Source: Pelosinus sp. UFO1 (lineage in GTDB: Bacteria; Bacillota; Negativicutes; DSM-13327). Taken from it: DNA of 64,000 nucleotides. A model generated the notes under the pieces. It was given only the letters and a program-made list of their open reading frames with translations, had not been told where the DNA came from and searched no databases. Position numbers and translations under genes: made by a program. The stretch lies in the NCBI RefSeq assembly GCF_000725345.1, contig NZ_CP008852.1:3216001-3280000 (forward strand). Reading direction: 5' to 3'. Below, one piece after another: positions 1 through 64,000 of the stretch (its first letter is position 1; each line of letters opens with the position of its first letter).

Positions 1-157
1 CCACTAGTTTCCCAATAATTTCTTTACCAAGGGCTGATTCTTCTTTTCTTCCAGCTGACACTAACGCATCATAAACGTCCTCGGATAAATAATAGCAAGC
101 ATCCATGCACATCTTTGCTATCGCCTGAGTAATTTGCTCTACCTCAATTGTACGCAT
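1..157 (-). CDS. Fumarate hydratase-type (class I) alpha subunit, N-terminal part
   Basis: Only the first 52 codons are inside the window; the gene runs off the left edge. The visible residues (MRTIEVEQITQAIAKMC, then SEDVYDALVSAGRKEES and LGKEIIGKL) match the start of the alpha subunit of heterodimeric iron-sulphur fumarases, which hydrate fumarate to malate or, in glutamate fermenters, mesaconate to citramalate. I chose the ATG at 157 because a GGGGG ribosome site lies 6 nt upstream; an in-frame ATG at 163 has none. It lies downstream of aspartase, which makes fumarate, and near the methylaspartate operon, which makes mesaconate, so either substrate is possible. The family call is fairly secure; the substrate is inference. 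Confidence 0.8.
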   Translation of the reverse strand, partial: MRTIEVEQITQAIAKMCMDACYYLSEDVYDALVSAGRKEESALGKEIIGKLV

Positions 158-346
158 GCTCATCCCCCTATTCTAATATACAAGTGTATTATATCACAAA
201 CTTTTCAGGTAAACCACTTAATTGCTATGATAAGATAAAATTTATAGAATATTTGCGTTATGTAATTTCTACCATAGCAACGAAGAAATGTTTAACTTCC
301 ATGGCTACCTGGCAGCATTTTGACCAATGTCACTTAAATATTACAA

Positions 347-400
347 ATTTGCGGTCAAAAAGTACTACCACTACAGTAAGTATCCCTTTTGACCGCAAAT
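347..400 (-). terminator. Long hairpin downstream of aspartase
   Basis: Perfect 14-bp inverted repeat (ATTTGCGGTCAAAA at 347-360 and its complement at 387-400) around a 26-nt loop that can itself pair weakly. It starts 22 nt after the aspartase stop codon. No clean U-run follows, so it may terminate, stabilise the mRNA end or bind a protein. Confidence 0.5.
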
Positions 401-421
401 ATAATTCATCATATCATCTAG

Positions 422-1825
422 TTATTTTAAAAATTGTTTACCTGCAATACCTGGTTGTGTCATTTCACCTGGCGATAAAATAATTTCTAATTGATCTGCG
501 GTAAGTAACTTTTTAGAAATAACTAACTCTCTAACAGAAGCTCCTGTTTTTAACGCCTCTTTTGCAATAATTGAAGATTGTTCATAACCGATATGAGGTA
601 ATAATGCGGTAACAATGCCAACACTCTTATCAATCATTTCACGGCAACGTTCTTCATTGGCTTCAAGATCTTTCACACATTTGTAATTAAAAGTATTAAT
701 TACATTCGTTAAGATCGTTAAGGAATTAAAAAGATTATATGCCATTACTGGCTCCATAACATTAAGTTCAAACTGTCCATTTTCTACAGCCTGGCTAATA
801 GCCAAATCATTGCCCATAACTTGATAAGCTACTTGGTTCACAGTTTCGGGAATAACAGGATTTACTTTCCCAGGCATAATGGAAGACCCAGGTTGTTTCG
901 CCGGCAAGGATAGTTCCCCTAATCCACAACGCGGACCTGATGCCATAAGCCTAATATCATTAGCAATTTTACAGAATGCTAACGCAGTGACCTTTAAGGC
1001 ACTTGAAAACTCAGCAATTTGATCTGTATTTTGGGTAGCATCCACTAAATCAATGGCTGATTGAATCTCTTCACCTGTTAGCTTAGAAAGTTCTTCTACT
1101 ACATATTTAATATATTCAGGTTCTGCATTTAGACCCGTACCAACTGCCGTAGCTCCCATATTTACAAAATGCATATTCCGCACATTTTCTTTAACCCTTT
1201 TAACCGCACGCTTTGTGGCTTGCGCATAGGCGTAAAACTCCTGACCTAAAGTAATGGGCACAGCATCTTGCAAATGAGTACGTCCCATTTTTAAAATATG
1301 ATTAAAGCTATCACCTTTTGCTGTAAAGGTAGCTTCCATTTCTTCTAACGCAGCAATTAGTTTTTTTGCTTTTGTAATTGTACAAATACGCATAGCTGTT
1401 GGCATTACGTCGTTTGTAGATTGAGCCATATTTACATGATTATTAGGTGAAATCAGAGCATAATCCCCTTTTTTCTCACCTAAGATTTCAAGGGCACGAT
1501 TGGCAATTACTTCGTTGGCATTCATATTCATGGATGTACCTGCTCCACCTTGAATACAATCAACGACGAATTGGTCATGTAATTTGCCTGCAATGATTTC
1601 TTCTGCAGCTTGTACGATGGCATTACCAATTCTGCTAGGCATACGTCCAGTTTTCATATTCGCTTTGGCCGCTGCCGCCTTTACAATACCAAAGGAAATG
1701 ATAAAATCATCATTTAATCTATGTCCAGTAATCACAAAGTTTTCTAATGCTCTAGTTGTTTGTACTCCGTAATAAACTTCATCTTTTATTTCAATTTCGC
1801 CAAGAAAATCATGCTCTAAACGCAC
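422..1825 (-). CDS. aspA: Aspartate ammonia-lyase
   Basis: Cytoplasmic lyase that deaminates aspartate to fumarate and ammonia. The 467-residue length is typical of aspartases. The fumarase/aspartase superfamily signature GSSIMPGKVNP is at residues 313-323, with the other conserved blocks TSMN (97-100), STND (136-139) and GRTH (181-184). Fumarase C is the nearest alternative. Aspartase is favoured by the N-terminus (RLEHDFLGEIEI, YYGVQT) and by the neighbouring asparaginase and glutamate genes. The start is a GTG at 1825 with GGAGG 9 nt upstream. With the secreted asparaginase and the downstream fumarase-type gene it forms a route asparagine to aspartate to fumarate to malate. Confidence 0.93.
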   Translation of the reverse strand: MRLEHDFLGEIEIKDEVYYGVQTTRALENFVITGHRLNDDFIISFGIVKAAAAKANMKTGRMPSRIGNAIVQAAEEIIAGKLHDQFVVDCIQGGAGTSMNMNANEVIANRALEILGEKKGDYALISPNNHVNMAQSTNDVMPTAMRICTITKAKKLIAALEEMEATFTAKGDSFNHILKMGRTHLQDAVPITLGQEFYAYAQATKRAVKRVKENVRNMHFVNMGATAVGTGLNAEPEYIKYVVEELSKLTGEEIQSAIDLVDATQNTDQIAEFSSALKVTALAFCKIANDIRLMASGPRCGLGELSLPAKQPGSSIMPGKVNPVIPETVNQVAYQVMGNDLAISQAVENGQFELNVMEPVMAYNLFNSLTILTNVINTFNYKCVKDLEANEERCREMIDKSVGIVTALLPHIGYEQSSIIAKEALKTGASVRELVISKKLLTADQLEIILSPGEMTQPGIAGKQFLK

Positions 1826-1944
1826 AATACAGCACCTCCACTAGTTTTTTCACCTTATTATAGCATGGCCTATGTATTTTGTATACAATATTCTTTCAAT
1901 TCGTTACAAAATTCATTCTATTCTAATAAGAGAAAATAACCTTC

Positions 1945-2994
1945 TCAATGTCGTGATGCACTGGCTTTTATTTTCTCTATAATTTGGGTGGCTGCCGGTG
2001 AACGTAAATACTGATAGGTAGTCTCAGGTACTAAAGTTCTTATTTCTTCCCATCCATCTTGTCTGATAAGCTCCCGCACTCTAGAGGCACTTACAACACT
2101 GCCTTGAATGGCAATCCTTGGCATTTCGAGCACATCAATATGATAAGTTGGTAAAATAGAGAGCATTGCTTCATTATATGCTCTTGTTACCGCACAATAA
2201 GGTTCATCTCCCACATACCGGCGGGTAATGCCCATAGCTGGCGCTATATATTGAGCAAATACAGTAACATCGAGTCTAGTTTGCGCTGTTACCGTTTCAT
2301 CTCCCCTTGTAAAGTAACCAGGGAAGGTTGCGGCAGATACAATATATTTACCGCCAGGAATAACCATTATATTATCATAAGCAGCCAATCCTTCCTTTAC
2401 CAAGCGAAAGCGAACATCAAAAGGAAACAAGGAACCTTCCTCACTTACTACCAATACAATAACAGCTGCATTTTCTTTGGCTGCTTTTGCAATGACTGCC
2501 TGATGCCCTAAAGTAAAAGGATTACAATTTACCACTAAAGCTGCCCGATTTCCTGCAGGTAAATTGGCCACCTGAGCAGCCAATTCCTTGCAATAGGTAG
2601 TAATTGATCCAATACCAGATTCCAATAGGACTGCGAAAGGCAGAGCCCTAGCGATTTCCTTGAAACCTAATTCTTTAAACAAATGTGCTTTGTCCGGTTT
2701 GGTGAAAATGAAGTAGTGATAAATGCCACGCCGTCCAGCTTCCTGCATTAAATGACTGATTACTGCTGATGTCAAACCCTCTCCCTGCAGGGATTCGTCA
2801 ATGGCGATATTTCTCAATATTTCTCCTGACAAAGAACCTGTAGCTACGATCTTATCTTCTTTATATAAAGCCATAGTATAATCTACTTTTTCGTTAAAAG
2901 TCAGTGAAAACCGGGATAAGAATTCCCTTACAGCGGTAACCTGTCTATCATTATTGAGGTTAATCACTCGCTCTTCTATATTACCCCATAACAT
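1945..2994 (-). CDS. citC: [Citrate (pro-3S)-lyase]/citramalate lyase ligase (acetate:SH-ACP ligase)
   Basis: Acetylates the prosthetic-group thiol of the lyase acyl carrier protein with acetate and ATP, which switches the lyase on. The 349 residues carry a GNAT-like N-terminal domain (about 1-125, acetyl-CoA loop region GEGLTSA at 71-77). A nucleotidyltransferase domain follows with the HxGH-type motif NPFTLGH at 158-164 and SASRVRELI near 305. Length and order match CitC. It is the last gene of the ACP-beta-alpha-ligase block; its start is 3 nt after the end of the alpha gene, with GGAGG 7 nt before the ATG. Because the block follows glutamate mutase and methylaspartase, the enzyme activated is more likely citramalate lyase than citrate lyase. 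Confidence 0.88.
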   Translation of the reverse strand: MLWGNIEERVINLNNDRQVTAVREFLSRFSLTFNEKVDYTMALYKEDKIVATGSLSGEILRNIAIDESLQGEGLTSAVISHLMQEAGRRGIYHYFIFTKPDKAHLFKELGFKEIARALPFAVLLESGIGSITTYCKELAAQVANLPAGNRAALVVNCNPFTLGHQAVIAKAAKENAAVIVLVVSEEGSLFPFDVRFRLVKEGLAAYDNIMVIPGGKYIVSAATFPGYFTRGDETVTAQTRLDVTVFAQYIAPAMGITRRYVGDEPYCAVTRAYNEAMLSILPTYHIDVLEMPRIAIQGSVVSASRVRELIRQDGWEEIRTLVPETTYQYLRSPAATQIIEKIKASASRH

Positions 2995-2996
2995 AA

Positions 2997-4538
2997 TTAG
3001 GCCTCCACTTGACGCACAACATCAATAATTGTGCCATCACGATACTCTACCACCGCAACAATATTTTCTCCAGTTTTTAAGTTTTTAGGTGTTCCTGCTA
3101 TTTTCTCGGCTAATTGTTTTAGTTCGCTTATATCTTTAACAGGTAGGCCAGCCGCAACTAACCTTTCTCTTAGATCGACTCTTCTAGGATTGACAGCCAC
3201 ACCCCGTTCTGTAACAAGGATGTCAATGGTCTCACCAGGCGTAGTAGCAGTCAGCACTTTATCCACAATAATCGGCAGACGACCACGCAATAAGTTCGCC
3301 ACAACAATAGTTACTTTTGCACCAGCTGCCGCATCCGCATGACCACCTGAGCCCCCCATAATGACACCATCAGAACCAGTAACTACATTTACATTAAAAT
3401 CAGTATCCATTTCAGTAGCGCCTAAGATTACCACATCTAGCTTATTAACGGCACAACCTGCATTAAAAGGGCTGGCATAAAAATCTGCACCAACTTCCAA
3501 GTGGTTTGGATTTTCTGCTATCGAACGAATGGCTTCTAAGTCAAAACCTTGAACATCCATTAGTTTTTTGAATAAGCCTTTTTCCAGCATATCTACCATA
3601 TAGCCTGTAATACCACCTAAGGCAAAACTACCTACAATATTATCTTTTTCCATCATTTTGCGTACAATAGAAGCTGTTGCTAAAGAAGCACCACCTGCTC
3701 CTGTTTGGAAGGCGAAACCATCTTTCAAAAGCCCAGTAGCTTGAATGACTTTTGCTGCTGTTTCCGCAATTTTAAGTCCAACTGGATCTTTGGTAATGCG
3801 AGTTGTGCCCGATACAATCCCCTTTGGATCACCAACACAATCAACTTTTACTACATAATCTACCCGGGTTTGTGGTATTGAAATAGGGGACAAAGGATAT
3901 TCGCCGAGAAAATCCGTAACAGCCACTACATGATCTGCATATTGGGCATCAGGAAATGCATAGCCTAATGATCCACAAGCGGCAGGTCCTTGCACACCAT
4001 TCAAATTTCCGTATTCATCCGCTGCAGGTGCAGCAATAAAAGCGACATCGATTTTAAGCTGCCCACTCTCAATGGCCCTTCCACGTCCGCCATGGGTGCG
4101 CAATATTACTGGTTTTTCAAATAAACCGCGAGATACTGCCTGTGCGACTGGACCGGACATATAGTTGGTATCTAGTGCCGTTACAACACCATTTTTTACA
4201 TGTTCAATCATCGGAGCATGAACAGGGAAAACAGAACTTAACGCCACTTTCAGATTTTTTAATCCTAACTGGGCAGCCGTTGCTAATACCATATTAACAA
4301 CTCCATCTCCATTTCTAAAATGGTGATGGAAAGATAATGTCATACCGTCTGTTACTGGTATCTTTTTAAATACTTCTACTAAATTATCTACTAGTTTATT
4401 ATCTGTAGGGCGCACACCTTTGACACTAGGTGCTTGCCTATTCATGTCTGGCTTTGTAGCAAAGGCACCCGCAAAAGGTTTAATTTTTCCAATGCCGGGA
4501 ATATTTTCAGGTATTTCACGTCCAATTGCATTTTTCAT
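2997..4538 (-). CDS. citF: Citrate/citramalate lyase alpha subunit (ACP transferase)
   Basis: Alpha subunit of the ACP-dependent lyase. It moves the activated acid onto the acyl carrier protein by exchanging acetyl-ACP for citryl- or citramalyl-ACP. The 513-residue length and blocks such as SFHHHFRNGDG and GGSGGHADAAAGAK are those of CitF. The stop codon of the upstream beta gene overlaps its ATG (TAATG at 4538), with a GAGGAGG site 7 nt before, so the subunits are translationally coupled. Substrate cannot be read from sequence; the operon context (methylaspartase upstream, mesaconate as product) favours citramalate, which would be split to acetate and pyruvate. Confidence 0.9.
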   Translation of the reverse strand: MKNAIGREIPENIPGIGKIKPFAGAFATKPDMNRQAPSVKGVRPTDNKLVDNLVEVFKKIPVTDGMTLSFHHHFRNGDGVVNMVLATAAQLGLKNLKVALSSVFPVHAPMIEHVKNGVVTALDTNYMSGPVAQAVSRGLFEKPVILRTHGGRGRAIESGQLKIDVAFIAAPAADEYGNLNGVQGPAACGSLGYAFPDAQYADHVVAVTDFLGEYPLSPISIPQTRVDYVVKVDCVGDPKGIVSGTTRITKDPVGLKIAETAAKVIQATGLLKDGFAFQTGAGGASLATASIVRKMMEKDNIVGSFALGGITGYMVDMLEKGLFKKLMDVQGFDLEAIRSIAENPNHLEVGADFYASPFNAGCAVNKLDVVILGATEMDTDFNVNVVTGSDGVIMGGSGGHADAAAGAKVTIVVANLLRGRLPIIVDKVLTATTPGETIDILVTERGVAVNPRRVDLRERLVAAGLPVKDISELKQLAEKIAGTPKNLKTGENIVAVVEYRDGTIIDVVRQVEA

Positions 4539-5410
4539 TATTTTACCTCCTCAATCAAACCTAAAAGCCGTGCCAAATGTAAAATACGCTCTGCACGATT
4601 CACGATAGGTAAATCAACCATCTTACCATTCAAAGAAGCTACACCAGATCCTTCAGCTTCCGCTTTACGAATGGCGTGGATGACTTGCTCAGCCCAGTCA
4701 ATGTCACTCATACTAGGATTAAAGACATTGTGAATTGTATCAATTTGCCTAGGATTAATGGACAATTTCCCTTTAAAACCAAGACTTTTAGCTAGTTTAG
4801 TATCAGCAAGTAATCCTTTCTCATCGTTAGCATCTGTGTAGGGAGTATCAATGGATTGAATCCCTGCAGCAGCTGCCGCATTAATCACAAGGGTACGTGC
4901 TGTAAAAATTTCATTTCCTTCTCTGGTACGCATAGCACCTAAGCCTGCCGTGTAATCTTCTGCTCCTAGGGATAGAGCAACCACTCGCTTATCCGCCTTC
5001 GCAATCGAATAGGCTTCGGCAATCCCACAAGGTGTTTCTAATAAAGCAATAATTTTTACTGGAGTCTGCCCTGGTTTTTCTACTGCCGCAATCATGGACA
5101 CTACTTGATGAATATCTGCTGCACTTTCTACCTTAGGCACTAATATTGCATCAGGACAACAAGGAACAATTGCTTTAATATCTTCGGCAGCAAAAGTATC
5201 TAACGGATTAATCCGAACCACCTTTTCGCTAGTTCCATAATCCACTGTTTGTAAAGCATGAGCTATTAAAAACCGAGCCGCATCTTTTTCCATTGGAGCT
5301 ACTGCATCTTCTAAATCCAGAATTACTGAATCTGCACCAAATACACCACCATTTTGTAACATGCCCGGATTATTTCCTGGAATAAATAACATACTTCTTC
5401 TCAAATCCAT
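4538..5410 (-). CDS. citE: Citrate/citramalate lyase beta subunit
   Basis: Beta subunit, a TIM-barrel lyase of the CitE/malyl-CoA lyase family. It cleaves citryl-ACP to oxaloacetate, or citramalyl-ACP to pyruvate, leaving acetyl-ACP. It is 290 residues from the chosen ATG at 5410, the usual CitE length. MDLRRSMLFIPGNNPGM and DSVILDLEDAV near the N-terminus are family hallmarks, with EDYTAGLGAMRT and LSINPRQ further on. The reading frame stays open upstream to 5482, but the ATG at 5410 overlaps the citD stop (TAATG) and has AAAGGAGG 10 nt before it, so the longer form is rejected. Confidence 0.92.
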   Translation of the reverse strand: MDLRRSMLFIPGNNPGMLQNGGVFGADSVILDLEDAVAPMEKDAARFLIAHALQTVDYGTSEKVVRINPLDTFAAEDIKAIVPCCPDAILVPKVESAADIHQVVSMIAAVEKPGQTPVKIIALLETPCGIAEAYSIAKADKRVVALSLGAEDYTAGLGAMRTREGNEIFTARTLVINAAAAAGIQSIDTPYTDANDEKGLLADTKLAKSLGFKGKLSINPRQIDTIHNVFNPSMSDIDWAEQVIHAIRKAEAEGSGVASLNGKMVDLPIVNRAERILHLARLLGLIEEVK

Positions 5411-5703
5411 TACAGCATTTCCTCCTTTAGCACTGCACCAGCACGACTTAAGGCTGCCAGTAAACGAGCGCAAATCGTGCAATCCAAAGCTCCCCGATCC
5501 ACTGCTTTTATATAAATATCTGTTATATCCTGTTTCTGAACCGTACTAAGTAAAATGGCTTTTATGTCTTCGCCATATTGGGCTAATACTATACTTTCTA
5601 CTTCTATTACAATACCGCTATCTTTTGCACCAGGTGTAACTGTAATCATAACGTCGCTTGATTCTAACGTACCCGCTTGAGCCGTTTTGCTAATACTTGC
5701 CAT
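5410..5703 (-). CDS. citD: Citrate/citramalate lyase acyl carrier protein (gamma subunit)
   Basis: Small carrier subunit (97 residues) that bears the phosphoribosyl-dephospho-CoA group. The region AGTLESSDVMITV at residues 10-22 corresponds to the modified-serine motif of CitD; by alignment with Klebsiella CitD the serine of LES (Ser15) is the attachment site. The C-terminal GALDCTICARL is also typical. The start at 5703 has GGAGG 8 nt upstream. No citX or citG gene, needed to make and attach the prosthetic group, is present in the window, so these must be elsewhere. It opens the lyase block of the glutamate fermentation operon. Confidence 0.9.
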   Translation of the reverse strand: MASISKTAQAGTLESSDVMITVTPGAKDSGIVIEVESIVLAQYGEDIKAILLSTVQKQDITDIYIKAVDRGALDCTICARLLAALSRAGAVLKEEML

Positions 5704-5759
5704 TGATGTAGCCTCCTTATATAAGAAAAAACGAAATATACTCTAATGTTGATGCTCTT

Positions 5760-5794
5760 ATGGGTACTGCCTTCAAGATGAAGACAGTACCCAT
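5760..5794 (-). terminator. Hairpin between the P-loop gene and citD
   Basis: Stem ATGGGTACTG/CAGTACCCAT (10 bp), one mismatch, then CTTCA/TGAAG around a 3-nt loop. It lies 22 nt after the stop of the P-loop protein and before citD. There is no U-run, so it may be a partial terminator or an RNA-processing or stability element that separates the mutase and lyase halves of the operon. Confidence 0.5.
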
Positions 5795-5815
5795 TTATAG
5801 CTTAATTATACACTT

Positions 5816-6748
5816 TTACATAGAAGCATGATAGATCATGCCGGAAAAACCATCGAGATTTTCCACCTGAGGTCCTACTAAACCAATAATGAGATAGGTT
5901 TTGGTTTTCGGATCATATTTATATTCATACATTAATCGGAAGCCTTCAATATCTTCCGTGTTGTGTACGTGAGTACGAGGGCCTGTGCAAGCCCAAGAAA
6001 CATCACCAATTTGAATATGACCTTCATCGGAATAACAAACCTTTACACCTTCATCAATGATGGCCCCGACCTTTTTTTCTACTTCTTTAAGATTCGCATC
6101 AAGTTCTACTGGATATTCTAACACAAAACCATGATGAACATCCCGATGTCCGAAAGGTAAAATAGCACCATAGTCTTTTAACAAAATACTTTCTGTTAAA
6201 TCTTCAGCTGTATGAGCCATTTTACGATATCGTAATGTCTTGATTACCACGTCCGCAATTTCTTGGGGAAAAGGACCAAAAACATTAGGACGAACAACAA
6301 TTACTTCTCCGCCTACACCTAAGAGTACATCTGCATTCATGCCCAGAATAGGATATAGTAAATCAAAATGCTCTACAATTACCCTCTTATCGTGAGAGAG
6401 TGCTTGCTTTATCGCCTCTGCTAATACATGAATTTGTGTGAATGCTAGTTCGAAGCGAACATCAATATGATAGGTATGACTGGTAAAAAAATCTTTTTCA
6501 ATATTTTTCAATATTGGTAAAGGCCGTACATTCACCCCATCATCATCATTTGTTAATTCTAGCCCAGGAAACATCCCTTTAATTAAGGAAGATTTTCCTG
6601 CACCAGGACCACCTACGATGCCAATTAGCCGATCAAGGGGTGACAAATAGCGTTCGCTAATCTGCTGCCCCAAGACAAACATTCGATTGCGTCCTCTTGG
6701 TGCAAAATAACTAGCGTGCATTAGTTGTTCATGCATTAACATTCTCAT
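5816..6748 (-). CDS. P-loop nucleotide-binding protein with a tRNA-synthetase-SAD-like C-terminus
   Basis: Function unknown. A Walker A motif (GGPGAGKS, residues 46-53) sits in a kinase-like N-terminal half. The C-terminal third has a set of possible metal ligands, H201, H205, H206, C254, H260 and H262, in the strings HRDVHHG and ACTGPRTHVHNTEDI. The latter resembles the CGGTHV-NT motif of the second additional domain (SAD) of threonyl- and alanyl-tRNA synthetases. It lies 3 nt after methylaspartase and just before the lyase block, so it is very probably co-transcribed with the glutamate pathway. It could be a kinase, a chaperone or activator, or a metal or cofactor loader. The weak ribosome site (AAGG, 8 nt) suggests translational coupling. 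Confidence 0.6.
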   Translation of the reverse strand: MRMLMHEQLMHASYFAPRGRNRMFVLGQQISERYLSPLDRLIGIVGGPGAGKSSLIKGMFPGLELTNDDDGVNVRPLPILKNIEKDFFTSHTYHIDVRFELAFTQIHVLAEAIKQALSHDKRVIVEHFDLLYPILGMNADVLLGVGGEVIVVRPNVFGPFPQEIADVVIKTLRYRKMAHTAEDLTESILLKDYGAILPFGHRDVHHGFVLEYPVELDANLKEVEKKVGAIIDEGVKVCYSDEGHIQIGDVSWACTGPRTHVHNTEDIEGFRLMYEYKYDPKTKTYLIIGLVGPQVENLDGFSGMIYHASM

Positions 6749-6751
6749 ATA

Positions 6752-8002
6752 TTATGCCTTACGCGCCTGACGCACTGCTAAAATACGTTGCATTTCGTTA
6801 TAAACGATCATTACACCTTCATCTACACCCATACCTGGTTTAGCCAACATTTGTACAGGTTTGGTTGCCATAGCAAGATGCACGCAAACTTGTGCTGAAC
6901 GATCAGTTTCGTTGCAAGTACCGCCTTGGTATGCACCTACACCTTTTTCTTTACAATACAAGACAGCTTCAATAGTGTTATTAATACCACCCAAATCAGG
7001 AGTTTTAATTTGCAGCATATCGCCAGCATTGTTGTCAGCAAAATATTTAATATCTTCTAACGTATTACACCATTCATCGGCAACAACTTCTACATTGATT
7101 TTTTCTTCATGCAAGCGAGCTGTTATTTCTTTTAAAGCTAACATTTGTTTTTCGCGATCTTCTACATCCATAGGTCCTTCAATTCTAAGTTTCAAAGGAG
7201 CTGCAGCTTTTTCTAATTTTGCAAAATAGCTTACCATCTTTTCAGTATCAAGATTAAACGCTGCGCCAATTGTACCATATACATCAATATGAAGTACTGG
7301 ATTATAGGACTCGCTAGTACGCAAGCTCAATACACGATCTTTAAGCCATGTAACATATTCTAGTAATAATTCGCCGTTTTTACCTAGTTTTTCTTCTACA
7401 TTATTAATCAAAGCGTGAGGCAGAACTTGAGCACCTTTGATGATCATTTTGTCAGCGTTATCATAACGATTGTCCCCTGATTGAGTAAAGATGTTGATTT
7501 CTTCTTCACTAACTGTAGTGTTGTATTCTTCAGCAACTACTTCACACATCAATTTATGTTTTGCTTTGGATACCGCATCTAAGATAGCTTGGGTTACACC
7601 ATAACGTAATGCAGTATGAATTAATTTGCCTGATTTAGCATCTTTCATGCTATCAATTTCTTCAGCTAATTCTCTGAAAGAATTTAGTTCACGTCCTACT
7701 AAACGAGGTTTAATTTCTTGCTCAATTACAGGAATAAAATCTTCTGCTAAAAATAAAGGATCACGTCCGCCTGCTCCGCTATATTGTACTGCTGCGCAAT
7801 CTCCATATGCTACTTGTCCATCTTCCAGAAGAATCATAACAGATACTGCTTCACCAGACTGACGAATAGAGTGAAATCCTGGAGTAACGGGATCCCCTAC
7901 ATACGTAAAACCATCATGTTGAGCACCAGCTTTAATAGCCCGTTGATCATCAAAATAAAAACCTGTACGACCTTTAGAACATACAACGTTTACAATTTTC
8001 AT
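6752..8002 (-). CDS. mal: Methylaspartate ammonia-lyase (methylaspartase)
   Basis: Enolase-superfamily lyase that removes ammonia from (2S,3S)-3-methylaspartate to give mesaconate, second step of the methylaspartate pathway. The chosen protein has 416 residues, close to the 413 of Clostridium tetanomorphum. By alignment with that enzyme the Mg ligands are D240, E275 and D309, the catalytic bases K333 (in QIKTPDLGG) and H196. All are present, so the enzyme should be active. The ATG at 8002 has GGGAG 7-8 nt upstream. An in-frame upstream ATG at 8041 is rejected because it falls in a strong hairpin and lacks a ribosome site. Confidence 0.95.
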   Translation of the reverse strand: MKIVNVVCSKGRTGFYFDDQRAIKAGAQHDGFTYVGDPVTPGFHSIRQSGEAVSVMILLEDGQVAYGDCAAVQYSGAGGRDPLFLAEDFIPVIEQEIKPRLVGRELNSFRELAEEIDSMKDAKSGKLIHTALRYGVTQAILDAVSKAKHKLMCEVVAEEYNTTVSEEEINIFTQSGDNRYDNADKMIIKGAQVLPHALINNVEEKLGKNGELLLEYVTWLKDRVLSLRTSESYNPVLHIDVYGTIGAAFNLDTEKMVSYFAKLEKAAAPLKLRIEGPMDVEDREKQMLALKEITARLHEEKINVEVVADEWCNTLEDIKYFADNNAGDMLQIKTPDLGGINNTIEAVLYCKEKGVGAYQGGTCNETDRSAQVCVHLAMATKPVQMLAKPGMGVDEGVMIVYNEMQRILAVRQARKA

Positions 8003-8030
8003 TATTACACTCTCCCTACTTATTTTCATG

Positions 8031-8067
8031 ATGACAGGCAAAAAGTACAGTACTTTTTACCTGTCAT
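8031..8067 (-). promoter_or_regulatory. Intercistronic hairpin between glutamate mutase E and methylaspartase
   Basis: Near-perfect inverted repeat: ATGACAGG at 8031-8038 with its complement at 8060-8067, and AAAAAGTAC with GTACTTTTT, with a single G-U pair and a minimal loop. It fills the gap after the glmE stop and before mal. It could limit read-through or be a processing and stability site that sets the mutase to methylaspartase ratio. Confidence 0.55.
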
Positions 8068-8091
8068 TCTTAATTATTTGTTGTTCTTATC

Positions 8092-9546
8092 TTACTTGTT
8101 AGGTCTGCCGACTAAGCGACCTTTTGAAATGGCATAAATGTCATCAATAACCATTTGGAAACTTGCTTTACGGCCTTCAGCTTTAGCACGCTCATCAATT
8201 TTACCTTTATGGAAATCAATTATATCTTGCGTGAATGGCAGATTTCCTACATCAAATAAACGTACAGCGCCATTATTATCACGAGCTGGCAAAATTTTAT
8301 TCAATGAATATTGGCTAGGAGCGAATGGTACGTCAAGTACGCCTGCTTCAAAAGCACGAACGCTGCCGACTGCATAATCTCCGTTACCAAGTGCAAATAC
8401 TTTATCTAAAATACAACGTGTTTCCGCTTTGATCATCGCTACTTCTATATCTACTTCTGCAGTCATAGGGAATGGCTGATCTGCCAGCATATTAATTAAT
8501 TGTTTTGTTGCACGAAGCCCCATAGCATTCGCTTCTTTGGTTGGAATACCTAAAGCTTCATGAGGAGTCTTAACGATAACTTTTGTAGCTTTCGCTAATG
8601 CAGCAGCTGCCGCACCCCAAGAAATTACAGCAAAAGCCTTCGCTTCATCTTGCGGGAAGCCCCCCATCCATTGATGGAATACAGTTGTTAATACACAATC
8701 GCCATAACCGTGTTTTGCTAAATATTCTTCAGCCAATTGTTCCAATGCTTTAATGGCTGCGACATCCTGGAACAAGTTACCACATTGGCCATAGCCCAAA
8801 GTGATATTTTTAACACCTTGTTCAGCTGCTAAAATACCTTCGATAATAGCTACTGCATGGGAAACACAAGGTGGTACTAAGGTACCAGTTAATGGTCCAA
8901 ATGGCTCACGATTAATTTCAATACCATGCTCTGCATAAATACCCACTAAGCGGTCATTATACTGCCAGTCTAAAATTGTTTTTTCTAACGATACACTTTT
9001 TGCATAAGGGATATTGTAGGAAATACCGCCACCTTCGTAGGAGGTAAAACCACCAGCCAAAGTAATTTCCGTTAATAAACGAGCATCAGGAGTACCATGA
9101 CGTACTTGTAAAGGACCATCAACACTTTCTACTAATTTACGTACACCATGAACACCATGATTTACTGCAGGAAAGCCATTAAGTAGAGAACGACCAGCTT
9201 TCATGCTTTCTTCAATCGCATTAGCACAATTTTCGTATTGATTTTGACGAGTATAACTATCAATAGTAGTAGGCAGAAGATCAGCTTCCCCTTCTTTACG
9301 TAAGAAATTTAGAAGATTAATATGTTCATCTAATAACGCTACCCCTGCTCTAGGTTGTGTTAATGTTTCACCATTCTTTTTCGCTTTTACTAAACGTTTT
9401 GCAAAATGTTTTTTAGCTGGAATCGTTTCATGATATTTTACGGCTTCCTCAAAATTTACATCTGCACCTGTTGGCCAATGATTTATAATCTCTTTGCGTA
9501 CAGCATAAAATTCATCATGGGTCCACTTCTTATTTTTTAATTCCAC
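8092..9546 (-). CDS. glmE: Glutamate mutase epsilon (E) subunit
   Basis: Catalytic TIM-barrel subunit of adenosylcobalamin-dependent glutamate mutase, which rearranges L-glutamate to (2S,3S)-3-methylaspartate by a radical mechanism. The 484-residue length matches MutE/GlmE of clostridia, and blocks such as [33 protein letters not shown] and LGYGQCGNL are characteristic. It starts with GTG at 9546, GGAGG 8 nt before, and 5 nt after the end of mutL. The neighbours encode the B12-binding subunit and the reactivating factor, so the whole mutase system is in one operon. Confidence 0.95.
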
Positions 9547-9551
9547 AACTG

Positions 9552-10934
9552 TTACCTCCGCACAATATATTTTTTCATCATTCTTACTGCAATATCAGGA
9601 TATTCTTCACCTAACAGCCCCATAGATGCCATAATATAGTCTTCGTCAATTAAGAACTTAGGACATCCTGGTTTTAACATAGTCGGTGTACTTTCGCTAT
9701 ATGTCGCGCCTTTTAAAATCTCATTGGGTTGTTCATGGTGGACAATCACACCACCAGTTCCTACCACTGTTTGTACCTCACTTAGGTCTTTCCCTTTTTG
9801 TACATAAGCGGAACCAGCTAGAGTAAATACAGTTTCAAGTTGTCCGACATGACGTTCTACCGCCAAGCAGGTACAAACTCTCCCCATAGAAATTTCCACT
9901 TTTCTTTCTACATCATTTTGCGGTAAATATTCGATATTTTCTTCAACTTTTTTCACATAGGCTGCTACATCGTCTTCAGAAACGCCCGCATAATCTGCAA
10001 TTCTTTTTACACTGGCTGCTCTGACTAAGGCTGTTGCGCTATAGCGCATTCCTAGGTCGCCTTCTACTGTACGTTTAGCAAAGGGTTCTGGCAGGCCTCT
10101 TAGGGCAACATTGTTTTTGGTTGGATCACCTTTGGCTATAGAATATACATCCGTAGTGGCCCCGCCAATATCAATTACCATAAGATCTCCCAAACCTGAT
10201 TCGTACTGGGTACCTTTTCCTAATAATTCAGCAGCCTTTAGCACTGCAGCTGGTGTTGGCATCACCATGCGGTCCACAAATTGATTCGCCCGGTTGAGAC
10301 CCTTTGCTTCCACAATACGTCTTAAAAACACACCGCGGATAGTTTCTCGGGCTGGCTCAATATTTAATTCATTTAGCTTAGGCATTACATTTTCTGTATG
10401 TACCACCTCTGTCATACTTTCGGATAAAATTCTAACAACCTGTGGTGCTACAGACTTATTACCTGCTACAATGACGGGAATATCTTTACCAAGATTCGTC
10501 AGCATTCTGGCGTTATGCAATATAACTTCCTTATTACCACCATCTGTACCGCCAGCCAATAAAATAATTTCAGGATTTAAATCAGCTATTTCTTTTATTT
10601 CATATTCATTTAATTCATTACCATAAACACCCATTATCTTGGCACCAGCCCCTAAAGCAGCTCTTTTAGCTGCTTCCGCTGTAAGTTCAGGGACTAATCC
10701 GACGGCTACCATTTTCAAGCCACCAGCTGCACTAGAACATCCTAATACCTTTATAAATTCAAGCTTACCAGTTTTTGAAAATAATTCGCCTAAAGCTTGA
10801 TTAAGTCCTTCCATAATATCAGTTTCTACAGTGGTAATACCACGAGCAGTACCTAATACTATTTCTTTTTCAATATCCACTGCGGTAATCTTGGTGTAGG
10901 TACTACCAAAATCAATCAGTAAAATATTTTTCAT
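9552..10934 (-). CDS. mutL: Glutamate mutase reactivating/accessory protein MutL
   Basis: ATPase of the actin/Hsp70 fold found between the S and E genes of glutamate mutase operons. It is thought to exchange damaged cobalamin and so keep the mutase active. Phosphate-binding motifs are [10 protein letters not shown] near residue 5 and [14 protein letters not shown] in the middle, with [12 protein letters not shown] between them. The length (460) is normal for MutL/GlmL. I chose the ATG at 10934 (AAGGGAG 8 nt upstream) over the adjacent GTG at 10937. This is not the DNA mismatch-repair MutL despite the shared symbol. Confidence 0.92.
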
Positions 10935-10947
10935 CACAAAGACTCCC

Positions 10948-11364
10948 TTACATACCTAAATCATTCTTTAAATCAATCACGACTTGATCTGGAAGTATGC
11001 CTGGCTCATATACTCTGTCATAACCCATTTCAATAAATTTATTGTGTACTTCAGTAAAATCAGTTTTACCAACTACCAAATTACCACCAACGTACAAGAG
11101 AATATCGCCTAGACCAGCCTCACGACAACGATCTTTCAATCCACGGCAATCAATTTCTCCATGTCCATAAAGAGATGCTACTAGAATAGCCTTTGCATCT
11201 GTTTCAATAGCGGCATTTACAAACTCTTCTTGTGGAACGAGTACCCCTAAATTGATTACTTCAAATCCTGCGGCACTTAACGCATAATTTAAAATTTTGT
11301 TACCCACAGCGTGACAATCGGCTCCAATAACTCCCAAAACCACTTTAACTTTACTGTTTTCCAT
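10948..11364 (-). CDS. glmS: Glutamate mutase sigma (S) subunit, cobalamin-binding
   Basis: Small B12-binding subunit (138 residues) of glutamate mutase. It carries the base-off/His-on motif D16-x-H18-x-x-G21 in the string [12 protein letters not shown], where the histidine coordinates cobalt, followed by LYGHGE and the GGNLVVG loop. The frame is open up to 11412, but the ATG at 11364 has AAAGGAG 8 nt upstream and gives the normal MutS length, so the longer N-terminus is rejected. It is the first enzyme gene after the regulator. Not related to glucosamine synthase GlmS or mismatch MutS. Confidence 0.94.
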
Positions 11365-11412
11365 CCTAACTACTCCTTTGTCATTAAATTCTACATGTAG
11401 TATTTTCATCAT

Positions 11413-12369
11413 TTAGAGTGCCTGGCTAATCAATTTCATCATAACCTGATTTAAAGATCCACGATCAATTTCATAATAGAAAGTAATAACTTCGTGAACA
11501 TCACTAACCATTTGGCGTACGAGCATCTCACGCTCTTCACTAACAATTACTACCTTATAATCAGCAATAAAAGCACTTACCTCTGCATAGTCACTTGATT
11601 GTATCACTTTAAAATCTAGGTGATTGATCGCCGTTTTTTCCAATAACTTCTTTAGATTAGCTACGAATTCATTGGATTTCGCTACAATTGGCACTTGGGT
11701 ATTGGCAGGTAAGCGAGCTAATTTGATAACCGCTTCCAGATTTGGTACAGTAGCTACCCCAATGACCTTGTGTGCATTACCCATTAAACCAACTACTGTT
11801 GTTTGGTGCACCAGAGTAGTAACAACCAAATCACATGCCTGTAATAATTCAATAGGTATTTTTCCTGCTACTAATTCAGATAATATTACCGTTTCAAAAC
11901 GCACATTTGCAATTTGCCCAATCTGATTAATAAAACGTTGAATATATTCTGAAGCACAGTCGACGACAGCTACTCGCAGCTCTTTTACTGCTTGATTTTT
12001 CTCTATAGCTCGTATACTGGCAATAGCAGCAAATTGATCCACTGTAAAACCTAGTTCTACTACTTTGGACATTGCCTCATCAATAATTTTAACCAGTCGT
12101 TCTCTTTTGCCGCCCACTACTGTGTCGTTTGCATCATCAGTAGTGTTTTTCACATAAGTTCCCCGCCCTTGCTGTGCTTCCAGCACACCTTCAAGCAGCA
12201 ATTCCTTATACGCGGCACTCACAGTATTCCGACTGACTTCCAATATAGTGGATAATTCTCGCTCAGTTGGAATCTTGGCTCCAGGAAGATACTCTCCAGA
12301 TTTTATTTTGTCCAAAACATAACTTTTAATCTGCAAATAGATTGGAATACCCACTCGCTGTAAAATCAT
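11413..12369 (-). CDS. GntR-family transcriptional regulator of the glutamate mutase operon
   Basis: Winged-helix GntR domain at residues 8-75 (GIPIYLQIKSYVLDKIKSG, then GAKIPTERELSTILEVSRNT), like YtrA/MocR-type members. The rest of the 318 residues is not an aminotransferase, UTRA or FadR domain that I recognise; it looks like a Rossmann-type ligand-binding domain. It is the first gene of the operon, with the glmS ribosome site just after its stop, and a palindrome (12383-12410) sits just upstream of its start. It probably controls the pathway and itself, perhaps in response to glutamate or an intermediate (inference). The ATG at 12369 has GGAAGGTG 5 nt upstream; a TTG at 12384 is less likely. 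Confidence 0.82.
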   Translation of the reverse strand: MILQRVGIPIYLQIKSYVLDKIKSGEYLPGAKIPTERELSTILEVSRNTVSAAYKELLLEGVLEAQQGRGTYVKNTTDDANDTVVGGKRERLVKIIDEAMSKVVELGFTVDQFAAIASIRAIEKNQAVKELRVAVVDCASEYIQRFINQIGQIANVRFETVILSELVAGKIPIELLQACDLVVTTLVHQTTVVGLMGNAHKVIGVATVPNLEAVIKLARLPANTQVPIVAKSNEFVANLKKLLEKTAINHLDFKVIQSSDYAEVSAFIADYKVVIVSEEREMLVRQMVSDVHEVITFYYEIDRGSLNQVMMKLISQAL

Positions 12370-12382
12370 TTCTGCACCTTCC

Positions 12383-12410
12383 AAATTGGATTAATCCATT
12401 GATCCAATTT
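12383..12410 (-). promoter_or_regulatory. Palindromic operator candidate upstream of the GntR gene
   Basis: Perfect 9-bp arms AAATTGGAT (12383-12391) and ATCCAATTT (12402-12410) with a 10-nt spacer. It lies 14 nt upstream of the regulator start in the otherwise gene-free promoter region, where an autoregulating GntR protein would bind. Binding is inference. Confidence 0.5.
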
Positions 12411-12567
12411 ATTGTTCATGTCTTATTATGTCATATCTTTTAACAAAAGGCAATATCTTTTTTACTAAATTGGGTAAAGAATCTGAAAAATCTAATTGTT
12501 AATTTTGTATCCTTGTTCTATAAATAAATCATAGATTTTATTATTAAATACTAGGATACCTATCAAA

Positions 12568-12616
12568 TAAAGGGTCCATGTTAACTCAGCACTAGGCTGG
12601 TAACATGGACCCTTTA
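12568..12616 (-). terminator. Terminator of the asparaginase gene
   Basis: A 16-bp perfect stem (TAAAGGGTCCATGTTA and complement) closes a 17-nt loop that can pair further. It is followed on the minus strand by a T-rich run and lies 44 nt after the asparaginase stop, before the promoter region of the GntR operon. Confidence 0.8.
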
Positions 12617-12659
12617 TACTTTTAGCTATTCTTCTATTTAGAATTTACTTAAAAGCTTT

Positions 12660-13742
12660 TTAATATTCCCAAAACATCCGTTGGATTTCTTTTACATCAT
12701 TTGTTTTGGTGAGCGCTAGCATCAATAATATGCGGGCCTTTTGAGGATTTAAGTTATCACTAGCGATGAAACCATATTTATCATCATCTGCTTCCCCATT
12801 GCGAGCAATAATGCCGCTGCCAACGCGAGCACTTCTTACTACTACTACACCTTTTTTAAGAGCATTTTCAATTGCTGGGTATTCCGCTTTACCAATACTA
12901 CCATCACCAGTTCCAGCATGGACAATACCTTTTGCGTCTGCATGTACAGCAGCATCAATCATCGTACCAGCGTTACCAGCATAGTGGTAAACAATATCAA
13001 CACGAGGTAGCGTAGTCAAGTTCGTAACATCAAATTCTGTAGCAGTAGTATTTTTACGTAAGGATTGGCGATAGAATACAGGTTTGTCACCCGTGAAAAC
13101 ACCAAGTGCACCAATAATAGGAGCTTGGAAGGTATCTACGCGGTCCGTAATTGTCTTTGTTACTTCCCGACCAGCATTAATGGTATCGTTAAGCATAACC
13201 ATTACACCTTTACCAGCAGCTTCCTTTGTACCAGCAAGAATTACAGCACGGTACAGATTGAGAGGACCATCAGCACTCATAGCGGTGCCAGGACGCATGG
13301 ATCCAACTAGGACAACAGGTTTATCACTTTTTACCACTAAATCAAGGAAATATGCAGTTTCTTCTAATGTATCAGTACCATGAGTAATAACAATACCATC
13401 TACATTATCTTGAGCAAGAAGTTGATTAACGCGTTTTGCTAAAGTAAGCCAAATGTCCATTGTCATGCTTTCACTAGCAATTTGAGCCACTTGCTCTCCG
13501 CTTACATTTGCCACCTTTGTAAGCTCAGGAACGTTGGAAATAAGCTTGTCTACCGGGGTTACAGCAGCGGTGTAACCAACTGTTGTGGTACTAGTAACAC
13601 CTGCACCTGCAATGGTGCCTCCAGTCGCAAGAATTACAATATTAGGTTTTGCTGGGGCCTCTGCCGCAAGCACGACAGCTTGAAAACTAAAAACCAGTAG
13701 ACATAATGTAACGAAAATTCCTAGGATGCGTTTGTTAATCAT
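12660..13742 (-). CDS. ansB: Type II L-asparaginase, exported
   Basis: Hydrolyses asparagine to aspartate and ammonia outside the cytoplasm. The N-terminus (MINKRILGIF, then VTLCLLVFSFQAVVLA) is a classic signal peptide, with cleavage likely after VVLA at residue 26. Both active-site signatures are present: ATGGTIAG (39-46) and THGTDT (120-125), giving the nucleophilic Thr43 and the Thr123-Asp124 pair. The length of 360 fits the secreted class. It has its own promoter region and terminator. Its product would feed aspartase and the symporter encoded nearby. Confidence 0.94.
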   Translation of the reverse strand: MINKRILGIFVTLCLLVFSFQAVVLAAEAPAKPNIVILATGGTIAGAGVTSTTTVGYTAAVTPVDKLISNVPELTKVANVSGEQVAQIASESMTMDIWLTLAKRVNQLLAQDNVDGIVITHGTDTLEETAYFLDLVVKSDKPVVLVGSMRPGTAMSADGPLNLYRAVILAGTKEAAGKGVMVMLNDTINAGREVTKTITDRVDTFQAPIIGALGVFTGDKPVFYRQSLRKNTTATEFDVTNLTTLPRVDIVYHYAGNAGTMIDAAVHADAKGIVHAGTGDGSIGKAEYPAIENALKKGVVVVRSARVGSGIIARNGEADDDKYGFIASDNLNPQKARILLMLALTKTNDVKEIQRMFWEY

Positions 13743-13766
13743 AATACCACTCCTCTTTAAAAATTT

Positions 13767-13789
13767 TTAATCGTCAATTTGACAATTAA
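13767..13789 (-). promoter_or_regulatory. Inverted repeat upstream of asparaginase
   Basis: Arms TTAATCGTCAA and TTGACAATTAA pair at 10 of 11 positions, 25 nt upstream of the asparaginase start. A protein-binding site is plausible, perhaps for the neighbouring GlnL-like regulator, but nothing in the sequence ties it to that regulator. Confidence 0.35.
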
Positions 13790-13883
13790 ATAGTATTTCT
13801 TCAGTACTTTTGTAAATCCTTCCAACCTAAGTAGACAATTTTATAAAATTTTAAATTTTCAATTAAATATATACAAAAATAAT

Positions 13884-13920
13884 GATCCTAACTACTTACA
13901 CTCAGGTAGTAGCCAGGATC
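13884..13920 (-). terminator. Terminator of the GlnL-like regulator gene
   Basis: GATCCT...AGGATC and CTAC/GTAG segments form an imperfect stem, followed on the minus strand by ATTATTTTTG. It lies 5 nt after the response-regulator stop. Confidence 0.7.
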
Positions 13921-13925
13921 GAGCT

Positions 13926-14783
13926 TTAATGTTCAGCAATAAACAATAAACCTTCAATAAACTTCTTTACATTGATTTTTCCACGGTATTGACTTTTTCC
14001 TTGAATAAAATTCATTTCTTGCCTTACCTCTTTGAAGTCAAATAAGGAAGAACTATGAGATTGGAATGTTTCATTATAGTAATCATCAATTCCAACATTG
14101 GCAAGGTTGTGCAGCCCTTTCATAGTGGTGCGTCGCACACGTTGTTCAATGGATTTTGCATCTTGTCCTAATTCTTCTGCCATTTCCTGATATATATCAA
14201 TTAATTGATAGGACTTGCTTTCCGTTCCTTGCTTAATAAGTAACTGTACCATCCGGTAAATATCCTTTACCCCCGCCTCCCCAATGATTCCTAGATCCGA
14301 GAACACTTTGTAAATACGGCTCTTTTGTGTATTTTTAGCCCCCTCATCCACTGTCCGAACATGGGAAAACTGTGAAATGGTCTCTTGCATTAAAGACATA
14401 AGCTGTTTCAATTTTCGATGTTCTCGCACTTTATTAATAACAGAGACAGTTTCGATTACATTAATTGGCTTATGTATAAAAAATTCGATCCCCGCTTTGT
14501 AAGCCTGGGTAATTAGCTGTTCACTAGTGGCCTCTGAAACCATAATAAAAGAGGTGTTCGTTCCGGCTGCTGTCACTTTTTCAATTAATTTTACGCCATC
14601 TTGTCCTGGCAGCAGTAAATCAACTAGTGCAATGTCAGGCTGACATTCTTGTATCACTTTTTCCCCTTTTAATCCATCATTGCACTCCTCAATTACGACT
14701 CCTAATTCATTTTGTTTAATAATTCGTTGAAGTATCCTACAGATACCAGCATCATCATCCACAATTACAAAACGTAAGGACAT
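13926..14783 (-). CDS. Response regulator, GlnL (YcbB) type
   Basis: Receiver domain at residues 1-120 (acidic pocket in FVIVDDDAG, phospho-Asp in IALVDLLLPG, K in FIHKPIN). A C-terminal YcbB-type DNA-binding domain follows, as in Bacillus subtilis GlnL, which with its kinase GlnK responds to glutamine. The string YKAGIEFFIHKPIN is strongly GlnL-like. It pairs with the kinase gene upstream and sits beside a divergent glutamate/aspartate symporter and asparaginase, which are the probable targets. I chose the ATG at 14783 (TAGGTG 7 nt upstream); the upstream codons to 14825 are not supported. Length 285. Confidence 0.85.
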   Translation of the reverse strand: MSLRFVIVDDDAGICRILQRIIKQNELGVVIEECNDGLKGEKVIQECQPDIALVDLLLPGQDGVKLIEKVTAAGTNTSFIMVSEATSEQLITQAYKAGIEFFIHKPINVIETVSVINKVREHRKLKQLMSLMQETISQFSHVRTVDEGAKNTQKSRIYKVFSDLGIIGEAGVKDIYRMVQLLIKQGTESKSYQLIDIYQEMAEELGQDAKSIEQRVRRTTMKGLHNLANVGIDDYYNETFQSHSSSLFDFKEVRQEMNFIQGKSQYRGKINVKKFIEGLLFIAEH

Positions 14784-14886
14784 TGTAACGCACCTACTTT
14801 CTAATAAAAAAAATACCAATCCCAAATTCCGAATTGTTGTTTCACTAACAGCTAATACTATGAATTGGAATGAATTATTAAATTTG

Positions 14887-16233
14887 CTATTTATTCATGT
14901 CATTTCCCTCTACGATTATACTAGAGCGGGGAAGTGCAATAAAAAACCTAGTGCATATACCCGGATTCGATTCTACCCGAATAGTACCACCGAATAATTC
15001 AATATAATCTTTCACATGAGCTAAACCAAGCCCAGTTGATATTTTACCAGTCCGTGGTGAAAATTTTGTGGAATAGCCGGGGTTAAAAATCAAATCAAAC
15101 TCTTCTTGATCAATACCCGTGCCGTTATCTTCTACGCAAAAAAACACCTCATCCTTTGATGTGGTTTCCGTCACTCTAATCATTCCATTGTCACCGCAGG
15201 CCTCAATGGAGTTGATAAGTAGGTTGTCCAGTATAGAGACTAAAGTATAATGCCTGTCGGTAATAAAATCTTCTGTTTGTTCATAGGTCACACTAATTTT
15301 TTTATTTATGACATTAAGGTAGCGTATCGTATTTTGTTCAATAATATACAAAATATCAGACAGCTTTATCTCTTGCGCCTTACTTGTTGTCTTGAGAATG
15401 TTTTCAATTCCTGTCTTAACACGGTAATAATCTTTTTTCACCTCATGAATTTCTCTTGCAACTCCTAAAGCCTGGTCAGCTAATAATGGCTGGGCTTGAT
15501 GGATTTCTTGTTTTTGAGAATTCAATTGTGTATAAAGTAAATAGGCTTTTTCCATAACATCTTCAATGTCTTGGGATGATTTCTCAAGATAAAATAATTC
15601 GCTCTTCAATTTGGCTACCATAAGAGTCTGTTCAATGTAGCGTTCTGCTTGCTCATTAGCTAATATGAAAGATTGATACTGTTTTAACACATAGTAACCA
15701 ATGGTAGCTAAAATCGCTCTTACAACCGCTACTACTATAATACTGGGTAGAATCAGAGCAAATTTAGCAGGGATTAACTCTGAACGGAAGAGAAGCTCTA
15801 CCACATTACTGATAATATCAGTCATACTTAAAAGCAGAATCAATTCCAGTATATTATCGGTACGATCGCGAACCGATAATAGATAAAACAAGGAACCAAA
15901 GGAAATATAATATGCCAAAGCAGGTAAATTCGTTAAAATGGCACCTGTGTAGCTATTGGCACCCGATAAAAAGTCAATTGTTGTCCGAAAAATTAAAATT
16001 ACCAATCCTGTGATTACTGTGCCAGAAACGATGGGTAATTGTTCAAAGAATAATAAGAAGGTTGTCAATAATACAATAGCTAAGGTAAAACGAAAGTAAC
16101 TACCAAAAGGATAAATATATACTATGCTAGTTAAGGTTACAAGCAACACTGTGCTTAATAAGGGTTTCTTTTTTTCCCATACTTCTTTGATAAAATTGCT
16201 GACCTTATTCACTTTTTCTAAGAAAGAAACCAA
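14887..16233 (-). CDS. Sensor histidine kinase, GlnK (YcbA) type
   Basis: Membrane sensor with about six hydrophobic segments in residues 20-195, a coiled linker (about 200-270), and an HATPase domain at the C-terminus with N box (LINSIEACGD), G1 (DNGTGID) and G2 (STGLGLAHV). The phospho-accepting histidine box is degenerate, as in other GlnK/DcuS-like kinases. It lies directly before the GlnL-like regulator and divergent to the symporter. The frame is open to 16500 but has no good ATG. A TTG at 16233 with AAAAGGAG 10 nt upstream gives 448 residues and leaves a normal divergent promoter region, so I prefer it. Ligand is probably glutamate or glutamine (inference). Confidence 0.78.
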   Translation of the reverse strand: MVSFLEKVNKVSNFIKEVWEKKKPLLSTVLLVTLTSIVYIYPFGSYFRFTLAIVLLTTFLLFFEQLPIVSGTVITGLVILIFRTTIDFLSGANSYTGAILTNLPALAYYISFGSLFYLLSVRDRTDNILELILLLSMTDIISNVVELLFRSELIPAKFALILPSIIVVAVVRAILATIGYYVLKQYQSFILANEQAERYIEQTLMVAKLKSELFYLEKSSQDIEDVMEKAYLLYTQLNSQKQEIHQAQPLLADQALGVAREIHEVKKDYYRVKTGIENILKTTSKAQEIKLSDILYIIEQNTIRYLNVINKKISVTYEQTEDFITDRHYTLVSILDNLLINSIEACGDNGMIRVTETTSKDEVFFCVEDNGTGIDQEEFDLIFNPGYSTKFSPRTGKISTGLGLAHVKDYIELFGGTIRVESNPGICTRFFIALPRSSIIVEGNDMNK

Positions 16234-16323
16234 TTTGAACAATCTCCTTTTCCAGTCCTCTTCTTTTACTATTTCGACAGCTAAGAGTAGAACCCCTACT
16301 ACAATGCATACTATTTCTTTACA

Positions 16324-16353
16324 ATTCTGAATTGCATGATAATAATTCAGAAT
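16324..16353. promoter_or_regulatory. Operator candidate between kinase and symporter genes
   Basis: Perfect inverted repeat ATTCTGAATT (16324-16333) and AATTCAGAAT (16344-16353) with a 10-nt spacer. It overlaps a direct repeat (TGAATTGCATGAT and AGAATTGCATAAT). It is placed in the divergent intergenic region, suitable for control of either gene by the GlnL-like regulator (inference). Confidence 0.5.
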
Positions 16354-16455
16354 TGCATAATAACTTTTTGTTGTTTGCTGTAGTTTACTAATAGTCTCTA
16401 TATTATACTGAACGCAGTTAATATTGCAACAATCCCAAACTGGACGCAAAAGACA

Positions 16456-16490
16456 TTGACCAAGGCAATGCCTTGATCGATATATTATCC
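16456..16490 (+). promoter_or_regulatory. Likely sigma-A promoter of the symporter with internal palindrome
   Basis: TTGACC at 16456-16461 is a good -35, and A+T-rich hexamers (GATATA/TATATT, 16478-16487) can serve as -10. The spacer carries a perfect 7-1-7 palindrome CAAGGCAATGCCTTG (16461-16475), a natural repressor site. The -10 assignment is uncertain. Confidence 0.45.
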
Positions 16491-16528
16491 TTAGTAACAA
16501 GATATCAAATTAAAAGGGGGATTGCTTT

Positions 16529-17782
16529 ATGGAAAAAGGTAAAAAGGGTATAGGTCTTACAACTCAAATTTTTATCGCTCTTATTCTAGGTATTGTTTTC
16601 GGTTATGTTTTCCCTGCCTATGGCCAAGCATTAAAACCAGTTGGTGACGCATTCATCCGTATGATCAAGATGATTGTTGTACCTCTAATTTTCAGTTCTT
16701 TAATCATGGGTATCGCAGGTACTGGTGACTTTAAAAAACTGGGCCGTTTAGGTGCGAAAGCGATTATCTGGTTTGAAGTAGCAACTACACTGGCATTATT
16801 TGTTGGTATGTTTGTTGCAAATACTTTCCAACCGGGCGTTGGTGTTGCTCTTGCAACCGGAACTGATGTTAGCAGCGCTGCAGCAGCAGCCAAGAAAACC
16901 ATTAGTATGGTGGACATGTTCGTTAACATTGTTCCAACTAATATTGTTGATGCAATGGGTCGCGGTGATATGCTCCAAATCATCTTATTCTCTACTTTCT
17001 TTGGTGTAGCGGCAGCTCACATGGGAGCAAAAGGAAAACCTGTAGTTGATCTTGCGATCAGCGTAGCTGAAATTATGTTTAAATTTACTTGGTATGTAAT
17101 GAAGTTGGCTCCTCTTGGCGTATTTGCCTTAATCGCATTTACAGTTGGTAAATTTGGTTTAGGTATGCTGATTCCTCTAGCTAAACTCATCGGATCTTTG
17201 TATTTCGCTTTAATATTGTTTATCATTCTACTTTTAGCATGTGCATCTCTTATCATTCGGATGAATTTCTTCCAGCTGTTAAGAGCAATTAAAGAACCAA
17301 TCTTGATTGCCTTCTCTACTGCATCTAGTGAAGCAGCATTGCCGATTGCTATGGAAAAATTAGAACAGTTTGGTGTTCCTAAACATATCGTTACTTTCGT
17401 ATTACCTACAGGATATACTTTTAATCTAGATGGTTCTACATTATATAGTGCATTGGCAGTTATCTTTATTGCCCAAGTATATAATATTGACTTCCCAATG
17501 TCTACTCAGCTAGTTATGCTAGTCACTCTTATGATGTCAACAAAAGGTATTGCGGCAGTACCTGGTGCATCCTTGATTGTTATTGCTGGAACAGCTGCAG
17601 CCTTTGGCTTACCAGTAGAAGGTATTGGTATTATCCTTGGTGTTGACCGTATTCTTGACATGGCTCGTACAGCTTGTAACTTAATTGGTAACTGTGTAGC
17701 TGCAGTAGTTGTAGCTCGCTGGGAAAATGAATTACCTGACGAAGTTCTCAAACTAGCTTATGCAAAAAATTATGACGACTAA
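16529..17782 (+). CDS. gltP: Glutamate/aspartate:cation symporter (DAACS family)
   Basis: Inner-membrane secondary transporter for acidic amino acids or C4-dicarboxylates. The 417 residues show the family architecture: eight hydrophobic helices and two re-entrant loops, with serine-rich STASSEAALP (HP1) and the conserved PTGYTFNLDG motif of TM7, then MSTKGIAAVPG (HP2). AAGGGGG lies 8 nt before the ATG. It stands alone with its own terminator, divergent from a GlnKL-like system and next to the glutamate mutase operon, so glutamate uptake is the most likely job; malate or fumarate (DctA) cannot be excluded. Confidence 0.88.
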   Translation: MEKGKKGIGLTTQIFIALILGIVFGYVFPAYGQALKPVGDAFIRMIKMIVVPLIFSSLIMGIAGTGDFKKLGRLGAKAIIWFEVATTLALFVGMFVANTFQPGVGVALATGTDVSSAAAAAKKTISMVDMFVNIVPTNIVDAMGRGDMLQIILFSTFFGVAAAHMGAKGKPVVDLAISVAEIMFKFTWYVMKLAPLGVFALIAFTVGKFGLGMLIPLAKLIGSLYFALILFIILLLACASLIIRMNFFQLLRAIKEPILIAFSTASSEAALPIAMEKLEQFGVPKHIVTFVLPTGYTFNLDGSTLYSALAVIFIAQVYNIDFPMSTQLVMLVTLMMSTKGIAAVPGASLIVIAGTAAAFGLPVEGIGIILGVDRILDMARTACNLIGNCVAAVVVARWENELPDEVLKLAYAKNYDD

Positions 17783-17803
17783 AAAATAATATAAACAATT
17801 CTT

Positions 17804-17831
17804 AAAAAAAGCGCCTTACGGCGCTTTTTTC
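17804..17831 (+). terminator. Terminator of the symporter gene
   Basis: A-run, stem AAAGCGCC/GGCGCTTT with a TTAC loop, then seven T: a textbook intrinsic terminator that also works for the opposite strand. Confidence 0.9.
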
Positions 17832-17865
17832 TTTTAACAAACTAACTTGAATACTGTTCGTTTTT

Positions 17866-18345
17866 TTATAGACCAATTTCAATAATTTGTTCCGTTATTT
17901 TACCCTCATTAGTAATTTCTATAACACCACAAGTCCCAGAACCTACACGTGGCTCAGCGGCACTACCTGGGTTAAAAATTAGTAAACCTTCATACCAAAG
18001 CTGATCTGGTATATGCGTATGTCCATAAATAATAATGTCCACCTCATACTGCCTACCCCATTCTATCAAATCACCCGCACCTTGTTTTACACTATAACGA
18101 TGTCCATGGGTCAGCCAAATTTTCTTACCAGCAACTTCTATAAACTCATCGATTTTTGCAGAAGTCTGCCCATCACAATTTCCTTTTGCAGCAAACACAG
18201 GAACAGCTACTAAACTAGCTAAATACGCTGCATCCTGACTATAATCACCAGCATGTAACCACATATCGGCATTCGGAACTACCTTAACCGCTTGTTTGAT
18301 TGATGCTCGGTCACCATGGGTATCACTGATGACCCCTATTCTCAT
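17866..18345 (-). CDS. YfcE/MJ0936-type metallophosphodiesterase
   Basis: Small calcineurin-like phosphoesterase (159 residues) with all metal-binding signatures: DTHGD (8-12), GDYS (37-40), KGNCD (55-59), THGH (79-82) and GHTH near 107. Members hydrolyse phosphodiesters, but the natural substrate is not settled. Its ATG overlaps the ITPase stop (ATGA at 18342-18345), so it forms an operon with rph and the ITPase gene, the usual arrangement in Firmicutes. Confidence 0.9.
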   Translation of the reverse strand: MRIGVISDTHGDRASIKQAVKVVPNADMWLHAGDYSQDAAYLASLVAVPVFAAKGNCDGQTSAKIDEFIEVAGKKIWLTHGHRYSVKQGAGDLIEWGRQYEVDIIIYGHTHIPDQLWYEGLLIFNPGSAAEPRVGSGTCGVIEITNEGKITEQIIEIGL

Positions 18346-18938
18346 TTTAAATACTCCCCTAGTCTACTAGCCATACCTTTTAAGGCCTCTCCTCGATGAC
18401 TAATCTTATTTTTTTCAACTTTTGAACATTCCGCCATTGTTTTTCCCATTTCAGGCATAAAAAACAATGGATCATAACCAAAGCCCTCTGCCCCCCGCAT
18501 CTCTTGACCAATAACCCCTTCTTTACTCCCATCAACAGTGATAATCGTTCCATCTATATCTGCAAAAGCCAAAACACAGCGAAACCTAGCACTCCGCTTA
18601 TTGCTTGGAACGCCTGCTAATTCTGCTAATAATTTTTGATTATTCATTGCATCATCTGCATCTTCGCCAGCATAACGTGCAGAGTAAATACCTGGCGCTC
18701 CACCTAAGGCATCTACTTCTAATCCAGAATCATCAGCCAAACAAGCTTTTTTAGTATAAAAAGCATAATGCTCCGCTTTTATCTTAGCATTTGCTGCAAA
18801 ACTATCACCATTTTCCACCGCTTCAGGAATATCACCAAAATCACCTAGTGCCAATATTTTAACTGGTAACTTGGCCAACACCAATGCAATCTCAGCTATT
18901 TTGCCTTTATTGGTCGTTGCCACCACTATTTCTTTCAT
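18342..18938 (-). CDS. rdgB: XTP/dITP diphosphatase (RdgB/HAM1 family)
   Basis: Cleans the nucleotide pool by hydrolysing dITP, ITP and XTP to monophosphates. The 198 residues begin with [13 protein letters not shown], the family N-terminal SxNxxK-like motif. They continue with [20 protein letters not shown] and end with FGYDPLF and SHRGEAL, all diagnostic. It overlaps rph upstream (ATGA) and the phosphodiesterase downstream. Confidence 0.95.
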
Positions 18939-19678
18939 GGTTCACGTCCTACCTTCCACGACAAGGGTCCTAGTACATCTTTTTGATAATCAATCAATTG
19001 CTCAACCGCCTTTTCGGCAACTTCGAGCATTTGCTGTAACTCTTGACGGCTATAGGGACGTTTCTCTCCTGTACCCTGCACCTCGACAAATTGTCCACTC
19101 CCAGTCATTACAACATTCATATCTACCATGGCTGCCGAATCTTCCTCGTAACATAGATCAGCAATCACTGTGTCCTTTACCACACCAATACTCACAGCAG
19201 CCAAGAATTCTTTTACCGCAAATGGTTTTTCATTATTCGTATAAACGCTATTTATGGCATCTACCATAGCAACAAAAGAACCTGTTATCGCCGCCGTTCT
19301 TGTCCCTCCATCAGCCTGTATTACATCACAGTCAATCCAAATCGTCTTTTCACCTAGCGCTTTTAAATCTACTACACTCCGTAGAGCCCTGCCAATTAGC
19401 CGTTGTATTTCATGGGTTCGACCTGTCACTTTTCCTCTAGCCGATTCCCGAACGTTACGAACTTGTGTAGAGCGTGGCAACAGGGAGTATTCAGCAGTAA
19501 TCCAACCTTCCCCGGTGCCTTTCATAAAATGGGGTACTTTATCTTCGATAGTAGCAGCGCATATCACTTTAGTATTACCAACTTCAATTAGCACTGATCC
19601 TTCAGGATATTTTAAATAATTGCGAGTGATCTTTACAGGGCGCATAGCACCAGCCTCTCGGCCATCCAATCGATTCAT
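18935..19678 (-). CDS. rph: Ribonuclease PH
   Basis: Phosphorolytic 3'-5' exoribonuclease that trims tRNA 3' ends. The length of 247 and motifs are standard: [20 protein letters not shown] at the start, [19 protein letters not shown], the phosphate/metal region [16 protein letters not shown] and VEVQGTGE near the end. First gene of the rph-rdgB-yfcE operon. Confidence 0.96.
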
Positions 19679-19707
19679 TGTTTTTTATTCCTCCTCAAAT
19701 TTGACGC

Positions 19708-21024
19708 TTACATTATTTCCAGCCTATCTTCCATCTTATTTTGTACAAAATATAGCTGCTGCTTTCCTTGTTTCTTTGCCTTATATGCCGCATCATAAGC
19801 TGCCTTTTGACAAGTTGGACAAGCATAATTGGGGATCGTAGCAATATAAGCAGATTTATAACCAAACATACCATGTGCCTCTGTTTCTATCGTAACATAT
19901 CCAGAACAGTTAGGACATAAACGTACCACTTCTTTTTGCCGTTCATCTATGCCGGCATCGTCATAATAGATGCTACGCTCTCTTTGCCAAAATTGACCGG
20001 CCTGGGCAATTGCCTCTTGTTGCAGTTTTTCTTTTGTAGCCCACATATTTTGCCGTTCTTTTATTATAGCAGTTATGGAGCGAGTGACAGCAGAAGATTG
20101 AACGGGGCAAGTAGCAATATCAGGCTCAATGACTTTACTATAGTCCATTCCAGCCATCGCTAATATAATTCCTACATTCACGTAAGGCAGAGCATTCTCA
20201 ATCGAATACCCCCCTTCTAATACTGCAATATCTGCCTTTAATTTATCAGCAAGCCTAGCATATCCTTGCGCCGTAATTGCCATATTCGCCAAGGGATCAC
20301 TATAATGATTATCTTGCCCAGCCGAGTTAATAATAATATCCGGCTTAAAGTCATTTAGGACTGGCAAAATTAAATGATCTAGTACCTCGTGAAGGCCAGC
20401 ATCTGTAGTTCCAGGCGGCAGGGGAATATTTAAAGTCGTACCAAGTGCATTGGGACTACCCATTTCATTAGTAAAGCCAGTTCCTGGATACAGCGTACGT
20501 CCATCTTGATGAAAGGAAATAAACAAGGTATTAGGATCATGATAAAAAACATCTTGGGTGCCATCTCCATGATGTACATCAGTATCTACAATAGCAACTT
20601 TACCAATGCCATAGGTCTTACGTAAATACTCCACCATAATTGCCTCAATATTAATTGTACAAAACCCTCTCGTACCATGGACCACACGCATAGCATGATG
20701 TCCTGGTGGACGTACTAGAGCGAATGTCCTATCCACTTCGCGCCTCATTACTGCATCTGCAGCAGCAATGGCGCCGCCAGCAGAAACAAGGTGAGCATTT
20801 GTAATAAGTGACGATAAATCTGGAACACCAATATGTACTCGCTCTAAGTCTTTATACTGCGCTATTTGGGGTTTATATTCTCTTATACAGGGCATGTCGA
20901 GCAAACCCTCTTCCACAATTTGATCCCTAGTATATAATAACCTTTCTTCGCGCTCAGGGTGGGCTGGACTAATAGCCCAATCAAAAGCCGGGAAAAAAAC
21001 TAATCCTAACTTTTGGTTAGCCAC
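19708..21024 (-). CDS. Histone-deacetylase-family amidohydrolase with C-terminal zinc ribbon
   Basis: Zinc amidohydrolase of the HDAC/acetoin-utilisation/acetylpolyamine family. Active-site strings are PPGHHAMR (paired His), DTDVHHGDGT (zinc Asp and His) and the glycine-rich LEGGYSIENA. Beyond the usual end of the domain (about residue 330) there is an extra tail with two CxxC pairs (CPNCSG and CPTCQK), probably a zinc ribbon. The natural substrate is not identifiable. It starts with GTG at 21024, overlapping the stop of the hydantoinase-type gene, so the two are translationally coupled. Confidence 0.83.
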   Translation of the reverse strand: MANQKLGLVFFPAFDWAISPAHPEREERLLYTRDQIVEEGLLDMPCIREYKPQIAQYKDLERVHIGVPDLSSLITNAHLVSAGGAIAAADAVMRREVDRTFALVRPPGHHAMRVVHGTRGFCTINIEAIMVEYLRKTYGIGKVAIVDTDVHHGDGTQDVFYHDPNTLFISFHQDGRTLYPGTGFTNEMGSPNALGTTLNIPLPPGTTDAGLHEVLDHLILPVLNDFKPDIIINSAGQDNHYSDPLANMAITAQGYARLADKLKADIAVLEGGYSIENALPYVNVGIILAMAGMDYSKVIEPDIATCPVQSSAVTRSITAIIKERQNMWATKEKLQQEAIAQAGQFWQRERSIYYDDAGIDERQKEVVRLCPNCSGYVTIETEAHGMFGYKSAYIATIPNYACPTCQKAAYDAAYKAKKQGKQQLYFVQNKMEDRLEIM

Positions 21025-22682
21025 TAGAACACCTCCTTACTAGGCAACAATACACCGGGCTTAACTTGTAACCGGCAGGTTATAATCTTCCCCACCGTAT
21101 TAAAACCACGGATTACATTAAATTCTTCTGCCTGTATTAATTCTGTCTCACCAAGAAAAATTCCGTTGACTTTTGCTAACTCTGCTAAATGCTGCTCAGC
21201 TAGTAAGGAAGCATCTTCTAAGGTAAATCTAGACTTTGGCAGTCTACTTTTTATATCTAGTTCGGCAACGGTATAATATCCCTCTACCGTATCTGCTCTT
21301 AACGTAAGGTCTAATGTAGGCCTAGCTACCGCTGCACCAATCGCATTGGCTACCATACCATGATCTGGAAGATGGTAACTTAGCCCCATCTTCTTGGCAA
21401 CCAAAGGTATAAGCCCTATGGCTCCGCCTCCAACACCAAGAATTTGTTCAATATTTATTCTCCTGCCCTGCACAATATCTTCTACCCGATATACGGGCTC
21501 AGCCTCCTGCTCAGCCAACAAGGACATCACAGCCTGGTATATGCAAGTAACAGCCTCATCCAATGCCATATTTGCTACTTCATACGGTGTTTGCCCTTCT
21601 AAGGCTAACTCCTTCATAGCATTTATCGCCAATTGTTTATCACCAAACTCAATCAATCCAATAGCAATCATCGCATCGGTTATCGTTGGTTTAGACCCGC
21701 CGACAGCCATGGCAGGACCATAACGCACGGGACCAACCTTTAAAGCATTCTTTTCCCACCGCACGAAACTATCGCCACCGATTCCTATAGATTTAAGGCG
21801 AAACGCACGAACTGATGTTGCATAGCCAGCAACCTTAGCTCCCTGTTCAGCAAAAATAGGTGTACCTTTCTGCCATAATGCAATATCTGTAGTAGTACCT
21901 CCAATATCAAGTGAGACAGCAGGACCTCTCGTAGGATGCATGGACATAATACCTAGTACACTCGCTGCTGGACCAGTAAAAATAGCTTCTACTGGAAATT
22001 CGCGAGCAACTGCCAAAGGTAAGGTTCCACCATCTGCTTTTAATACATATACAGGGCCACAGATTCCCCTCGATAATAAAGCATCTTCCACCGCCGTAGC
22101 GAATTGATTAAAATGACGCCATACCGCTCCATTGTAATATGCTGAGTTTGTTCGCCGCAAGAAATTAAGAGATCCTGATACCCTTGCCCCTAAACTGATA
22201 TGACTTGGTTTGACCTTTTCCCTGATCCAATCAGCAATCATCGATTCATAACTAGAGTTACGCACGGCAAATTTCCCGGAAATAGCAAAAATATCACATG
22301 ACGAAAAATGACGACATGCTGCCATCACTTCTTCCTCTTTCGGCCGAGCAACCTCATGGCCACGGTGATCAATATAGCCCGATACAATATAGGGGGCTTT
22401 GGGTAACGCATCTTTTATATTCATTCCTGGCCCTGGCATAATGCATAAGCCAACCTTATCAATCTTGTCTTCAACTAAGGCATTGGTAACAATCGTAGTG
22501 GATAGTGCGATTCTTTCAAAATTTTTATTCCCAGTATCCAGAACTACTTTATCAATTGCTCTTAAGATGCACTCTAGAAGATTATTATGAGTTGTGGGGG
22601 TTTTTACTGTACTGATAATTTTTCCTGCCGACACCGCTACACCATCAGTAAATGTACCACCTACATCAAGCCCTAAGAACAT
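21024..22682 (-). CDS. Hydantoinase/oxoprolinase family protein
   Basis: ASKHA-fold ATPase of the HyuA family (552 residues). The N-terminal phosphate loop LDVGGTFTDGV and the second one LDIGGTTTDIALW mark the hydantoinase_A domain. Such proteins use ATP to open cyclic amides such as 5-oxoproline or N-methylhydantoin, usually with a HyuB subunit; no hyuB is seen here. A stand-alone role, or one with the coupled HDAC-like amidohydrolase and the CofE-like protein upstream, is possible. The ATG at 22682 has GAGGGGA upstream. Confidence 0.82.
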   Translation of the reverse strand: MFLGLDVGGTFTDGVAVSAGKIISTVKTPTTHNNLLECILRAIDKVVLDTGNKNFERIALSTTIVTNALVEDKIDKVGLCIMPGPGMNIKDALPKAPYIVSGYIDHRGHEVARPKEEEVMAACRHFSSCDIFAISGKFAVRNSSYESMIADWIREKVKPSHISLGARVSGSLNFLRRTNSAYYNGAVWRHFNQFATAVEDALLSRGICGPVYVLKADGGTLPLAVAREFPVEAIFTGPAASVLGIMSMHPTRGPAVSLDIGGTTTDIALWQKGTPIFAEQGAKVAGYATSVRAFRLKSIGIGGDSFVRWEKNALKVGPVRYGPAMAVGGSKPTITDAMIAIGLIEFGDKQLAINAMKELALEGQTPYEVANMALDEAVTCIYQAVMSLLAEQEAEPVYRVEDIVQGRRINIEQILGVGGGAIGLIPLVAKKMGLSYHLPDHGMVANAIGAAVARPTLDLTLRADTVEGYYTVAELDIKSRLPKSRFTLEDASLLAEQHLAELAKVNGIFLGETELIQAEEFNVIRGFNTVGKIITCRLQVKPGVLLPSKEVF

Positions 22683-22764
22683 ATACTATCCCCTCTTTTT
22701 TTAGGAATATACAGATATACTTTCTAAAGACTGCCTTGATATCATTTAATTCTACAATAAAAAT

Positions 22765-22800
22765 AAGAAAGAGGATAGTTTTTATTCTATCCTCTTTCTT
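22765..22800 (-). terminator. Terminator between the CofE-like and hydantoinase genes
   Basis: Stem AAGAAAGAGGATAG with its complement around an 8-nt loop, 57 nt after the CofE-like stop. It separates that gene pair from the hydantoinase-HDAC pair. Confidence 0.75.
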
Positions 22801-22856
22801 AGCCTGTTAGTCAACAGACAAAAGATTTTATTATGTACTCTAGACAGAATCTATTT

Positions 22857-23525
22857 TTATGCTTGGCTTTTAGCCATTTTCGCAACAACTGCATAATTCT
22901 TAATAATAACGATTGGTGTTCGTTGAGATGCATTGCCAAAAGGATTATCAATCAAAATTTTCGCCAAATTTTTAGGATCAAGACCTTCTGAAACACCAAG
23001 TACTGCAGCTCGCTTTAGATCATTTACATCAGCTACTGCTGCACCATAGCAGCCTAACCGACGCTTAATTTCTTCAGCAACACCATTGGGATCATGCGGT
23101 CCATACACCAAGCATTTATCAAAAGGTGGCATAGTACCTGTCACATCATCTACTAAAGCAGCCTGTGGACCTGCCAGCTCATAAAAAACACCATTCCTAC
23201 CTACGATCTTAGCTAACATCCCAATAATCATTGCAAACAAAATACGCCATTTGCCTTCCGCATCCATTGCTGACTGCATGCCATATACGCTGGATAGGCT
23301 ACCCTTTTGCGGAACAAAACGGCATAAAACTCTTGCCATAAAACATACTTTTAAGTCTTCTGGTCTTGTCACTCTTCCTTGGGTAATCGCAACTACACTT
23401 TCTGCTACGGATACCACGTCATCTGGCCCAATATCTTGTTTTGCATATTTTTCAATCATATCTACAATATTGTCTTTATCAGTTAAAATACGTGTACCTA
23501 CTGGTTTAAGTTCAAGTTCTGCCAT
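22857..23525 (-). CDS. CofE-like (F420-0:gamma-glutamyl ligase domain) protein
   Basis: Similar to coenzyme F420 gamma-glutamyl ligase, which adds glutamate to F420-0. The 222 residues keep recognisable blocks (GDVVSVAES-like DDVVSVAESVVAITQGR, FYELAGPQAALVDDVTGTMPPFD, DPKNLAKILIDNPFGN). There is no other F420 gene in the window, and Negativicutes do not normally make F420, so the real substrate is probably a different gamma-glutamyl or amide-forming reaction. GGAGGG lies 6 nt before the ATG. It starts 11 nt after the membrane-anchored hypothetical protein gene and is probably co-transcribed with it. Confidence 0.75.
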   Translation of the reverse strand: MAELELKPVGTRILTDKDNIVDMIEKYAKQDIGPDDVVSVAESVVAITQGRVTRPEDLKVCFMARVLCRFVPQKGSLSSVYGMQSAMDAEGKWRILFAMIIGMLAKIVGRNGVFYELAGPQAALVDDVTGTMPPFDKCLVYGPHDPNGVAEEIKRRLGCYGAAVADVNDLKRAAVLGVSEGLDPKNLAKILIDNPFGNASQRTPIVIIKNYAVVAKMAKSQA

Positions 23526-23536
23526 TACTAGCCCTC

Positions 23537-24085
23537 CTATTCTGCAATATTCTGCGCCCGCATAGCCGCAATAATTTCATCACACGTCATAATCATACGC
23601 GTCTTATGAATATACCAAGGAGTGCGCGCTACAATTTGGTATGTAATATCAATAGGCATATCTACGGATAACTCATATAAATTGTCTAAAGTATTTTTTA
23701 TATCACCATTTTTTGCTGTAAAAGTAACTGTAATAATCACTGTTCCGCCTGTTCCTTGCGGAACGATAACGGCTTCAAAATAATTATCAGTCCGCGGTGC
23801 CGTAGTAAGCTCCATCCTAGAACTAACCTCTACACCATCAAACTGCTCATAAGGCAGTAGATGACGCGGATAAGCATCCATAATTGTACCATCTTGGGAT
23901 CCTTTATTTATAAATGGTACTTTACAAGAAAAAGTAGCTGCTTGTTCCGTTTGTTCAACTAAAGTGAAATTAGTCCGTTGACTAACGATAAATTCAAACT
24001 CTGCATCACCTTGCTTTGCAATAAACAACCACACGACAACTGCCACTAATGCAGCTAATAATACTATTGTCACCAAGAATTCCAC
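23537..24085 (-). CDS. Membrane-anchored protein of unknown function
   Basis: One N-terminal hydrophobic segment (residues 2-22, FLVTIVLLAALVAVVVWLF) precedes a 160-residue extracytoplasmic domain rich in beta-strand-like sequence (FEFIVSQRTNFTLVEQ, then TGGTVIITVTFTAKNG). No family recognised. It starts with GTG at 24085, GGGGG 7 nt upstream, and sits directly before the CofE-like gene. Confidence 0.75.
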   Translation of the reverse strand: MEFLVTIVLLAALVAVVVWLFIAKQGDAEFEFIVSQRTNFTLVEQTEQAATFSCKVPFINKGSQDGTIMDAYPRHLLPYEQFDGVEVSSRMELTTAPRTDNYFEAVIVPQGTGGTVIITVTFTAKNGDIKNTLDNLYELSVDMPIDITYQIVARTPWYIHKTRMIMTCDEIIAAMRAQNIAE

Positions 24086-24191
24086 AAAAAGGCCCCCATC
24101 TCAAGAAGAATTATTTTTTACCTATACTAGTATACCAAAATTTTCCCTTCAGGGCTATATAACTTTCCCAGTACTACTTGAATTTAGCTTG

Positions 24192-25004
24192 TTAAAATCT
24201 AGTAAATTCTTCTAAATTCACTAATTCAAACTCTACTTCCCTTATATCAAACATAAAACTAGCCATTTTTTTAGCCCGTTCCAAATCTGCTGAAAAACAC
24301 AATCGTACTTTGCCTTGCGTTCGATTAGATAATTGTCCTTGTGCCTCTAATAACTGCTTTGCTTCCATTGCAGTTTCTCTAGCAGGATCGATAATACTAA
24401 TATCATTCCCTATTATTTTCTCGATAACCGAACTTACAAAAGGATAATGAGTACAACCTAATATTACCGCATCAACGCCTGCCTGCTTCATAGGCAGCAA
24501 ATATTCGGTAATTGCCAATTCTATATCCAGCCCTTCAACCTGCTGTTTCTCAATTAAGGGAACCAATTTAGGACACGGCTGTTGATAAACAAAAGCATCC
24601 AGATCCTTTTTATGAATTGCCCTAGCATGATTTTCACTGTTAATGGTAGCTTGGGTTGCCATTACACCTATTTTTTTATTCCTACTAACCTCATACGCTA
24701 GATCTGCTCCTGTATTCACCCCAACTAAAGAAAAAGGATATTGCGTTCTTGCCATTTCCAAACCTAAAGCCGTCATTGTATTACAGGCAACTACTGCCAT
24801 TTTCACCTTTTGCGCTGCAAAAAAACCAAGAATTTGATGCATAAATGAAATAATTTCTGCGGGAGGACGAGATCCATAAGGTGTGCGTGCCGTATCCCCA
24901 AAATAAATTAAATCTTCTTGCGGCATGAATTTCATCAATTCCTTCACAACCGTAAGACCGCCAATCCCTGAATCAAAAACACCAATGGGCGCATTCCTAT
25001 TCAA
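24192..25004 (-). CDS. murI: Glutamate racemase
   Basis: Cofactor-independent racemase that makes D-glutamate for peptidoglycan. Both catalytic cysteines are present in their motifs, VACNTMTA and GCTHYPF, with FDSGIGGLTVVKE near the N-terminus. The open frame begins at a GTG (25013) that overlaps the AGGAGG ribosome site. The TTG at 25004 has that site 8 nt upstream and is the better start, giving 270 residues. Confidence 0.94.
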   Translation of the reverse strand: MNRNAPIGVFDSGIGGLTVVKELMKFMPQEDLIYFGDTARTPYGSRPPAEIISFMHQILGFFAAQKVKMAVVACNTMTALGLEMARTQYPFSLVGVNTGADLAYEVSRNKKIGVMATQATINSENHARAIHKKDLDAFVYQQPCPKLVPLIEKQQVEGLDIELAITEYLLPMKQAGVDAVILGCTHYPFVSSVIEKIIGNDISIIDPARETAMEAKQLLEAQGQLSNRTQGKVRLCFSADLERAKKMASFMFDIREVEFELVNLEEFTRF

Positions 25005-25047
25005 TAACCACACCTCCTAACAACATATTCTATCTAATTTTTTTTTG

Positions 25048-25470
25048 TTATATACATTGATTTTCCTTGTTTTCAAAAGCCATTTTAAGCTTATTAAAAT
25101 AAACACCTGGCAGGCGAACAATTTTCCCCTGACTAGTAGCGAAAACATTTATAGTCTTACCAGCAGCTAATAATACCCCATCAATTTCTCTAATAATTCT
25201 ATATGTAAACACCATTTTCACAGGCGATACTTCCGTCATTGTCGTTTCAATTAAAATATAATCGTCAAATTTGGCAGATGCACGATACTGACACTCAACA
25301 TGAGTAATTGGAAAAACAATTCCCTCATTCATCAGGTCAATCAACGAAATACCTGCTTGGCGTAAATACTCTACCCGCCCCATCTCAAACCAGCGAAAAT
25401 GATTGGAATGATGCGCTACTCCCATCATATCTGTTTCTACAAAGCGCACTTTCTCTCGTACCGTAATCAT
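25048..25470 (-). CDS. Acyl-CoA thioesterase of the YbgC/4HBT hotdog family
   Basis: Hotdog-fold thioesterase (140 residues). The N-terminal VRFVETDMMGVAHHSNHFRWFEMGR contains the family active-site DxxG-xHxxY-like region, with D14 as candidate catalytic residue and a His where Tyr is common. It probably hydrolyses short or medium acyl-CoA or acyl-ACP. It lies 34 nt upstream of murI. Confidence 0.85.
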   Translation of the reverse strand: MITVREKVRFVETDMMGVAHHSNHFRWFEMGRVEYLRQAGISLIDLMNEGIVFPITHVECQYRASAKFDDYILIETTMTEVSPVKMVFTYRIIREIDGVLLAAGKTINVFATSQGKIVRLPGVYFNKLKMAFENKENQCI

Positions 25471-25473
25471 ATA

Positions 25474-25826
25474 CTCAGCCTCTCTTATCGAATTTTACTT
25501 TTCTAGTATTTGCTATGCCTACGCAAAGCAAACGCCCACTAGCAAATAACTTATGCCGTGGGCCGTAAAAAAGCTCGCTCGCATTTATAAAACGCAATAT
25601 AATTGTACTTTTCTTTTTTATTTTTGTCAAAAAAAGTTTCTTATAATGAATTACAGTTTGTCCAACGAAATCATGACTAGAATTAGGGTGACTACTACTA
25701 GGCAATACCCTCCATGGGTTTGATTAGTAGTGATTCCTCTTCTTCATTGATTTCTTACATGACCTATTACGTGTCCAATCTCCCTTCTAACATGTATTGG
25801 GAAGTATCTAAGAGTCCATCACCTCT
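25474..25826. other. Gene-free stretch
   Basis: No reading frame here has a credible ribosome site and composition. The 76-codon minus-strand frame (25475-25705) begins with a TTG only 2-3 nt from a GGAGGG and has no recognisable content. A short imperfect hairpin around TTGCTATGC/GCAAAGCAA (25509-25530) lies in the leader of the thioesterase gene; otherwise nothing stands out. Confidence 0.5.
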
Positions 25827-26513
25827 TTAGTGACTTTGATTCTTTTTGTGATGTACAAATAAGTAATATGCTAGTGCAGAAATTACCGTTAATAAAGTCA
25901 ATCGCACTATATGCTCCCGATAAGATAGCAAATCATGCCCTAGGGTAACTTCTATTAATGCCGATGGCAGTTTTCCAATAAATGTTGCTATGATATAGTC
26001 TGTTAACCCAATACTGCTAAGTGCACCTATGGCGGTAATAAGCCCAGAGGGGACATACGGAATACTCCGTGCCACTAACATAATCTGCAAACCCCTTTTC
26101 CCACTAAAGTCATCAATCCTCTTTAGACCCTTATTACGCGCAATGACGCTCTGGGCGTTAGTGCGGAACAAATACCGCATTAAAATAAAGCTAATAATTA
26201 CGCCGACTGATTCTCCAATCCATGAAATCAACGTGCCTTCTACTACACCAAAAATAACTCCATTGGCGGCGACGATCAAAAAATTGGGTAAAACGGCAAC
26301 AATATTAATAAATACTATGATTAGAAAACTCACAAGCATAGCATAAGGCCCATATGATTGGATAAACTCAATACTTCCGGCGATATTGCCTTGCAAAAAC
26401 AAAGGAGTCATCCTGTTTATAAACTCGGGTGCCAACAAATAACTAACGACAAACATAATACCAACAACACCAACTACGGCAGCACGCATCATAAGTTGAC
26501 TATTGTTTTTCAT
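25827..26513 (-). CDS. TVP38/TMEM64 (DedA-like) membrane protein
   Basis: Integral membrane protein of the VTT-domain family (228 residues from the ATG at 26513, AAAGGA about 10 nt upstream), with five to six hydrophobic helices. The central motif region (IVAANGVIFGVVEGTLISWIG, then ARSIPYVPSGLITAIGAL) matches the family signature of glycine-rich re-entrant loops with conserved Arg and Pro. Family members act in lipid movement or envelope homeostasis; the specific role here is unknown. The frame extends to 26564 without a ribosome site. Confidence 0.85.
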   Translation of the reverse strand: MKNNSQLMMRAAVVGVVGIMFVVSYLLAPEFINRMTPLFLQGNIAGSIEFIQSYGPYAMLVSFLIIVFINIVAVLPNFLIVAANGVIFGVVEGTLISWIGESVGVIISFILMRYLFRTNAQSVIARNKGLKRIDDFSGKRGLQIMLVARSIPYVPSGLITAIGALSSIGLTDYIIATFIGKLPSALIEVTLGHDLLSYREHIVRLTLLTVISALAYYLFVHHKKNQSH

Positions 26514-26646
26514 AAATATCCATTCCTTTCGTTTCACGCAAGACTCGATATTAAACGGTAGCATTCACTACAATAATATCACAATTTCGAAAGCCATGTC
26601 GCTTCTCTACTTATACTAAAGAAGTACCCCTTTATAAGAGACAATC

Positions 26647-26676
26647 AAAAGAGGTGCAAATTTTTGCACCTCTTTT
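26647..26676 (-). terminator. Terminator of the GH18 gene
   Basis: AAAAGAGGTGCAAA stem with complement and T-rich ends, 23 nt after the glycosyl hydrolase stop; symmetrical enough to work both ways. Confidence 0.88.
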
Positions 26677-26699
26677 CCTATCCTGAGATTTACTAGAAG

Positions 26700-27872
26700 C
26701 TAACCTTTTAGATTATCTTTAATTACCTGCCATGAGAGGGGGTCCTCATCTCCTAGCTTCCATAGTGCAATTCCGGCAATATCATAGTTATTCACAAGAT
26801 TTAGTTTATATTGTAAACCTTGACTATTTTCATACCATACCTGGTGCTCTACCCCATCTGTACTCGTATAACTAAAATGCGGTGACTTTGATGTTTCATC
26901 CCATTGGACACTTGGACTATAGCTATTGATCACCTTCTGAATTTCACCATATTCAAGACTTTTAGCGCCTTGGCTTGTCCAATCATAGCCATAACTGGCA
27001 ACGCCCAAATAAACCTTGTTCTTAGGAATTAAAGTTAGTGCATATTTTAAATCAGCTTCTACAGAGTTGATATCAGCAACAGAACCGGCATTATTCCAAC
27101 CTGCATGGTAATCGTAAGTCATAAGTATAACTTTATCTGAATATTGAGCAAGTTGGGCATAATCATAGGCTGCTGCTACATCATTATCTTCGTTATGTTT
27201 AGGTAAAACATCAATTGTGACAAGCAAGCCTTGAGGTTTTAAACGGGCTGATAGTTCCCGCATAAAGGTGGTTAAATTGTCACGATCATTTGCTGGCACC
27301 ATTTCAAAGTCAATATTAATTCCGTCTAAGCCATATTTTTTTATATATGCTTCAAGATTATCAATCGCAATTTTTCGTATGGAAGGATTCCCCAATACCT
27401 CATGTATACCTGTATTAGGATCGTTCTGCTTTGCGTTATTTACCATGAGTAACGTAGTTACTTTATTGTTATGTGCATAGTTCACTACTGAAGAATGATT
27501 ATTACCACCCCGATCGGTTACGGAGCCATCTTCATGGAGAGTAGACCAAAAGGGTGCTATCGTGCCAATAGAATCAATGTGCTTTTTTAGGTCGTTATAG
27601 GAAGAAGTATCATCTCCATACCATTCCGCATAAAAACCAAGCACATCCTTACTTCCAGGTGACCTGGTTTGGGTTGGAATCGTTTTGACTGAATTATTCG
27701 TTTGATTTAGATTGATATGAAATATACTAGATAGTACGTCAAATATGGTATTGAGTAATCCTTTACTTGAAGAAGAGTCGGCTTGTGGTGAAGCATATGC
27801 AGGAATAGGAATTACAATGCTTACACAAAGAACAAGTAATAATACAATCGCTATATTTCTATTTTTATACAT
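26700..27872 (-). CDS. Exported glycoside hydrolase family 18 protein
   Basis: Secreted hydrolase with a signal peptide (YKNRNIAIVLLLVLCVSIVI, then PIPAYA). The GH18 barrel motif DGxxxDxE appears as DGINIDFE in the middle (catalytic Glu). GIALWKLGDEDP near the end is typical of spore-cortex or cell-wall GH18 enzymes such as YdhD/SleL-type N-acetylglucosaminidases. No LysM repeats are visible, unlike many relatives. The ATG at 27872 has GGAGG 5 nt upstream; two earlier in-frame starts lack spacing. Chitin or peptidoglycan are both possible substrates. Confidence 0.87.
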   Translation of the reverse strand: MYKNRNIAIVLLLVLCVSIVIPIPAYASPQADSSSSKGLLNTIFDVLSSIFHINLNQTNNSVKTIPTQTRSPGSKDVLGFYAEWYGDDTSSYNDLKKHIDSIGTIAPFWSTLHEDGSVTDRGGNNHSSVVNYAHNNKVTTLLMVNNAKQNDPNTGIHEVLGNPSIRKIAIDNLEAYIKKYGLDGINIDFEMVPANDRDNLTTFMRELSARLKPQGLLVTIDVLPKHNEDNDVAAAYDYAQLAQYSDKVILMTYDYHAGWNNAGSVADINSVEADLKYALTLIPKNKVYLGVASYGYDWTSQGAKSLEYGEIQKVINSYSPSVQWDETSKSPHFSYTSTDGVEHQVWYENSQGLQYKLNLVNNYDIAGIALWKLGDEDPLSWQVIKDNLKG

Positions 27873-28055
27873 TGTAACCTCCATCACGTTTACTTTTCAT
27901 CCACTAATACTATCACAGCATTCAATTTATATCAATACAAAATAAATGTAAAAGTAATGCATTTTCGCATTAAAAATATATACTATTTCCTCTTTTAAAA
28001 TAATCTCTACTTCTCCTCCCTTAATTCCCACTTCCTTTCATGCCAATAATATGAA

Positions 28056-28083
28056 AGTGATTGCAGTTTTATCTGCAATCACT
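28056..28083 (-). terminator. Terminator of the thiolase operon
   Basis: Stem AGTGATTGCAG with perfect complement and a 6-nt loop, beginning 7 nt after the thiolase stop codon. Confidence 0.7.
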
Positions 28084-28089
28084 CATAAA

Positions 28090-29271
28090 TCACATTTTTT
28101 CTACTATTGTCGCTACCCCTTGCCCCCCACCAATGCAAAGTGTCGCCAAACCTACCTTAGCATTTCTTTGTTTCATCGCATGAAGCAATGTTACTAAAAT
28201 TCTTGCCCCGCTAGCCCCTACAGGATGACCAAGAGCTATAGCACCACCATTTACATTCACTTTTTCCTTTTCAAGACCCAATTCCTTTCCTACTGCTAGA
28301 AATTGGGCTGCGAAAGCCTCATTAGCTTCAATTAAGTCAAGATCCTTTACAGTTAGTCCCGTTTTAGCTAAAGCCTTAAGGGATGCAGGTACAGGTCCCA
28401 TTCCCATAATACTAGGATCTACCCCCGCAGAAGCAAAGGAACGAATGCGGGCCAAGGGTGTAAGCTTTAATTCTTTCGCTTTATCAAGAGACATAACAAC
28501 AAATGCTGCTGCCCCATCATTAAGACCAGAGGCATTTCCTGCCGTTACAGATCCGTCTTTTTGAAAAGCGGTTCGTAAAGTAGCTAACTTTTCAACTGTG
28601 GTCCCCTTTTTAGGATGTTCATCTGTATCAAATACGATAGGATCTCCTTTTCTTTGCGGAATAACTACAGGGACAATTTCCTCTTTAAATCTTCCCTCGG
28701 CAATGGCTCTGACTGCTTTTTCTTGACTAATAGCTGCCAACTCATCCTGCATTTCACGAGTAATATCGTACTTTTGCGCCACATTTTCAGCGGTAATCCC
28801 CATATGATAGTCATTTGTTGCACACCATAGGCCATCTGTAATCATGGAGTCGATTAATTCACTATGTCCCATTCGATAACCACGACGTGCTTTTTCCAGT
28901 AAATACGGAGCATTACTCATGCTTTCCATACCGCCAGCTACAATAATATCGGCATCACCAGCTAAAATTGCCCTTGCTGCCAAATTAACAGCCTCTAAGC
29001 CCGATCCACATACCTTATTAATACTAAGGGCAGGCACTTCAATTGCTAATCCAGCTTTAAGAGCGGATTGACGAGCAGGGTTCTGTCCTAAACCAGCCTG
29101 CAGAACGTTCCCCATAATGACTTCTTCCACTTCTACTGGATCAATCTCGGCTCGTTTAATCGCTTCTTTAATTACTAATGCCCCCAATTCCACTGCAGAA
29201 ACTTCTGCTAAACTACCATTATAACTACCAATTGCCGTACGCACTGCACTAACAATTACAACTTCCCTCAT
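28090..29271 (-). CDS. atoB: Acetyl-CoA C-acetyltransferase (thiolase)
   Basis: Condenses two acetyl-CoA to acetoacetyl-CoA or runs in the degradative direction. The 393-residue protein has the acyl-accepting Cys in [10 protein letters not shown] (about residue 88), [19 protein letters not shown] and the C-terminal CIGGGQG with the second catalytic Cys. The ATG at 29271 is preferred to a GTG at 29286 that overlaps the GTGAGG ribosome site. It is the last gene of an operon with both CoA-transferase subunits under a sigma-54-type promoter, which suggests acetoacetate or 3-ketoacid breakdown. Confidence 0.93.
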
Positions 29272-29332
29272 CTTCGCTAACCTCACTTTTAAATTTTATT
29301 GCCATCCAAAAACTTGGATCTAAATTGAAATT

Positions 29333-30010
29333 TTATATGTTATCTAATTTACTTATCCCCTTCATAGTAGCCAAGGTATCACTGATCGTTAGTTGTGCTT
29401 CCGTCTTTGCAATTACTTCTTCCAAGGTAGCGTTAGGCGATATTTCTTCGAGTACCAGTCCTTCAGATGTAACTCTAATTACAGCAAGTTCAGTAACAAT
29501 CAAAGAAACAACCCCTTTACCTGTGAGGGGAAGATTGCATTCTTTAATTATTTTTGCTGAGCCATCTTTTGCTGTGTGCTCCATAGCAACAATAACCTTT
29601 TTTGATCCAGCAACCAAATCCATTGCCCCACCCATACCAGGAATCATCTTCCCTGGAACCATCCAATTTGCTAAATTACCACTTTGGTCAACCTGTAATC
29701 CACCAAGTACTGTTACATCAATATGCCCGCCTCGAATCAAGGCAAATGACATTAGACTATCAAATGTAGCTCCACCAAGAGAAATACCTGCTGGCTTACC
29801 ACCTGCATTGACCAAATCTGGATCAGGAACGCCACTTAATGGAGCCAAGCCTAGAAACCCATTTTCCGATTGAAGGGTAATTTTTATATCTTCCTGCAAA
29901 TAGTTTGGAACTAGAGTTGGTAAACCAATTCCCAAATTTACGACGTCCCCATCTACCATTTCCGCCGCCACTCTGCAAGCAATTATTTCTTTCGCACTAT
30001 ACGCTACCAT
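29333..30010 (-). CDS. atoA: 3-oxoacid/acetoacetate CoA-transferase subunit B
   Basis: Beta subunit of a family I CoA-transferase (225 residues). The active-site glutamate lies in the SENG string (ITLQSENGFLG), with GLGIGLPT-like VNLGIGLPTLVPNYL at the N-terminus and GGAMDLVAGSKKVIVAMEHT further on. The ATG overlaps the subunit A stop (TGATG at 30010), with GGGAGG 8 nt upstream. The two subunits form the enzyme that moves CoA between acetyl- or butyryl-CoA and acetoacetate. Confidence 0.92.
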   Translation of the reverse strand: MVAYSAKEIIACRVAAEMVDGDVVNLGIGLPTLVPNYLQEDIKITLQSENGFLGLAPLSGVPDPDLVNAGGKPAGISLGGATFDSLMSFALIRGGHIDVTVLGGLQVDQSGNLANWMVPGKMIPGMGGAMDLVAGSKKVIVAMEHTAKDGSAKIIKECNLPLTGKGVVSLIVTELAVIRVTSEGLVLEEISPNATLEEVIAKTEAQLTISDTLATMKGISKLDNI

Positions 30011-30669
30011 CAAATACGCCTCCCACAGCAAACAATTTTATCAACGAGAACCCCTGGGGTCATTACTTCATCTGGAGCAATCTGTCCAATTTCAACAAGT
30101 TCTTCTACTTCAACAATTACCATATCTGCAGCCAATGCCATAATAGGGTTAAAATTACGAGCAGATTGGCGAAAAACTAGATTCCCTGCCCTATCAGCCT
30201 TATATGCTTTCAACAATGCTATATCAGCTTTTAGCGGAACTTCCAGTAAATATTCTTTTCCATTTACCAGTAATTTTTGTTTCCCCTCTTCAACTACTGT
30301 TCCAATACCCGTAGGAGTCAAAAATCCACCTAGTCCGGCACCACCTGCCCGAATTTTTTCGGCGAGAGTCCCTTGGGGTGTAAGCTCTACCTCTAGCTCG
30401 CCTGCTATCATTTGTTTGCCCGTTTCTGGATTTGTCCCGATATGAGATGTAATTACTTTTTTAACTTGCCGATTTACAATTAACGGTCCAACACCAGTAT
30501 CAGGAGTAGCTGTGTCACTAGCAATAAGTGTAATGTCTTTGATTCCTTTGTCTACTAAAATACCCACTAAGGACGTAGGTGTTCCCACCCCCATAAATCC
30601 GCCTACCATAACTGTCCCATTATCCTTAAAAAGGGAATATAGTTCTTCATGTTGTACAACTTTATTCAA
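30010..30669 (-). CDS. atoD: 3-oxoacid/acetoacetate CoA-transferase subunit A
   Basis: Alpha subunit (219 residues). Diagnostic strings are [14 protein letters not shown] near the start, [19 protein letters not shown] (oxyanion region), and [19 protein letters not shown] near the end. The frame is open to 30699 but the TTG at 30669 has GGGGAGG 8 nt upstream and gives the normal N-terminus ([17 protein letters not shown]). First gene of the operon, 50 nt downstream of a near-consensus sigma-54 promoter. Confidence 0.92.
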
Positions 30670-30731
30670 GATTTTTTCCTCCCCTTGGTCAATAAACAAA
30701 CTAAATTGCGAATCTTATCATCACAATAACT

Positions 30732-30748
30732 TGCAAAAACCATGCCAA
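30732..30748 (-). promoter_or_regulatory. Sigma-54 promoter of the CoA-transferase/thiolase operon
   Basis: On the minus strand TTGGCATGGTTTTTGCA has the invariant GG and GC of -24/-12 promoters exactly 10 nt apart and differs from TGGCAC-N5-TTGC at one position. Expected transcription start is near 30721. A sigma-54 activator gene lies next upstream, so control by that protein is very likely. Confidence 0.8.
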
Positions 30749-30766
30749 GATCACTTCACTAATAAA

Positions 30767-30794
30767 TAAAGGAGCCATAATAATGGCTCCTTTA
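30767..30794 (-). terminator. Terminator downstream of the sigma-54 activator gene
   Basis: Perfect stem TAAAGGAGCCAT with complement, 4-nt loop, followed on the minus strand by TTTATTTATT. It separates the activator gene from the sigma-54 promoter that starts just below it. Confidence 0.8.
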
Positions 30795-30928
30795 ATAATT
30801 TCTACATTCTTATAAATCTTTCAATAAATCACAACAATGTATCAACGCAAAGCTATTGAAAACAACCTATACGGCATTTCTAACTTTTAAGAAACAAATG
30901 ATTAAATTTCTCAATTAATAGAATTTTT

Positions 30929-32350
30929 TTACTCTCTATTTTGTGTTTCCAATATTTTAATTTTATTATAGAGAGTAGCAACAGAAATACCTAATTCTTT
31001 CGCAATCTTCTGTTTTGCCTCTACACTCGCTCCATAATGTTGTATGGCATTTTTAATTGTTCTTCTTTCAAATTCCTGCACCATTTCCGCTAACGAACTA
31101 GTAGGAATTCTTTGACGCTCATCATCAATTTTAAACCACTTAGGCAAATGTAATGTAGTTATTATATTATCCTCATCACACATATTTACCGCATATTCAA
31201 TCACGTTACGCAATTCTCGCACATTACCGGACCAAGAATATTGCAGAAGAACTTCCATCAGTTTCTTGTCTACTTCAAAGCTTTTGCCAATTTTTCGAAA
31301 ATAAAATTGGAAAAAATTATTTGCCAATAAAGTTATATCGAATCCTCTCTCTGCAAGAGGTGGCAAATGTACATTCAATACATTGAGACGATAATAAACA
31401 TCTGCTCGAAACTTTCCCTCTTGCACCATACGATAAAGATCTTTATTGGTAGCTGCCATAACCCGAATATCAATAGAAACTTCACTCGTTTCACCAATAC
31501 GTCGTATTGATCTTTCTTGTAATACCCGTAGTAATTTAGCCTGTACTTCAAGATTGAGTTCAGCGATTTCATCTAAGAAAATTGTGCCACCACTTGCAAT
31601 CTCAAATAGACCAATCCTACCTCCTTTTTTCGCTCCAGTAAATGCCCCCTCTTCATAACCAAACAATTCGCTTTCTATTAAAGAAGGAGCAATAGCTGCA
31701 CAGTTCAGCGCCACAAATGGGCCCATTTGCCGATTACTTGCATTATGAATCGCTTGGGCGAAAAGTTCTTTACCTGTACCACTTTCTCCCGTAATCAGTA
31801 TATCCGCCTCTCCTTGAGCAGCTCTTTTCGCTACTCTTATTGCCTCATTCATTGAAATACTATTTCCTATAATATCATCAAATGCGTACTTTGCTTTATA
31901 GATCCGGTCAACCATTGTTTTTAAACGGCCTGTCTTTTTGGCAATTTTTTTGACTTCTTCCGATAATCGTCGGACTTCAGTAATATCTTTCACTACAGAC
32001 ACACCACCAACGATCTTTCCCTCTACAATGATTGGCGCCATGTCTACGATATATTCAACCTCTCCCTCTCGTCTATATTGTCCAAGAAGAGGTTTTCCCA
32101 TCGTAACCACTTGAGGCAGCAAAGCACCAGGTCTAACTTTAAGGAGGTGAAATCCTACGATTTCATCCTCCTTAACATTTGTAATACGAGTATATTCCGA
32201 ATTAATATAGCGAACAACTAATTGTTCATCAGTGACTAAAATCCCATTATTTATTGAATTCAGTATTTGTATATACCATTTTTCAGCAGATTCTGGAGAA
32301 GACAACACATTTTTAAGATCATCAACATTATCTTGTCCCTTGTAAAACAT
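30929..32350 (-). CDS. Sigma-54-dependent transcriptional activator with PAS domain
   Basis: Activates RNA polymerase carrying sigma-54. The 473 residues comprise an N-terminal PAS sensor domain (about 25-125), an AAA+ domain with Walker A GESGTGKE (188-195), the sigma-54 contact loop GAFTGA (235-240) and Walker B TIFLDE (256-261), and a Fis-type helix-turn-helix at the C-terminus. No receiver domain, so it senses a signal itself. The ATG at 32350 has AAGGAGG 5 nt upstream. Both catabolic operons flanking it (CoA-transferase/thiolase and CitMHS/AtuA) have sigma-54 promoters and are its probable targets. Confidence 0.93.
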   Translation of the reverse strand: MFYKGQDNVDDLKNVLSSPESAEKWYIQILNSINNGILVTDEQLVVRYINSEYTRITNVKEDEIVGFHLLKVRPGALLPQVVTMGKPLLGQYRREGEVEYIVDMAPIIVEGKIVGGVSVVKDITEVRRLSEEVKKIAKKTGRLKTMVDRIYKAKYAFDDIIGNSISMNEAIRVAKRAAQGEADILITGESGTGKELFAQAIHNASNRQMGPFVALNCAAIAPSLIESELFGYEEGAFTGAKKGGRIGLFEIASGGTIFLDEIAELNLEVQAKLLRVLQERSIRRIGETSEVSIDIRVMAATNKDLYRMVQEGKFRADVYYRLNVLNVHLPPLAERGFDITLLANNFFQFYFRKIGKSFEVDKKLMEVLLQYSWSGNVRELRNVIEYAVNMCDEDNIITTLHLPKWFKIDDERQRIPTSSLAEMVQEFERRTIKNAIQHYGASVEAKQKIAKELGISVATLYNKIKILETQNRE

Positions 32351-32415
32351 ACTTTCCTCCTTCAGCACCTTGCTCCTATATTTGGGAAAATAAAGGTAAT
32401 TTCCGCATTCCTAGA

Positions 32416-34392
32416 TCAAAACTTAAATTTATGTACTGCTTCTTGCAGCTCCTCGGCCATCATGGCTAAACTTTTGCTTGAAGAAGCTAGTTCTTCTGAT
32501 GCTGCTGATTGTTCTTCAATAGTTGCAGAAATTTCTTGCGTTCTTGCCGCCATATTTTTACTGGCAATATCCACATCACCTACTTCACAAACAATCGTCT
32601 CACTATTTTGTGCCATTATTTCGATTTGTACTTTTATATCTCTTACTTGCCCAGTAACTTCGTTAACTAACTGAGAAATCGCACCAAACTTTACTTCCGC
32701 ATTATTGATCACTTCTGTACCTAATTGGGCTTCTTTCGTTCCCTTGTTCATCGCTACTACTGCTTTATCTATTTCTAACTGAATTTCACTAATTAAATCC
32801 GCGATTCGACTAGCAGCACCGTGAGACTGCTCAGCTAACTTGCGTACTTCATCAGCTACTACTGCAAATCCACGCCCTTGCTCACCAGCTCTTGCTGCTT
32901 CTATGGCAGCGTTTAATGCTAAGAGATTTGTTTGCCCTGCTATCTCAGAAATTGTTCCAACAATATCACCGATTTCCTTTGATCTTTCTCCTAATATTTC
33001 TACTACTTTGGCAGAATCAGTTACAGCATCTTCAATACTCTGCATTTGGTAAATAGCGTCCTTGACAACCTTCTCACCTTCCATAGAAGAAGCAGCCGTC
33101 TTTTCCGTCGCTTCTGTCACAGTATTGGTTTTTTCAACTACATTTTGTATTCCACCATTCATGTTTTTCATTACCTTTGACACTTCATTTGTAGAAGCCT
33201 TTTGCCCTTCCGCCTCATTTGCCACAGCTACTATCAAGGATGCAACTTGACCGGAAGCCTGGGCCGACTGTTCAGAGTTCGCAGTCAATTGCTGTGAAGA
33301 TGCAGCTAATTGTTCTGCTGTTTGCCCAATTTGTCTTAATAGATTGCGTAGATTATTTGCCATTAATTCAAATGCCTTTGCTAAGCTTCCAATTTCATCT
33401 TTTGCGCTAATTTCTAGACCTTCCCCTGTTAGATCGCCGCTAGCAATACGGTTAACAAAAACACTTAGCACTTGAATGGGTTTCGCTAAATAGCCTGCAA
33501 AGAAGAAAACAATCCCAATAGTTAATAAGAGTATAATAACAAAACTAATACCTGCCGAAAGCATAAAGGCTTGAAGTTTTCCCATGACCTCAACAACAGG
33601 AACATGCACTCCAATACTCCAATTCGTTCCACTGATGGGAGCATAAGCTATATAGGTATCAATGTTATTATCGGAGTAATGGGTAATACCACTTTCCCCT
33701 TTAATCATTTTTTCTGTTGCAGCTTTTAAGCTGGCATCTATGTCTTGGTCAGACTGTAAATTGGCTTTCATTATTTTGGTGGCATCAGGATGAACAATCA
33801 CTACACCGTCATTTTTTATTATAAAGGCGCTGCCTGTTTGCCCTACTTTGACTTTTACGACGTCACTTGCCGCATTTTCTAAAGAAACGGAACCGCCTAA
33901 AATTCCCACTACTTTATTACCTTTTTTTATAGGAGCAACTACAGTAATGATCGGCTTTCCATCTACACGTGAAATTACTGGATCGGGCACAAATGCCTGT
34001 CCTGTTTCCATAACCTTCTTAAAATAATCACGTTGAGCAATATTTGCACTTGTTCCATCTGTATAAAAAACAGTTCCTAATTGATCTGTGAAAAAGAATC
34101 GAATATATTTTTTATTGCGTTGTTCTTCATCTTTCAAATAGCTAATAATTGCTTGTTGATCTCCCCCTACTAAAGTAGGCGAGCTTGCCATCAAACTAAT
34201 TTCCGCAACACGTGAATCAAAAAAATCTCCTACTTGTTTCCCAGTTGTTCCAGCTTGTAACGTAAGATATTCCTCTGTATCTACGATTAGCAGTTGCCTT
34301 GTATTCCAATAGTTAAAAGTCCATAAAATACCTAACGATATTGAGATTAATAAACCAACGACAATAATTAACTTTGTTTTAATTGAATTCAT
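32416..34392 (-). CDS. Methyl-accepting chemotaxis protein
   Basis: Chemoreceptor of 658 residues. One transmembrane helix at 5-25, a periplasmic dCache-type double sensor (about 30-270, including YFKKVMETGQAFVPDPV), a second helix near 280-305, a HAMP region, and the cytoplasmic signalling domain with the conserved hairpin tip EIAGQTNLLALNAAIEAARA and DEVRKLAEQS. dCache receptors usually bind amino acids or carboxylates. It lies between the sigma-54 activator and the CitMHS operon, which hints at a ligand used by that pathway. Confidence 0.93.
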   Translation of the reverse strand: MNSIKTKLIIVVGLLISISLGILWTFNYWNTRQLLIVDTEEYLTLQAGTTGKQVGDFFDSRVAEISLMASSPTLVGGDQQAIISYLKDEEQRNKKYIRFFFTDQLGTVFYTDGTSANIAQRDYFKKVMETGQAFVPDPVISRVDGKPIITVVAPIKKGNKVVGILGGSVSLENAASDVVKVKVGQTGSAFIIKNDGVVIVHPDATKIMKANLQSDQDIDASLKAATEKMIKGESGITHYSDNNIDTYIAYAPISGTNWSIGVHVPVVEVMGKLQAFMLSAGISFVIILLLTIGIVFFFAGYLAKPIQVLSVFVNRIASGDLTGEGLEISAKDEIGSLAKAFELMANNLRNLLRQIGQTAEQLAASSQQLTANSEQSAQASGQVASLIVAVANEAEGQKASTNEVSKVMKNMNGGIQNVVEKTNTVTEATEKTAASSMEGEKVVKDAIYQMQSIEDAVTDSAKVVEILGERSKEIGDIVGTISEIAGQTNLLALNAAIEAARAGEQGRGFAVVADEVRKLAEQSHGAASRIADLISEIQLEIDKAVVAMNKGTKEAQLGTEVINNAEVKFGAISQLVNEVTGQVRDIKVQIEIMAQNSETIVCEVGDVDIASKNMAARTQEISATIEEQSAASEELASSSKSLAMMAEELQEAVHKFKF

Positions 34393-34508
34393 TTTTCATC
34401 ACCCCTTACCATTAGTATTAAGCTATTTCTACAATTTTCTACAATATCCTTTTTTAACTAATATCATCTACAAATTACATATATTTTACAAACATTTACA
34501 AGCAATTC

Positions 34509-34550
34509 AACGCATAAAGACATTTATCTTACTAAATGTCCTTATGCGTT
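34509..34550 (-). terminator. Terminator of the CitMHS-AtuA operon
   Basis: 18-bp stem with one mismatch (AACGCATAA...TTATGCGTT, inner GACATTTA/TAAATGTC) and a 6-nt loop, 57 nt after the last gene. Confidence 0.65.
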
Positions 34551-34606
34551 AGCTTTATTATTGTGACAATGGTAAATTGTGTTTTTTTAACTGCGCTTCA
34601 AATTTG

Positions 34607-34915
34607 TTACTCAATTGGAACTTCCAAATTCATAAGCGCAGAGCTGAGAGATTTCCCATGGGCATCTAAGGATAATGTACGCGTTACTCCACCGCCAAGG
34701 GCACTATATAAAACAAAGTTAAGAGCACCAATATTGGGGAGCTCATAACGTACAACCTCTCCTTTTACAATTTCGGAGAAAAACTCTTTCACTTTTTCTG
34801 CCGTGACATATTTTTTGAGAATAGGATATTGCCCTGGATCATGAGCAATTACTGAAATATTTGAGATATTACCTTTATCCCCAGTTCGAGAATGAGCGAT
34901 TTCTCTTAGTTTCAT
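34607..34915 (-). CDS. AtuA C-terminal-like domain protein
   Basis: Small protein (102 residues from ATG 34915, GAGGTGG 6 nt upstream) matching the C-terminal domain of acyclic-terpene-utilisation AtuA proteins: KLREIAHSRTGDKGN at the start, then ALNFVLYSALGGGVTRTL. In many genomes this domain is fused to the larger AtuA part; here it is a separate gene placed directly after it, so the two probably form one enzyme. Biochemical function of the family is unknown. Confidence 0.8.
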   Translation of the reverse strand: MKLREIAHSRTGDKGNISNISVIAHDPGQYPILKKYVTAEKVKEFFSEIVKGEVVRYELPNIGALNFVLYSALGGGVTRTLSLDAHGKSLSSALMNLEVPIE

Positions 34916-34916
34916 C

Positions 34917-36257
34917 TTAAACCACCTCATAATATAGATTGTAATTTACTAATGAACGAGGCACAAGCGCAGACACCATTGCTACAACTTGTTTGGCAGA
35001 CTTGGTGGCACCGCCGCCTCCTGCTGGGCCATTGGTATATAAGGTTTCCACTTCATTGCCGACACGAATGGCTTCTTTCATATTTTGCGTACGACCAGTC
35101 ACCCTGACACGAACTTCATAGGGCTCATGCTCAGCCCTAGAAATCTCCGAACCATGAAGAGAGTCAATTCCAATAAGGTCAAACTTAACTTCTTGATACT
35201 CTACTCCCACAATCTTAAGTCTTTCCTCAACAATTTTTAGCGCTAATTTCCCGCGAGCTACTGCTCCAGGACCAGCATAACTGATTTGCCCTTCTCCCAT
35301 ATAACTATCAATATAACCTATAGAAGCTTTAAGGAAGTCTGTTTTTGACAATCCTTTTCCGCCTTTAACCTGTACCTGATCTTCCCCTACCTGAGTAAAT
35401 TGAACACTAGTAAAATCAGCCACAACATCAGGAGTAATATAAGCTACAGGATTGTGTATCTCATACAACAACTGTTCTTTACAAGTAGCAAGAGTAACTT
35501 TACCACCCGAACCTGGAACCTTAGTAATAATGAAAGTACCATCTTTTTGCACTTCAGCAATAGGGAAACCTAAGCGTGCTAATCCTTGCACATCTTTATA
35601 ACCTGGATCTGCAAAGTAACCACCCGTTATTTGTCCTGCGCACTCCAATAAATGGCCAATCACAGTACCTTGCCCCATCATATCCCAATCTTCATCGGAC
35701 CAATTAAACTCATATATTAGTGGTGCCAAAAATAAAGCTGGGTCGGCAACTCGCCCTGTAATAATAATATCCGCACCATTTTTAAGCGCTTCAACAATTG
35801 GTTTAGTCCCAAGATAAGCGTTAGCAGATACAATTTTATCTTTTATCGTTGATAAATTTTCGCCAGTCTCTAAAATTGAGTAATCTCCAGATCGTACAGT
35901 TTCTACTACATCGTCACCTGTCACAGCAGCAATCTTTAGCCCTGTAATGCCTAACTGCATTGCAATTTCCTTAATCTTTTTCGCACCGGCAATGGGATTG
36001 GCAGCCCCCATATTCGTTATTATTTTAATGCCTTTTTGTTTGCAACCAGCTAAAACCGCTTCCATACGCTCTACCAAAAGCCCATCATATCCCGCATTTG
36101 GGTCTTTCATTTTGGCTTGTTGAGCTATTGCAATTGTTCTTTCTGCTAAACACTCAAATACTAAGTATTGAATATTTCCCTTTTCTACTAATTCTACAGC
36201 TGGTTCAATCCTGTCACCTGAATATCCAGCACCGGATCCAATTCGAATTTTTTCCAC
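34917..36257 (-). CDS. AtuA (DUF1446) family protein
   Basis: Large AtuA-domain protein (446 residues): KIRIGSGAGYSGDRIEPAVEL, then YDGLLVERMEAVL, ITNMGAANP, ADIIITGRVADPALFLAPL and GGGGATKSAKQ. The founding member belongs to citronellol/geraniol degradation in Pseudomonas, but the family is widespread and probably acts on other branched or hydroxy acids. Start is a GTG at 36257 with AGAGGTG upstream; the extra 20 codons to 36317 are unsupported. It lies between a citrate-type transporter and the small AtuA domain gene in one sigma-54-driven operon. Confidence 0.8.
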   Translation of the reverse strand: MEKIRIGSGAGYSGDRIEPAVELVEKGNIQYLVFECLAERTIAIAQQAKMKDPNAGYDGLLVERMEAVLAGCKQKGIKIITNMGAANPIAGAKKIKEIAMQLGITGLKIAAVTGDDVVETVRSGDYSILETGENLSTIKDKIVSANAYLGTKPIVEALKNGADIIITGRVADPALFLAPLIYEFNWSDEDWDMMGQGTVIGHLLECAGQITGGYFADPGYKDVQGLARLGFPIAEVQKDGTFIITKVPGSGGKVTLATCKEQLLYEIHNPVAYITPDVVADFTSVQFTQVGEDQVQVKGGKGLSKTDFLKASIGYIDSYMGEGQISYAGPGAVARGKLALKIVEERLKIVGVEYQEVKFDLIGIDSLHGSEISRAEHEPYEVRVRVTGRTQNMKEAIRVGNEVETLYTNGPAGGGGATKSAKQVVAMVSALVPRSLVNYNLYYEVV

Positions 36258-36288
36258 GCTTAACACCTCTCTATTTTTCTGGGAATCC

Positions 36289-37587
36289 CTAAAACGGGAA
36301 TACCCCAATAATCGCACAAGTAATTGTCATAATTATAGAAGCCATCCAAAGATATGGGATGGAAAACTTTTGATGTTCACCTAATTCTATACCGGTTAAA
36401 CCAATAATAAGAAACGTAGCAGGAGTTAATGGGCTAACCGGGAAACCTACCGTCATTTGTCCCATAAGGGCCGCTTGCGCTACTGCAATTGGCTGAACTC
36501 CTAACATTTTGCCCACTTCAGCCACTACTGGCAGTACACCAAAGTAGAAAGAATCGGGGTCGAACAGTAAGCTAAGGGGCATTGAAATAATTCCCATAGC
36601 AAAAGGAATGTGCTGAGCTAAGGCTGGGGGAACAAAAGAAACTGCCACCTGAGCCATGGCTGTAATCATTTTTGTACCGCTCATTATTCCTACAAATGAC
36701 CCAGCAGCTAACAAAATACTAGCCATCATTAAAGCCGCTTTCGCGTGAGCATCGACTCTAGCCTTTTGTTGACTTACTTCTGGATAGTTAATTATCAAAG
36801 CTAATACCGTACCAATCATAAACATAGGTGCGGGGTCAACTACACCAGCAATCATTACACCCATAACAATAATAGCAAGTACAGCATTTACCCAAAACAT
36901 TTTCGGACGACGCAGTGCAATCTCTTCGTCTTTTAATTCTCTTCTCAACACGATATCTGTTGTCTCACCATCTTTAATACCAAGGCGACGTGCTTCTTTT
37001 TTACCTAATAAGTAAGCTACTGTAAATACGTAGATTAGACCCACAAGTTGGGGAATGACCAGTGGAGTAAAAACCTCAGTAACTGGTACCTTAAATGCTG
37101 CTGCAGCTCGTAAGGTAGGCCCCGTCCACGGCAAGTAGTTTACACCTGCTGCCATAGATACCATTAAACAAAGAAGTCTTTTGTCCATCTTTAACCGTTC
37201 ATAAATCGGAAGCATTGCCGGAATGGTAATCAAAAAACATACCGCTCCCGATCCATCAAGATGTATAAGCAACGCCAATAGGGCAGTACCCATTAATATC
37301 CGTGTGGGTTTTGCACCAACGGCTTTTAGTACTCTATTAATAATGGGATCGAACAACCCTGCATCGCCCATTACACCAAAAAATAGAATTGCAAAAACAA
37401 ACATAGTCGCTACCGGAGCTATATTTTGAATTCCGCTGATAATAAATTTACTAGTACTTAGTCCAAAACCTCCAAGCAACGATGCGATAACAGGTATCAC
37501 AATTAAGGCAACCAAAGGCGACATACGCTTAGTAATAATTACACCTAGTAAGATTACGATTGTTAACAAACCTAATAGTGCTATCAT
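36289..37587 (-). CDS. CitMHS family transporter (citrate or other carboxylate)
   Basis: Membrane carrier of the citrate-Mg2+:H+ symporter family (432 residues, about 12 hydrophobic segments). The N-terminus ([20 protein letters not shown]), the [14 protein letters not shown] and [20 protein letters not shown] strings and [21 protein letters not shown] near the end are typical. The ligand may be citrate, but the operon with AtuA proteins and a sigma-54 promoter suggests the acid broken down by them. AAGGAGG precedes the ATG at 37587. Confidence 0.88.
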
Positions 37588-37701
37588 CTTCTTTCCTCCT
37601 TGATATTTAGGCTGGCAAATTTAGCTATAATACATTTTACACCTATAATGATCATCTCCACTCTTTTACTATTGTTCAATCATTTATACAATAGTATTAC
37701 T

Positions 37702-37718
37702 AGCAAGAATCGTGCCAA
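37702..37718 (-). promoter_or_regulatory. Sigma-54 promoter of the CitMHS-AtuA operon
   Basis: On the minus strand TTGGCACGATTCTTGCT is an exact match to the -24/-12 consensus TGGCAC-N5-TTGC, with GG and GC 10 nt apart. Expected transcription start is near 37691, about 100 nt before the CitMHS start. The PAS/AAA+ activator encoded at 30929-32350 is the obvious partner. Confidence 0.88.
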
Positions 37719-37733
37719 GATCAGATATACTAT

Positions 37734-37785
37734 AGAAAAGCCAATGAAAGGATGTTCCATGGAACGTCCTTTCATTGGCTTTTCT
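37734..37785 (-). repeat. 25-bp near-perfect inverted repeat just upstream of the sigma-54 promoter
   Basis: Arms of 25 bp (AGAAAAGCCAATGAAAGGA plus GTTCC region) with one G-U-type difference and only 2 nt between them, lying 16-67 nt upstream of the -24 box. It may be the terminator of upstream transcription, since TTTTCT follows on the minus strand, or a protein-binding palindrome for the activator. Confidence 0.6.
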
Positions 37786-37838
37786 AATATTTAAGAATAA
37801 TCTGCTAATATATCCTATAAAAAATCTATAAACCCTGC

Positions 37839-37876
37839 CCTAGTAATGTTTCTAATTTTTTAGAAACATTACTAGG
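37839..37876. terminator. Second hairpin upstream of the CitMHS operon
   Basis: Perfect 16-bp stem CCTAGTAATGTTTCTA and complement with a 6-nt T-rich loop; TTTTTAG follows on the plus strand. No plus-strand gene ends here, so it may help to end transcription of the DsbA-like gene from the right. The rest of 37588-38019 holds no supported gene. Confidence 0.5.
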
Positions 37877-38019
37877 TTTTTAGAATGATTTGGTATAACT
37901 TTTTATTGACAAATGTTGCATCTATTTTTTTTACCATGCTCCCAGAAAGAATCCTAATCGATTTATATCATTAGTACCAACAGTAGAATACATTGTACCA
38001 CCATACTTAGCGTTGGCTT

Positions 38020-38649
38020 TCAGATATACCTATCAAGTATTACCTCTAACTTACTCCACTCAACATATCCCTGAGAAATTAATTTAGCTTCCCCCTCGAT
38101 TACAGCTACTATACTAGGATAGGTTGATACACCTAACTGCTCTGCCAGTGCAAAGCAGTCGTTTACGATTTTCTCATGTTGGTCAGAAAAATATTCTTTT
38201 TTAAATATTTCCTTTGAAACACCAAAGTTCTCAGCAATCTCAGCATAAAGTTGCCAATCATTCGTATCTTTGCCATGCATATAAAAAGCATTCTGTATTT
38301 CTTTTAAGTATTCAAACGACTTTTCTTTTTTTACTGCTTGCATAACAACAACGGCTTTTGCACCAGGTAAACTATCTAAAATAGCGACCTTGTTTTGCAG
38401 TATATTTTTTTCAAATCCATCACCAAACTTTTTCCCTGTTAATTTTGTGAGTGTTATATTGTGAGTTCTGATGAAATGACTCAAGCTGTCATTCATTATT
38501 TTTACATTCTCACCAATCCACATTCCAGCCGGCAAAATGGTAATATCAAAATCACTCTTATACTTCTCATGAACTTGGCCGATTACATCACTAAATCCAT
38601 AACACCATCCACACATTGTATCCATAACATAATAAATTTGCGGCTTCAT
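38020..38649 (-). CDS. DsbA/FrnE-like thioredoxin-fold protein
   Basis: Thioredoxin-fold protein (209 residues) with a CxxC redox pair CGWC at residues 13-16 (MDTMCGWCYGFSD) and the cis-Pro region GVSTYPSIV near residue 175. It lacks a signal peptide, so it is cytoplasmic, like FrnE and 2-hydroxychromene isomerase relatives. Substrate unknown. GGAGG lies 8 nt before the ATG. Confidence 0.83.
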   Translation of the reverse strand: MKPQIYYVMDTMCGWCYGFSDVIGQVHEKYKSDFDITILPAGMWIGENVKIMNDSLSHFIRTHNITLTKLTGKKFGDGFEKNILQNKVAILDSLPGAKAVVVMQAVKKEKSFEYLKEIQNAFYMHGKDTNDWQLYAEIAENFGVSKEIFKKEYFSDQHEKIVNDCFALAEQLGVSTYPSIVAVIEGEAKLISQGYVEWSKLEVILDRYI

Positions 38650-38708
38650 TTCATAAGCCTCCTTTTAAATAATGACTGATAATAACGATCTCTAAAGATC
38701 GTCCTCGC

Positions 38709-39341
38709 TTAGTATGCGATAGTAAACCGTTTACGGATAAAACGAGGCTTTTCTACTTCATCTAACATAGCAATAGCATAATCTTCTGTAGAAATTCGAC
38801 TTTCCCCTTTTTCATCAACTACAAGCTGATCGGTACCAATTCGAAATACACCTGTACGTTCTCCCGGTTGAAACATGGCCGCAGGACTAAAATAGGTCCA
38901 GTCCAAATCTGCCTTACGATAAATTTCTAGGGTTTCAGCAGCAGACAATGCAATTGCTATCCAAGCCTCAGGAAAATCTGGTGTATTGACAAGTTTGAGA
39001 CCTGGAGCCACTTCTAGACTACCAGCTCCACCTACGATCAACAATCGTTGCACTCCAGCTTGTTTGACAGCATCAATCAATCCTTGGGTCACAGTCTGCA
39101 TAGTATTTTCGGCTCCATGTGATGGTCCATAAGCACTAATGACCACATCATAACCTGCTATCGCCTTACGAATGCTCTCGCGATTTAAAAGATCTCCCAC
39201 TACTACACGCAAATTTTCATCCTGTTGAGTAACACGGGAAGTATCACGCACAATTGCTAGGACTTGATGCCCTCTTGTTAATGCTTCCTGTAAAATGCGC
39301 TGTCCCACCGTCCCACTCGCTCCGATTAATGCAATTTTCAT
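38709..39341 (-). CDS. NmrA/YwnB-like NAD(P)-binding protein
   Basis: Atypical short-chain dehydrogenase (210 residues) with the Rossmann motif IGASGTVGQRI at residues 4-14, GDLLNRESI, VISAYGPS and a C-terminal half with DWTYFSPAAMF. Similar to Bacillus YwnB. It lies downstream of an Rrf2 regulator gene in the same direction and has its own copy of the regulator's probable operator, as in the ywnA-ywnB arrangement. Likely involved in redox or electrophile stress. Confidence 0.85.
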   Translation of the reverse strand: MKIALIGASGTVGQRILQEALTRGHQVLAIVRDTSRVTQQDENLRVVVGDLLNRESIRKAIAGYDVVISAYGPSHGAENTMQTVTQGLIDAVKQAGVQRLLIVGGAGSLEVAPGLKLVNTPDFPEAWIAIALSAAETLEIYRKADLDWTYFSPAAMFQPGERTGVFRIGTDQLVVDEKGESRISTEDYAIAMLDEVEKPRFIRKRFTIAY

Positions 39342-39402
39342 AATTTAATTCATTCCTTTATATATTATTTAGGAGAGTGATGCAAATTATTTATTTTAGC
39401 GA

Positions 39403-39425
39403 GTTGTAACTAAATAAGTTACAAC
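39403..39425 (-). promoter_or_regulatory. Rrf2-type operator upstream of the NmrA-like gene
   Basis: GTTGTAACT and AGTTACAAC arms: TTGTAA-N9-TTACAA, same half-sites and spacing as the site at 39889-39917 upstream of the Rrf2 gene. It lies about 60 nt before the NmrA-like start. Confidence 0.65.
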
Positions 39426-39442
39426 CAATCTAAAAAAATAGG

Positions 39443-39877
39443 TTAATCAGGACCTATTTTTTGAAGTAAGCCATCAACTAATTGCGCCATTGTTACTTTC
39501 ATTAATACTTCTTCCATTGCAGATTGTGCACTTATTAGCACTAATTGCAATACGGATTGGATATTAGCTCCAACGGGACATTTAGGATTGGGTTGTTTAT
39601 GAAGATGAAATAAATTATCCTCTTCAACAACTTCTACCGCTTGATAAATCGCAAATAGTGTAATCTCCTGTAACGTTTTAACGAGATAAGCTCCTCCCGT
39701 TCCAGGACGTACATTCACTAATCCGGCTTCTTTTAGTTTCCCAAGAACTCTACGAATAATTACAGGATTTGTATTGACACTTCCCGCAATCCATTCTGAT
39801 GTATTGTGAGATGTTGGGCTTACTGCTAACAGAGATAAAATATGCACTGCAACAGCAAAACGACTGCTAATTTTCAT
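39443..39877 (-). CDS. Rrf2 family transcriptional regulator (YwnA-like)
   Basis: Winged-helix Rrf2 regulator of 144 residues (KISSRFAVAVHILSLLAV, then NPVIIRRVLGKLKEAGLV as recognition helix and RPGTGGAYLVKT wing). Only one cysteine (NPKCPVGANIQ) is present rather than the three that hold an Fe-S cluster in IscR/NsrR, so a thiol or electrophile switch is more likely. The ATG at 39877 has AAAGGTG 6 nt upstream. It probably represses itself and the NmrA-like gene through the two matching operators. Confidence 0.87.
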   Translation of the reverse strand: MKISSRFAVAVHILSLLAVSPTSHNTSEWIAGSVNTNPVIIRRVLGKLKEAGLVNVRPGTGGAYLVKTLQEITLFAIYQAVEVVEEDNLFHLHKQPNPKCPVGANIQSVLQLVLISAQSAMEEVLMKVTMAQLVDGLLQKIGPD

Positions 39878-39888
39878 CTTCATCACCT

Positions 39889-39917
39889 TTAGTTGTAACC
39901 ATTATACTTACAACTAA
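39889..39917 (-). promoter_or_regulatory. Rrf2-type operator at the regulator's own promoter
   Basis: TTAGTTGTAA and TTACAACTAA, perfect 10-bp arms with a 9-nt spacer, ending 12 nt before the Rrf2 start. The identical geometry of the downstream site supports autoregulation. Confidence 0.68.
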
Positions 39918-40210
39918 AGATAGTGTCAAGGTGGCAAATAAAAAACTGTTATTTTACGCTCCATTGAAGAACTAAGTAAAATAGGTATGCGTATGGATGG
40001 AAAGATACGCTTTCTTTATTAGATATCGGCACAAGTGCATTACAAATTATTGCGTAGCATCTTAAATAAAGCTATAGAATGGATATATCTCCCTTAAATC
40101 CTTGCAGTCTCATCGTAAAAGAAGATCCCAAAAGCAAAATTACCGCCCTTTACCAATATGGCAAGAAAATGATTTTTAAAAGATTTTTGCAGTACATAAG
40201 CAGTTTTCAT
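39918..40210. other. Gene-free stretch
   Basis: Between the Rrf2 operator and the tRNA-Arg terminator I see no reading frame with a ribosome site, no repeat and no stable hairpin. Confidence 0.5.
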
Positions 40211-40243
40211 ACAAAAAAAGCCTTCTAGCAACAGCTAGAAGAC
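40211..40243 (-). terminator. Terminator of tRNA-Arg
   Basis: Stem GTCTTCTAGC/GCTAGAAGGC with TGTT loop followed by seven T on the minus strand, 13 nt after the tRNA CCA end. Confidence 0.9.
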
Positions 40244-40256
40244 TTGAATTTCGTTA

Positions 40257-40331
40257 TGGTGCGCCCGGCAGGAATCGAACCTACGCACATGGCTTCGGAG
40301 GCCAATGCTCTATCCCCTGAGCTACGGGCGC
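40257..40331 (-). tRNA. tRNA-Arg (anticodon CCG)
   Basis: Minus strand: acceptor GCGCCCG pairs with CGGGCGC, D arm AGCTCAGGGG, anticodon loop CTCCGAA giving CCG, T arm GTTCGAATC, discriminator A and an encoded CCA. Single gene with its own terminator. Confidence 0.96.
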
Positions 40332-40417
40332 AATTATGGCTTTAGACCACGAAATTCATTATACCACATTATGAATAACCTGTCTACCTGTCTAATTATT
40401 TGTATAATCAAAGCTTG

Positions 40418-40816
40418 TTATTTGCGATCGACCTGCGCCTGGCAGTTAGGACACACCTTCCATTCCCGATTCAGATCTTGTCCACAGGAATGACACTTAG
40501 GGTGTAATGTATTACTACAGTACGGACACACCTTAAAGTCCTCTTGCACCATTCTGCCGCACATAGGGCAAGGCACCGTCTCCTCTACCACAGTTGCTTC
40601 CACATCAATGATATCCGTCGTGCTAGAGCCAGTACTCCGTTTGTCACCACCACTAACTTTACGACCAATCAATAAATATAGTGGTACAACTATAATGGGC
40701 ATTGCCACACTACCTACAGCCCACAACACCGAGGTGAAAAAAGCTTGGCCTCTCCTCTGTGCATCATTATATACAAAAAAGGCAATTACCAACCCAATTA
40801 ACATACTAATTCCCAT
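40418..40816 (-). CDS. Membrane protein with C-terminal double zinc ribbon
   Basis: Two hydrophobic helices (residues 2-16 and 28-48) are followed by a hydrophilic linker and two zinc ribbons in the last 55 residues: CPMCGR...CPYCSN and CHSCGQ...CPNCQ, each with paired CxxC. Proteins of this design are common in Firmicutes; function unknown. The ATG at 40816 has GGGTGG 7 nt upstream. Confidence 0.8.
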   Translation of the reverse strand: MGISMLIGLVIAFFVYNDAQRRGQAFFTSVLWAVGSVAMPIIVVPLYLLIGRKVSGGDKRSTGSSTTDIIDVEATVVEETVPCPMCGRMVQEDFKVCPYCSNTLHPKCHSCGQDLNREWKVCPNCQAQVDRK

Positions 40817-40919
40817 AAAAAAACCACCCTTAAAAAAGTTATACGTAATTATATCATCAAATTATTTGAAGACGCAATAAATAAGAATAGCCTAATGCAT
40901 CTTCAGACGTAGAGAACTT

Positions 40920-40981
40920 ATAACTCCTAACTTAGAATAAGACTTGGCGTGGGTCAAGTCTTATTCTAAGTTAGGAGTTAT
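40920..40981. repeat. 27-bp perfect inverted repeat (62-nt hairpin)
   Basis: Left arm 40920-40946 (ATAACTCCTAACTTAGAATA then AGACTTG) is exactly complementary to 40955-40981, with an 8-nt loop. It contains AAGACTTGG, as in the end hairpin of the 104-nt repeat family (50760, 56209 and 62586). TTTT follows on the plus strand and no plus-strand gene ends nearby; it lies downstream of the NiaP-like gene. Confidence 0.7.
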
Positions 40982-41029
40982 TTTATAATATCTTACTATA
41001 AGTTTAATGAGATGCTATAAACGGGAATC

Positions 41030-41100
41030 GTCAGTAATGGGATATAGGGTTGAGTTGCGTTACGCAGGAAGCAAACGATGCCCTATATCCTATTACTGAC
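41030..41100 (-). repeat. 20-bp inverted repeat around a 31-nt loop, downstream of the NiaP-like gene
   Basis: GTCAGTAATGGGATATAGGG at 41030-41049 pairs with 41081-41100 with a single mismatch. The loop contains a smaller hairpin (TTGCGTTACGCAGGAAGCAA). It starts 45 nt after the transporter stop and may act as terminator or mRNA end. The remaining DNA in 40817-41145 shows no gene. Confidence 0.6.
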
Positions 41101-41145
41101 AGACCAACAATATAGAATTGAATTCCTTAAATGCATTGTATATTG

Positions 41146-42465
41146 TTATCCACTGATTTCTTTTAAGGTTCTGCCCTTTGTCTCTTCTCCAAGAAACCAT
41201 ACAACTGCAGCTACCCCTAACATTACAACAGTGAACATAGTAAAAACCTTGTTAAACCCATTATCACCTGCAATCATATAGCCCACAACTGTTGGTGCTA
41301 ATATTCCCCCAATCCGGCCTACGGCTGCTGCCCAACCTGAAGCATAAGCACGAACTTTTGTGGGGTATAACTCAGGCGTATAAGTATAAACGACTCCCCA
41401 AGCTCCTAGATTAAAGAAAGACATGAAACTTCCCCATAGCAATACTGTCGTTTCGTTCCCTCCCTGTCCAAAAAAATATGCACATACAGCACAGGCCCCT
41501 AAAAATCCAGACAGAGTGGCTTTGCGGCCAATACGATCTACTAAATACGCAGCGGCAAAATATCCAGGTAATTGAGCTAATGTCATTATTAATACATACT
41601 CAAAGGTTTTAAGTACCGTATACCCTTGTCCTACCATTAGTGATGGTAGCCAAGTAAAAATTCCATAATAAGAATAAACAATTCCAAACCATAATAACCA
41701 CAACATAATTGTCCGTTTTATAAAATGGGGCGTCCATAGGTCTGCAAAAACAGCTGACTTCTTTAAACTTGCTTTTGGTGCAATCATGGTTGGATTGGGC
41801 TTTATCCCCGCACTCTTTTCCAAATGACTTACAATATCATGAGCTTCTTGTACACGCCCCTTTTCGAGCAAATAAGGGACAGATTCCGGTACAGACTTCC
41901 AAATTTTAAATACATATAATGCTGGTAATGCACCAATAAAGAAAGCACTATTCCAGCCATAGTTAGGGATAATTAAATACGCAATCAACGCAGCAACTAA
42001 CCACCCAACACCCCAAAAACTTTCTAACAATACAATAAAACGTCCTCTAGCTGAAGGTGGCGCATATTCGGACACTAAGGTCACAGCGACGGGTAACTGC
42101 CCTCCTAAGCCAAAGCCCACCAAAAAGCGAAATAACAATAAGGATTCAAAACTCCACGCCAAACCACACAAGCCTGTAGCAATGCTATAGATCACGAGAG
42201 TCACTGCAAACACATTTTTACGGCCAAAGCGGTCTGCTATCGATCCAGATAAAACTGCCCCTAATGCCATTCCCACCAATCCAATGCTACCAATAAAGCC
42301 CATTTGCGCTGTTGTCAAACCCCATGCCTTTGCAAGAGTTGGCAATACAAAAGCAATTATGCCTGTATCCATAGCATCGAACATCCAGCCTAAGCCCGTA
42401 ATAATTAATAAGTAATAATGAAATTTGGTCACAGGTACCTTCTCAAGTCGTGTAATAATATCCAC
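41146..42465 (-). CDS. niaP: MFS transporter, NiaP-like (probable nicotinate uptake)
   Basis: Twelve-helix major facilitator (439 residues) close to Bacillus subtilis NiaP over its whole length: GLGWMFDAMDTGIIAFVLP at the start, GLGGQLPVAVTLVSEYAPP, LLESFWGVGWL, SYYGIFTWLPSLM, FEYVLIMTLAQLPGYFAA and FFNLGAWGVVYTYTPE. The MFS motif DRFGRK is at residues 80-85. Nicotinate is supported by this likeness and by a NiaR repressor gene 7 kb away; other members of the family carry aromatic acids. Start is GTG at 42465 with GGAGGG upstream. Confidence 0.78.
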   Translation of the reverse strand: MDIITRLEKVPVTKFHYYLLIITGLGWMFDAMDTGIIAFVLPTLAKAWGLTTAQMGFIGSIGLVGMALGAVLSGSIADRFGRKNVFAVTLVIYSIATGLCGLAWSFESLLLFRFLVGFGLGGQLPVAVTLVSEYAPPSARGRFIVLLESFWGVGWLVAALIAYLIIPNYGWNSAFFIGALPALYVFKIWKSVPESVPYLLEKGRVQEAHDIVSHLEKSAGIKPNPTMIAPKASLKKSAVFADLWTPHFIKRTIMLWLLWFGIVYSYYGIFTWLPSLMVGQGYTVLKTFEYVLIMTLAQLPGYFAAAYLVDRIGRKATLSGFLGACAVCAYFFGQGGNETTVLLWGSFMSFFNLGAWGVVYTYTPELYPTKVRAYASGWAAAVGRIGGILAPTVVGYMIAGDNGFNKVFTMFTVVMLGVAAVVWFLGEETKGRTLKEISG

Positions 42466-42484
42466 AATTCCCTCCTATGTAAAA

Positions 42485-42501
42485 ACAGCTGTCTTGTCAC
42501 T
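42485..42501 (-). promoter_or_regulatory. Possible NiaR operator upstream of the NiaP-like gene
   Basis: ACAGCTGTCTTGTCAC lies 20 nt before the start codon and contains the ACA...TGTC elements I associate with NiaR sites. I am working from memory of the motif, so this is tentative. Confidence 0.35.
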
Positions 42502-42634
42502 ATTCTTTATTATAACGTCTCCCTTAAGTTATGACAATAGTATTATAGGAAAAGATCTGGATTATCCAAATTCCAAGGTTACCACGAGAATCTCTTAATC
42601 ATTTTGGGTAAAAGAAAAAGCCTCCCAGCTAGTT

Positions 42635-43417
42635 TCAAGATGGAAAGCCAAAATCTGTTTTTAGATTGTAATCTCGGGAGAATTCTTCCATTGTACTTAG
42701 GGAAGTTACTCCTCCACTTTTAAATTGAACCATTGCCTTCTCTATCATTAGCAAATGTTTGGCCATTCGATTACTCGCTAATTTGCCTTTCTTCTGAACA
42801 ATCGCTTGAAAGATAGCACAATGAGAATCATATAAAATTTTCGGCATATTTTCCGTCATAAACAGTCTTTGCCTTGAGAAATGAAAAGTACTGCTCATTA
42901 AGTCAGAAACGGCACTCATTAATTTGATTAAAATGGGATTATGAGCTGCCTTTAGTATTGCAAAATGAAACTCAGCATCTGCCGAATCACCAATTTCCCC
43001 TGCATTCACTTCTTCTACCATTCGATTTAAGGCTTGGCGTATATCCTCTATATCTTCCTCTGTCGCTCGTTCTGCTGCCAACGCAGCAATTTCAACCTCT
43101 AAAATCTTTCGAACTTCTAAAAGCTTCATAACATCATCAATGTCTACATGTAATAAAAAAGATAGTGGTTCTAACATGCCTTCAAAAGATACTTGGCGGA
43201 CAAAACTGCCTTCACCCGGCCGGATGGTTATAATACCCATTATCTCCAATGCACTAAATGCCTCACGGATTGATGCCCTACTAACACTAAGTCTCTCTGA
43301 CAATTCACGTTCGGATAACAGCTTATCGCCGGGCTGTAATTTCCCATCGACAATCAATTGTTTCACTTGTTCAATGACTTCCTCATAGATCTTCTTTGTT
43401 TTAACTGGCTTAAACAT
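42635..43417 (-). CDS. FadR/LldR-type GntR regulator of lactate use
   Basis: GntR winged helix (residues 5-75: KTKKIYEEVIEQVKQLI, GDKLLSERELSERLSVSRAS, SFVRQ) plus an all-helical FCD ligand domain with metal-type residues (DADAEFHFAIL, H at SHCAIFQAI). Length 260. The ATG at 43417 has GGAGG 5 nt upstream. It lies directly downstream of the lactate permease gene, and palindromes matching TGGT-N3-ACCA, the FadR/LldR type, flank the divergent promoters of permease and lut genes. Lactate as inducer is inference from context. Confidence 0.87.
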   Translation of the reverse strand: MFKPVKTKKIYEEVIEQVKQLIVDGKLQPGDKLLSERELSERLSVSRASIREAFSALEIMGIITIRPGEGSFVRQVSFEGMLEPLSFLLHVDIDDVMKLLEVRKILEVEIAALAAERATEEDIEDIRQALNRMVEEVNAGEIGDSADAEFHFAILKAAHNPILIKLMSAVSDLMSSTFHFSRQRLFMTENMPKILYDSHCAIFQAIVQKKGKLASNRMAKHLLMIEKAMVQFKSGGVTSLSTMEEFSRDYNLKTDFGFPS

Positions 43418-43517
43418 GTAATCCTCCGTATTCCTGTAGTCATGCAGAGACAAACCTATATCATCGGCAGCAACATTATTATATACTATCTTATTTAAAA
43501 AGATAGTGGTTAGAGAT

Positions 43518-43550
43518 ACATGGCGGGCTGCAATGTGCCGCCCGCCATGT
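43518..43550 (-). terminator. Terminator downstream of the lactate permease gene
   Basis: G+C-rich perfect 11-bp stem ACATGGCGGGC and complement, 11-nt loop, 133 nt after the permease stop. The flanking bases of 43454-43682 hold no gene. Confidence 0.6.
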
Positions 43551-43682
43551 GTCAGATAAGTGCTAGCGACTAGTAATAACTACTTCACTTTTCACTTACA
43601 ACCATTTTCTTTTAATAATATACTATTTTTCGGAGTAAGTCTATATCCTATATTAGTATATTATCCTAATTCTTAACAATTA

Positions 43683-45311
43683 TTAAGGGATCATCCATTG
43701 TAACCAGTATGCTTGCGCATAAGTCATAACCCCAACGATAACAGCCAATACAAGAGAATGTTTTACTGTAAAGCTAAACAAATCTCCTTCTTTACCAACA
43801 AGTCCAGTAGCTGCTGTAGCTACTGCGATACTTTGTGGAGAAATCATCTTACCACAAACACCGCCTGAGGAGTTTGCTGCTACTGTTAAAATTGGGTCAA
43901 CACCAACCTGTGTTCCTGTTACAGCTTGCAAGTTGCCAAATAATGCATTTGCAGAAGTATCGGAACCTGTTAAGAAAACGCCCAACCATCCTAAGAAAGG
44001 AGAGAAGAATGGGAAGAAAGAACCAGTTCCAGCAAGGAATAGACCAAGAGTAGAACTCATTCCTGAGTAATTCATAATATAAGCTAAACCAAGTACACAA
44101 GGAATTGTGATCAAAGGTTTTAATAATTGAGACAATGTTTTTGTGAAAATAGAAATAAATCTTGCTGGGCTAACTCCTAGTACTACTGCTGTAATCATGC
44201 TAGCAATAAATAAGGAAGTACCTGCAGCACTTAACCAGTTGATTTTGTAAAGCGCAGCCAATGCTGTTGGTTGTTTAGCGATCGGTGCAACTTGCATAAC
44301 TACCTTGTCCAAACCTGGTACCAACCATTTGATTGTTACTGCGTCTAAAGTAGCTACTACAGGTTTTAATCCCCATAAAATAACCATAACAGTCAAAATA
44401 ATGAACGGTGACCATGCTTTGAATACTTTACCAAAAGTTAATGCTTCTCTGTTAGCAACAAGAGTAGGTGCTGGTTCATTTTTAAACCGCCAAATTGTTG
44501 CTGGTTTCCAGTATTTTAAGAAAATAGTTAGTGAAATGATACAAGCTAAAGAGGATAAAATATCAGGAAGTTCTGGTCCTACATAGTTTGAGGAGAACCA
44601 TTGTACGCCAGCGAAAGAAACACCTGCTACCAAACAAGCTGGTAATACTTCTTTCATGGCTTTCCAACCTGACATAAGAACGACCAACCAGATTGGTATA
44701 ATCACGGAAAGGAATGGTAATTGTCTACCAACCATAGCACTGATTTTCATTGTATCAATACCAGTAACCTGACCTGCTACAATAATAGGAATACCAATAC
44801 CACCAAACGCTACTGGAGCAGTATTGGCTATTAAGCATAATCCAGCTGCATAGAGAGGATTAAAACCAAGGCCTACAAGCATACCAGCGGAGATTGCAAC
44901 AGGAGTACCAAAACCTGCTGCGCCTTCCAAAAAGGCACCAAACCCAAATGCAATTAATAGAGCTTGCAAACGACGGTCATCTGTAATTGTAGCGATAGAA
45001 TCTTTTACAATCTCAAATTGTCCAGTCTCTACTGTCATATTATAAATGAAAATAGCAGTAAGAACGATCCAGAAAATAGGGAATATTCCATATAAAGCGC
45101 CCATGCCTGTCGCTGTAAGAGCAAGGGCTGCAGGCATTTTATATACGAAAATTGCTACAAGCACTGCAGAAGTTACGGCAACTGCACCAGCAATTTGACC
45201 TGGAGTACGACGAATAGCCAGAAGATAGAAAATTACGATAATTGGAATTGCTGCGAAAAGGGATGATAACGCCAAATTGTTCATAGGATCATAAACTTGA
45301 GTCCATGCCAT
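43683..45311 (-). CDS. lctP: L-lactate permease (LctP family)
   Basis: Integral membrane carrier (542 residues, about 13 helices) that brings in lactate with protons. Family strings are FGAFLEGAAGFGTPVAISAGM, NTAPVAFGGIGIPI, LGVFLTGSDTSANALFGNLQ and the C-terminal GGVCGKMISPQSIAVA. Divergent to the lut genes across a 357-bp region containing two GntR-type operators. GAGGTG lies 7 nt before the ATG. Confidence 0.94.
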   Translation of the reverse strand: MAWTQVYDPMNNLALSSLFAAIPIIVIFYLLAIRRTPGQIAGAVAVTSAVLVAIFVYKMPAALALTATGMGALYGIFPIFWIVLTAIFIYNMTVETGQFEIVKDSIATITDDRRLQALLIAFGFGAFLEGAAGFGTPVAISAGMLVGLGFNPLYAAGLCLIANTAPVAFGGIGIPIIVAGQVTGIDTMKISAMVGRQLPFLSVIIPIWLVVLMSGWKAMKEVLPACLVAGVSFAGVQWFSSNYVGPELPDILSSLACIISLTIFLKYWKPATIWRFKNEPAPTLVANREALTFGKVFKAWSPFIILTVMVILWGLKPVVATLDAVTIKWLVPGLDKVVMQVAPIAKQPTALAALYKINWLSAAGTSLFIASMITAVVLGVSPARFISIFTKTLSQLLKPLITIPCVLGLAYIMNYSGMSSTLGLFLAGTGSFFPFFSPFLGWLGVFLTGSDTSANALFGNLQAVTGTQVGVDPILTVAANSSGGVCGKMISPQSIAVATAATGLVGKEGDLFSFTVKHSLVLAVIVGVMTYAQAYWLQWMIP

Positions 45312-45434
45312 TAATAAACACCTCTTTTTCTTATATTTTCCATCATATTGAACTTTTAGTAGGCTGTCTTCACTGGTCTAATCTTTTCTCACCTCTCTTC
45401 GATCAACCAGTATTTAGTTTTGAGACAACTGGAC

Positions 45435-45449
45435 TAGTGGTCTGACCAC
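45435..45449. promoter_or_regulatory. FadR/LldR-type operator, permease side
   Basis: AGTGGTCTGACCACT, a perfect 6-3-6 palindrome with the core TGGT-N3-ACCA bound by FadR-subfamily GntR regulators. Confidence 0.7.
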
Positions 45450-45608
45450 TTTACAAATTTATAATTTCAACACAATCTCTTAAATTCCTGCTACTAAATT
45501 TAAAAGATTCAAATAAATATATAATTTTTTGTGTTTTCAATTTATATTTTCTTTTTTTTAATTATTTAAGAAGGATTTTAAATGTCGAACTTAGAATATA
45601 TTTAGCAG

Positions 45609-45631
45609 ACCACCGGTCAGACCACCAGACC
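45609..45631. promoter_or_regulatory. FadR/LldR-type operator, lut side
   Basis: ACCACCGGTCAGACCACCAG contains CGGTCAGACCA, one base off TGGT-N3-ACCA, inside overlapping GACC/GGTC half-sites. It lies 45 nt upstream of lutC, suited to repression. Confidence 0.6.
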
Positions 45632-45668
45632 GCGTTTTAACTTTTTACTAAAATAAAGGACGTGAATT

Positions 45669-46277
45669 ATGAAAAAAGTAAGTAATAACTGGAAACAATC
45701 CTTCCCAGCTAATAGTTTTGGTACTCAATTTTTTGAAGAATTCTCAACACGTGCGCAAAATGTTGCAGCAAAAGTATACCGCGTAAAAACAGGAGCAGAG
45801 GCCCAATCGGTTATTGTTGATATTATTAAGTCGAGTGAGGCAAAAAAAGTTGTCGCTACCAGTGAAGTGATTTCCCCATCTGCAGGACTACATAATACGT
45901 TAAAAGGCATGAATGTTGAACTCTATACAGAGCAAGGGGATATTAGAACCCACGCAGACACATCGGATGTGGGAATTGCCTGTGTTGAATTTGGCATTGC
46001 AGAAACAGGCAGCGTCTGCGAAGACAGCTTCTCCATTGAACAGCGTCTTGTCACAACTCTTCCCCCTATCTCCATTGTTGTCATGCACAGTGGCAATGTT
46101 GTACCTGACATAGCAACGGCCTTTGAAGTGATTTCTAAAGTATTTAACCGCGGCTATATTAGCTTCATTACTGGACCTAGCCGTACATCTGACATTGAAA
46201 GAGTTCTGACCATCGGCGTACATGGTCCGAGCCAATTCGTCGTTATTGCTATTGATGAAGATACGAGGGAGGTATAA
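45669..46277 (+). CDS. lutC: LUD-domain lactate utilisation protein C
   Basis: LutC/YkgG-type protein (202 residues) with the LUD fold: ATSEVISPSAGL, DVGIACVEFGIAETGSV, TLPPISIVVMHSGNVV and SFITGPSRTSDIER, the last a strong family marker. It is a subunit of the LutABC (LldEFG) iron-sulphur L-lactate dehydrogenase. AAAGGA lies 8 nt before the ATG, and the next gene starts 5 nt after its stop. Confidence 0.92.
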   Translation: MKKVSNNWKQSFPANSFGTQFFEEFSTRAQNVAAKVYRVKTGAEAQSVIVDIIKSSEAKKVVATSEVISPSAGLHNTLKGMNVELYTEQGDIRTHADTSDVGIACVEFGIAETGSVCEDSFSIEQRLVTTLPPISIVVMHSGNVVPDIATAFEVISKVFNRGYISFITGPSRTSDIERVLTIGVHGPSQFVVIAIDEDTREV

Positions 46278-46281
46278 TATT

Positions 46282-48453
46282 ATGACAAGTACTAACCGTA
46301 ACCTAAGACAAGAAATCAATGAAAAATTAATGGATGAAACCTTACGCGGTTCTTTAAACCGATTCGCAGAAGCTTATCCTATCGCTCGGGCCAAAGCTTA
46401 TGAAAATGTAGATGATTTGGATGCATTACGTAATTCTGTACGAGATATGAAAATAGATACAGTGGAGAGATTGGAAGAAATTGCGAACCAATTTGAAGAA
46501 CAAGTTACTTTGCGCGGTGGTAAAGTCTTCCGTGCGAAAGATGGTGACGCTTTAAAACAGTATCTTTTTGACCTATGTAAACAAAAAGGTGTTAAACGAA
46601 TTGCAAAATCAAAATCCATGGCGACGGAAGAAATTCATTTGAATCACTTTCTGGAAGAAGAGGGATTACATGTAAAAGAGACCGATTTAGGTGAATGGAT
46701 TATTTCCATTGCAGGTCATAAACCTTCCCATATGGTTATGCCCGCTATTCATCTAGATCGTAATCAAGTTGCAAAATATTTTTCTCAGGAACTCAACAAA
46801 GATATTGAACCTGATATTGCTTACATGGTACAAGAAGCCAGAACCGCTTTACGTGAAGAATTCTTACTAGCTGATATGGGTATTACAGGCGCTAATTTTG
46901 GTATTGCAGAAAATGGTGCTACAGGACTTGTAACGAATGAAGGAAATGCGCGTTTAGTAGCCACACTACCACCGATTCAAGTGGTCATTATCGGCTATGA
47001 AAAACTCATCCCTACAATTAAAGATGCTGTACCTATTTTAAGAACCTTACCAAGAAATGCGACAGGTCAACTTATGACTAGCTATATGAGTATGATTTCT
47101 GGTGCAGCGCCTGCTTTAGTAAAAAAAGATGGTCAATGGGTAGAACAAGAAAAAGAACTTCATGTTATTCTCTTTGATAATGGTCGTTTAAAAGCTGCCA
47201 AAGATGATAAACTAAAACAGATCTATCAATGTGTTCGCTGTGCATCCTGTTTGAATGTCTGCCCCGTTTACACGTTAGTTGGCGGACATGTTTATGGCCA
47301 TATTTATGCTGGTGGTATCGGTGCAATTCTAACAGCGCTACTAAATAGCATGGATGATTTTAAACAAATTAATGAGATGTGTATTGGCTGTCGCCGTTGT
47401 ACCGAAATTTGCCCTGGCAAAATTGATATTCCTGGACTAATCGAATACCTAAGAGCCAAATCAGTAAAAGAAGATGGCCTTCCTTTTGGCGTAAAAGCAG
47501 TATTTGAAAATGTGCTTGCAAATCGGAAAGTATTCCACTCTTTATTACGTTTAGCTTCTATTGGACAAAAACCATTTACAACAGGACGCGTCATCAGACA
47601 CTTGCCATTATTCTTTGCTGGATTAGCTGAAAATCGCAGTTTACCTGCTGTAGCCGATACACCTTTCCGAGATCGAGTTAAAAAAGTTACGAAACAAGTC
47701 AATAAACCTAAAAAACGTATTGCTTTTTTCAGTGGCTGTAACATTGACTTTATTTTCCCTGAGACAGGCGAATCTGTTTATAAAGTGTTGCAAGATCTGA
47801 ATATGGAAGTAGTTTTCCCTGAAGATCAAAGCTGCTGCGGTAAACCAGTATTAGGTATGGGTGACCACGAAACGGCCAAAAAGATTGCTAAACAAAACAT
47901 TATAGCCTTTGAAGAAGCCAGAGCAGATTACATTATGTTTGCCTGCCCTACTTGTGCTGAAACTTGGCATGTTACTTATGTAGAATTGTTTAAAGATGAT
48001 CCTGAGTGGAGCAAAAGAATTGAAAAATTGGCTCACAATGTTAGAGAATTTACAAGCTTTGTTGCTGGAGAATATGAAAAATCGGGTCGCTTGGTAAAAT
48101 CACAAGGCGGACAAAAAGTAACGTATCACGATTCCTGTCATATGAAACGTGGTCTTAATGTTCACACTGAACCTAGAAAACTTCTAGAATCAGCTCCTGG
48201 TTATGATTTCGTGGAAATGAAGGATTGTGATAAATGTTGCGGTATGGCCGGTGCTTTCGGTGTTAAATACACGGAACTTTCCATGCCTATCTTAAAGAAA
48301 AAAGTCGATAATATTCGAGATAGTGGTGCTGAGGTAATCGCTGTAGCTTGCCCAGCCTGCATGATGCAAATCCAAGGTGGTCTAGATAAACAAGCCCCTA
48401 ACATTAAAATTAAACATGTTGCAGAAATTATCGCGGAACAAATTAAAGAATAA
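46282..48453 (+). CDS. LutB-LutA fusion: iron-sulphur lactate oxidase subunit
   Basis: A 723-residue protein that joins what are usually two subunits. The N-terminal part is LutB-like: a LUD domain (about 70-300, including GITGANFGIAENGATGLVTNEG) and two [4Fe-4S] motifs, CVRCASCLNVCP (317-328) and CIGCRRCTEICPG (367-379). The C-terminal part is LutA-like, with two CCG domains (FFSGCNIDFIFPETG with QSCCGKP near 517; SCHMKRG with DKCCGMAGAFG near 652). It oxidises lactate to pyruvate and passes electrons to quinone or a flavoprotein. The ATG at 46282 has GGGAGG 9 nt upstream; the frame's earlier start overlaps lutC. Confidence 0.9.
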   Translation: MTSTNRNLRQEINEKLMDETLRGSLNRFAEAYPIARAKAYENVDDLDALRNSVRDMKIDTVERLEEIANQFEEQVTLRGGKVFRAKDGDALKQYLFDLCKQKGVKRIAKSKSMATEEIHLNHFLEEEGLHVKETDLGEWIISIAGHKPSHMVMPAIHLDRNQVAKYFSQELNKDIEPDIAYMVQEARTALREEFLLADMGITGANFGIAENGATGLVTNEGNARLVATLPPIQVVIIGYEKLIPTIKDAVPILRTLPRNATGQLMTSYMSMISGAAPALVKKDGQWVEQEKELHVILFDNGRLKAAKDDKLKQIYQCVRCASCLNVCPVYTLVGGHVYGHIYAGGIGAILTALLNSMDDFKQINEMCIGCRRCTEICPGKIDIPGLIEYLRAKSVKEDGLPFGVKAVFENVLANRKVFHSLLRLASIGQKPFTTGRVIRHLPLFFAGLAENRSLPAVADTPFRDRVKKVTKQVNKPKKRIAFFSGCNIDFIFPETGESVYKVLQDLNMEVVFPEDQSCCGKPVLGMGDHETAKKIAKQNIIAFEEARADYIMFACPTCAETWHVTYVELFKDDPEWSKRIEKLAHNVREFTSFVAGEYEKSGRLVKSQGGQKVTYHDSCHMKRGLNVHTEPRKLLESAPGYDFVEMKDCDKCCGMAGAFGVKYTELSMPILKKKVDNIRDSGAEVIAVACPACMMQIQGGLDKQAPNIKIKHVAEIIAEQIKE

Positions 48454-48470
48454 TATTCACTCCAAATCAC

Positions 48471-48504
48471 AAAGAGGTTGAGAGCAAATGCTCTCAACCT
48501 CTTT
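48471..48504. terminator. Shared terminator of the lut operon and niaR
   Basis: Perfect 15-bp stem AAAGAGGTTGAGAGC with 4-nt loop and A/T runs on both sides; sits between two convergent genes. Confidence 0.88.
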
Positions 48505-48512
48505 GTATCTTC

Positions 48513-49031
48513 TTATGAAGACATTAGAATTCCCTTATTCTTCAATTCCTCTTTTATCTTAGACAAAACTTCCTCACTAGGCACTTCGACAGTATGCAAA
48601 TGCACACCACCAGTGATATTTGCTAGCTGCTCCGCTTTAGCACTTTTTAGTTTATGCAAAAATTCTCCGACTTCTCTACGTGATCCTATCATTAAGTTGG
48701 CTTTTAACTCTCCATAAAGGGAATGCTCAACAATAACATCAATAACTTTGCCACCATTATCAACAATAATCGATAGCTCCTCATCTACCTTGTCCTGCTT
48801 ATGCTTACAGGCCAAGGTAGCCCTAAGGCTCTTGGTACTTTCCATATGGGGCAGTAAATAGCCTTGCGGCGTTGCATAAATTACATTTCCTGCTGCGCGT
48901 AAAATAGCAAAGTCGCTAACAATAATTTGACGACTGACCCCTAGCTCTTTCGCCAACCATGTACCTGTTAGTGGCTCCTTTGCCGCTGTTAGTCGCTCTA
49001 ACAGCAGTCTTCGTCGCTCTTTTGCATCCAT
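48513..49031 (-). CDS. niaR: Niacin-responsive repressor NiaR (3H domain)
   Basis: HTH_11 domain at residues 5-60 (ERRRLLLERLTAAKEPLTG, then LAKELGVSRQIIVSDFAILR), followed by the 3H domain with its three conserved histidines (HKQDKVDEELS, VEHSLYGEL, GGVHLHTVEVP) that bind nickel and nicotinic acid. The length of 172 is normal. It represses NAD synthesis and niacin uptake genes; the NiaP-like transporter at 41146 is a likely target. It starts 20 nt after the sensor kinase gene. Confidence 0.92.
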   Translation of the reverse strand: MDAKERRRLLLERLTAAKEPLTGTWLAKELGVSRQIIVSDFAILRAAGNVIYATPQGYLLPHMESTKSLRATLACKHKQDKVDEELSIIVDNGGKVIDVIVEHSLYGELKANLMIGSRREVGEFLHKLKSAKAEQLANITGGVHLHTVEVPSEEVLSKIKEELKNKGILMSS

Positions 49032-49051
49032 TACTACACTCCCCCTATAAC

Positions 49052-50659
49052 CTATTCAGCACAAGGTAATTTTATCGAGAATATTGTGCCCTGACCAAAT
49101 TCGCTCTGCACTTTAATTGAGCCACTATGGCCTTCAATAATATTATAGCATACAGATAGACCTAAACCATTGCCACCTTCCTTTGTTGTATAAAAAGGGG
49201 TGCCAATTTTTTTTAATATCTCCTTAGACATACCTATTCCATTATCTTTTACCTCCATCACGATAAAGTCTTCTTTACGTGATAAAAGGATCTTAACTTC
49301 TCCATTTCTCCCTACTGCATCAATTGCATTTTTCACCAAGTTAATCAGTACCTGTTTTAATTGAGCCTCATCACCCAAAATATAAGACGATCGATTCACT
49401 AATGTTCCTTCCATGATACCGATGTATTTATGTGATAATAGGTTCATCTTATTAAAAAAGGTTAATGTTATCTTTTTTACTACAGCCTGATTTTCCATTA
49501 ATAATATAACATCATGAATCATCTGCTCAATATTCACTTTTACAAAATGAGGAGTTTTTAATGGACGGGTCAGTTGCTGGAACTCATTAGTTAACTTATC
49601 TATCCGATCAATTTCAGTTAATATGATTTTTATATGTTCTTGGTTTGGTACTCTTTCGCCCTCACCACGGTTCATTAACTGAATAAAACCTTTAATAGAC
49701 GTTAGAGGATTACGAATTTCATGAGCCAAACTTGCCGCCAATTGATTGACACTTATTAAACGCTCCATGCGAAACCTGCGTATATTTTCTTCAAAAAGCT
49801 TCTTATGTAGAAAGTTTCTATACAATAAGCCTGCACATAGTGCCATTAAACATAATATTGTGAGTTCTGGAAGAGACTCTTTAAATACGGTCTTATATAC
49901 TTCACTAACAGGCGTAACCAAAATAACCTGCCACTTGGTATTATCAACTGGCATATATAAATATATTTTATCTTGATTATAGATAGGCTCAGCTTTTTCC
50001 CTGTCAGAAATCTGATCAAATTCCTCATCAGGAGGCATTAATTCACTTAAAAACCCTGAAGCATAAACCTTTCCGTTATTGCCATCTTTTATAAATATAG
50101 TCTGATTAAAAGATAATTTATGATCCCCGATTAAGTTGCCTATTTCAGTCAATAATACCTCACTTGATATTACCCCTTGAACATATCCCTTTTCGTTATA
50201 TACGGGTACACTTAAATTAACATACGGTTGATAAGATGTGCAGTGAATTACATCGGTAATTATCCTTTTACCTGATAATACAGCATCAAATTTCTCCATG
50301 TCATAGTTCGGATTTGGACAAGTCTCACGTACTTGCGATATTATCCTACCTTGCCTATCGAATACATTAATATTAGAAAAATTAACTACCTCCCGAGAAT
50401 GGCTTAACTCGTTATACACCTCATCAGGATTAAGACTTCTTATTTCAGGATCTGCTGCTAAAAATTGTAATGCCAATAGCTGTACATTTAAATTGAGTTC
50501 TAAATGCTTATTCACCATACCAAGAGTTTCACGCTGCCTCGCAATAACTAACTGATATTGGCTCTTTGCAAAATAAAAGGTTACGGTACTTAACAAAAGT
50601 AAAATAAATAAAATCATAAATAAGCGCATCCAGCGACTTGCTTTATGCAATCCTGCCAA
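49052..50659 (-). CDS. Membrane sensor histidine kinase with Cache-type sensor
   Basis: Two transmembrane helices (about 10-32 and 270-288) enclose an extracytoplasmic Cache-like domain of about 230 residues. Then come HisKA with the phospho-accepting H box SLAHEIRNPLTSIKGF and an HATPase domain with N box (LINLVKNAIDAVG), G1 (DNGIGM) and G2 (GGNGLGLSVC). The C-terminal half resembles sporulation kinases (KinB/KinA type). No response regulator is adjacent, consistent with an orphan kinase of the sporulation phosphorelay. The TTG at 50659 with a seven-G ribosome site 5 nt upstream is preferred to earlier starts at 50704 or 50683; length 535. Confidence 0.85.
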   Translation of the reverse strand: MAGLHKASRWMRLFMILFILLLLSTVTFYFAKSQYQLVIARQRETLGMVNKHLELNLNVQLLALQFLAADPEIRSLNPDEVYNELSHSREVVNFSNINVFDRQGRIISQVRETCPNPNYDMEKFDAVLSGKRIITDVIHCTSYQPYVNLSVPVYNEKGYVQGVISSEVLLTEIGNLIGDHKLSFNQTIFIKDGNNGKVYASGFLSELMPPDEEFDQISDREKAEPIYNQDKIYLYMPVDNTKWQVILVTPVSEVYKTVFKESLPELTILCLMALCAGLLYRNFLHKKLFEENIRRFRMERLISVNQLAASLAHEIRNPLTSIKGFIQLMNRGEGERVPNQEHIKIILTEIDRIDKLTNEFQQLTRPLKTPHFVKVNIEQMIHDVILLMENQAVVKKITLTFFNKMNLLSHKYIGIMEGTLVNRSSYILGDEAQLKQVLINLVKNAIDAVGRNGEVKILLSRKEDFIVMEVKDNGIGMSKEILKKIGTPFYTTKEGGNGLGLSVCYNIIEGHSGSIKVQSEFGQGTIFSIKLPCAE

Positions 50660-50759
50660 ATATACCCCCCCTTTATTCTCCATAATTCGCCAAAAACAGC
50701 ACATTTCCTGCTATTTCCTCTTTACGCTTACACATCTGGGTATCCTTTGAAATAAAAGG

Positions 50760-50865
50760 ATAAGAAAAGACTTGGCTTAGGCCAAGTCTTCAGACGCAGG
50801 CATAAGCCTTAGTCGTTCTTACTTGGAATCAAGAAAGTGTTATACTTTCTGATTCCGCAAAAAAA
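50760..50865 (-). repeat. 104-nt structured repeat, copy A
   Basis: Read on the minus strand: GGAATCA-GAAAG hairpin (12 bp with one bulged A), a short GGCTTATGCC hairpin, and an end hairpin AAGACTTGGCC/GGCCAAGTCTT followed by TTCTTAT. It lies 45 nt downstream of the tRNA-Val CCA, so the end hairpin can terminate the tRNA operon. About 93 percent identical to copy C. Confidence 0.85.
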
Positions 50866-50910
50866 GTGAGCATTAGAATAAAATCTAACACTCACTTATC
50901 AATTCTTGTT

Positions 50911-50986
<76 letters not shown>

Positions 50987-50994
50987 GATTTGTT

Positions 50995-51069
50995 TGGTGA
51001 CCCGTGGGGGAATCGAACCCCCGTTATCGCCGTGAAAGGGCGGTGTCTTAACCGCTTGACCAACGGGCC
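50995..51069 (-). tRNA. tRNA-Glu (anticodon TTC)
   Basis: Minus strand: acceptor GGCCCGT/ACGGGTC with one G-U pair, anticodon loop CTTTCAC giving TTC, T arm GGGGGTTCGATTCCCCC, encoded CCA. Confidence 0.96.
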
Positions 51070-51074
51070 ACATA

Positions 51075-51150
51075 TGGCTCCTTGAGTAGGACTCGAACCT
51101 ACGACCGATCGGTTAACAGCCGATTGCTCTACCAACTGAGCTATCAAGGA
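51075..51150 (-). tRNA. tRNA-Asn (anticodon GTT)
   Basis: Minus strand: acceptor TCCTTGA/TCAAGGA, anticodon loop CTGTTAA giving GTT, T arm GTAGGTTCGAGTCCTAC, discriminator G, encoded CCA. First gene of the tRNA operon. Confidence 0.96.
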
Positions 51151-51168
51151 ATGGTAACAACATTTATT

Positions 51169-51197
51169 ATTATATAGCAGATTAACCATAAATGCAA
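51169..51197 (-). promoter_or_regulatory. Sigma-A promoter of the tRNA operon
   Basis: Minus strand TTGCAT (-35, 51197-51192), 17-nt spacer, TATAAT (-10, 51174-51169), about 20 nt before tRNA-Asn. Confidence 0.85.
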
Positions 51198-51247
51198 TAG
51201 GTTAATCTATTATTTTTATTTTTTTCTTTAAGTTTTTCGGATATAAT

Positions 51248-51485
51248 ATAAAGAAGACTTGATTCAGATAGAGTTTTAACTCCATCTGAATCTTAGCCCT
51301 TCTTATCCAGGGACTTAGCCGCTCTTAACTCCCACTTATATAAGTGAGCCTTGGATTCGAAAATCCTTAGAGCGAACTTACTTCGAGTTTTACAGACTGA
51401 TATCCTAACCAGAGGGCAGGATATTACAGGCTGTTAACGAGATGAAGATGGGAGTCTTAGAGCGGTTTAGTCATCGGATAAATAG
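51248..51485 (+). ncRNA. 238-nt structured RNA element, copy 1 (upstream of M29 aminopeptidase)
   Basis: Nearly identical (235 of 238) to the inverted copy at 56833-57070. A TATAAT (51242-51247) lies immediately upstream. Predicted helices: 5' hairpin 51261-51274/51279-51292; closing helices TTATCC/GGATAA (51303-51308 with 51476-51481), GACTTAG/TTTAGTC (51312-51318 with 51466-51472), CCGCTCT/AGAGCGG (51319-51325 with 51459-51465) and ACTCCC/GGGAGT (51328-51333 with 51450-51455). Inside are hairpins CACTT/AAGTG, GGATT-CGAA-AATCC, CGAA/TTCG and a long ACAGACTG-ATATCCT arm (51392-51434). It ends 31 nt before the aminopeptidase start. Class not assigned; raiA-type and HEARO-type RNAs are candidates to test. 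Confidence 0.75.
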
Positions 51486-51516
51486 TCATACACAATGCAT
51501 ACAGGAGGCGTTTTTT

Positions 51517-52629
51517 TTGGATCCAAGAATACAGAAATTGGCAAACACTCTCATTACCTACTCTACTCATCTACAAAAAGATGAAAATATTTTAATTGAA
51601 ATCTTTGATGATGCCCTCCCCCTCGGAAAAGCACTCATCGAAGAAGCTTATAAAGTAGGTGCTAACCCCTTCCTCTCTTTAAAAAATAATAAACTCCAGC
51701 GCAGTCTCTTACTCCATTCTACAGTTCCTCAATTAGAACAAATTGCAAAGTGGGAAGCTGAGCGTATGGAACAAATGGATGCTTATATCGGCATTCGCGC
51801 TAATGAAAATAGTAGTGAATTTGCTGATATCCCCCCCGAACAATTGCAGCATTATCAGCAATATTGGCTAAAACCAGTACATACTGACCTGCGTGTTCCT
51901 AAGACCAAATGGTGTGTACTGCGCTATCCAAACAATTCTATGGCCCAACTGGCAAACATGAGCAGCGAGGGTTTTGAAGAATTCTATTTTAATGTTTGTA
52001 ACCTCGATTATTCGAAAATGGACGATGCTATGACTCCTTTAGTCGATTTAATGCAAAAAACTGATAAGGTCCATATTATTGGTCCTGGCACTGACCTCTC
52101 TTTTTCGATTAAAAACATACCTGCTATAAAATGCTGCGGTCTGCGCAATATACCTGATGGAGAAGTATATACTGCTCCGGTCAAGAATTCTATCAATGGT
52201 CACTTAACCTATAATACACCTGCTGTTTACCAAGGTGTGACTTATGAGAACATTCACCTTGAATTTGCAGATGGAAAAATTATAAAAGCCTCAGCAAATC
52301 ATACGGAAAAAATTAATAAAATATTTGATACAGATGAGGGTGCCCGCTATATCGGTGAATTCGCTCTTGGTGTCAACCCCCATATTAGCGTCCCGATGAA
52401 AGATACCTTATTCGATGAAAAGATTAAAGGCAGTTTTCACTTTACTCCAGGCAATGCCTATAAAGGCGCTTTTAACGGTAATAAATCGGCGATCCATTGG
52501 GATTTAGTATGTATTCAAAACCCAGAACATGGTGGCGGAGAGATTTGGTTTGATGATGTTCTTATCCGTAAAGATGGAATTTTTGTTATACCCGAATTAA
52601 AGGGGCTCAACCCAGAAAACTTACTATAG
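51517..52629 (+). CDS. M29 family metallo-aminopeptidase
   Basis: Leucyl-aminopeptidase of the thermophilic M29 type (AmpS/PepS; 370 residues). Metal-site strings of the family are seen late in the chain: GEFALGVNP, IKGSFHFTPGNAY and SAIHWDLVC (His/Asp ligands), with DGEVYTAPVKNSINGHLTYN before them. It releases N-terminal amino acids from peptides in the cytoplasm. The TTG at 51517 has AGGAGG 8 nt upstream. The frame extends to 51442, but that part lies inside the structured RNA element, so the short form is used. Confidence 0.9.
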   Translation: MDPRIQKLANTLITYSTHLQKDENILIEIFDDALPLGKALIEEAYKVGANPFLSLKNNKLQRSLLLHSTVPQLEQIAKWEAERMEQMDAYIGIRANENSSEFADIPPEQLQHYQQYWLKPVHTDLRVPKTKWCVLRYPNNSMAQLANMSSEGFEEFYFNVCNLDYSKMDDAMTPLVDLMQKTDKVHIIGPGTDLSFSIKNIPAIKCCGLRNIPDGEVYTAPVKNSINGHLTYNTPAVYQGVTYENIHLEFADGKIIKASANHTEKINKIFDTDEGARYIGEFALGVNPHISVPMKDTLFDEKIKGSFHFTPGNAYKGAFNGNKSAIHWDLVCIQNPEHGGGEIWFDDVLIRKDGIFVIPELKGLNPENLL

Positions 52630-52687
52630 TCAGTAAGCATTTGAATTCAGTAAATTTCCATGCTACGAGAAAAAGGTTGAGATATTT

Positions 52688-52780
52688 CTAACCACAGATA
52701 CACAGAGGACACAGAGAAAAAATAGATAAGGGTATTAAGAATATCCCTCAGCGTACTCTGCGTCTCTGTGGTTAAAATCA
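52688..52780. repeat. ACCACAGA-type inverted repeat element
   Basis: TAACCACAGATACACAGAGG at the left and CTCTGCGTCTCTGTGGTTA at the right form an imperfect 19-bp inverted repeat around about 54 nt. The ends carry tandem CACAGAG units. I recall similar 'accacagaggcacagag' sequences scattered in many unrelated bacterial genomes; that is from memory and was not checked here. Confidence 0.6.
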
Positions 52781-52805
52781 TACTTTCTCGCACAATAAGA
52801 GAAAA

Positions 52806-52830
52806 TGAACAGCTGATTTTAAGCTGTTCA
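52806..52830. terminator. Terminator of the spermidine synthase gene
   Basis: TGAACAGCT/AGCTGTTCA stem with 7-nt loop, 17 nt after the speE stop; T-rich on both sides so it could also serve the aminopeptidase gene. Confidence 0.7.
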
Positions 52831-52846
52831 TTTATTTTCCCACTAT

Positions 52847-53680
52847 TTATTTCAAGATTTCCTGTACAAAATTAGGCAATACAAACGAACTTTTATGAAT
52901 GTCTTTATTGTAATAACGAGTTTCTAAGGGTTGAATATTTTCTATATTGGCAGTAGTAGGATCATACTTTTTCGAACCCATAGTAAAGCAATGTAATCCG
53001 CTTGGATACGTAGGAATGTTCGCTAAATATGTTTTTGTAATAGGGAATAATTGGCCAATTTCCTTATGTAAATAAGTAATAAGTTCTTGATGATAAAAGG
53101 GGGATTCTGTCTGTTGCACAAATAAACCGTCCTCTTTCAAGGCCTTATATACATTCTGGTAAAACTCAGGGGTGAATAAACCTTTACCAGGACCTATTGG
53201 ATCAGAACAATCCACAATAATAACATCATACTTATTTTCAGCATCTTTCATATGCCCAATCCCATCACCAATTTTAAGCTCTAGCTTAGGATCATGATTG
53301 ATCAAAGCCTGGCTAATTTCCGGTAGAAATTTTTTGCAAACTTCTACTACCATGCCATCAATTTCAACCATTTCAGCTTTCTCTACTGCATCATGTCTGA
53401 CAACTTCTCGAATCGTACCACCATCACCGCCACCAATGACTAATACCTTCTTCGGATTAGGATGGGTGAATAAGGGCACGTGGGCAATCATCTCGTGGTA
53501 GATAAATTCATCAGCAATTGTAGTTTGAAACACACCATCCAGCACCAACATACGGCCAAATTGATGGGTATCAACAACAGCCACATCTTGAAAATCAGAT
53601 TTACCCATAAACAGAGTTTCTTTTATTCGGGCTTGCAAGCCTAGATTCTTAGTTTGTGATTCAGTAAACCATAAGTTCAT
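52847..53680 (-). CDS. speE: Spermidine synthase (polyamine aminopropyltransferase)
   Basis: Transfers aminopropyl from decarboxylated S-adenosylmethionine to putrescine. The 277 residues hold VLVIGGGDGGTIREVVRH (SAM site, about 80-97), DVIIVDCSDPIGPGKGLF (catalytic Asp, about 154-171), YHEMIAHVPLFTHPNPK and QTESPFYH, all diagnostic. GGAGG lies before the ATG. No speA, speB or speD is adjacent, so precursor genes lie elsewhere. Confidence 0.95.
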   Translation of the reverse strand: MNLWFTESQTKNLGLQARIKETLFMGKSDFQDVAVVDTHQFGRMLVLDGVFQTTIADEFIYHEMIAHVPLFTHPNPKKVLVIGGGDGGTIREVVRHDAVEKAEMVEIDGMVVEVCKKFLPEISQALINHDPKLELKIGDGIGHMKDAENKYDVIIVDCSDPIGPGKGLFTPEFYQNVYKALKEDGLFVQQTESPFYHQELITYLHKEIGQLFPITKTYLANIPTYPSGLHCFTMGSKKYDPTTANIENIQPLETRYYNKDIHKSSFVLPNFVQEILK

Positions 53681-53776
53681 CTTTTTATTCCTCCTACTCT
53701 TTATTCATTATATTAATATTGAAGCCACACATATTATCCTTATGTCCCACCTTAGAGTCTCTGGATAAATGGGATT

Positions 53777-53818
53777 AAGGATTCAGAAGGAGTAAAGCGC
53801 TCCATCTAAATCCTTTTT
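53777..53818. repeat. Hairpin resembling the 5' hairpin of the 238-nt element
   Basis: AAGGATTCAGAAGGAG and CTCCATCTAAATCCTT form an imperfect stem. The strings GGATTCAGA-GGAG and CTCCATCT are shared with the first hairpin of the 238-nt RNA, and CTTAGAG...GGATAAAT just before it (53750-53769) resembles that RNA's 3' end. Possibly a decayed fragment. The rest of 53681-53978 holds no gene. Confidence 0.4.
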
Positions 53819-53978
53819 ATAACTCATTTCGCTTTATATCTATTACCCTATAACAGGCCTATTACCAGTTTTCTATACATTAGTAAATTTTATCACAAAA
53901 TAGGCCCGCAGAAAAGGTCTAATTCTTATCTTTACGTTATATCCTAATTACTATTAGACTTACCTGACACATTCTCTT

Positions 53979-54221
53979 TTATTCTAATGTCTTTTCAACA
54001 CTTGCCTCCTTTGCCCTATTCCAAATACAGTTAATCGCATGAGTAGCATTTAATTGAGTCATCAACCAAATATAGGTATCACGCAATTGATTAATATCAA
54101 AATTAGTACCTTTTACCCCATTTAAAATCCAAGCAGCCAACCAAATCAAAATAAAAAGCGCGGTATAAATACCAATACACATATTGGGAAAATAAATAAT
54201 TTGCCTAATGTTTTGCCACAT
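53979..54221 (-). CDS. Small membrane protein of unknown function
   Basis: 80 residues with one strong hydrophobic helix (about 14-34, CIGIYTALFILIWLAAWIL) and a charged C-terminal half. GGAGGGGG 6 nt before the ATG strongly supports translation. No family recognised. It lies downstream of dcuC in the same direction but after its terminator. Confidence 0.65.
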   Translation of the reverse strand: MWQNIRQIIYFPNMCIGIYTALFILIWLAAWILNGVKGTNFDINQLRDTYIWLMTQLNATHAINCIWNRAKEASVEKTLE

Positions 54222-54288
54222 TCTTTTTCCCCCTCCACCAGATAAATTGTTTTCGAAAACTTACTTACTACATGCTATTCAACAATAA

Positions 54289-54336
54289 AAAAAAGTCCTC
54301 CAGTTATCCCGTTGGATAAAACTGGAGGACTTTTCA
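54289..54336 (-). terminator. Terminator of dcuC
   Basis: AAAAGTCCTCCAGTTATCC with complement (one asymmetric A), CGTT loop and T-run on the minus strand, 11 nt after the dcuC stop. Confidence 0.9.
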
Positions 54337-54346
54337 TTTTTCGTTT

Positions 54347-55714
54347 CTATCTGTAGAAGTAAATAAAGGTAGCCGCTACGTTAACAATCAGCGCACCAAT
54401 CATAGGAATGGACGTACGTTTTACCACATCAATTGGTGAAACATTCGCGATACCAGAAACAACTACAATAACAGCAGTTATCGGTGACATACTACGAGCG
54501 ATACTGGCAGCAAAGTGCATTGGTAATAGCATTAATACAGGAGCGATGCCCATCTTAGCCGCTACCACAGGGGTTAAAGCTACAAAAGCAAAGAAAGGTG
54601 CATTACCTGAGCCCATTACCACGGAAGATACTGCAATAATAGATACCATTACAATAATCATACCAGCGCCACCGAAGCCCGCCGTTTGTGCTGAGCTAAT
54701 AATTGTTTCAATAGCACCAACTGACTTTAAACCTTGGGCAAAGGTTTCCCCAGCTACTACGAGAGTAACTACTGCCGCAAATTGAATACCCATACCATCA
54801 AAAAATACTTGTAAATCACTAAATACTTTCTTAATGTCTCGCCTACGAACAAATTCAAAAATCATAGATACAAACAAACTGATAAACATAGCATTTACAA
54901 TGTCCATCTTGATAGTCTTAAAACCAATATCACTGAAAGCTAAAATAAGTACTAAAGGTACAATCGGTAATAAAGCAAAAATTCCTGGTGGAAGGTCTTT
55001 GTCATCCTGATCATTCACTAATTCCGCTTTTTCCACAATGTGGCCTTGCTTTTTATCGAACCATTGTTGTACAAAATAATGTAAAACGGCAACGACTACC
55101 ATAACTGTCAACGCAACAGGAATTTGATATTGCGTCCAATAGGTAGCAATATCCATACCAGCCGTGTTTGCTGAAAGTACACTACCAGGATCTCCTGGGC
55201 TCCAATCTAAGCACAAGGTAGTACCAATAACAGCAGTTGCTGCTAATCGGCTCACACCAAGACGTATTAATACAGGAAACATGGTTACCATAAGTAACAT
55301 CCCTAAACCAGAAGCACTATTAATAAACAAACCTAATACTTGCCCAACTAAATAGCAAGCAGCCAACATAACATAAGGAGCATGAAGTTTCTGCAATGGT
55401 TTTATGGCAATCTTCACCAACGCTTTACTCGCGCCAATATGATCCATATAGCGAGCGAAACCACCCACTGCCATGATACTAAGGCCAAGACCAGCAGCCC
55501 TGCCGCTTAAAGTCTTCTTAATAAATTCAAATAAATCAAACCATACTAGCCCTGTACTATCCTTCACAGGTAAAATCGTTCCCAAACCAAAAATAACAGC
55601 ACACGACATAAGAATAAGACCGCCAAAAACCAAAACAGCTTGCGTCTTGTACTGTTTCAAGATCATGTAGACAACCATTGCTGTAACTATAATTGCTAAA
55701 ACTATACCTAACAT
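54347..55714 (-). CDS. dcuC: Anaerobic C4-dicarboxylate transporter, DcuC family
   Basis: Inner-membrane carrier (455 residues, about 12 helices) for succinate efflux or fumarate/malate exchange under anaerobic conditions. Family strings: GGFARYMDHIGASKALVKIAI, FINSASGLGMLLMVTMFPVL, TTLCLDWSPGDPGSVLSAN and VMGSGNAPFFAFVAL, then HFAASIARSMSPI. The ATG at 55714 has GGAGG 11 nt upstream; the earlier ATG at 55732 overlaps that site. A perfect 20-bp palindrome lies about 80 nt upstream. Confidence 0.9.
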   Translation of the reverse strand: MLGIVLAIIVTAMVVYMILKQYKTQAVLVFGGLILMSCAVIFGLGTILPVKDSTGLVWFDLFEFIKKTLSGRAAGLGLSIMAVGGFARYMDHIGASKALVKIAIKPLQKLHAPYVMLAACYLVGQVLGLFINSASGLGMLLMVTMFPVLIRLGVSRLAATAVIGTTLCLDWSPGDPGSVLSANTAGMDIATYWTQYQIPVALTVMVVVAVLHYFVQQWFDKKQGHIVEKAELVNDQDDKDLPPGIFALLPIVPLVLILAFSDIGFKTIKMDIVNAMFISLFVSMIFEFVRRRDIKKVFSDLQVFFDGMGIQFAAVVTLVVAGETFAQGLKSVGAIETIISSAQTAGFGGAGMIIVMVSIIAVSSVVMGSGNAPFFAFVALTPVVAAKMGIAPVLMLLPMHFAASIARSMSPITAVIVVVSGIANVSPIDVVKRTSIPMIGALIVNVAATFIYFYR

Positions 55715-55795
55715 TATTGCGATTTCCTCCATACATAATTTTTTTTACTACAAAGATTTAAATACCTTATAGTAATGCATTTTTGCATACATTAT

Positions 55796-55815
55796 ACATA
55801 TTTCGCGAAATATGT
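55796..55815. promoter_or_regulatory. Perfect 20-bp palindrome upstream of dcuC
   Basis: ACATATTTCGCGAAATATGT is fully self-complementary. ATGCA-TTTT-TGCAT (55775-55788) lies between it and dcuC. Its position suits an operator for dcuC or for the small plus-strand gene at 55947; no regulator can be named. Confidence 0.5.
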
Positions 55816-55946
55816 CTTTTTTCCTGCTAGTGTACATATAATTTCAAATAGTTCCATTTACTCCCCAACGTTTTTTAGTTACTTTTCGCTCTGAATCATA
55901 TATAATCAACTTACAAATCACTTTACAGAAATTAATGAGGTTAAAT

Positions 55947-56177
55947 ATGAGTAGAATGACAGCAGCCCATTTAAAAGCAGGTATTATTTTCGGTGATAAC
56001 AATACGGGAGAATATGTTTATTTACCGGCTAGTGAAATCGGCATGGAGGATCCTTTGTGCGTTATTGAAACTACGAAGGGGCAACAAGATATTACGCTGA
56101 AACAAGCACTGCTATTTGTCTTAAAGCTTAGTTTAAAGCCAGTATCTCACCCCCGTTTAGGCCGCAGTTCCTTTTAA
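55947..56177 (+). CDS. Small protein of unknown function
   Basis: 76 residues, soluble, beginning MSRMTAAHLKAGIIFGDN and ending in a basic tail HPRLGRSSF. No family recognised. TGAGG 6 nt before the ATG at 55947 is an acceptable ribosome site; an ATG at 55935 is less well placed. Divergent to dcuC. Confidence 0.55.
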   Translation: MSRMTAAHLKAGIIFGDNNTGEYVYLPASEIGMEDPLCVIETTKGQQDITLKQALLFVLKLSLKPVSHPRLGRSSF

Positions 56178-56208
56178 AGCATCCTATGCTATTATTACAT
56201 TACTTCAA

Positions 56209-56311
56209 ATAAGAAAAGACTTGGCTTATGCCAAGTCCACGGACGCAGGCAGAAGCCTTAGGCGTTCTTACTTGGAATCAAGAAAGTGTTATACGACTGA
56301 TTCCGTAAAAA
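56209..56311 (-). repeat. 104-nt structured repeat, copy B
   Basis: Same three-hairpin element as copies A and C, minus-strand orientation, beginning just after the NUDIX terminator. The internal hairpin is shortened (GTATAACGACTGATTCC region differs), and the end hairpin is GGACTTGGCATAAGCCAAGTC followed by TTTTCTTAT. Confidence 0.82.
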
Positions 56312-56348
56312 AGCTTCTACCATGCCTCCAGCATGGTAGAAGCTTTTT
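56307..56348. terminator. Terminator of the NUDIX gene
   Basis: AAAAAGCTTCTACCATGC with perfect complement and CTCCA loop, overlapping the NUDIX stop codon; A and T runs on both sides. Confidence 0.88.
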
Positions 56349-56806
56349 TAGATAATCTCTACTGTAAGTACATCCTCATTGTTATCGGCAAATACTACCT
56401 TACCATTGATTTTATTGCCTGCTAATACCTTAGGCAACCAATGTATATCATCTTGCCACATTTTATGATACGGAATTTCAGAGATTGAAAACCATTGGGG
56501 CTTCATCTCTTCTGTTTCAACTGGTTGCCCCTGCCAAGTATGGGCGAGGAAAATATGTACATCATGCCGCAGTTCGGGATTAGCAGGAAAGATAAAATCT
56601 ATAAAACCGACATCCTCTAGCTGTTCTTTTTCTACTTGGACACCACTTTCTTCTTCTAGCTCACGCACAGCTCCCTCTAATACGGTTTCATTGGTCTTAA
56701 TCTTACCACCAAAACCATTATATTTCCCTTGGCCAAAACCAGTCTTCTTCATTCCTAACAAAATTTCTTGCTCTTTTACTAAAAAACATAAGGTCGTTGA
56801 ATACAT
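56348..56806 (-). CDS. NUDIX hydrolase, MTH1/8-oxo-dGTPase-like
   Basis: NUDIX box GGKIKTNETVLEGAVRELEEESG at about residues 33-55 matches GX5EX7REUXEEXGU. The overall sequence (TTLCFLVKEQEILLGMKKTGFG, then GKYNGFGGK, and MWQDDIHWLPKVLAG) resembles human MTH1-type purine nucleoside triphosphatases. It would sanitise oxidised dNTPs. The ATG at 56806 gives 152 residues; an ATG at 56824 is also possible. The 3' end of structured RNA copy 2 is 26 nt upstream of 56806. Confidence 0.88.
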   Translation of the reverse strand: MYSTTLCFLVKEQEILLGMKKTGFGQGKYNGFGGKIKTNETVLEGAVRELEEESGVQVEKEQLEDVGFIDFIFPANPELRHDVHIFLAHTWQGQPVETEEMKPQWFSISEIPYHKMWQDDIHWLPKVLAGNKINGKVVFADNNEDVLTVEII

Positions 56807-56832
56807 CCTTCGCCTTCTTTCCATTACTAGTT

Positions 56833-57070
56833 CTATTTATCCGATGACTAAACCGCTCTAAGACTCCCATCTTCATCTCGTTAACAGCCTGTAATATCCT
56901 GCCCTCTGGTTAGGATAACAGTCTGTAAAATTCGAAGTAAGTTCGCTCTAAGGATTTTCGAATCCAAGGCTCACTTATATAAGTGGGAGTTAAGAGCGGC
57001 TAAGTCCCTGGATAAGAAGGGCTAAGATTCAGATGGAGTTAAAACTCCATCTGAATCAAGTCTTCTTTAT
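56833..57070 (-). ncRNA. 238-nt structured RNA element, copy 2 (upstream of NUDIX gene)
   Basis: Minus-strand copy of the element at 51248-51485, same length, three substitutions, no indels. One substitution restores a G-C pair in the first hairpin (GATGGAG with CTCCATC), where copy 1 has a mismatch. All long-range helices are conserved. Both copies are followed within about 30 nt by a gene in the same direction, so it may be a leader RNA or an independent small RNA. Confidence 0.75.
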
Positions 57071-57078
57071 CTACATAA

Positions 57079-57108
57079 AAAAACAGCTGCCCTTTATGGA
57101 GACAGTTG
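57079..57108 (-). terminator. Terminator downstream of the HD-domain gene
   Basis: Minus strand: CAACTGTC/GGCAGCTG stem (one mismatch, one G-U) followed by seven T. It lies just upstream of structured RNA copy 2. Confidence 0.55.
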
Positions 57109-57174
57109 CCTACAAACTCTAACTGTAATTCTTAGTCCAGTAAAAGTTTCTCCATTATATTATTGATAAAGGTC

Positions 57175-57978
57175 TTAAACATCCCTAACCATTATATGAT
57201 TACCCATAACATGATGATTTGTGTACTCCCTTAAACATTGATACACTGAATGAACCTCTTGCGTATCCGGTAGCATAGCAATCAATTTTTCTAAGTAGCC
57301 TTGTTCTAATACAACGGAAAAAGAATAGGGAAAGTAAAGATCATACAACCAGGATAAGCGAAAAAGTAATAAGTCATTCTCTGTTTTAATCTCTGGATAT
57401 TCAACCAACCGCCCCTGTAAAATATCTTCAATAACTTTTTCAGAATACAACAAAGCATTTTCAAACTCCGTTGCTTGAGGTATTTTATTTTTGTCATCCT
57501 TCGTTACTAGCATAGCAAAAATATCAATTTTATCCGCGTCGCGAATAATCTTAGCTGGCACACAATATTTTTCTATCTCTTCCGATGGTAGTTTACGCCG
57601 ATTATGATAAAGTACCGCCCTTTCCACAATTTCCTGTTGCGTACCGCTTAATCCTGATGTTTTTAATATATTGGATTGTTGTATTATTTCCACTCCTAAT
57701 TGGGCATGGTTAATAGATAAAGCATCATTAAAGGTCCTATAGGTCTGATACTGCTTAAATCGTCCAATATCATGGAACAAGGCTGCTATCTTGATTAACT
57801 CTAACTGTTCTGGAGCACATTCAAGCCATACGCCAATCCTCGTAGCATTCTCTAAGACCCTTAGGGTATGTTCTTCCTTTAAGCGAACATGAAATTGTAG
57901 CTGCTCATCTGTCGAATAAAACCCTTGTACGTACTGATGAAACCAATTTTTTAGAAATACAAAAGTACATTCCTTCAT
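57175..57978 (-). CDS. HD-domain hydrolase
   Basis: HD-superfamily phosphohydrolase (267 residues). The metal motif is H...HD...D: EHTLRVLENATRIG (His), AALFHDIGRF (His-Asp), and later RDADKIDIFAML (Asp). YHNRRKLP supplies further histidine. Members act on nucleotides or dinucleotides; substrate not identifiable. It follows the 106-residue hypothetical gene by 11 nt and is probably in one operon with it. Confidence 0.83.
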   Translation of the reverse strand: MKECTFVFLKNWFHQYVQGFYSTDEQLQFHVRLKEEHTLRVLENATRIGVWLECAPEQLELIKIAALFHDIGRFKQYQTYRTFNDALSINHAQLGVEIIQQSNILKTSGLSGTQQEIVERAVLYHNRRKLPSEEIEKYCVPAKIIRDADKIDIFAMLVTKDDKNKIPQATEFENALLYSEKVIEDILQGRLVEYPEIKTENDLLLFRLSWLYDLYFPYSFSVVLEQGYLEKLIAMLPDTQEVHSVYQCLREYTNHHVMGNHIMVRDV

Positions 57979-57989
57979 AGAACCTCCGG

Positions 57990-58310
57990 TTATCTCAGCT
58001 TTTTCTTCTCTGCTTTACTAGGAACTCCTGTGAGAATAATTTGTTTATCTTGGCTTGTAACCTTAATATCAAAATCCACAATACCTTCTCGGTATAAGGC
58101 TAGTTTTAACTCTAGCAACGCCTTTCCCACTTTCTCCTGCAACTCTGGAGTAAAAAATTCACTAACATAGGCTGGACTCGATTTTTTCGCTACTTTCAAG
58201 GGCTGCGAAGTGGAGATTTCATCCTCAAAATTTTCATTTTCAAATGTAATATTCTCCTTATAGTTACCAATCATTGCTGTGTCACTTAAATTCTTAGGTA
58301 TTTTTGCCAT
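57990..58310 (-). CDS. Conserved-looking hypothetical protein
   Basis: 106 residues: a polar N-terminus (about 1-50), then a helix-rich part with LQEKVGKALLELKLALYREG and a lysine-rich tail (SKAEKKKLR). AGGGTGA lies 6 nt before the ATG. No family recognised and no catalytic motif visible. Located between the helicase pair and the HD gene, all on the same strand. Confidence 0.6.
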   Translation of the reverse strand: MAKIPKNLSDTAMIGNYKENITFENENFEDEISTSQPLKVAKKSSPAYVSEFFTPELQEKVGKALLELKLALYREGIVDFDIKVTSQDKQIILTGVPSKAEKKKLR

Positions 58311-58367
58311 CTAAATTCACCCTATCACTTTTTATTTACTATCATTATATCACAAATGGCAGCTTTT

Positions 58368-60131
58368 TCAGCCCTTCCCTGCCGTTAACCAGCTATATAA
58401 ACGCTCTCCAGAAACCACCCCAGGTCTAGGTACCCAATTTTTCTTTTCCAGCCATTTACGAATAATTCCTTCTCCTTCAGGCCTTATCAGCAAGGTTTGC
58501 GGACCAACTAGACCAATGACCCATTTAGAAAATTTACTTTGCGCAAGAATTTCGGTTGCCATTTCAGGATTGTCACAAGCTAAAATCATTGCTTTAGAAA
58601 ACAGCGTTCGATCGTAAGCAGCAACCCACTGCTGTAAGTTATACAATACATTTTCAGCAGGCAAAACCTTACTATGATCCTGTATTAAAGCAAATAAGTC
58701 GCTAATAGATGCTCCCCCTTTTAGGGCACGAAGCACACTATTGCGAGTGAAAGTACCTTGGTAAACATAGTCTTGTATTTGCGTCTCACCAAATACAGAT
58801 AACATCCATAATAAGTAAGGCTGTGTACTTCTCGGCACAAAAAAAGTAAGATCCGGCTGAATGATCAACTGCTGTTCTAGTTCTACAGGTAATACCTTGC
58901 GCCACTTATCAAATAAGGTCGCAAAAGTAATATCTAGCTCTTTAGAAAATGTATCAATTTTTATTAACTGATTTATAGCTTTGCCTGCGTCCTTTTCTTC
59001 TGCTAGCCATTCTGCTATAGAAAGGCCAAGTGGTGTTAGCCGCCAAAAATTTCTTGGCATCTGTTCTTCCTTACGCCACCCAGTTGGCAATTCAGCAGTG
59101 GTCTTTTCAAACAGACCTAAATACATCATAGGCTCTAGCACAGTGGACTCTAGCCATTCTTCACTGCTAAAAGGGTCTCTGTCGGAAAACAATACCGTCG
59201 ATTCTGCTACTATGCTTTCCATCATTAAGGAGGCGCCTGTTCTCCAACATCCCTCAACTTGTGCCGCGTATTGAAACAAGCTAGCAACAAAGGGTAAGCT
59301 CCCTCCCTTATGATAATTAATCCGAGTCATTTGCCAACTTAATATGGCCAATAAGCGATGAGAGGCAGAAGAAAAAACAAAGTCATCCCATTTCTCCACA
59401 TTAAGCTGATAATAACAATGTTCACCCTTATCAACGACTAACTGTAAGGCTTGAATTTCCTGTAACCCACCCAAAAGCATACGCATTGTACTGGTGTATA
59501 GATTCTCATCAGCGGCCTCTTCCCACGTGTTTGATACCATTTCACTTAGCCGAGACATTAAACGCCTAAGAGTTGATTTTGCGATGAATTTTTTAACCGT
59601 AAGTTTTGGTTTTTCTACGTAGATAAAAGCAGCCATTTCAATCAAATCAGCTAAATATTGTCCCCCACTGAATGTTGCTGAATGACTGGAAGGTAACTCC
59701 GCCTCTAAAAAATAATAGAACGCTGACATTTTATCCAATGTCTTTTTAATCTCAGGTAGAATGAGGAGTGTTTGAAACTTTTCCCCCTCTAATAGCCACC
59801 CCTGCCTTACCAAATTACCAACAAGGGTATCCACCATTTTTATTGAAAAATCGGTAAACTTTTCGTAGATTCGTTGAATTGGGACTGGTATGCCCGCTGA
59901 ATCACACAAAAAGTCTATTATACTTTGCTCTTCTTCATTAAGTGCTTGGTAAACACCTGCAAAGCGGGGGATATGAAAGATTGCCTCACGAAGTAATCTG
60001 GGAACGTCACCAACCCAACCACTGACATCAAATAACCAGCACATTTTATTTAACGCAGTCTTATCCAAGGCATAGATCTTTTCTAAAGTATATTTTTCGT
60101 CCACTTCCAGGGACAATCTTTTATTTAGCAA
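58368..60131 (-). CDS. Helicase-associated (Helicase_C_3-like) partner of XPB
   Basis: About 587 residues with no helicase motifs. The C-terminal third (QQLIIQPDLTFFVPRST, ILACDNPEMATEIL, TLLIRPEGEGIIRKWLE) matches the XPB/Ssl2-like helicase_C_3 domain often encoded beside bacterial XPB. The N-terminal part looks like winged-helix repeats. It overlaps the XPB gene end. The frame extends to 60167 but lacks a ribosome site there; the TTG at 60131 has AAGGA 9 nt upstream and is my choice, with moderate certainty. Probably acts with XPB in DNA repair or transcription-coupled processes (inference). Confidence 0.75.
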   Translation of the reverse strand: MLNKRLSLEVDEKYTLEKIYALDKTALNKMCWLFDVSGWVGDVPRLLREAIFHIPRFAGVYQALNEEEQSIIDFLCDSAGIPVPIQRIYEKFTDFSIKMVDTLVGNLVRQGWLLEGEKFQTLLILPEIKKTLDKMSAFYYFLEAELPSSHSATFSGGQYLADLIEMAAFIYVEKPKLTVKKFIAKSTLRRLMSRLSEMVSNTWEEAADENLYTSTMRMLLGGLQEIQALQLVVDKGEHCYYQLNVEKWDDFVFSSASHRLLAILSWQMTRINYHKGGSLPFVASLFQYAAQVEGCWRTGASLMMESIVAESTVLFSDRDPFSSEEWLESTVLEPMMYLGLFEKTTAELPTGWRKEEQMPRNFWRLTPLGLSIAEWLAEEKDAGKAINQLIKIDTFSKELDITFATLFDKWRKVLPVELEQQLIIQPDLTFFVPRSTQPYLLWMLSVFGETQIQDYVYQGTFTRNSVLRALKGGASISDLFALIQDHSKVLPAENVLYNLQQWVAAYDRTLFSKAMILACDNPEMATEILAQSKFSKWVIGLVGPQTLLIRPEGEGIIRKWLEKKNWVPRPGVVSGERLYSWLTAGKG

Positions 60132-61875
60132 CGCGATCCATTCCTTCCATTGGCAATGTCTCATCAAAATCTAAAATTTGATATTGATATCCTTGCTCCG
60201 TTAAAAACAATTGGCGATGATGGGCAAACTCTTGTTCCCGAGAATCTTTCGATACTACACTATAGAAGTAAGCCGCTCTACCATCTTGTTTTGGTCGTAA
60301 GATTCTACCTAAACGCTGTGCTTCTTCTTGGCGAGAGCCAAAAGCCCCAGAAACCTGTATACCTACTGCTGCATCCGGCAGGTCAATCGCAAAATTAGCT
60401 ACTTTTGATACAACTAATACGGGGATAGTACGACTACGAAACTGCTGATACAAGGAGTCTCTTTTTGCCGTTGGCATTTTCCCAGTAATTAAGGGAAAGT
60501 TAAAATGTTCGGCAATGGTTTCTAATTGTTGAATATATTGACCTATGATCAAGATACCTTCACCGGCATGTTTATGTAGAATATATTGTATAGCCTTTAT
60601 TTTATCTGGATTTTCTGCTTCTAGCCGATACGCAGTTCGCTCTGGCACTTGGGCACATTCCATACGCAGAGAAAAATCCATAGGTACACGCACTTCGGTA
60701 CAAATTGCCGTTGCAATCCAACCAGCACTCTCCATTTCAATCCAAGGCACATCCAATTTTTTTGGTCCTATCAAGGTAAATACATCGGCTTCCTTGCCGT
60801 CTTCTCGTACTAAAGTTGCTGTCAAACCTAACCTTCGCTTAGCTTGTAACTCAGCTGTAACTTGAAATACAGGTGCGGGCAGCGTATGTACTTCATCATA
60901 AATAACTAAGCCCCAAGCACGAGCATTAAAAATCTCAAAATGGGGAAACGGTCCGTTCTTAACTGGACGATATGTTACCATTTGATAGGTAGTAACTGTG
61001 ACTGGGCAAATATCTTTTTTATCACCAGAATACTCCCCTACCAATTCAGGAGATAAATCCGTTTTCTCAATAATTTCTCGTATCCACTGGTGCACTGCGC
61101 TTGTTGATGTTGTTAATATTAGGGTGTTCATACCGATTTGCGCCATAGCACCAATGCCAATTACAGTTTTCCCTGCACCACAAGGTAAGACTAATACTCC
61201 CGAACCACCAGACTCCCGACCTCCATCATAAAAAAGATCGATCGCCTGTCGTTGATAGTCCCTCAGAGAAAATTCACGTCCATTGATATCCTCGCTTCTC
61301 AGTTCAACTGGCAGTTTTTCACCATCTACATAGCCAGCCAAATCCTCCACAGGATAGCCAATTTTCACTAACAATTGTTTAATGATTCCCCTTTTTCCTG
61401 CTGGCAAAACCAAAGTACATTCATCTAATTTCCCTAAAAAGATTGCCTTCGTTTCTTTATGTCCAGCAATGGCCAGTATAGTAGGGATATCCTTGGAGTA
61501 AAGGTAGAGAACTTCTCCCGGTGCAGACGGTTTATCCAAGCCTTCCTCTACTACATTGGGAGGATAGGCCATTAATTTCACTAGACCATAACGCCCCATA
61601 TATCCTTTAATATCCCGACATACATTATTAGGTAAAGGGAATTTTACATACTCTAATAAAAACGCAAGTACTTCCTCGGCGGTTTGCCCTGTTGCAGCTG
61701 CGTTCCATAAAGATAAAGGTGTAATACGGTATGTATGAATATGTTCAGGACTTTTCTCTAAATCTGCAAAAAGGGATAGTCCACTGCGCACTATTTCAAA
61801 ATCAGCATGATATGCTTCTAATAAGACAGAAAAGTCTCCCTGAACAATAATTGGATTTGCAGGATTATATACCAC
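60121..61875 (-). CDS. XPB-type DNA repair helicase
   Basis: Superfamily 2 helicase (584 residues) with motif I LPCGAGKTVIG (about 234-244), DEVH box (VIYDEVHTLPA, about 330), motif III GLTATLVRED, and motif VI QEEAQRLGRILRP. The RED-like residues of XPB may be within LTATLVREDGK. Start is GTG at 61875 with GGAGG 5 nt before. It forms an overlapping pair with the helicase_C_3-like gene. Archaeal and some bacterial XPBs work with the nuclease Bax1; none is seen here. Confidence 0.9.
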   Translation of the reverse strand: MVYNPANPIIVQGDFSVLLEAYHADFEIVRSGLSLFADLEKSPEHIHTYRITPLSLWNAAATGQTAEEVLAFLLEYVKFPLPNNVCRDIKGYMGRYGLVKLMAYPPNVVEEGLDKPSAPGEVLYLYSKDIPTILAIAGHKETKAIFLGKLDECTLVLPAGKRGIIKQLLVKIGYPVEDLAGYVDGEKLPVELRSEDINGREFSLRDYQRQAIDLFYDGGRESGGSGVLVLPCGAGKTVIGIGAMAQIGMNTLILTTSTSAVHQWIREIIEKTDLSPELVGEYSGDKKDICPVTVTTYQMVTYRPVKNGPFPHFEIFNARAWGLVIYDEVHTLPAPVFQVTAELQAKRRLGLTATLVREDGKEADVFTLIGPKKLDVPWIEMESAGWIATAICTEVRVPMDFSLRMECAQVPERTAYRLEAENPDKIKAIQYILHKHAGEGILIIGQYIQQLETIAEHFNFPLITGKMPTAKRDSLYQQFRSRTIPVLVVSKVANFAIDLPDAAVGIQVSGAFGSRQEEAQRLGRILRPKQDGRAAYFYSVVSKDSREQEFAHHRQLFLTEQGYQYQILDFDETLPMEGMDRVAK

Positions 61876-62110
61876 ATTTACCTCCTAAAATTGCACCCGA
61901 TTTGCTATCTTTCATTCGAGTCCAATGTTCACTTCAATTGTACGACTCTTAAAAGAATTCGTCAAAAAATATACTTACTTTTGAATCATTTAAAGCAACT
62001 TCTTAAATATAGTTATTGTGACTGGAATCACAGTAACTATGTATCCTATATTATATACTAAATTCATAAAGAATAAGAAAAAATTATTCACTTTGGGAGG
62101 TTTTTATACT

Positions 62111-62521
62111 ATGGATACGACCAATTTAGAAAGACAGCACCAAGATTTCCTCGATTTAATCAATAAAATAACTATACATAGGTCTGAAGAGCAAATAAAA
62201 AACAATGCTACTACTATTTCACTCTTACTTAGCCAGTTGTCTGGAAAACTGAAAGTTCATGCAATCAGTGAAGATAAATTCTTATACCCTGCTTTAATGA
62301 ATCACAAAGACCCTAAAATCAAAGCTACTAGCCAAGCATTTTATACAGAAATGGGTGGTTTAGCAATATCATTTGATGATTTCAAAACTAACTTTGCGAC
62401 TTCAAATAAGATTATTGCGAACCCAGGAGCTTTTCTTACTGAATCGCAAAAGGTTTTTACGGCTTTAAAAAAACGAATCGATCGCGAGAATAATGCTTTG
62501 TATCCTTTAGTATCTATTTAA
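62111..62521 (+). CDS. Hemerythrin-like (HHE) protein
   Basis: Four-helix protein of 136 residues with a diiron-type His/Glu pattern: ERQHQDFLDLI, LKVHAISEDKFLYPAL (HxxxEDxxxxP) and NNALYPLVSI at the end. Family members bind oxygen, nitric oxide or iron. The ATG at 62111 has GGGAGG 10 nt upstream; the frame's 31 extra codons to 62018 are not supported. It stands alone with its own terminator. Confidence 0.83.
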   Translation: MDTTNLERQHQDFLDLINKITIHRSEEQIKNNATTISLLLSQLSGKLKVHAISEDKFLYPALMNHKDPKIKATSQAFYTEMGGLAISFDDFKTNFATSNKIIANPGAFLTESQKVFTALKKRIDRENNALYPLVSI

Positions 62522-62544
62522 GAACTAAGTGATGTTAAATAGTA

Positions 62545-62588
62545 AACAGGCTTTGCTTTTATAAAAAAGCAAAGCCTGTTATTTTTTT
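62545..62588 (+). terminator. Terminator of the hemerythrin gene
   Basis: AACAGGCTTTGCTTTT with perfect complement, 4-nt loop, then ATTTTTTT; repeat copy C begins in its T-run. Confidence 0.92.
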
Positions 62589-62689
62589 ACGGAATCAGAA
62601 AGTATAACACTTTCTTGATTCCAAGTAAGAACGACTAAGGCTTCTGCCTGCGTCCGAGGACTTGGCACAAGCCAAGTCTTTTCTTATTA
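62586..62689 (+). repeat. 104-nt structured repeat, copy C
   Basis: Plus-strand copy: GGAATCAGAAAG-GTATAACA-CTTTCTTGATTCC hairpin, GGCTTCTGCC hairpin, then GGACTTGGCACAAGCCAAGTC followed by TTTTCTTATT. It lies directly after the hemerythrin terminator and ends 3 nt before the stop of the convergent DAACS gene. Confidence 0.85.
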
Positions 62690-62692
62690 CAA

Positions 62693-63991
62693 TTAGAGAG
62701 CTTGTTTATGCAGCATGTCCACGTCTGTGCTTGCATCTGACAAATCATTATTTAAAACATCATGAAACCTTTTTTCATCTAGCTCATTTTCCCATTTAGA
62801 AACAATCACTGTAGCAACTCCATTACCAATGAGATTGGTTACTGCTCTAGCTTGTGACATAAACCGATCAATGCCAAAGATTAAAGCTAACCCAGCCACC
62901 GGAATCGTTGGTATGGCCGAAAGAGTAGCGGCAAGAACAATAAAGCCACTTCCTGTAACACCAGATGCTCCCTTTGATGTTAACAATAAAACAGCAAGTA
63001 TCGTCAGTTGCTGCATTAATGTAATATCTGTATTAGTAGCTTGGGCAACAAAAATAGCCGACATGGTAAGGTAAATAGAGGTGCCATCTAAATTAAAGGA
63101 GTATCCTGTTGGGATTACTAAGCCAACTACTGATTTGGAACAGCCCATCTTCTCTAATTTATTAATCATGCGAGGTAATACGCTTTCTGAGGAAGCTGTG
63201 CCTAACACGATTAAAAATTCTTCCTTTATATGAGAAATAAACTTAATAATACTAAATCCTGCCCATCTACAAATTAGGCCAATGACAACGAGCACAAAGA
63301 CAATACAAGTAATATAGAAGCACGCCAGCAATTTGCCTAAAGGTATGAGGGAGGCAATTCCATACTTACCTATCGTAAAAGCCATTGCACCAAAAGTACC
63401 AATTGGCGCTAGTTTCATTATTAGGTCTACAATACCGAATAAGCAGTGTGAAACCTCTGTAACTACACCGAATAAAGCTGTTTTCTTACCACCCATTGCA
63501 GATAAAGCCCCGCCAAACATAACAGAGAATAAAAGGACCTGTAAAATATCACCTTTTGCAAAAGCATCTACCACTGTTGATGGAATGATATTCATAATAA
63601 AATCGGCTGTACTATGTGCTTTCGCTGCCGTAGTATAGGCTGAAATAGCTCCAGCATCTAAGCTCTTCACATCTACATTCATGCCAACTCCTGGTTGAAA
63701 CCAGTTTACAACGAACATACCCATAATCAAGGCAAATATTGTAACAGCTTCAAAATAGATAAGTGCTTTGGCGCCAACTCTGCCGACTTTTTTCATATCA
63801 TCCATGCCAGCAATACCTGTAACTATGGTACAAAAAATAATCGGGGCAATAATCATTTTTATTAATTTTATAAATCCATCACCCAAGGGCTTCATGCTTT
63901 CGCCTAACCCCGGATAAAAGTGCCCTAAGGCTATCCCACAAACAATTGAAAAAAATACTTGAAAATGAAGCGATGTACAGAATTTTTTCAT
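62693..63991 (-). CDS. dctA: Dicarboxylate/amino acid:cation symporter (DAACS, DctA-like)
   Basis: 432-residue membrane carrier with the DAACS signatures [10 protein letters not shown] (HP1), [15 protein letters not shown] (TM7 motif) and [15 protein letters not shown] (HP2). These last strings are closest to DctA of E. coli, so C4-dicarboxylate uptake (malate, fumarate, succinate) is more likely than glutamate. The start at 63991 is inside the window, but its upstream region is cut off after 9 bases, so the ribosome site cannot be judged fully. Confidence 0.85.
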
Positions 63992-64000
63992 TGATTCTTC

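Follow-up and report, generated by a model that had tools for sequence, protein, structure and literature searches.

The window analysed here is a stretch of 64,000 nucleotides from Pelosinus sp. UFO1 (contig NZ_CP008852.1, positions 3,216,001 to 3,280,000), in which the genes of a glutamate mutase and of a citrate/citramalate lyase follow one another in an operon on the minus strand. The gene order starts with a GntR-type regulator (11413-12384; an ORF named from its sequence, with homologues at the same operon position) and continues with GlmS, the S subunit of glutamate mutase (10948-11412; TIGR01501, 203 bits), the mutase accessory ATPase GlmL (9552-10937; NF040745, 673 bits), the catalytic E subunit GlmE (8092-9546; TIGR01503, 797 bits; PDB 6h9e_B, E 8.2e-222) and methylaspartate ammonia-lyase (MAL, 6752-8041; TIGR01502, 604 bits). 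Glutamate mutase is a B12 radical enzyme, and GlmL is its known reactivase. After the gene under study come the lyase acyl carrier protein CitD (5410-5703; TIGR01608, 84 bits), the beta subunit CitE (4538-5482; TIGR01588, 330 bits, under its cut-off of 443), the alpha subunit CitF (2997-4538; TIGR01584, 677 bits), the lyase ligase CitC (1945-2994; TIGR00124, 310 bits) and an aspartase/fumarase II-like member of the operon (422-1825). The genome as a whole contains six citF genes over cut-off.

The gene between the mutase and lyase parts, at 5816-6748, encodes a protein of 310 amino acids for which we coin the name SADP. The sequence-only reading of this DNA had recognised the ORF correctly, with the amendment that it lies on the minus strand, where it is open throughout; frame 1 of the plus strand has many stops across the same positions. 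Its placement 3 nt after methylaspartase and ahead of the lyase acyl carrier protein agrees with the coordinates, the gap being 3 nt because MAL ends at 6752. Within the 112-nt spacer between SADP and citD lies a perfect 16-bp hairpin (5760-5794, minus strand), recognised from sequence and fold, with no T run after it. The segment that holds it (5700-5822) folds at -33.6 kcal/mol (z -4.16), and the hairpin may set the mutase genes of the operon apart from the lyase genes. An Rfam scan of positions 1-20000 gave no family at its threshold.

Taken alone, the SADP of the window scores below the cut-off of every Pfam and NCBIfam family. Its closest relatives, among the matches listed with a species name, are from Pelosinus, five loci having 89-93% identity and a sixth 79%. 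An alignment of 70 sequences (A1), composed of the window SADP and 69 of the best 80 of 98 loci, contains 40 invariant columns, and the AlphaFold2 model of the protein has a mean pLDDT of 86.6 and a pTM of 0.82. Several other leads were set aside: solved relatives found by sequence search were mainly P-loop matches (best 60 of 78), long Foldseek alignments to PLP enzymes had an rmsd over 11 Å and were disregarded, and libraries of defence and phage proteins gave weak matches only, mostly P-loop.

The Walker A NTPase half noted earlier stands, and can be described more exactly as TsaE-like. Residues 8-159 (6272-6727) match TsaE/YjeE/YdiB in Foldseek and VIA-align with Z 9.1-9.8 (1htw_A, Z 9.8, 3.2 Å over 122 residues; 6n9a_E, Z 9.7), the next P-loop family reaching Z 7.8. 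The SADP profile aligned by hhalign with 19 TsaE proteins gives 93.9% and E 1.6e-7, the E value being that of a single comparison. Pfam TsaE is matched at E 0.1 by 43 of the 70 members, scanned singly (best E 7.2e-4), and ABC_tran by 37 (best E 0.0041); TIGR00150 (TsaE) is matched at E 0.01 by 10 of 70 (best E 0.0013), below the curated family cut-off, and the window SADP itself has no TsaE family match at E 1. Predicted fold, profile and the Pfam matches of relatives thus agree on a TsaE-like ATPase domain. Besides the fold, SADP shares with TsaE the Walker A motif G-x-G-A-G-K-[ST], present as GGPGAGKS (residues 46-53, 6590-6613; G51, K52 and S53 invariant in the 70 sequences), the HxD motif and a catalytic-type glutamate, E126, and it would presumably hydrolyse ATP. 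However, three motifs conserved in the 19 TsaE proteins are changed: an acidic conserved loop, LTNDDxGVNVRPLP, stands in place of the SPTF switch, HxDxYR has become H94xD96xR98, and EW has become E126 H127. Unlike TsaE, which serves bacterial tRNA t6A synthesis, SADP is fused to a SAD domain, and TsaE proper is encoded elsewhere, being over cut-off in 21 of the 22 genomes tested, the window's own included.

Residues 168-297 (5858-6247) match the editing domains of AlaRS, AlaX and ThrRS in Foldseek and VIA-align with Z 9.6-13.0, for example 2zzg_B (Z 13.0, 2.4 Å over 122 residues), 2e1b (Z 12.8), 1qf6_A (Z 12.1) and 1tje (Z 11.2). The comparison by hhalign with eight ThrRS/AlaRS SAD segments gives 96.5% and E 8.1e-10, again for a single comparison, and 59 of the 70 members match Pfam tRNA_SAD at E 0.1 (best E 3.8e-5); PF07973 scores 14.9 bits on the window SADP against a cut-off of 24. 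Fold, profile and relatives' Pfam matches agree here as well and predict a SAD domain of the type found in ThrRS and AlaX. In ThrRS, AlaRS and AlaX these are editing domains, whose pocket takes the terminal adenosine carrying the amino acid. SADP has in common with them the fold, the H and C/H motifs and a TGEI..F stretch, but it has no synthetase or TGS domain, and about 25-30 alignment columns ahead of the C motif are missing from it. Fusions of TGS, SAD and nucleoside kinase also join a SAD to a P-loop domain; as they are generally described, they are set apart from SADP by another domain order and another P-loop family.

The metal motifs of SAD domains, HxxxH and CxxxH, take the form HxxxD and CxxxxxH in SADP. 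By hhalign, H179xxxD183 (in AHTAED; 6200-6214) aligns with HxxxH of ThrRS/AlaRS, and C254 and H260 of C254TGPRTH260 (5969-5989), which is two residues longer than CxxxH, align with their C and H. All four residues are invariant in A1, as is R258, an extra residue of the C motif; the SADP of one genome outside A1 (G061) has E at the place of D183. H179, D183, C254 and H260 are likely the metal set of SADP and would together bind the metal. The sequence-only reading had proposed a comparison of the predicted structure with AlaX and ThrRS, which returned the SAD fold, and had seen a resemblance to the zinc motif of these domains in HRDVHHG and CTGPRTH. The latter (254-260) is indeed the C/H counterpart, but the profile alignment places the partly conserved HRDVHHG (residues 201-207, 6128-6148) against the ThrRS stretch leading into GFYYDF and not against metal residues. 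Its reservation that the fold or an intact metal site might be missing is answered for the fold and keeps some force for the site, where both motifs are altered.

In the open-licence literature, no paper was found whose title or abstract start describes SADP. Part of PMC4682846 describes glutamate mutase clusters in which mal is followed by an uncharacterised DUF1446 protein, and that part mentions no protein like SADP.

SADP relatives, GlmE and MAL were searched in the same phylum sample of 398 genomes. SADP relatives occur in 73 genomes, GlmE in 89 (79 over cut-off) and MAL over cut-off in 73. SADP and GlmE are found together in 71 of the 73 SADP genomes (64 with GlmE over cut-off), the two exceptions being G014, whose SADP is broken, and G269, whose assembly is 63% complete. 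Among the 325 genomes without SADP, 307 are also without GlmE, and three of the remaining 18 have only marginal partial GlmE matches. The Fisher p of 1e-58 for this link treats genomes as independent, the counts being uncorrected for kinship. A profile search with A1 for a diverged SADP in the 15 genomes with clear GlmE and no SADP found none (0/15), which means that GlmE can work without SADP. MAL is over cut-off in 61 of the 73 SADP genomes and not in the other 12; conversely, SADP is present in 61 of the 71 sampled genomes having both GlmE and methylaspartase, and ten have GlmE and MAL over cut-off without SADP, one of them 61% complete and two with MAL in pieces. In these last two (G307 and G088, loci L126 and L127), the breaks, which affect CitF likewise in G088, reflect either pathway decay or sequence errors.

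GlmS and CitF were searched in 80 genomes, 65 of them with SADP, eight congeneric SADP genomes being left out. CitF passes its cut-off in 6 of the 65 genomes with SADP and in 5 of the 15 without. Of the 65, 13 have GlmS under cut-off or absent. Once G014, G269 and also G100, where the SAD half of SADP is lost, are set aside, ten genomes remain that have a full SADP and no GlmS over cut-off; nine of them lack MAL over cut-off as well. All ten have a GlmE or GlmE-like match. GlmL is over cut-off in none of them (0/10), with sub-cut-off GlmL-family matches in G061 (two, full-length) and G120 (one, partial). GlmL was considered as a required partner of SADP, since the proteins that TsaE works with come from the ATPase superfamily to which GlmL belongs too, and was rejected on seven full-SADP genomes without any GlmL-family match. 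Weak B12-domain matches were found in all 80 genomes, so other B12 proteins exist there, and the GlmE-like proteins may have a B12 subunit other than GlmS. What SADP closely co-occurs with is GlmE, not GlmS, GlmL, methylaspartase or the lyase.

The most altered GlmE-like proteins belong to a family of six genomes (f24) in which the GlmE-like match ends 48-56 nt ahead of the SADP match. Compared with the window GlmE, they have 9-12% identity over residues 1-150 (five genomes) and 27-32% over residues 151-390, and 43-48% over the last ~90 residues. Nine positions that we take to be key in GlmE (R66, R100, R149, E171, Y177, Y181, H291, K326 and E330) are all changed in the five readable genomes, in an alignment that is uncertain there, an earlier one showing R66 and E330 in one row. 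SADP of the same genomes keeps 38-39 of the 40 invariant residues, including the P-loop and the candidate metal residues; R98 of the HxDxR motif is lost in four of six. For the pair of lowest dS (1.12, itself high), SADP has a dN of 0.089 and a dN/dS of about 0.08, and the GlmE-like gene a dN/dS of about 0.26; across f24 pairs, dN of the GlmE-like gene is about 2-4 times that of SADP. The GlmE-like barrel therefore appears to have lost its active site, judged by alignment, while SADP is well conserved. Among other GlmS-less genomes, G042, G084 and G120 have GlmE-like proteins that keep the substrate arginines, and four without SADP keep 48-58% identity in the GlmE barrel and 47-60% in the C-terminus. 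Eleven loci (L130-L133, L135-L139, L142 and L144) encode GlmE-like proteins in genomes where GlmS is not over cut-off; rph is often adjacent, and some have a single HGD-D protein with its BcrA-type ATPase as neighbours. Some of these GlmE-like proteins keep the substrate arginines and others have lost them. On a GlmE tree of 79 rows, with 11 near-copies left out, the SADP label needs 8 changes, and long branches among the GlmS-less rows make their placement unsure.

The gene neighbourhoods agree with this distribution. Among the best 80 of 98 SADP loci, 56 have GlmS, GlmL, GlmE or MAL nearby (60 bits or more), and the homologues are not mainly outside mutase and lyase operons, an outcome that would have spoken against the sequence-only reading. 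At the same threshold, class I fumarase-type genes are near 41 of these loci, AtuA or DUF4387 near 26, Cit genes near 23 and rph near 12. For 20 of the 27 loci without GlmE nearby, the gene was sought in the rest of the genome, and all 20 genomes have it, 19 of them with a match over cut-off. In many genomes SADP directly precedes rph, and rph is present in 19 of 23 regions with an unbroken or half SADP among L135-L159, regions picked by hand and partly for oddity. Two genomes, G330 (L141) and G126, have two tandem SADP genes away from GlmE, located before rph in G330. Outside the phylum, Prevotella nigrescens (Bacteroidota) has a single run of glmS-glmL-glmE-mal-AtuA-DUF4387-SADP-fumarase genes, an arrangement that suggests joint transfer of these genes. 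Peptoclostridium acidaminophilum has its SADP gene flanked by citC and citX and a divergent mutase operon close by; being directly before citX, SADP is no stand-in for citX there. PLSDB records of Peptoclostridium and Prevotella annotate SADP as a hypothetical protein. An apparent DUF4387-SADP fusion (L015) proved to be an artefact of a stretch of undetermined bases and was discarded.

The genes that follow MAL vary as well. Within 6 kb of MAL, 63 loci comprise 22 with Cit, 32 with AtuA, 6 with HGD-D, 2 with AtuA and HGD-D, 1 with none and 0 with both Cit and AtuA (loci L040-L159, such as L061 and L125, and also L214; 16 too short were set aside and near relatives were kept). The AtuA-family protein (PF07287) with DUF4387 (PF14330) and CitDEF are thus mutually exclusive beside MAL, and the former pair is a candidate replacement of citramalate lyase.

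We tentatively favour, at a probability of roughly 0.35, the reading that SADP, with its two domains, is an accessory protein specific to GlmE and its GlmE-like descendants. In this role it would mature or repair GlmE at the expense of ATP, which the TsaE-like domain would hydrolyse so as to switch the SAD pocket between grip and release. An adenosyl group and an amino acid are both bound by GlmE, whose ligands or dead-end products would enter the SAD pocket. Contact with SADP could be made by the last ~90 residues of GlmE, which is speculation because the four SADP-less, GlmS-less genomes keep both barrel and C-terminus. The two domains, the co-occurrence in 71 of 73 genomes, the 20 of 20 traced loci, the GlmE or GlmE-like matches in all ten full-SADP genomes without GlmS over cut-off, the conservation of SADP in f24 and the Prevotella run count in favour. 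Against it count the loss of R98 in four of six f24 SADPs, the genomes having GlmE without SADP and the fact that SAD and TsaE domains otherwise act with tRNA; moreover, the linkage with GlmE may be partly inherited gene order beside rph. The GlmE reading also has to reckon with GlmL, which like SADP is an ATPase-type accessory encoded with GlmE; GlmL belongs to another ATPase superfamily, and SADP is found in genomes without it. Part of PMC4682846 describes MutL/GlmL as the reactivating chaperone of the mutase.

The main rival, possible but less probable, is editing in trans: the SAD domain would remove 3-methylaspartate or another amino acid of the pathway from tRNA, and the TsaE-like ATPase would drive tRNA binding or release. 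The SAD half matches the ThrRS, AlaRS and AlaX editing domains best, with its four candidate metal residues invariant in A1, and several SADP loci adjoin the gene for RNase PH, a tRNA-processing enzyme. The editor reading keeps some weight because both parts of the protein come from tRNA-acting families and 61 of the 73 SADP genomes have methylaspartase. However, the motifs are altered and the segment before the C motif is missing, nine full-SADP genomes are without GlmS and MAL over cut-off, and ten with GlmE and MAL are without SADP; a search on methylaspartate, tRNA and misacylation, in the part of the literature covered, returned just a Brucella proteome study. These nine and ten genomes likewise make less probable the earlier suggestion of protection against methylaspartate-like amino acids. 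The role as a GlmE accessory is preferred to that of a tRNA editor because SADP follows GlmE and not the making of 3-methylaspartate.

Somewhat more doubtful is a broader version that pairs SADP with the C-terminal module of GlmE in an ancient ATP-driven system separate from mutase catalysis, with tRNA-type parts servicing or sensing an amino-acid/adenosyl site; in some families the mutase would have been lost and the pair would persist beside rph with a new job.

It is improbable that SADP is a small-molecule enzyme, whose P-loop domain would activate a metabolite of the pathway and whose SAD domain would hydrolyse or hold it. The acidic loop in place of the TsaE switch fits such chemistry, as do the varying enzymes after MAL, which leave the chemistry there open; but SADP occurs with every variant seen (Cit, AtuA and DUF4387, HGD-D) and also in genomes without MAL, so no single pathway metabolite fits all. 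We consider it unlikely, too, that SADP is a housekeeping protein of the rph-rdgB neighbourhood, standing beside the mutase genes by inherited order. The frequency of rph in both sets of loci and the position of SADP away from GlmE in G330 and G126 would fit, but SADP stays with the mutase genes in rearranged, rph-less operons and in Prevotella, and 307 of the 325 SADP-less genomes lack GlmE as well. There is still less to recommend a variant partner of the t6A machinery (TsaB/TsaD) that would alter tRNA modification during glutamate fermentation: the N-terminal domain resembles TsaE most closely in fold, and TsaE, as stated in part of PMC9654439, activates TsaB/TsaD, but nearly all genomes tested have TsaE proper, and its SPTF switch and YR and EW residues are changed in SADP. 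Finally, activation of citramalate lyase or supply of its prosthetic group, both suggested by the sequence-only reading from the position next to citD and matched by the place between citC and citX in Peptoclostridium, is close to refuted, since CitF in 6 of 65 SADP genomes excludes a general role of this kind, many operons have AtuA and DUF4387 for CitDEF, citX itself is beside SADP in Peptoclostridium, and SADP does not regularly occur with the lyase, as would be expected of a maturation protein such as CitC, CitX or CitG.

SADP joins a TsaE-like ATPase with an editing-type domain, parts known otherwise from tRNA modification and proofreading. Present in most sampled genomes with GlmE and methylaspartase and surviving the loss of GlmS, it would be a missing accessory component; if instead it edits tRNA, it would be a translation safeguard tied to a catabolic pathway.
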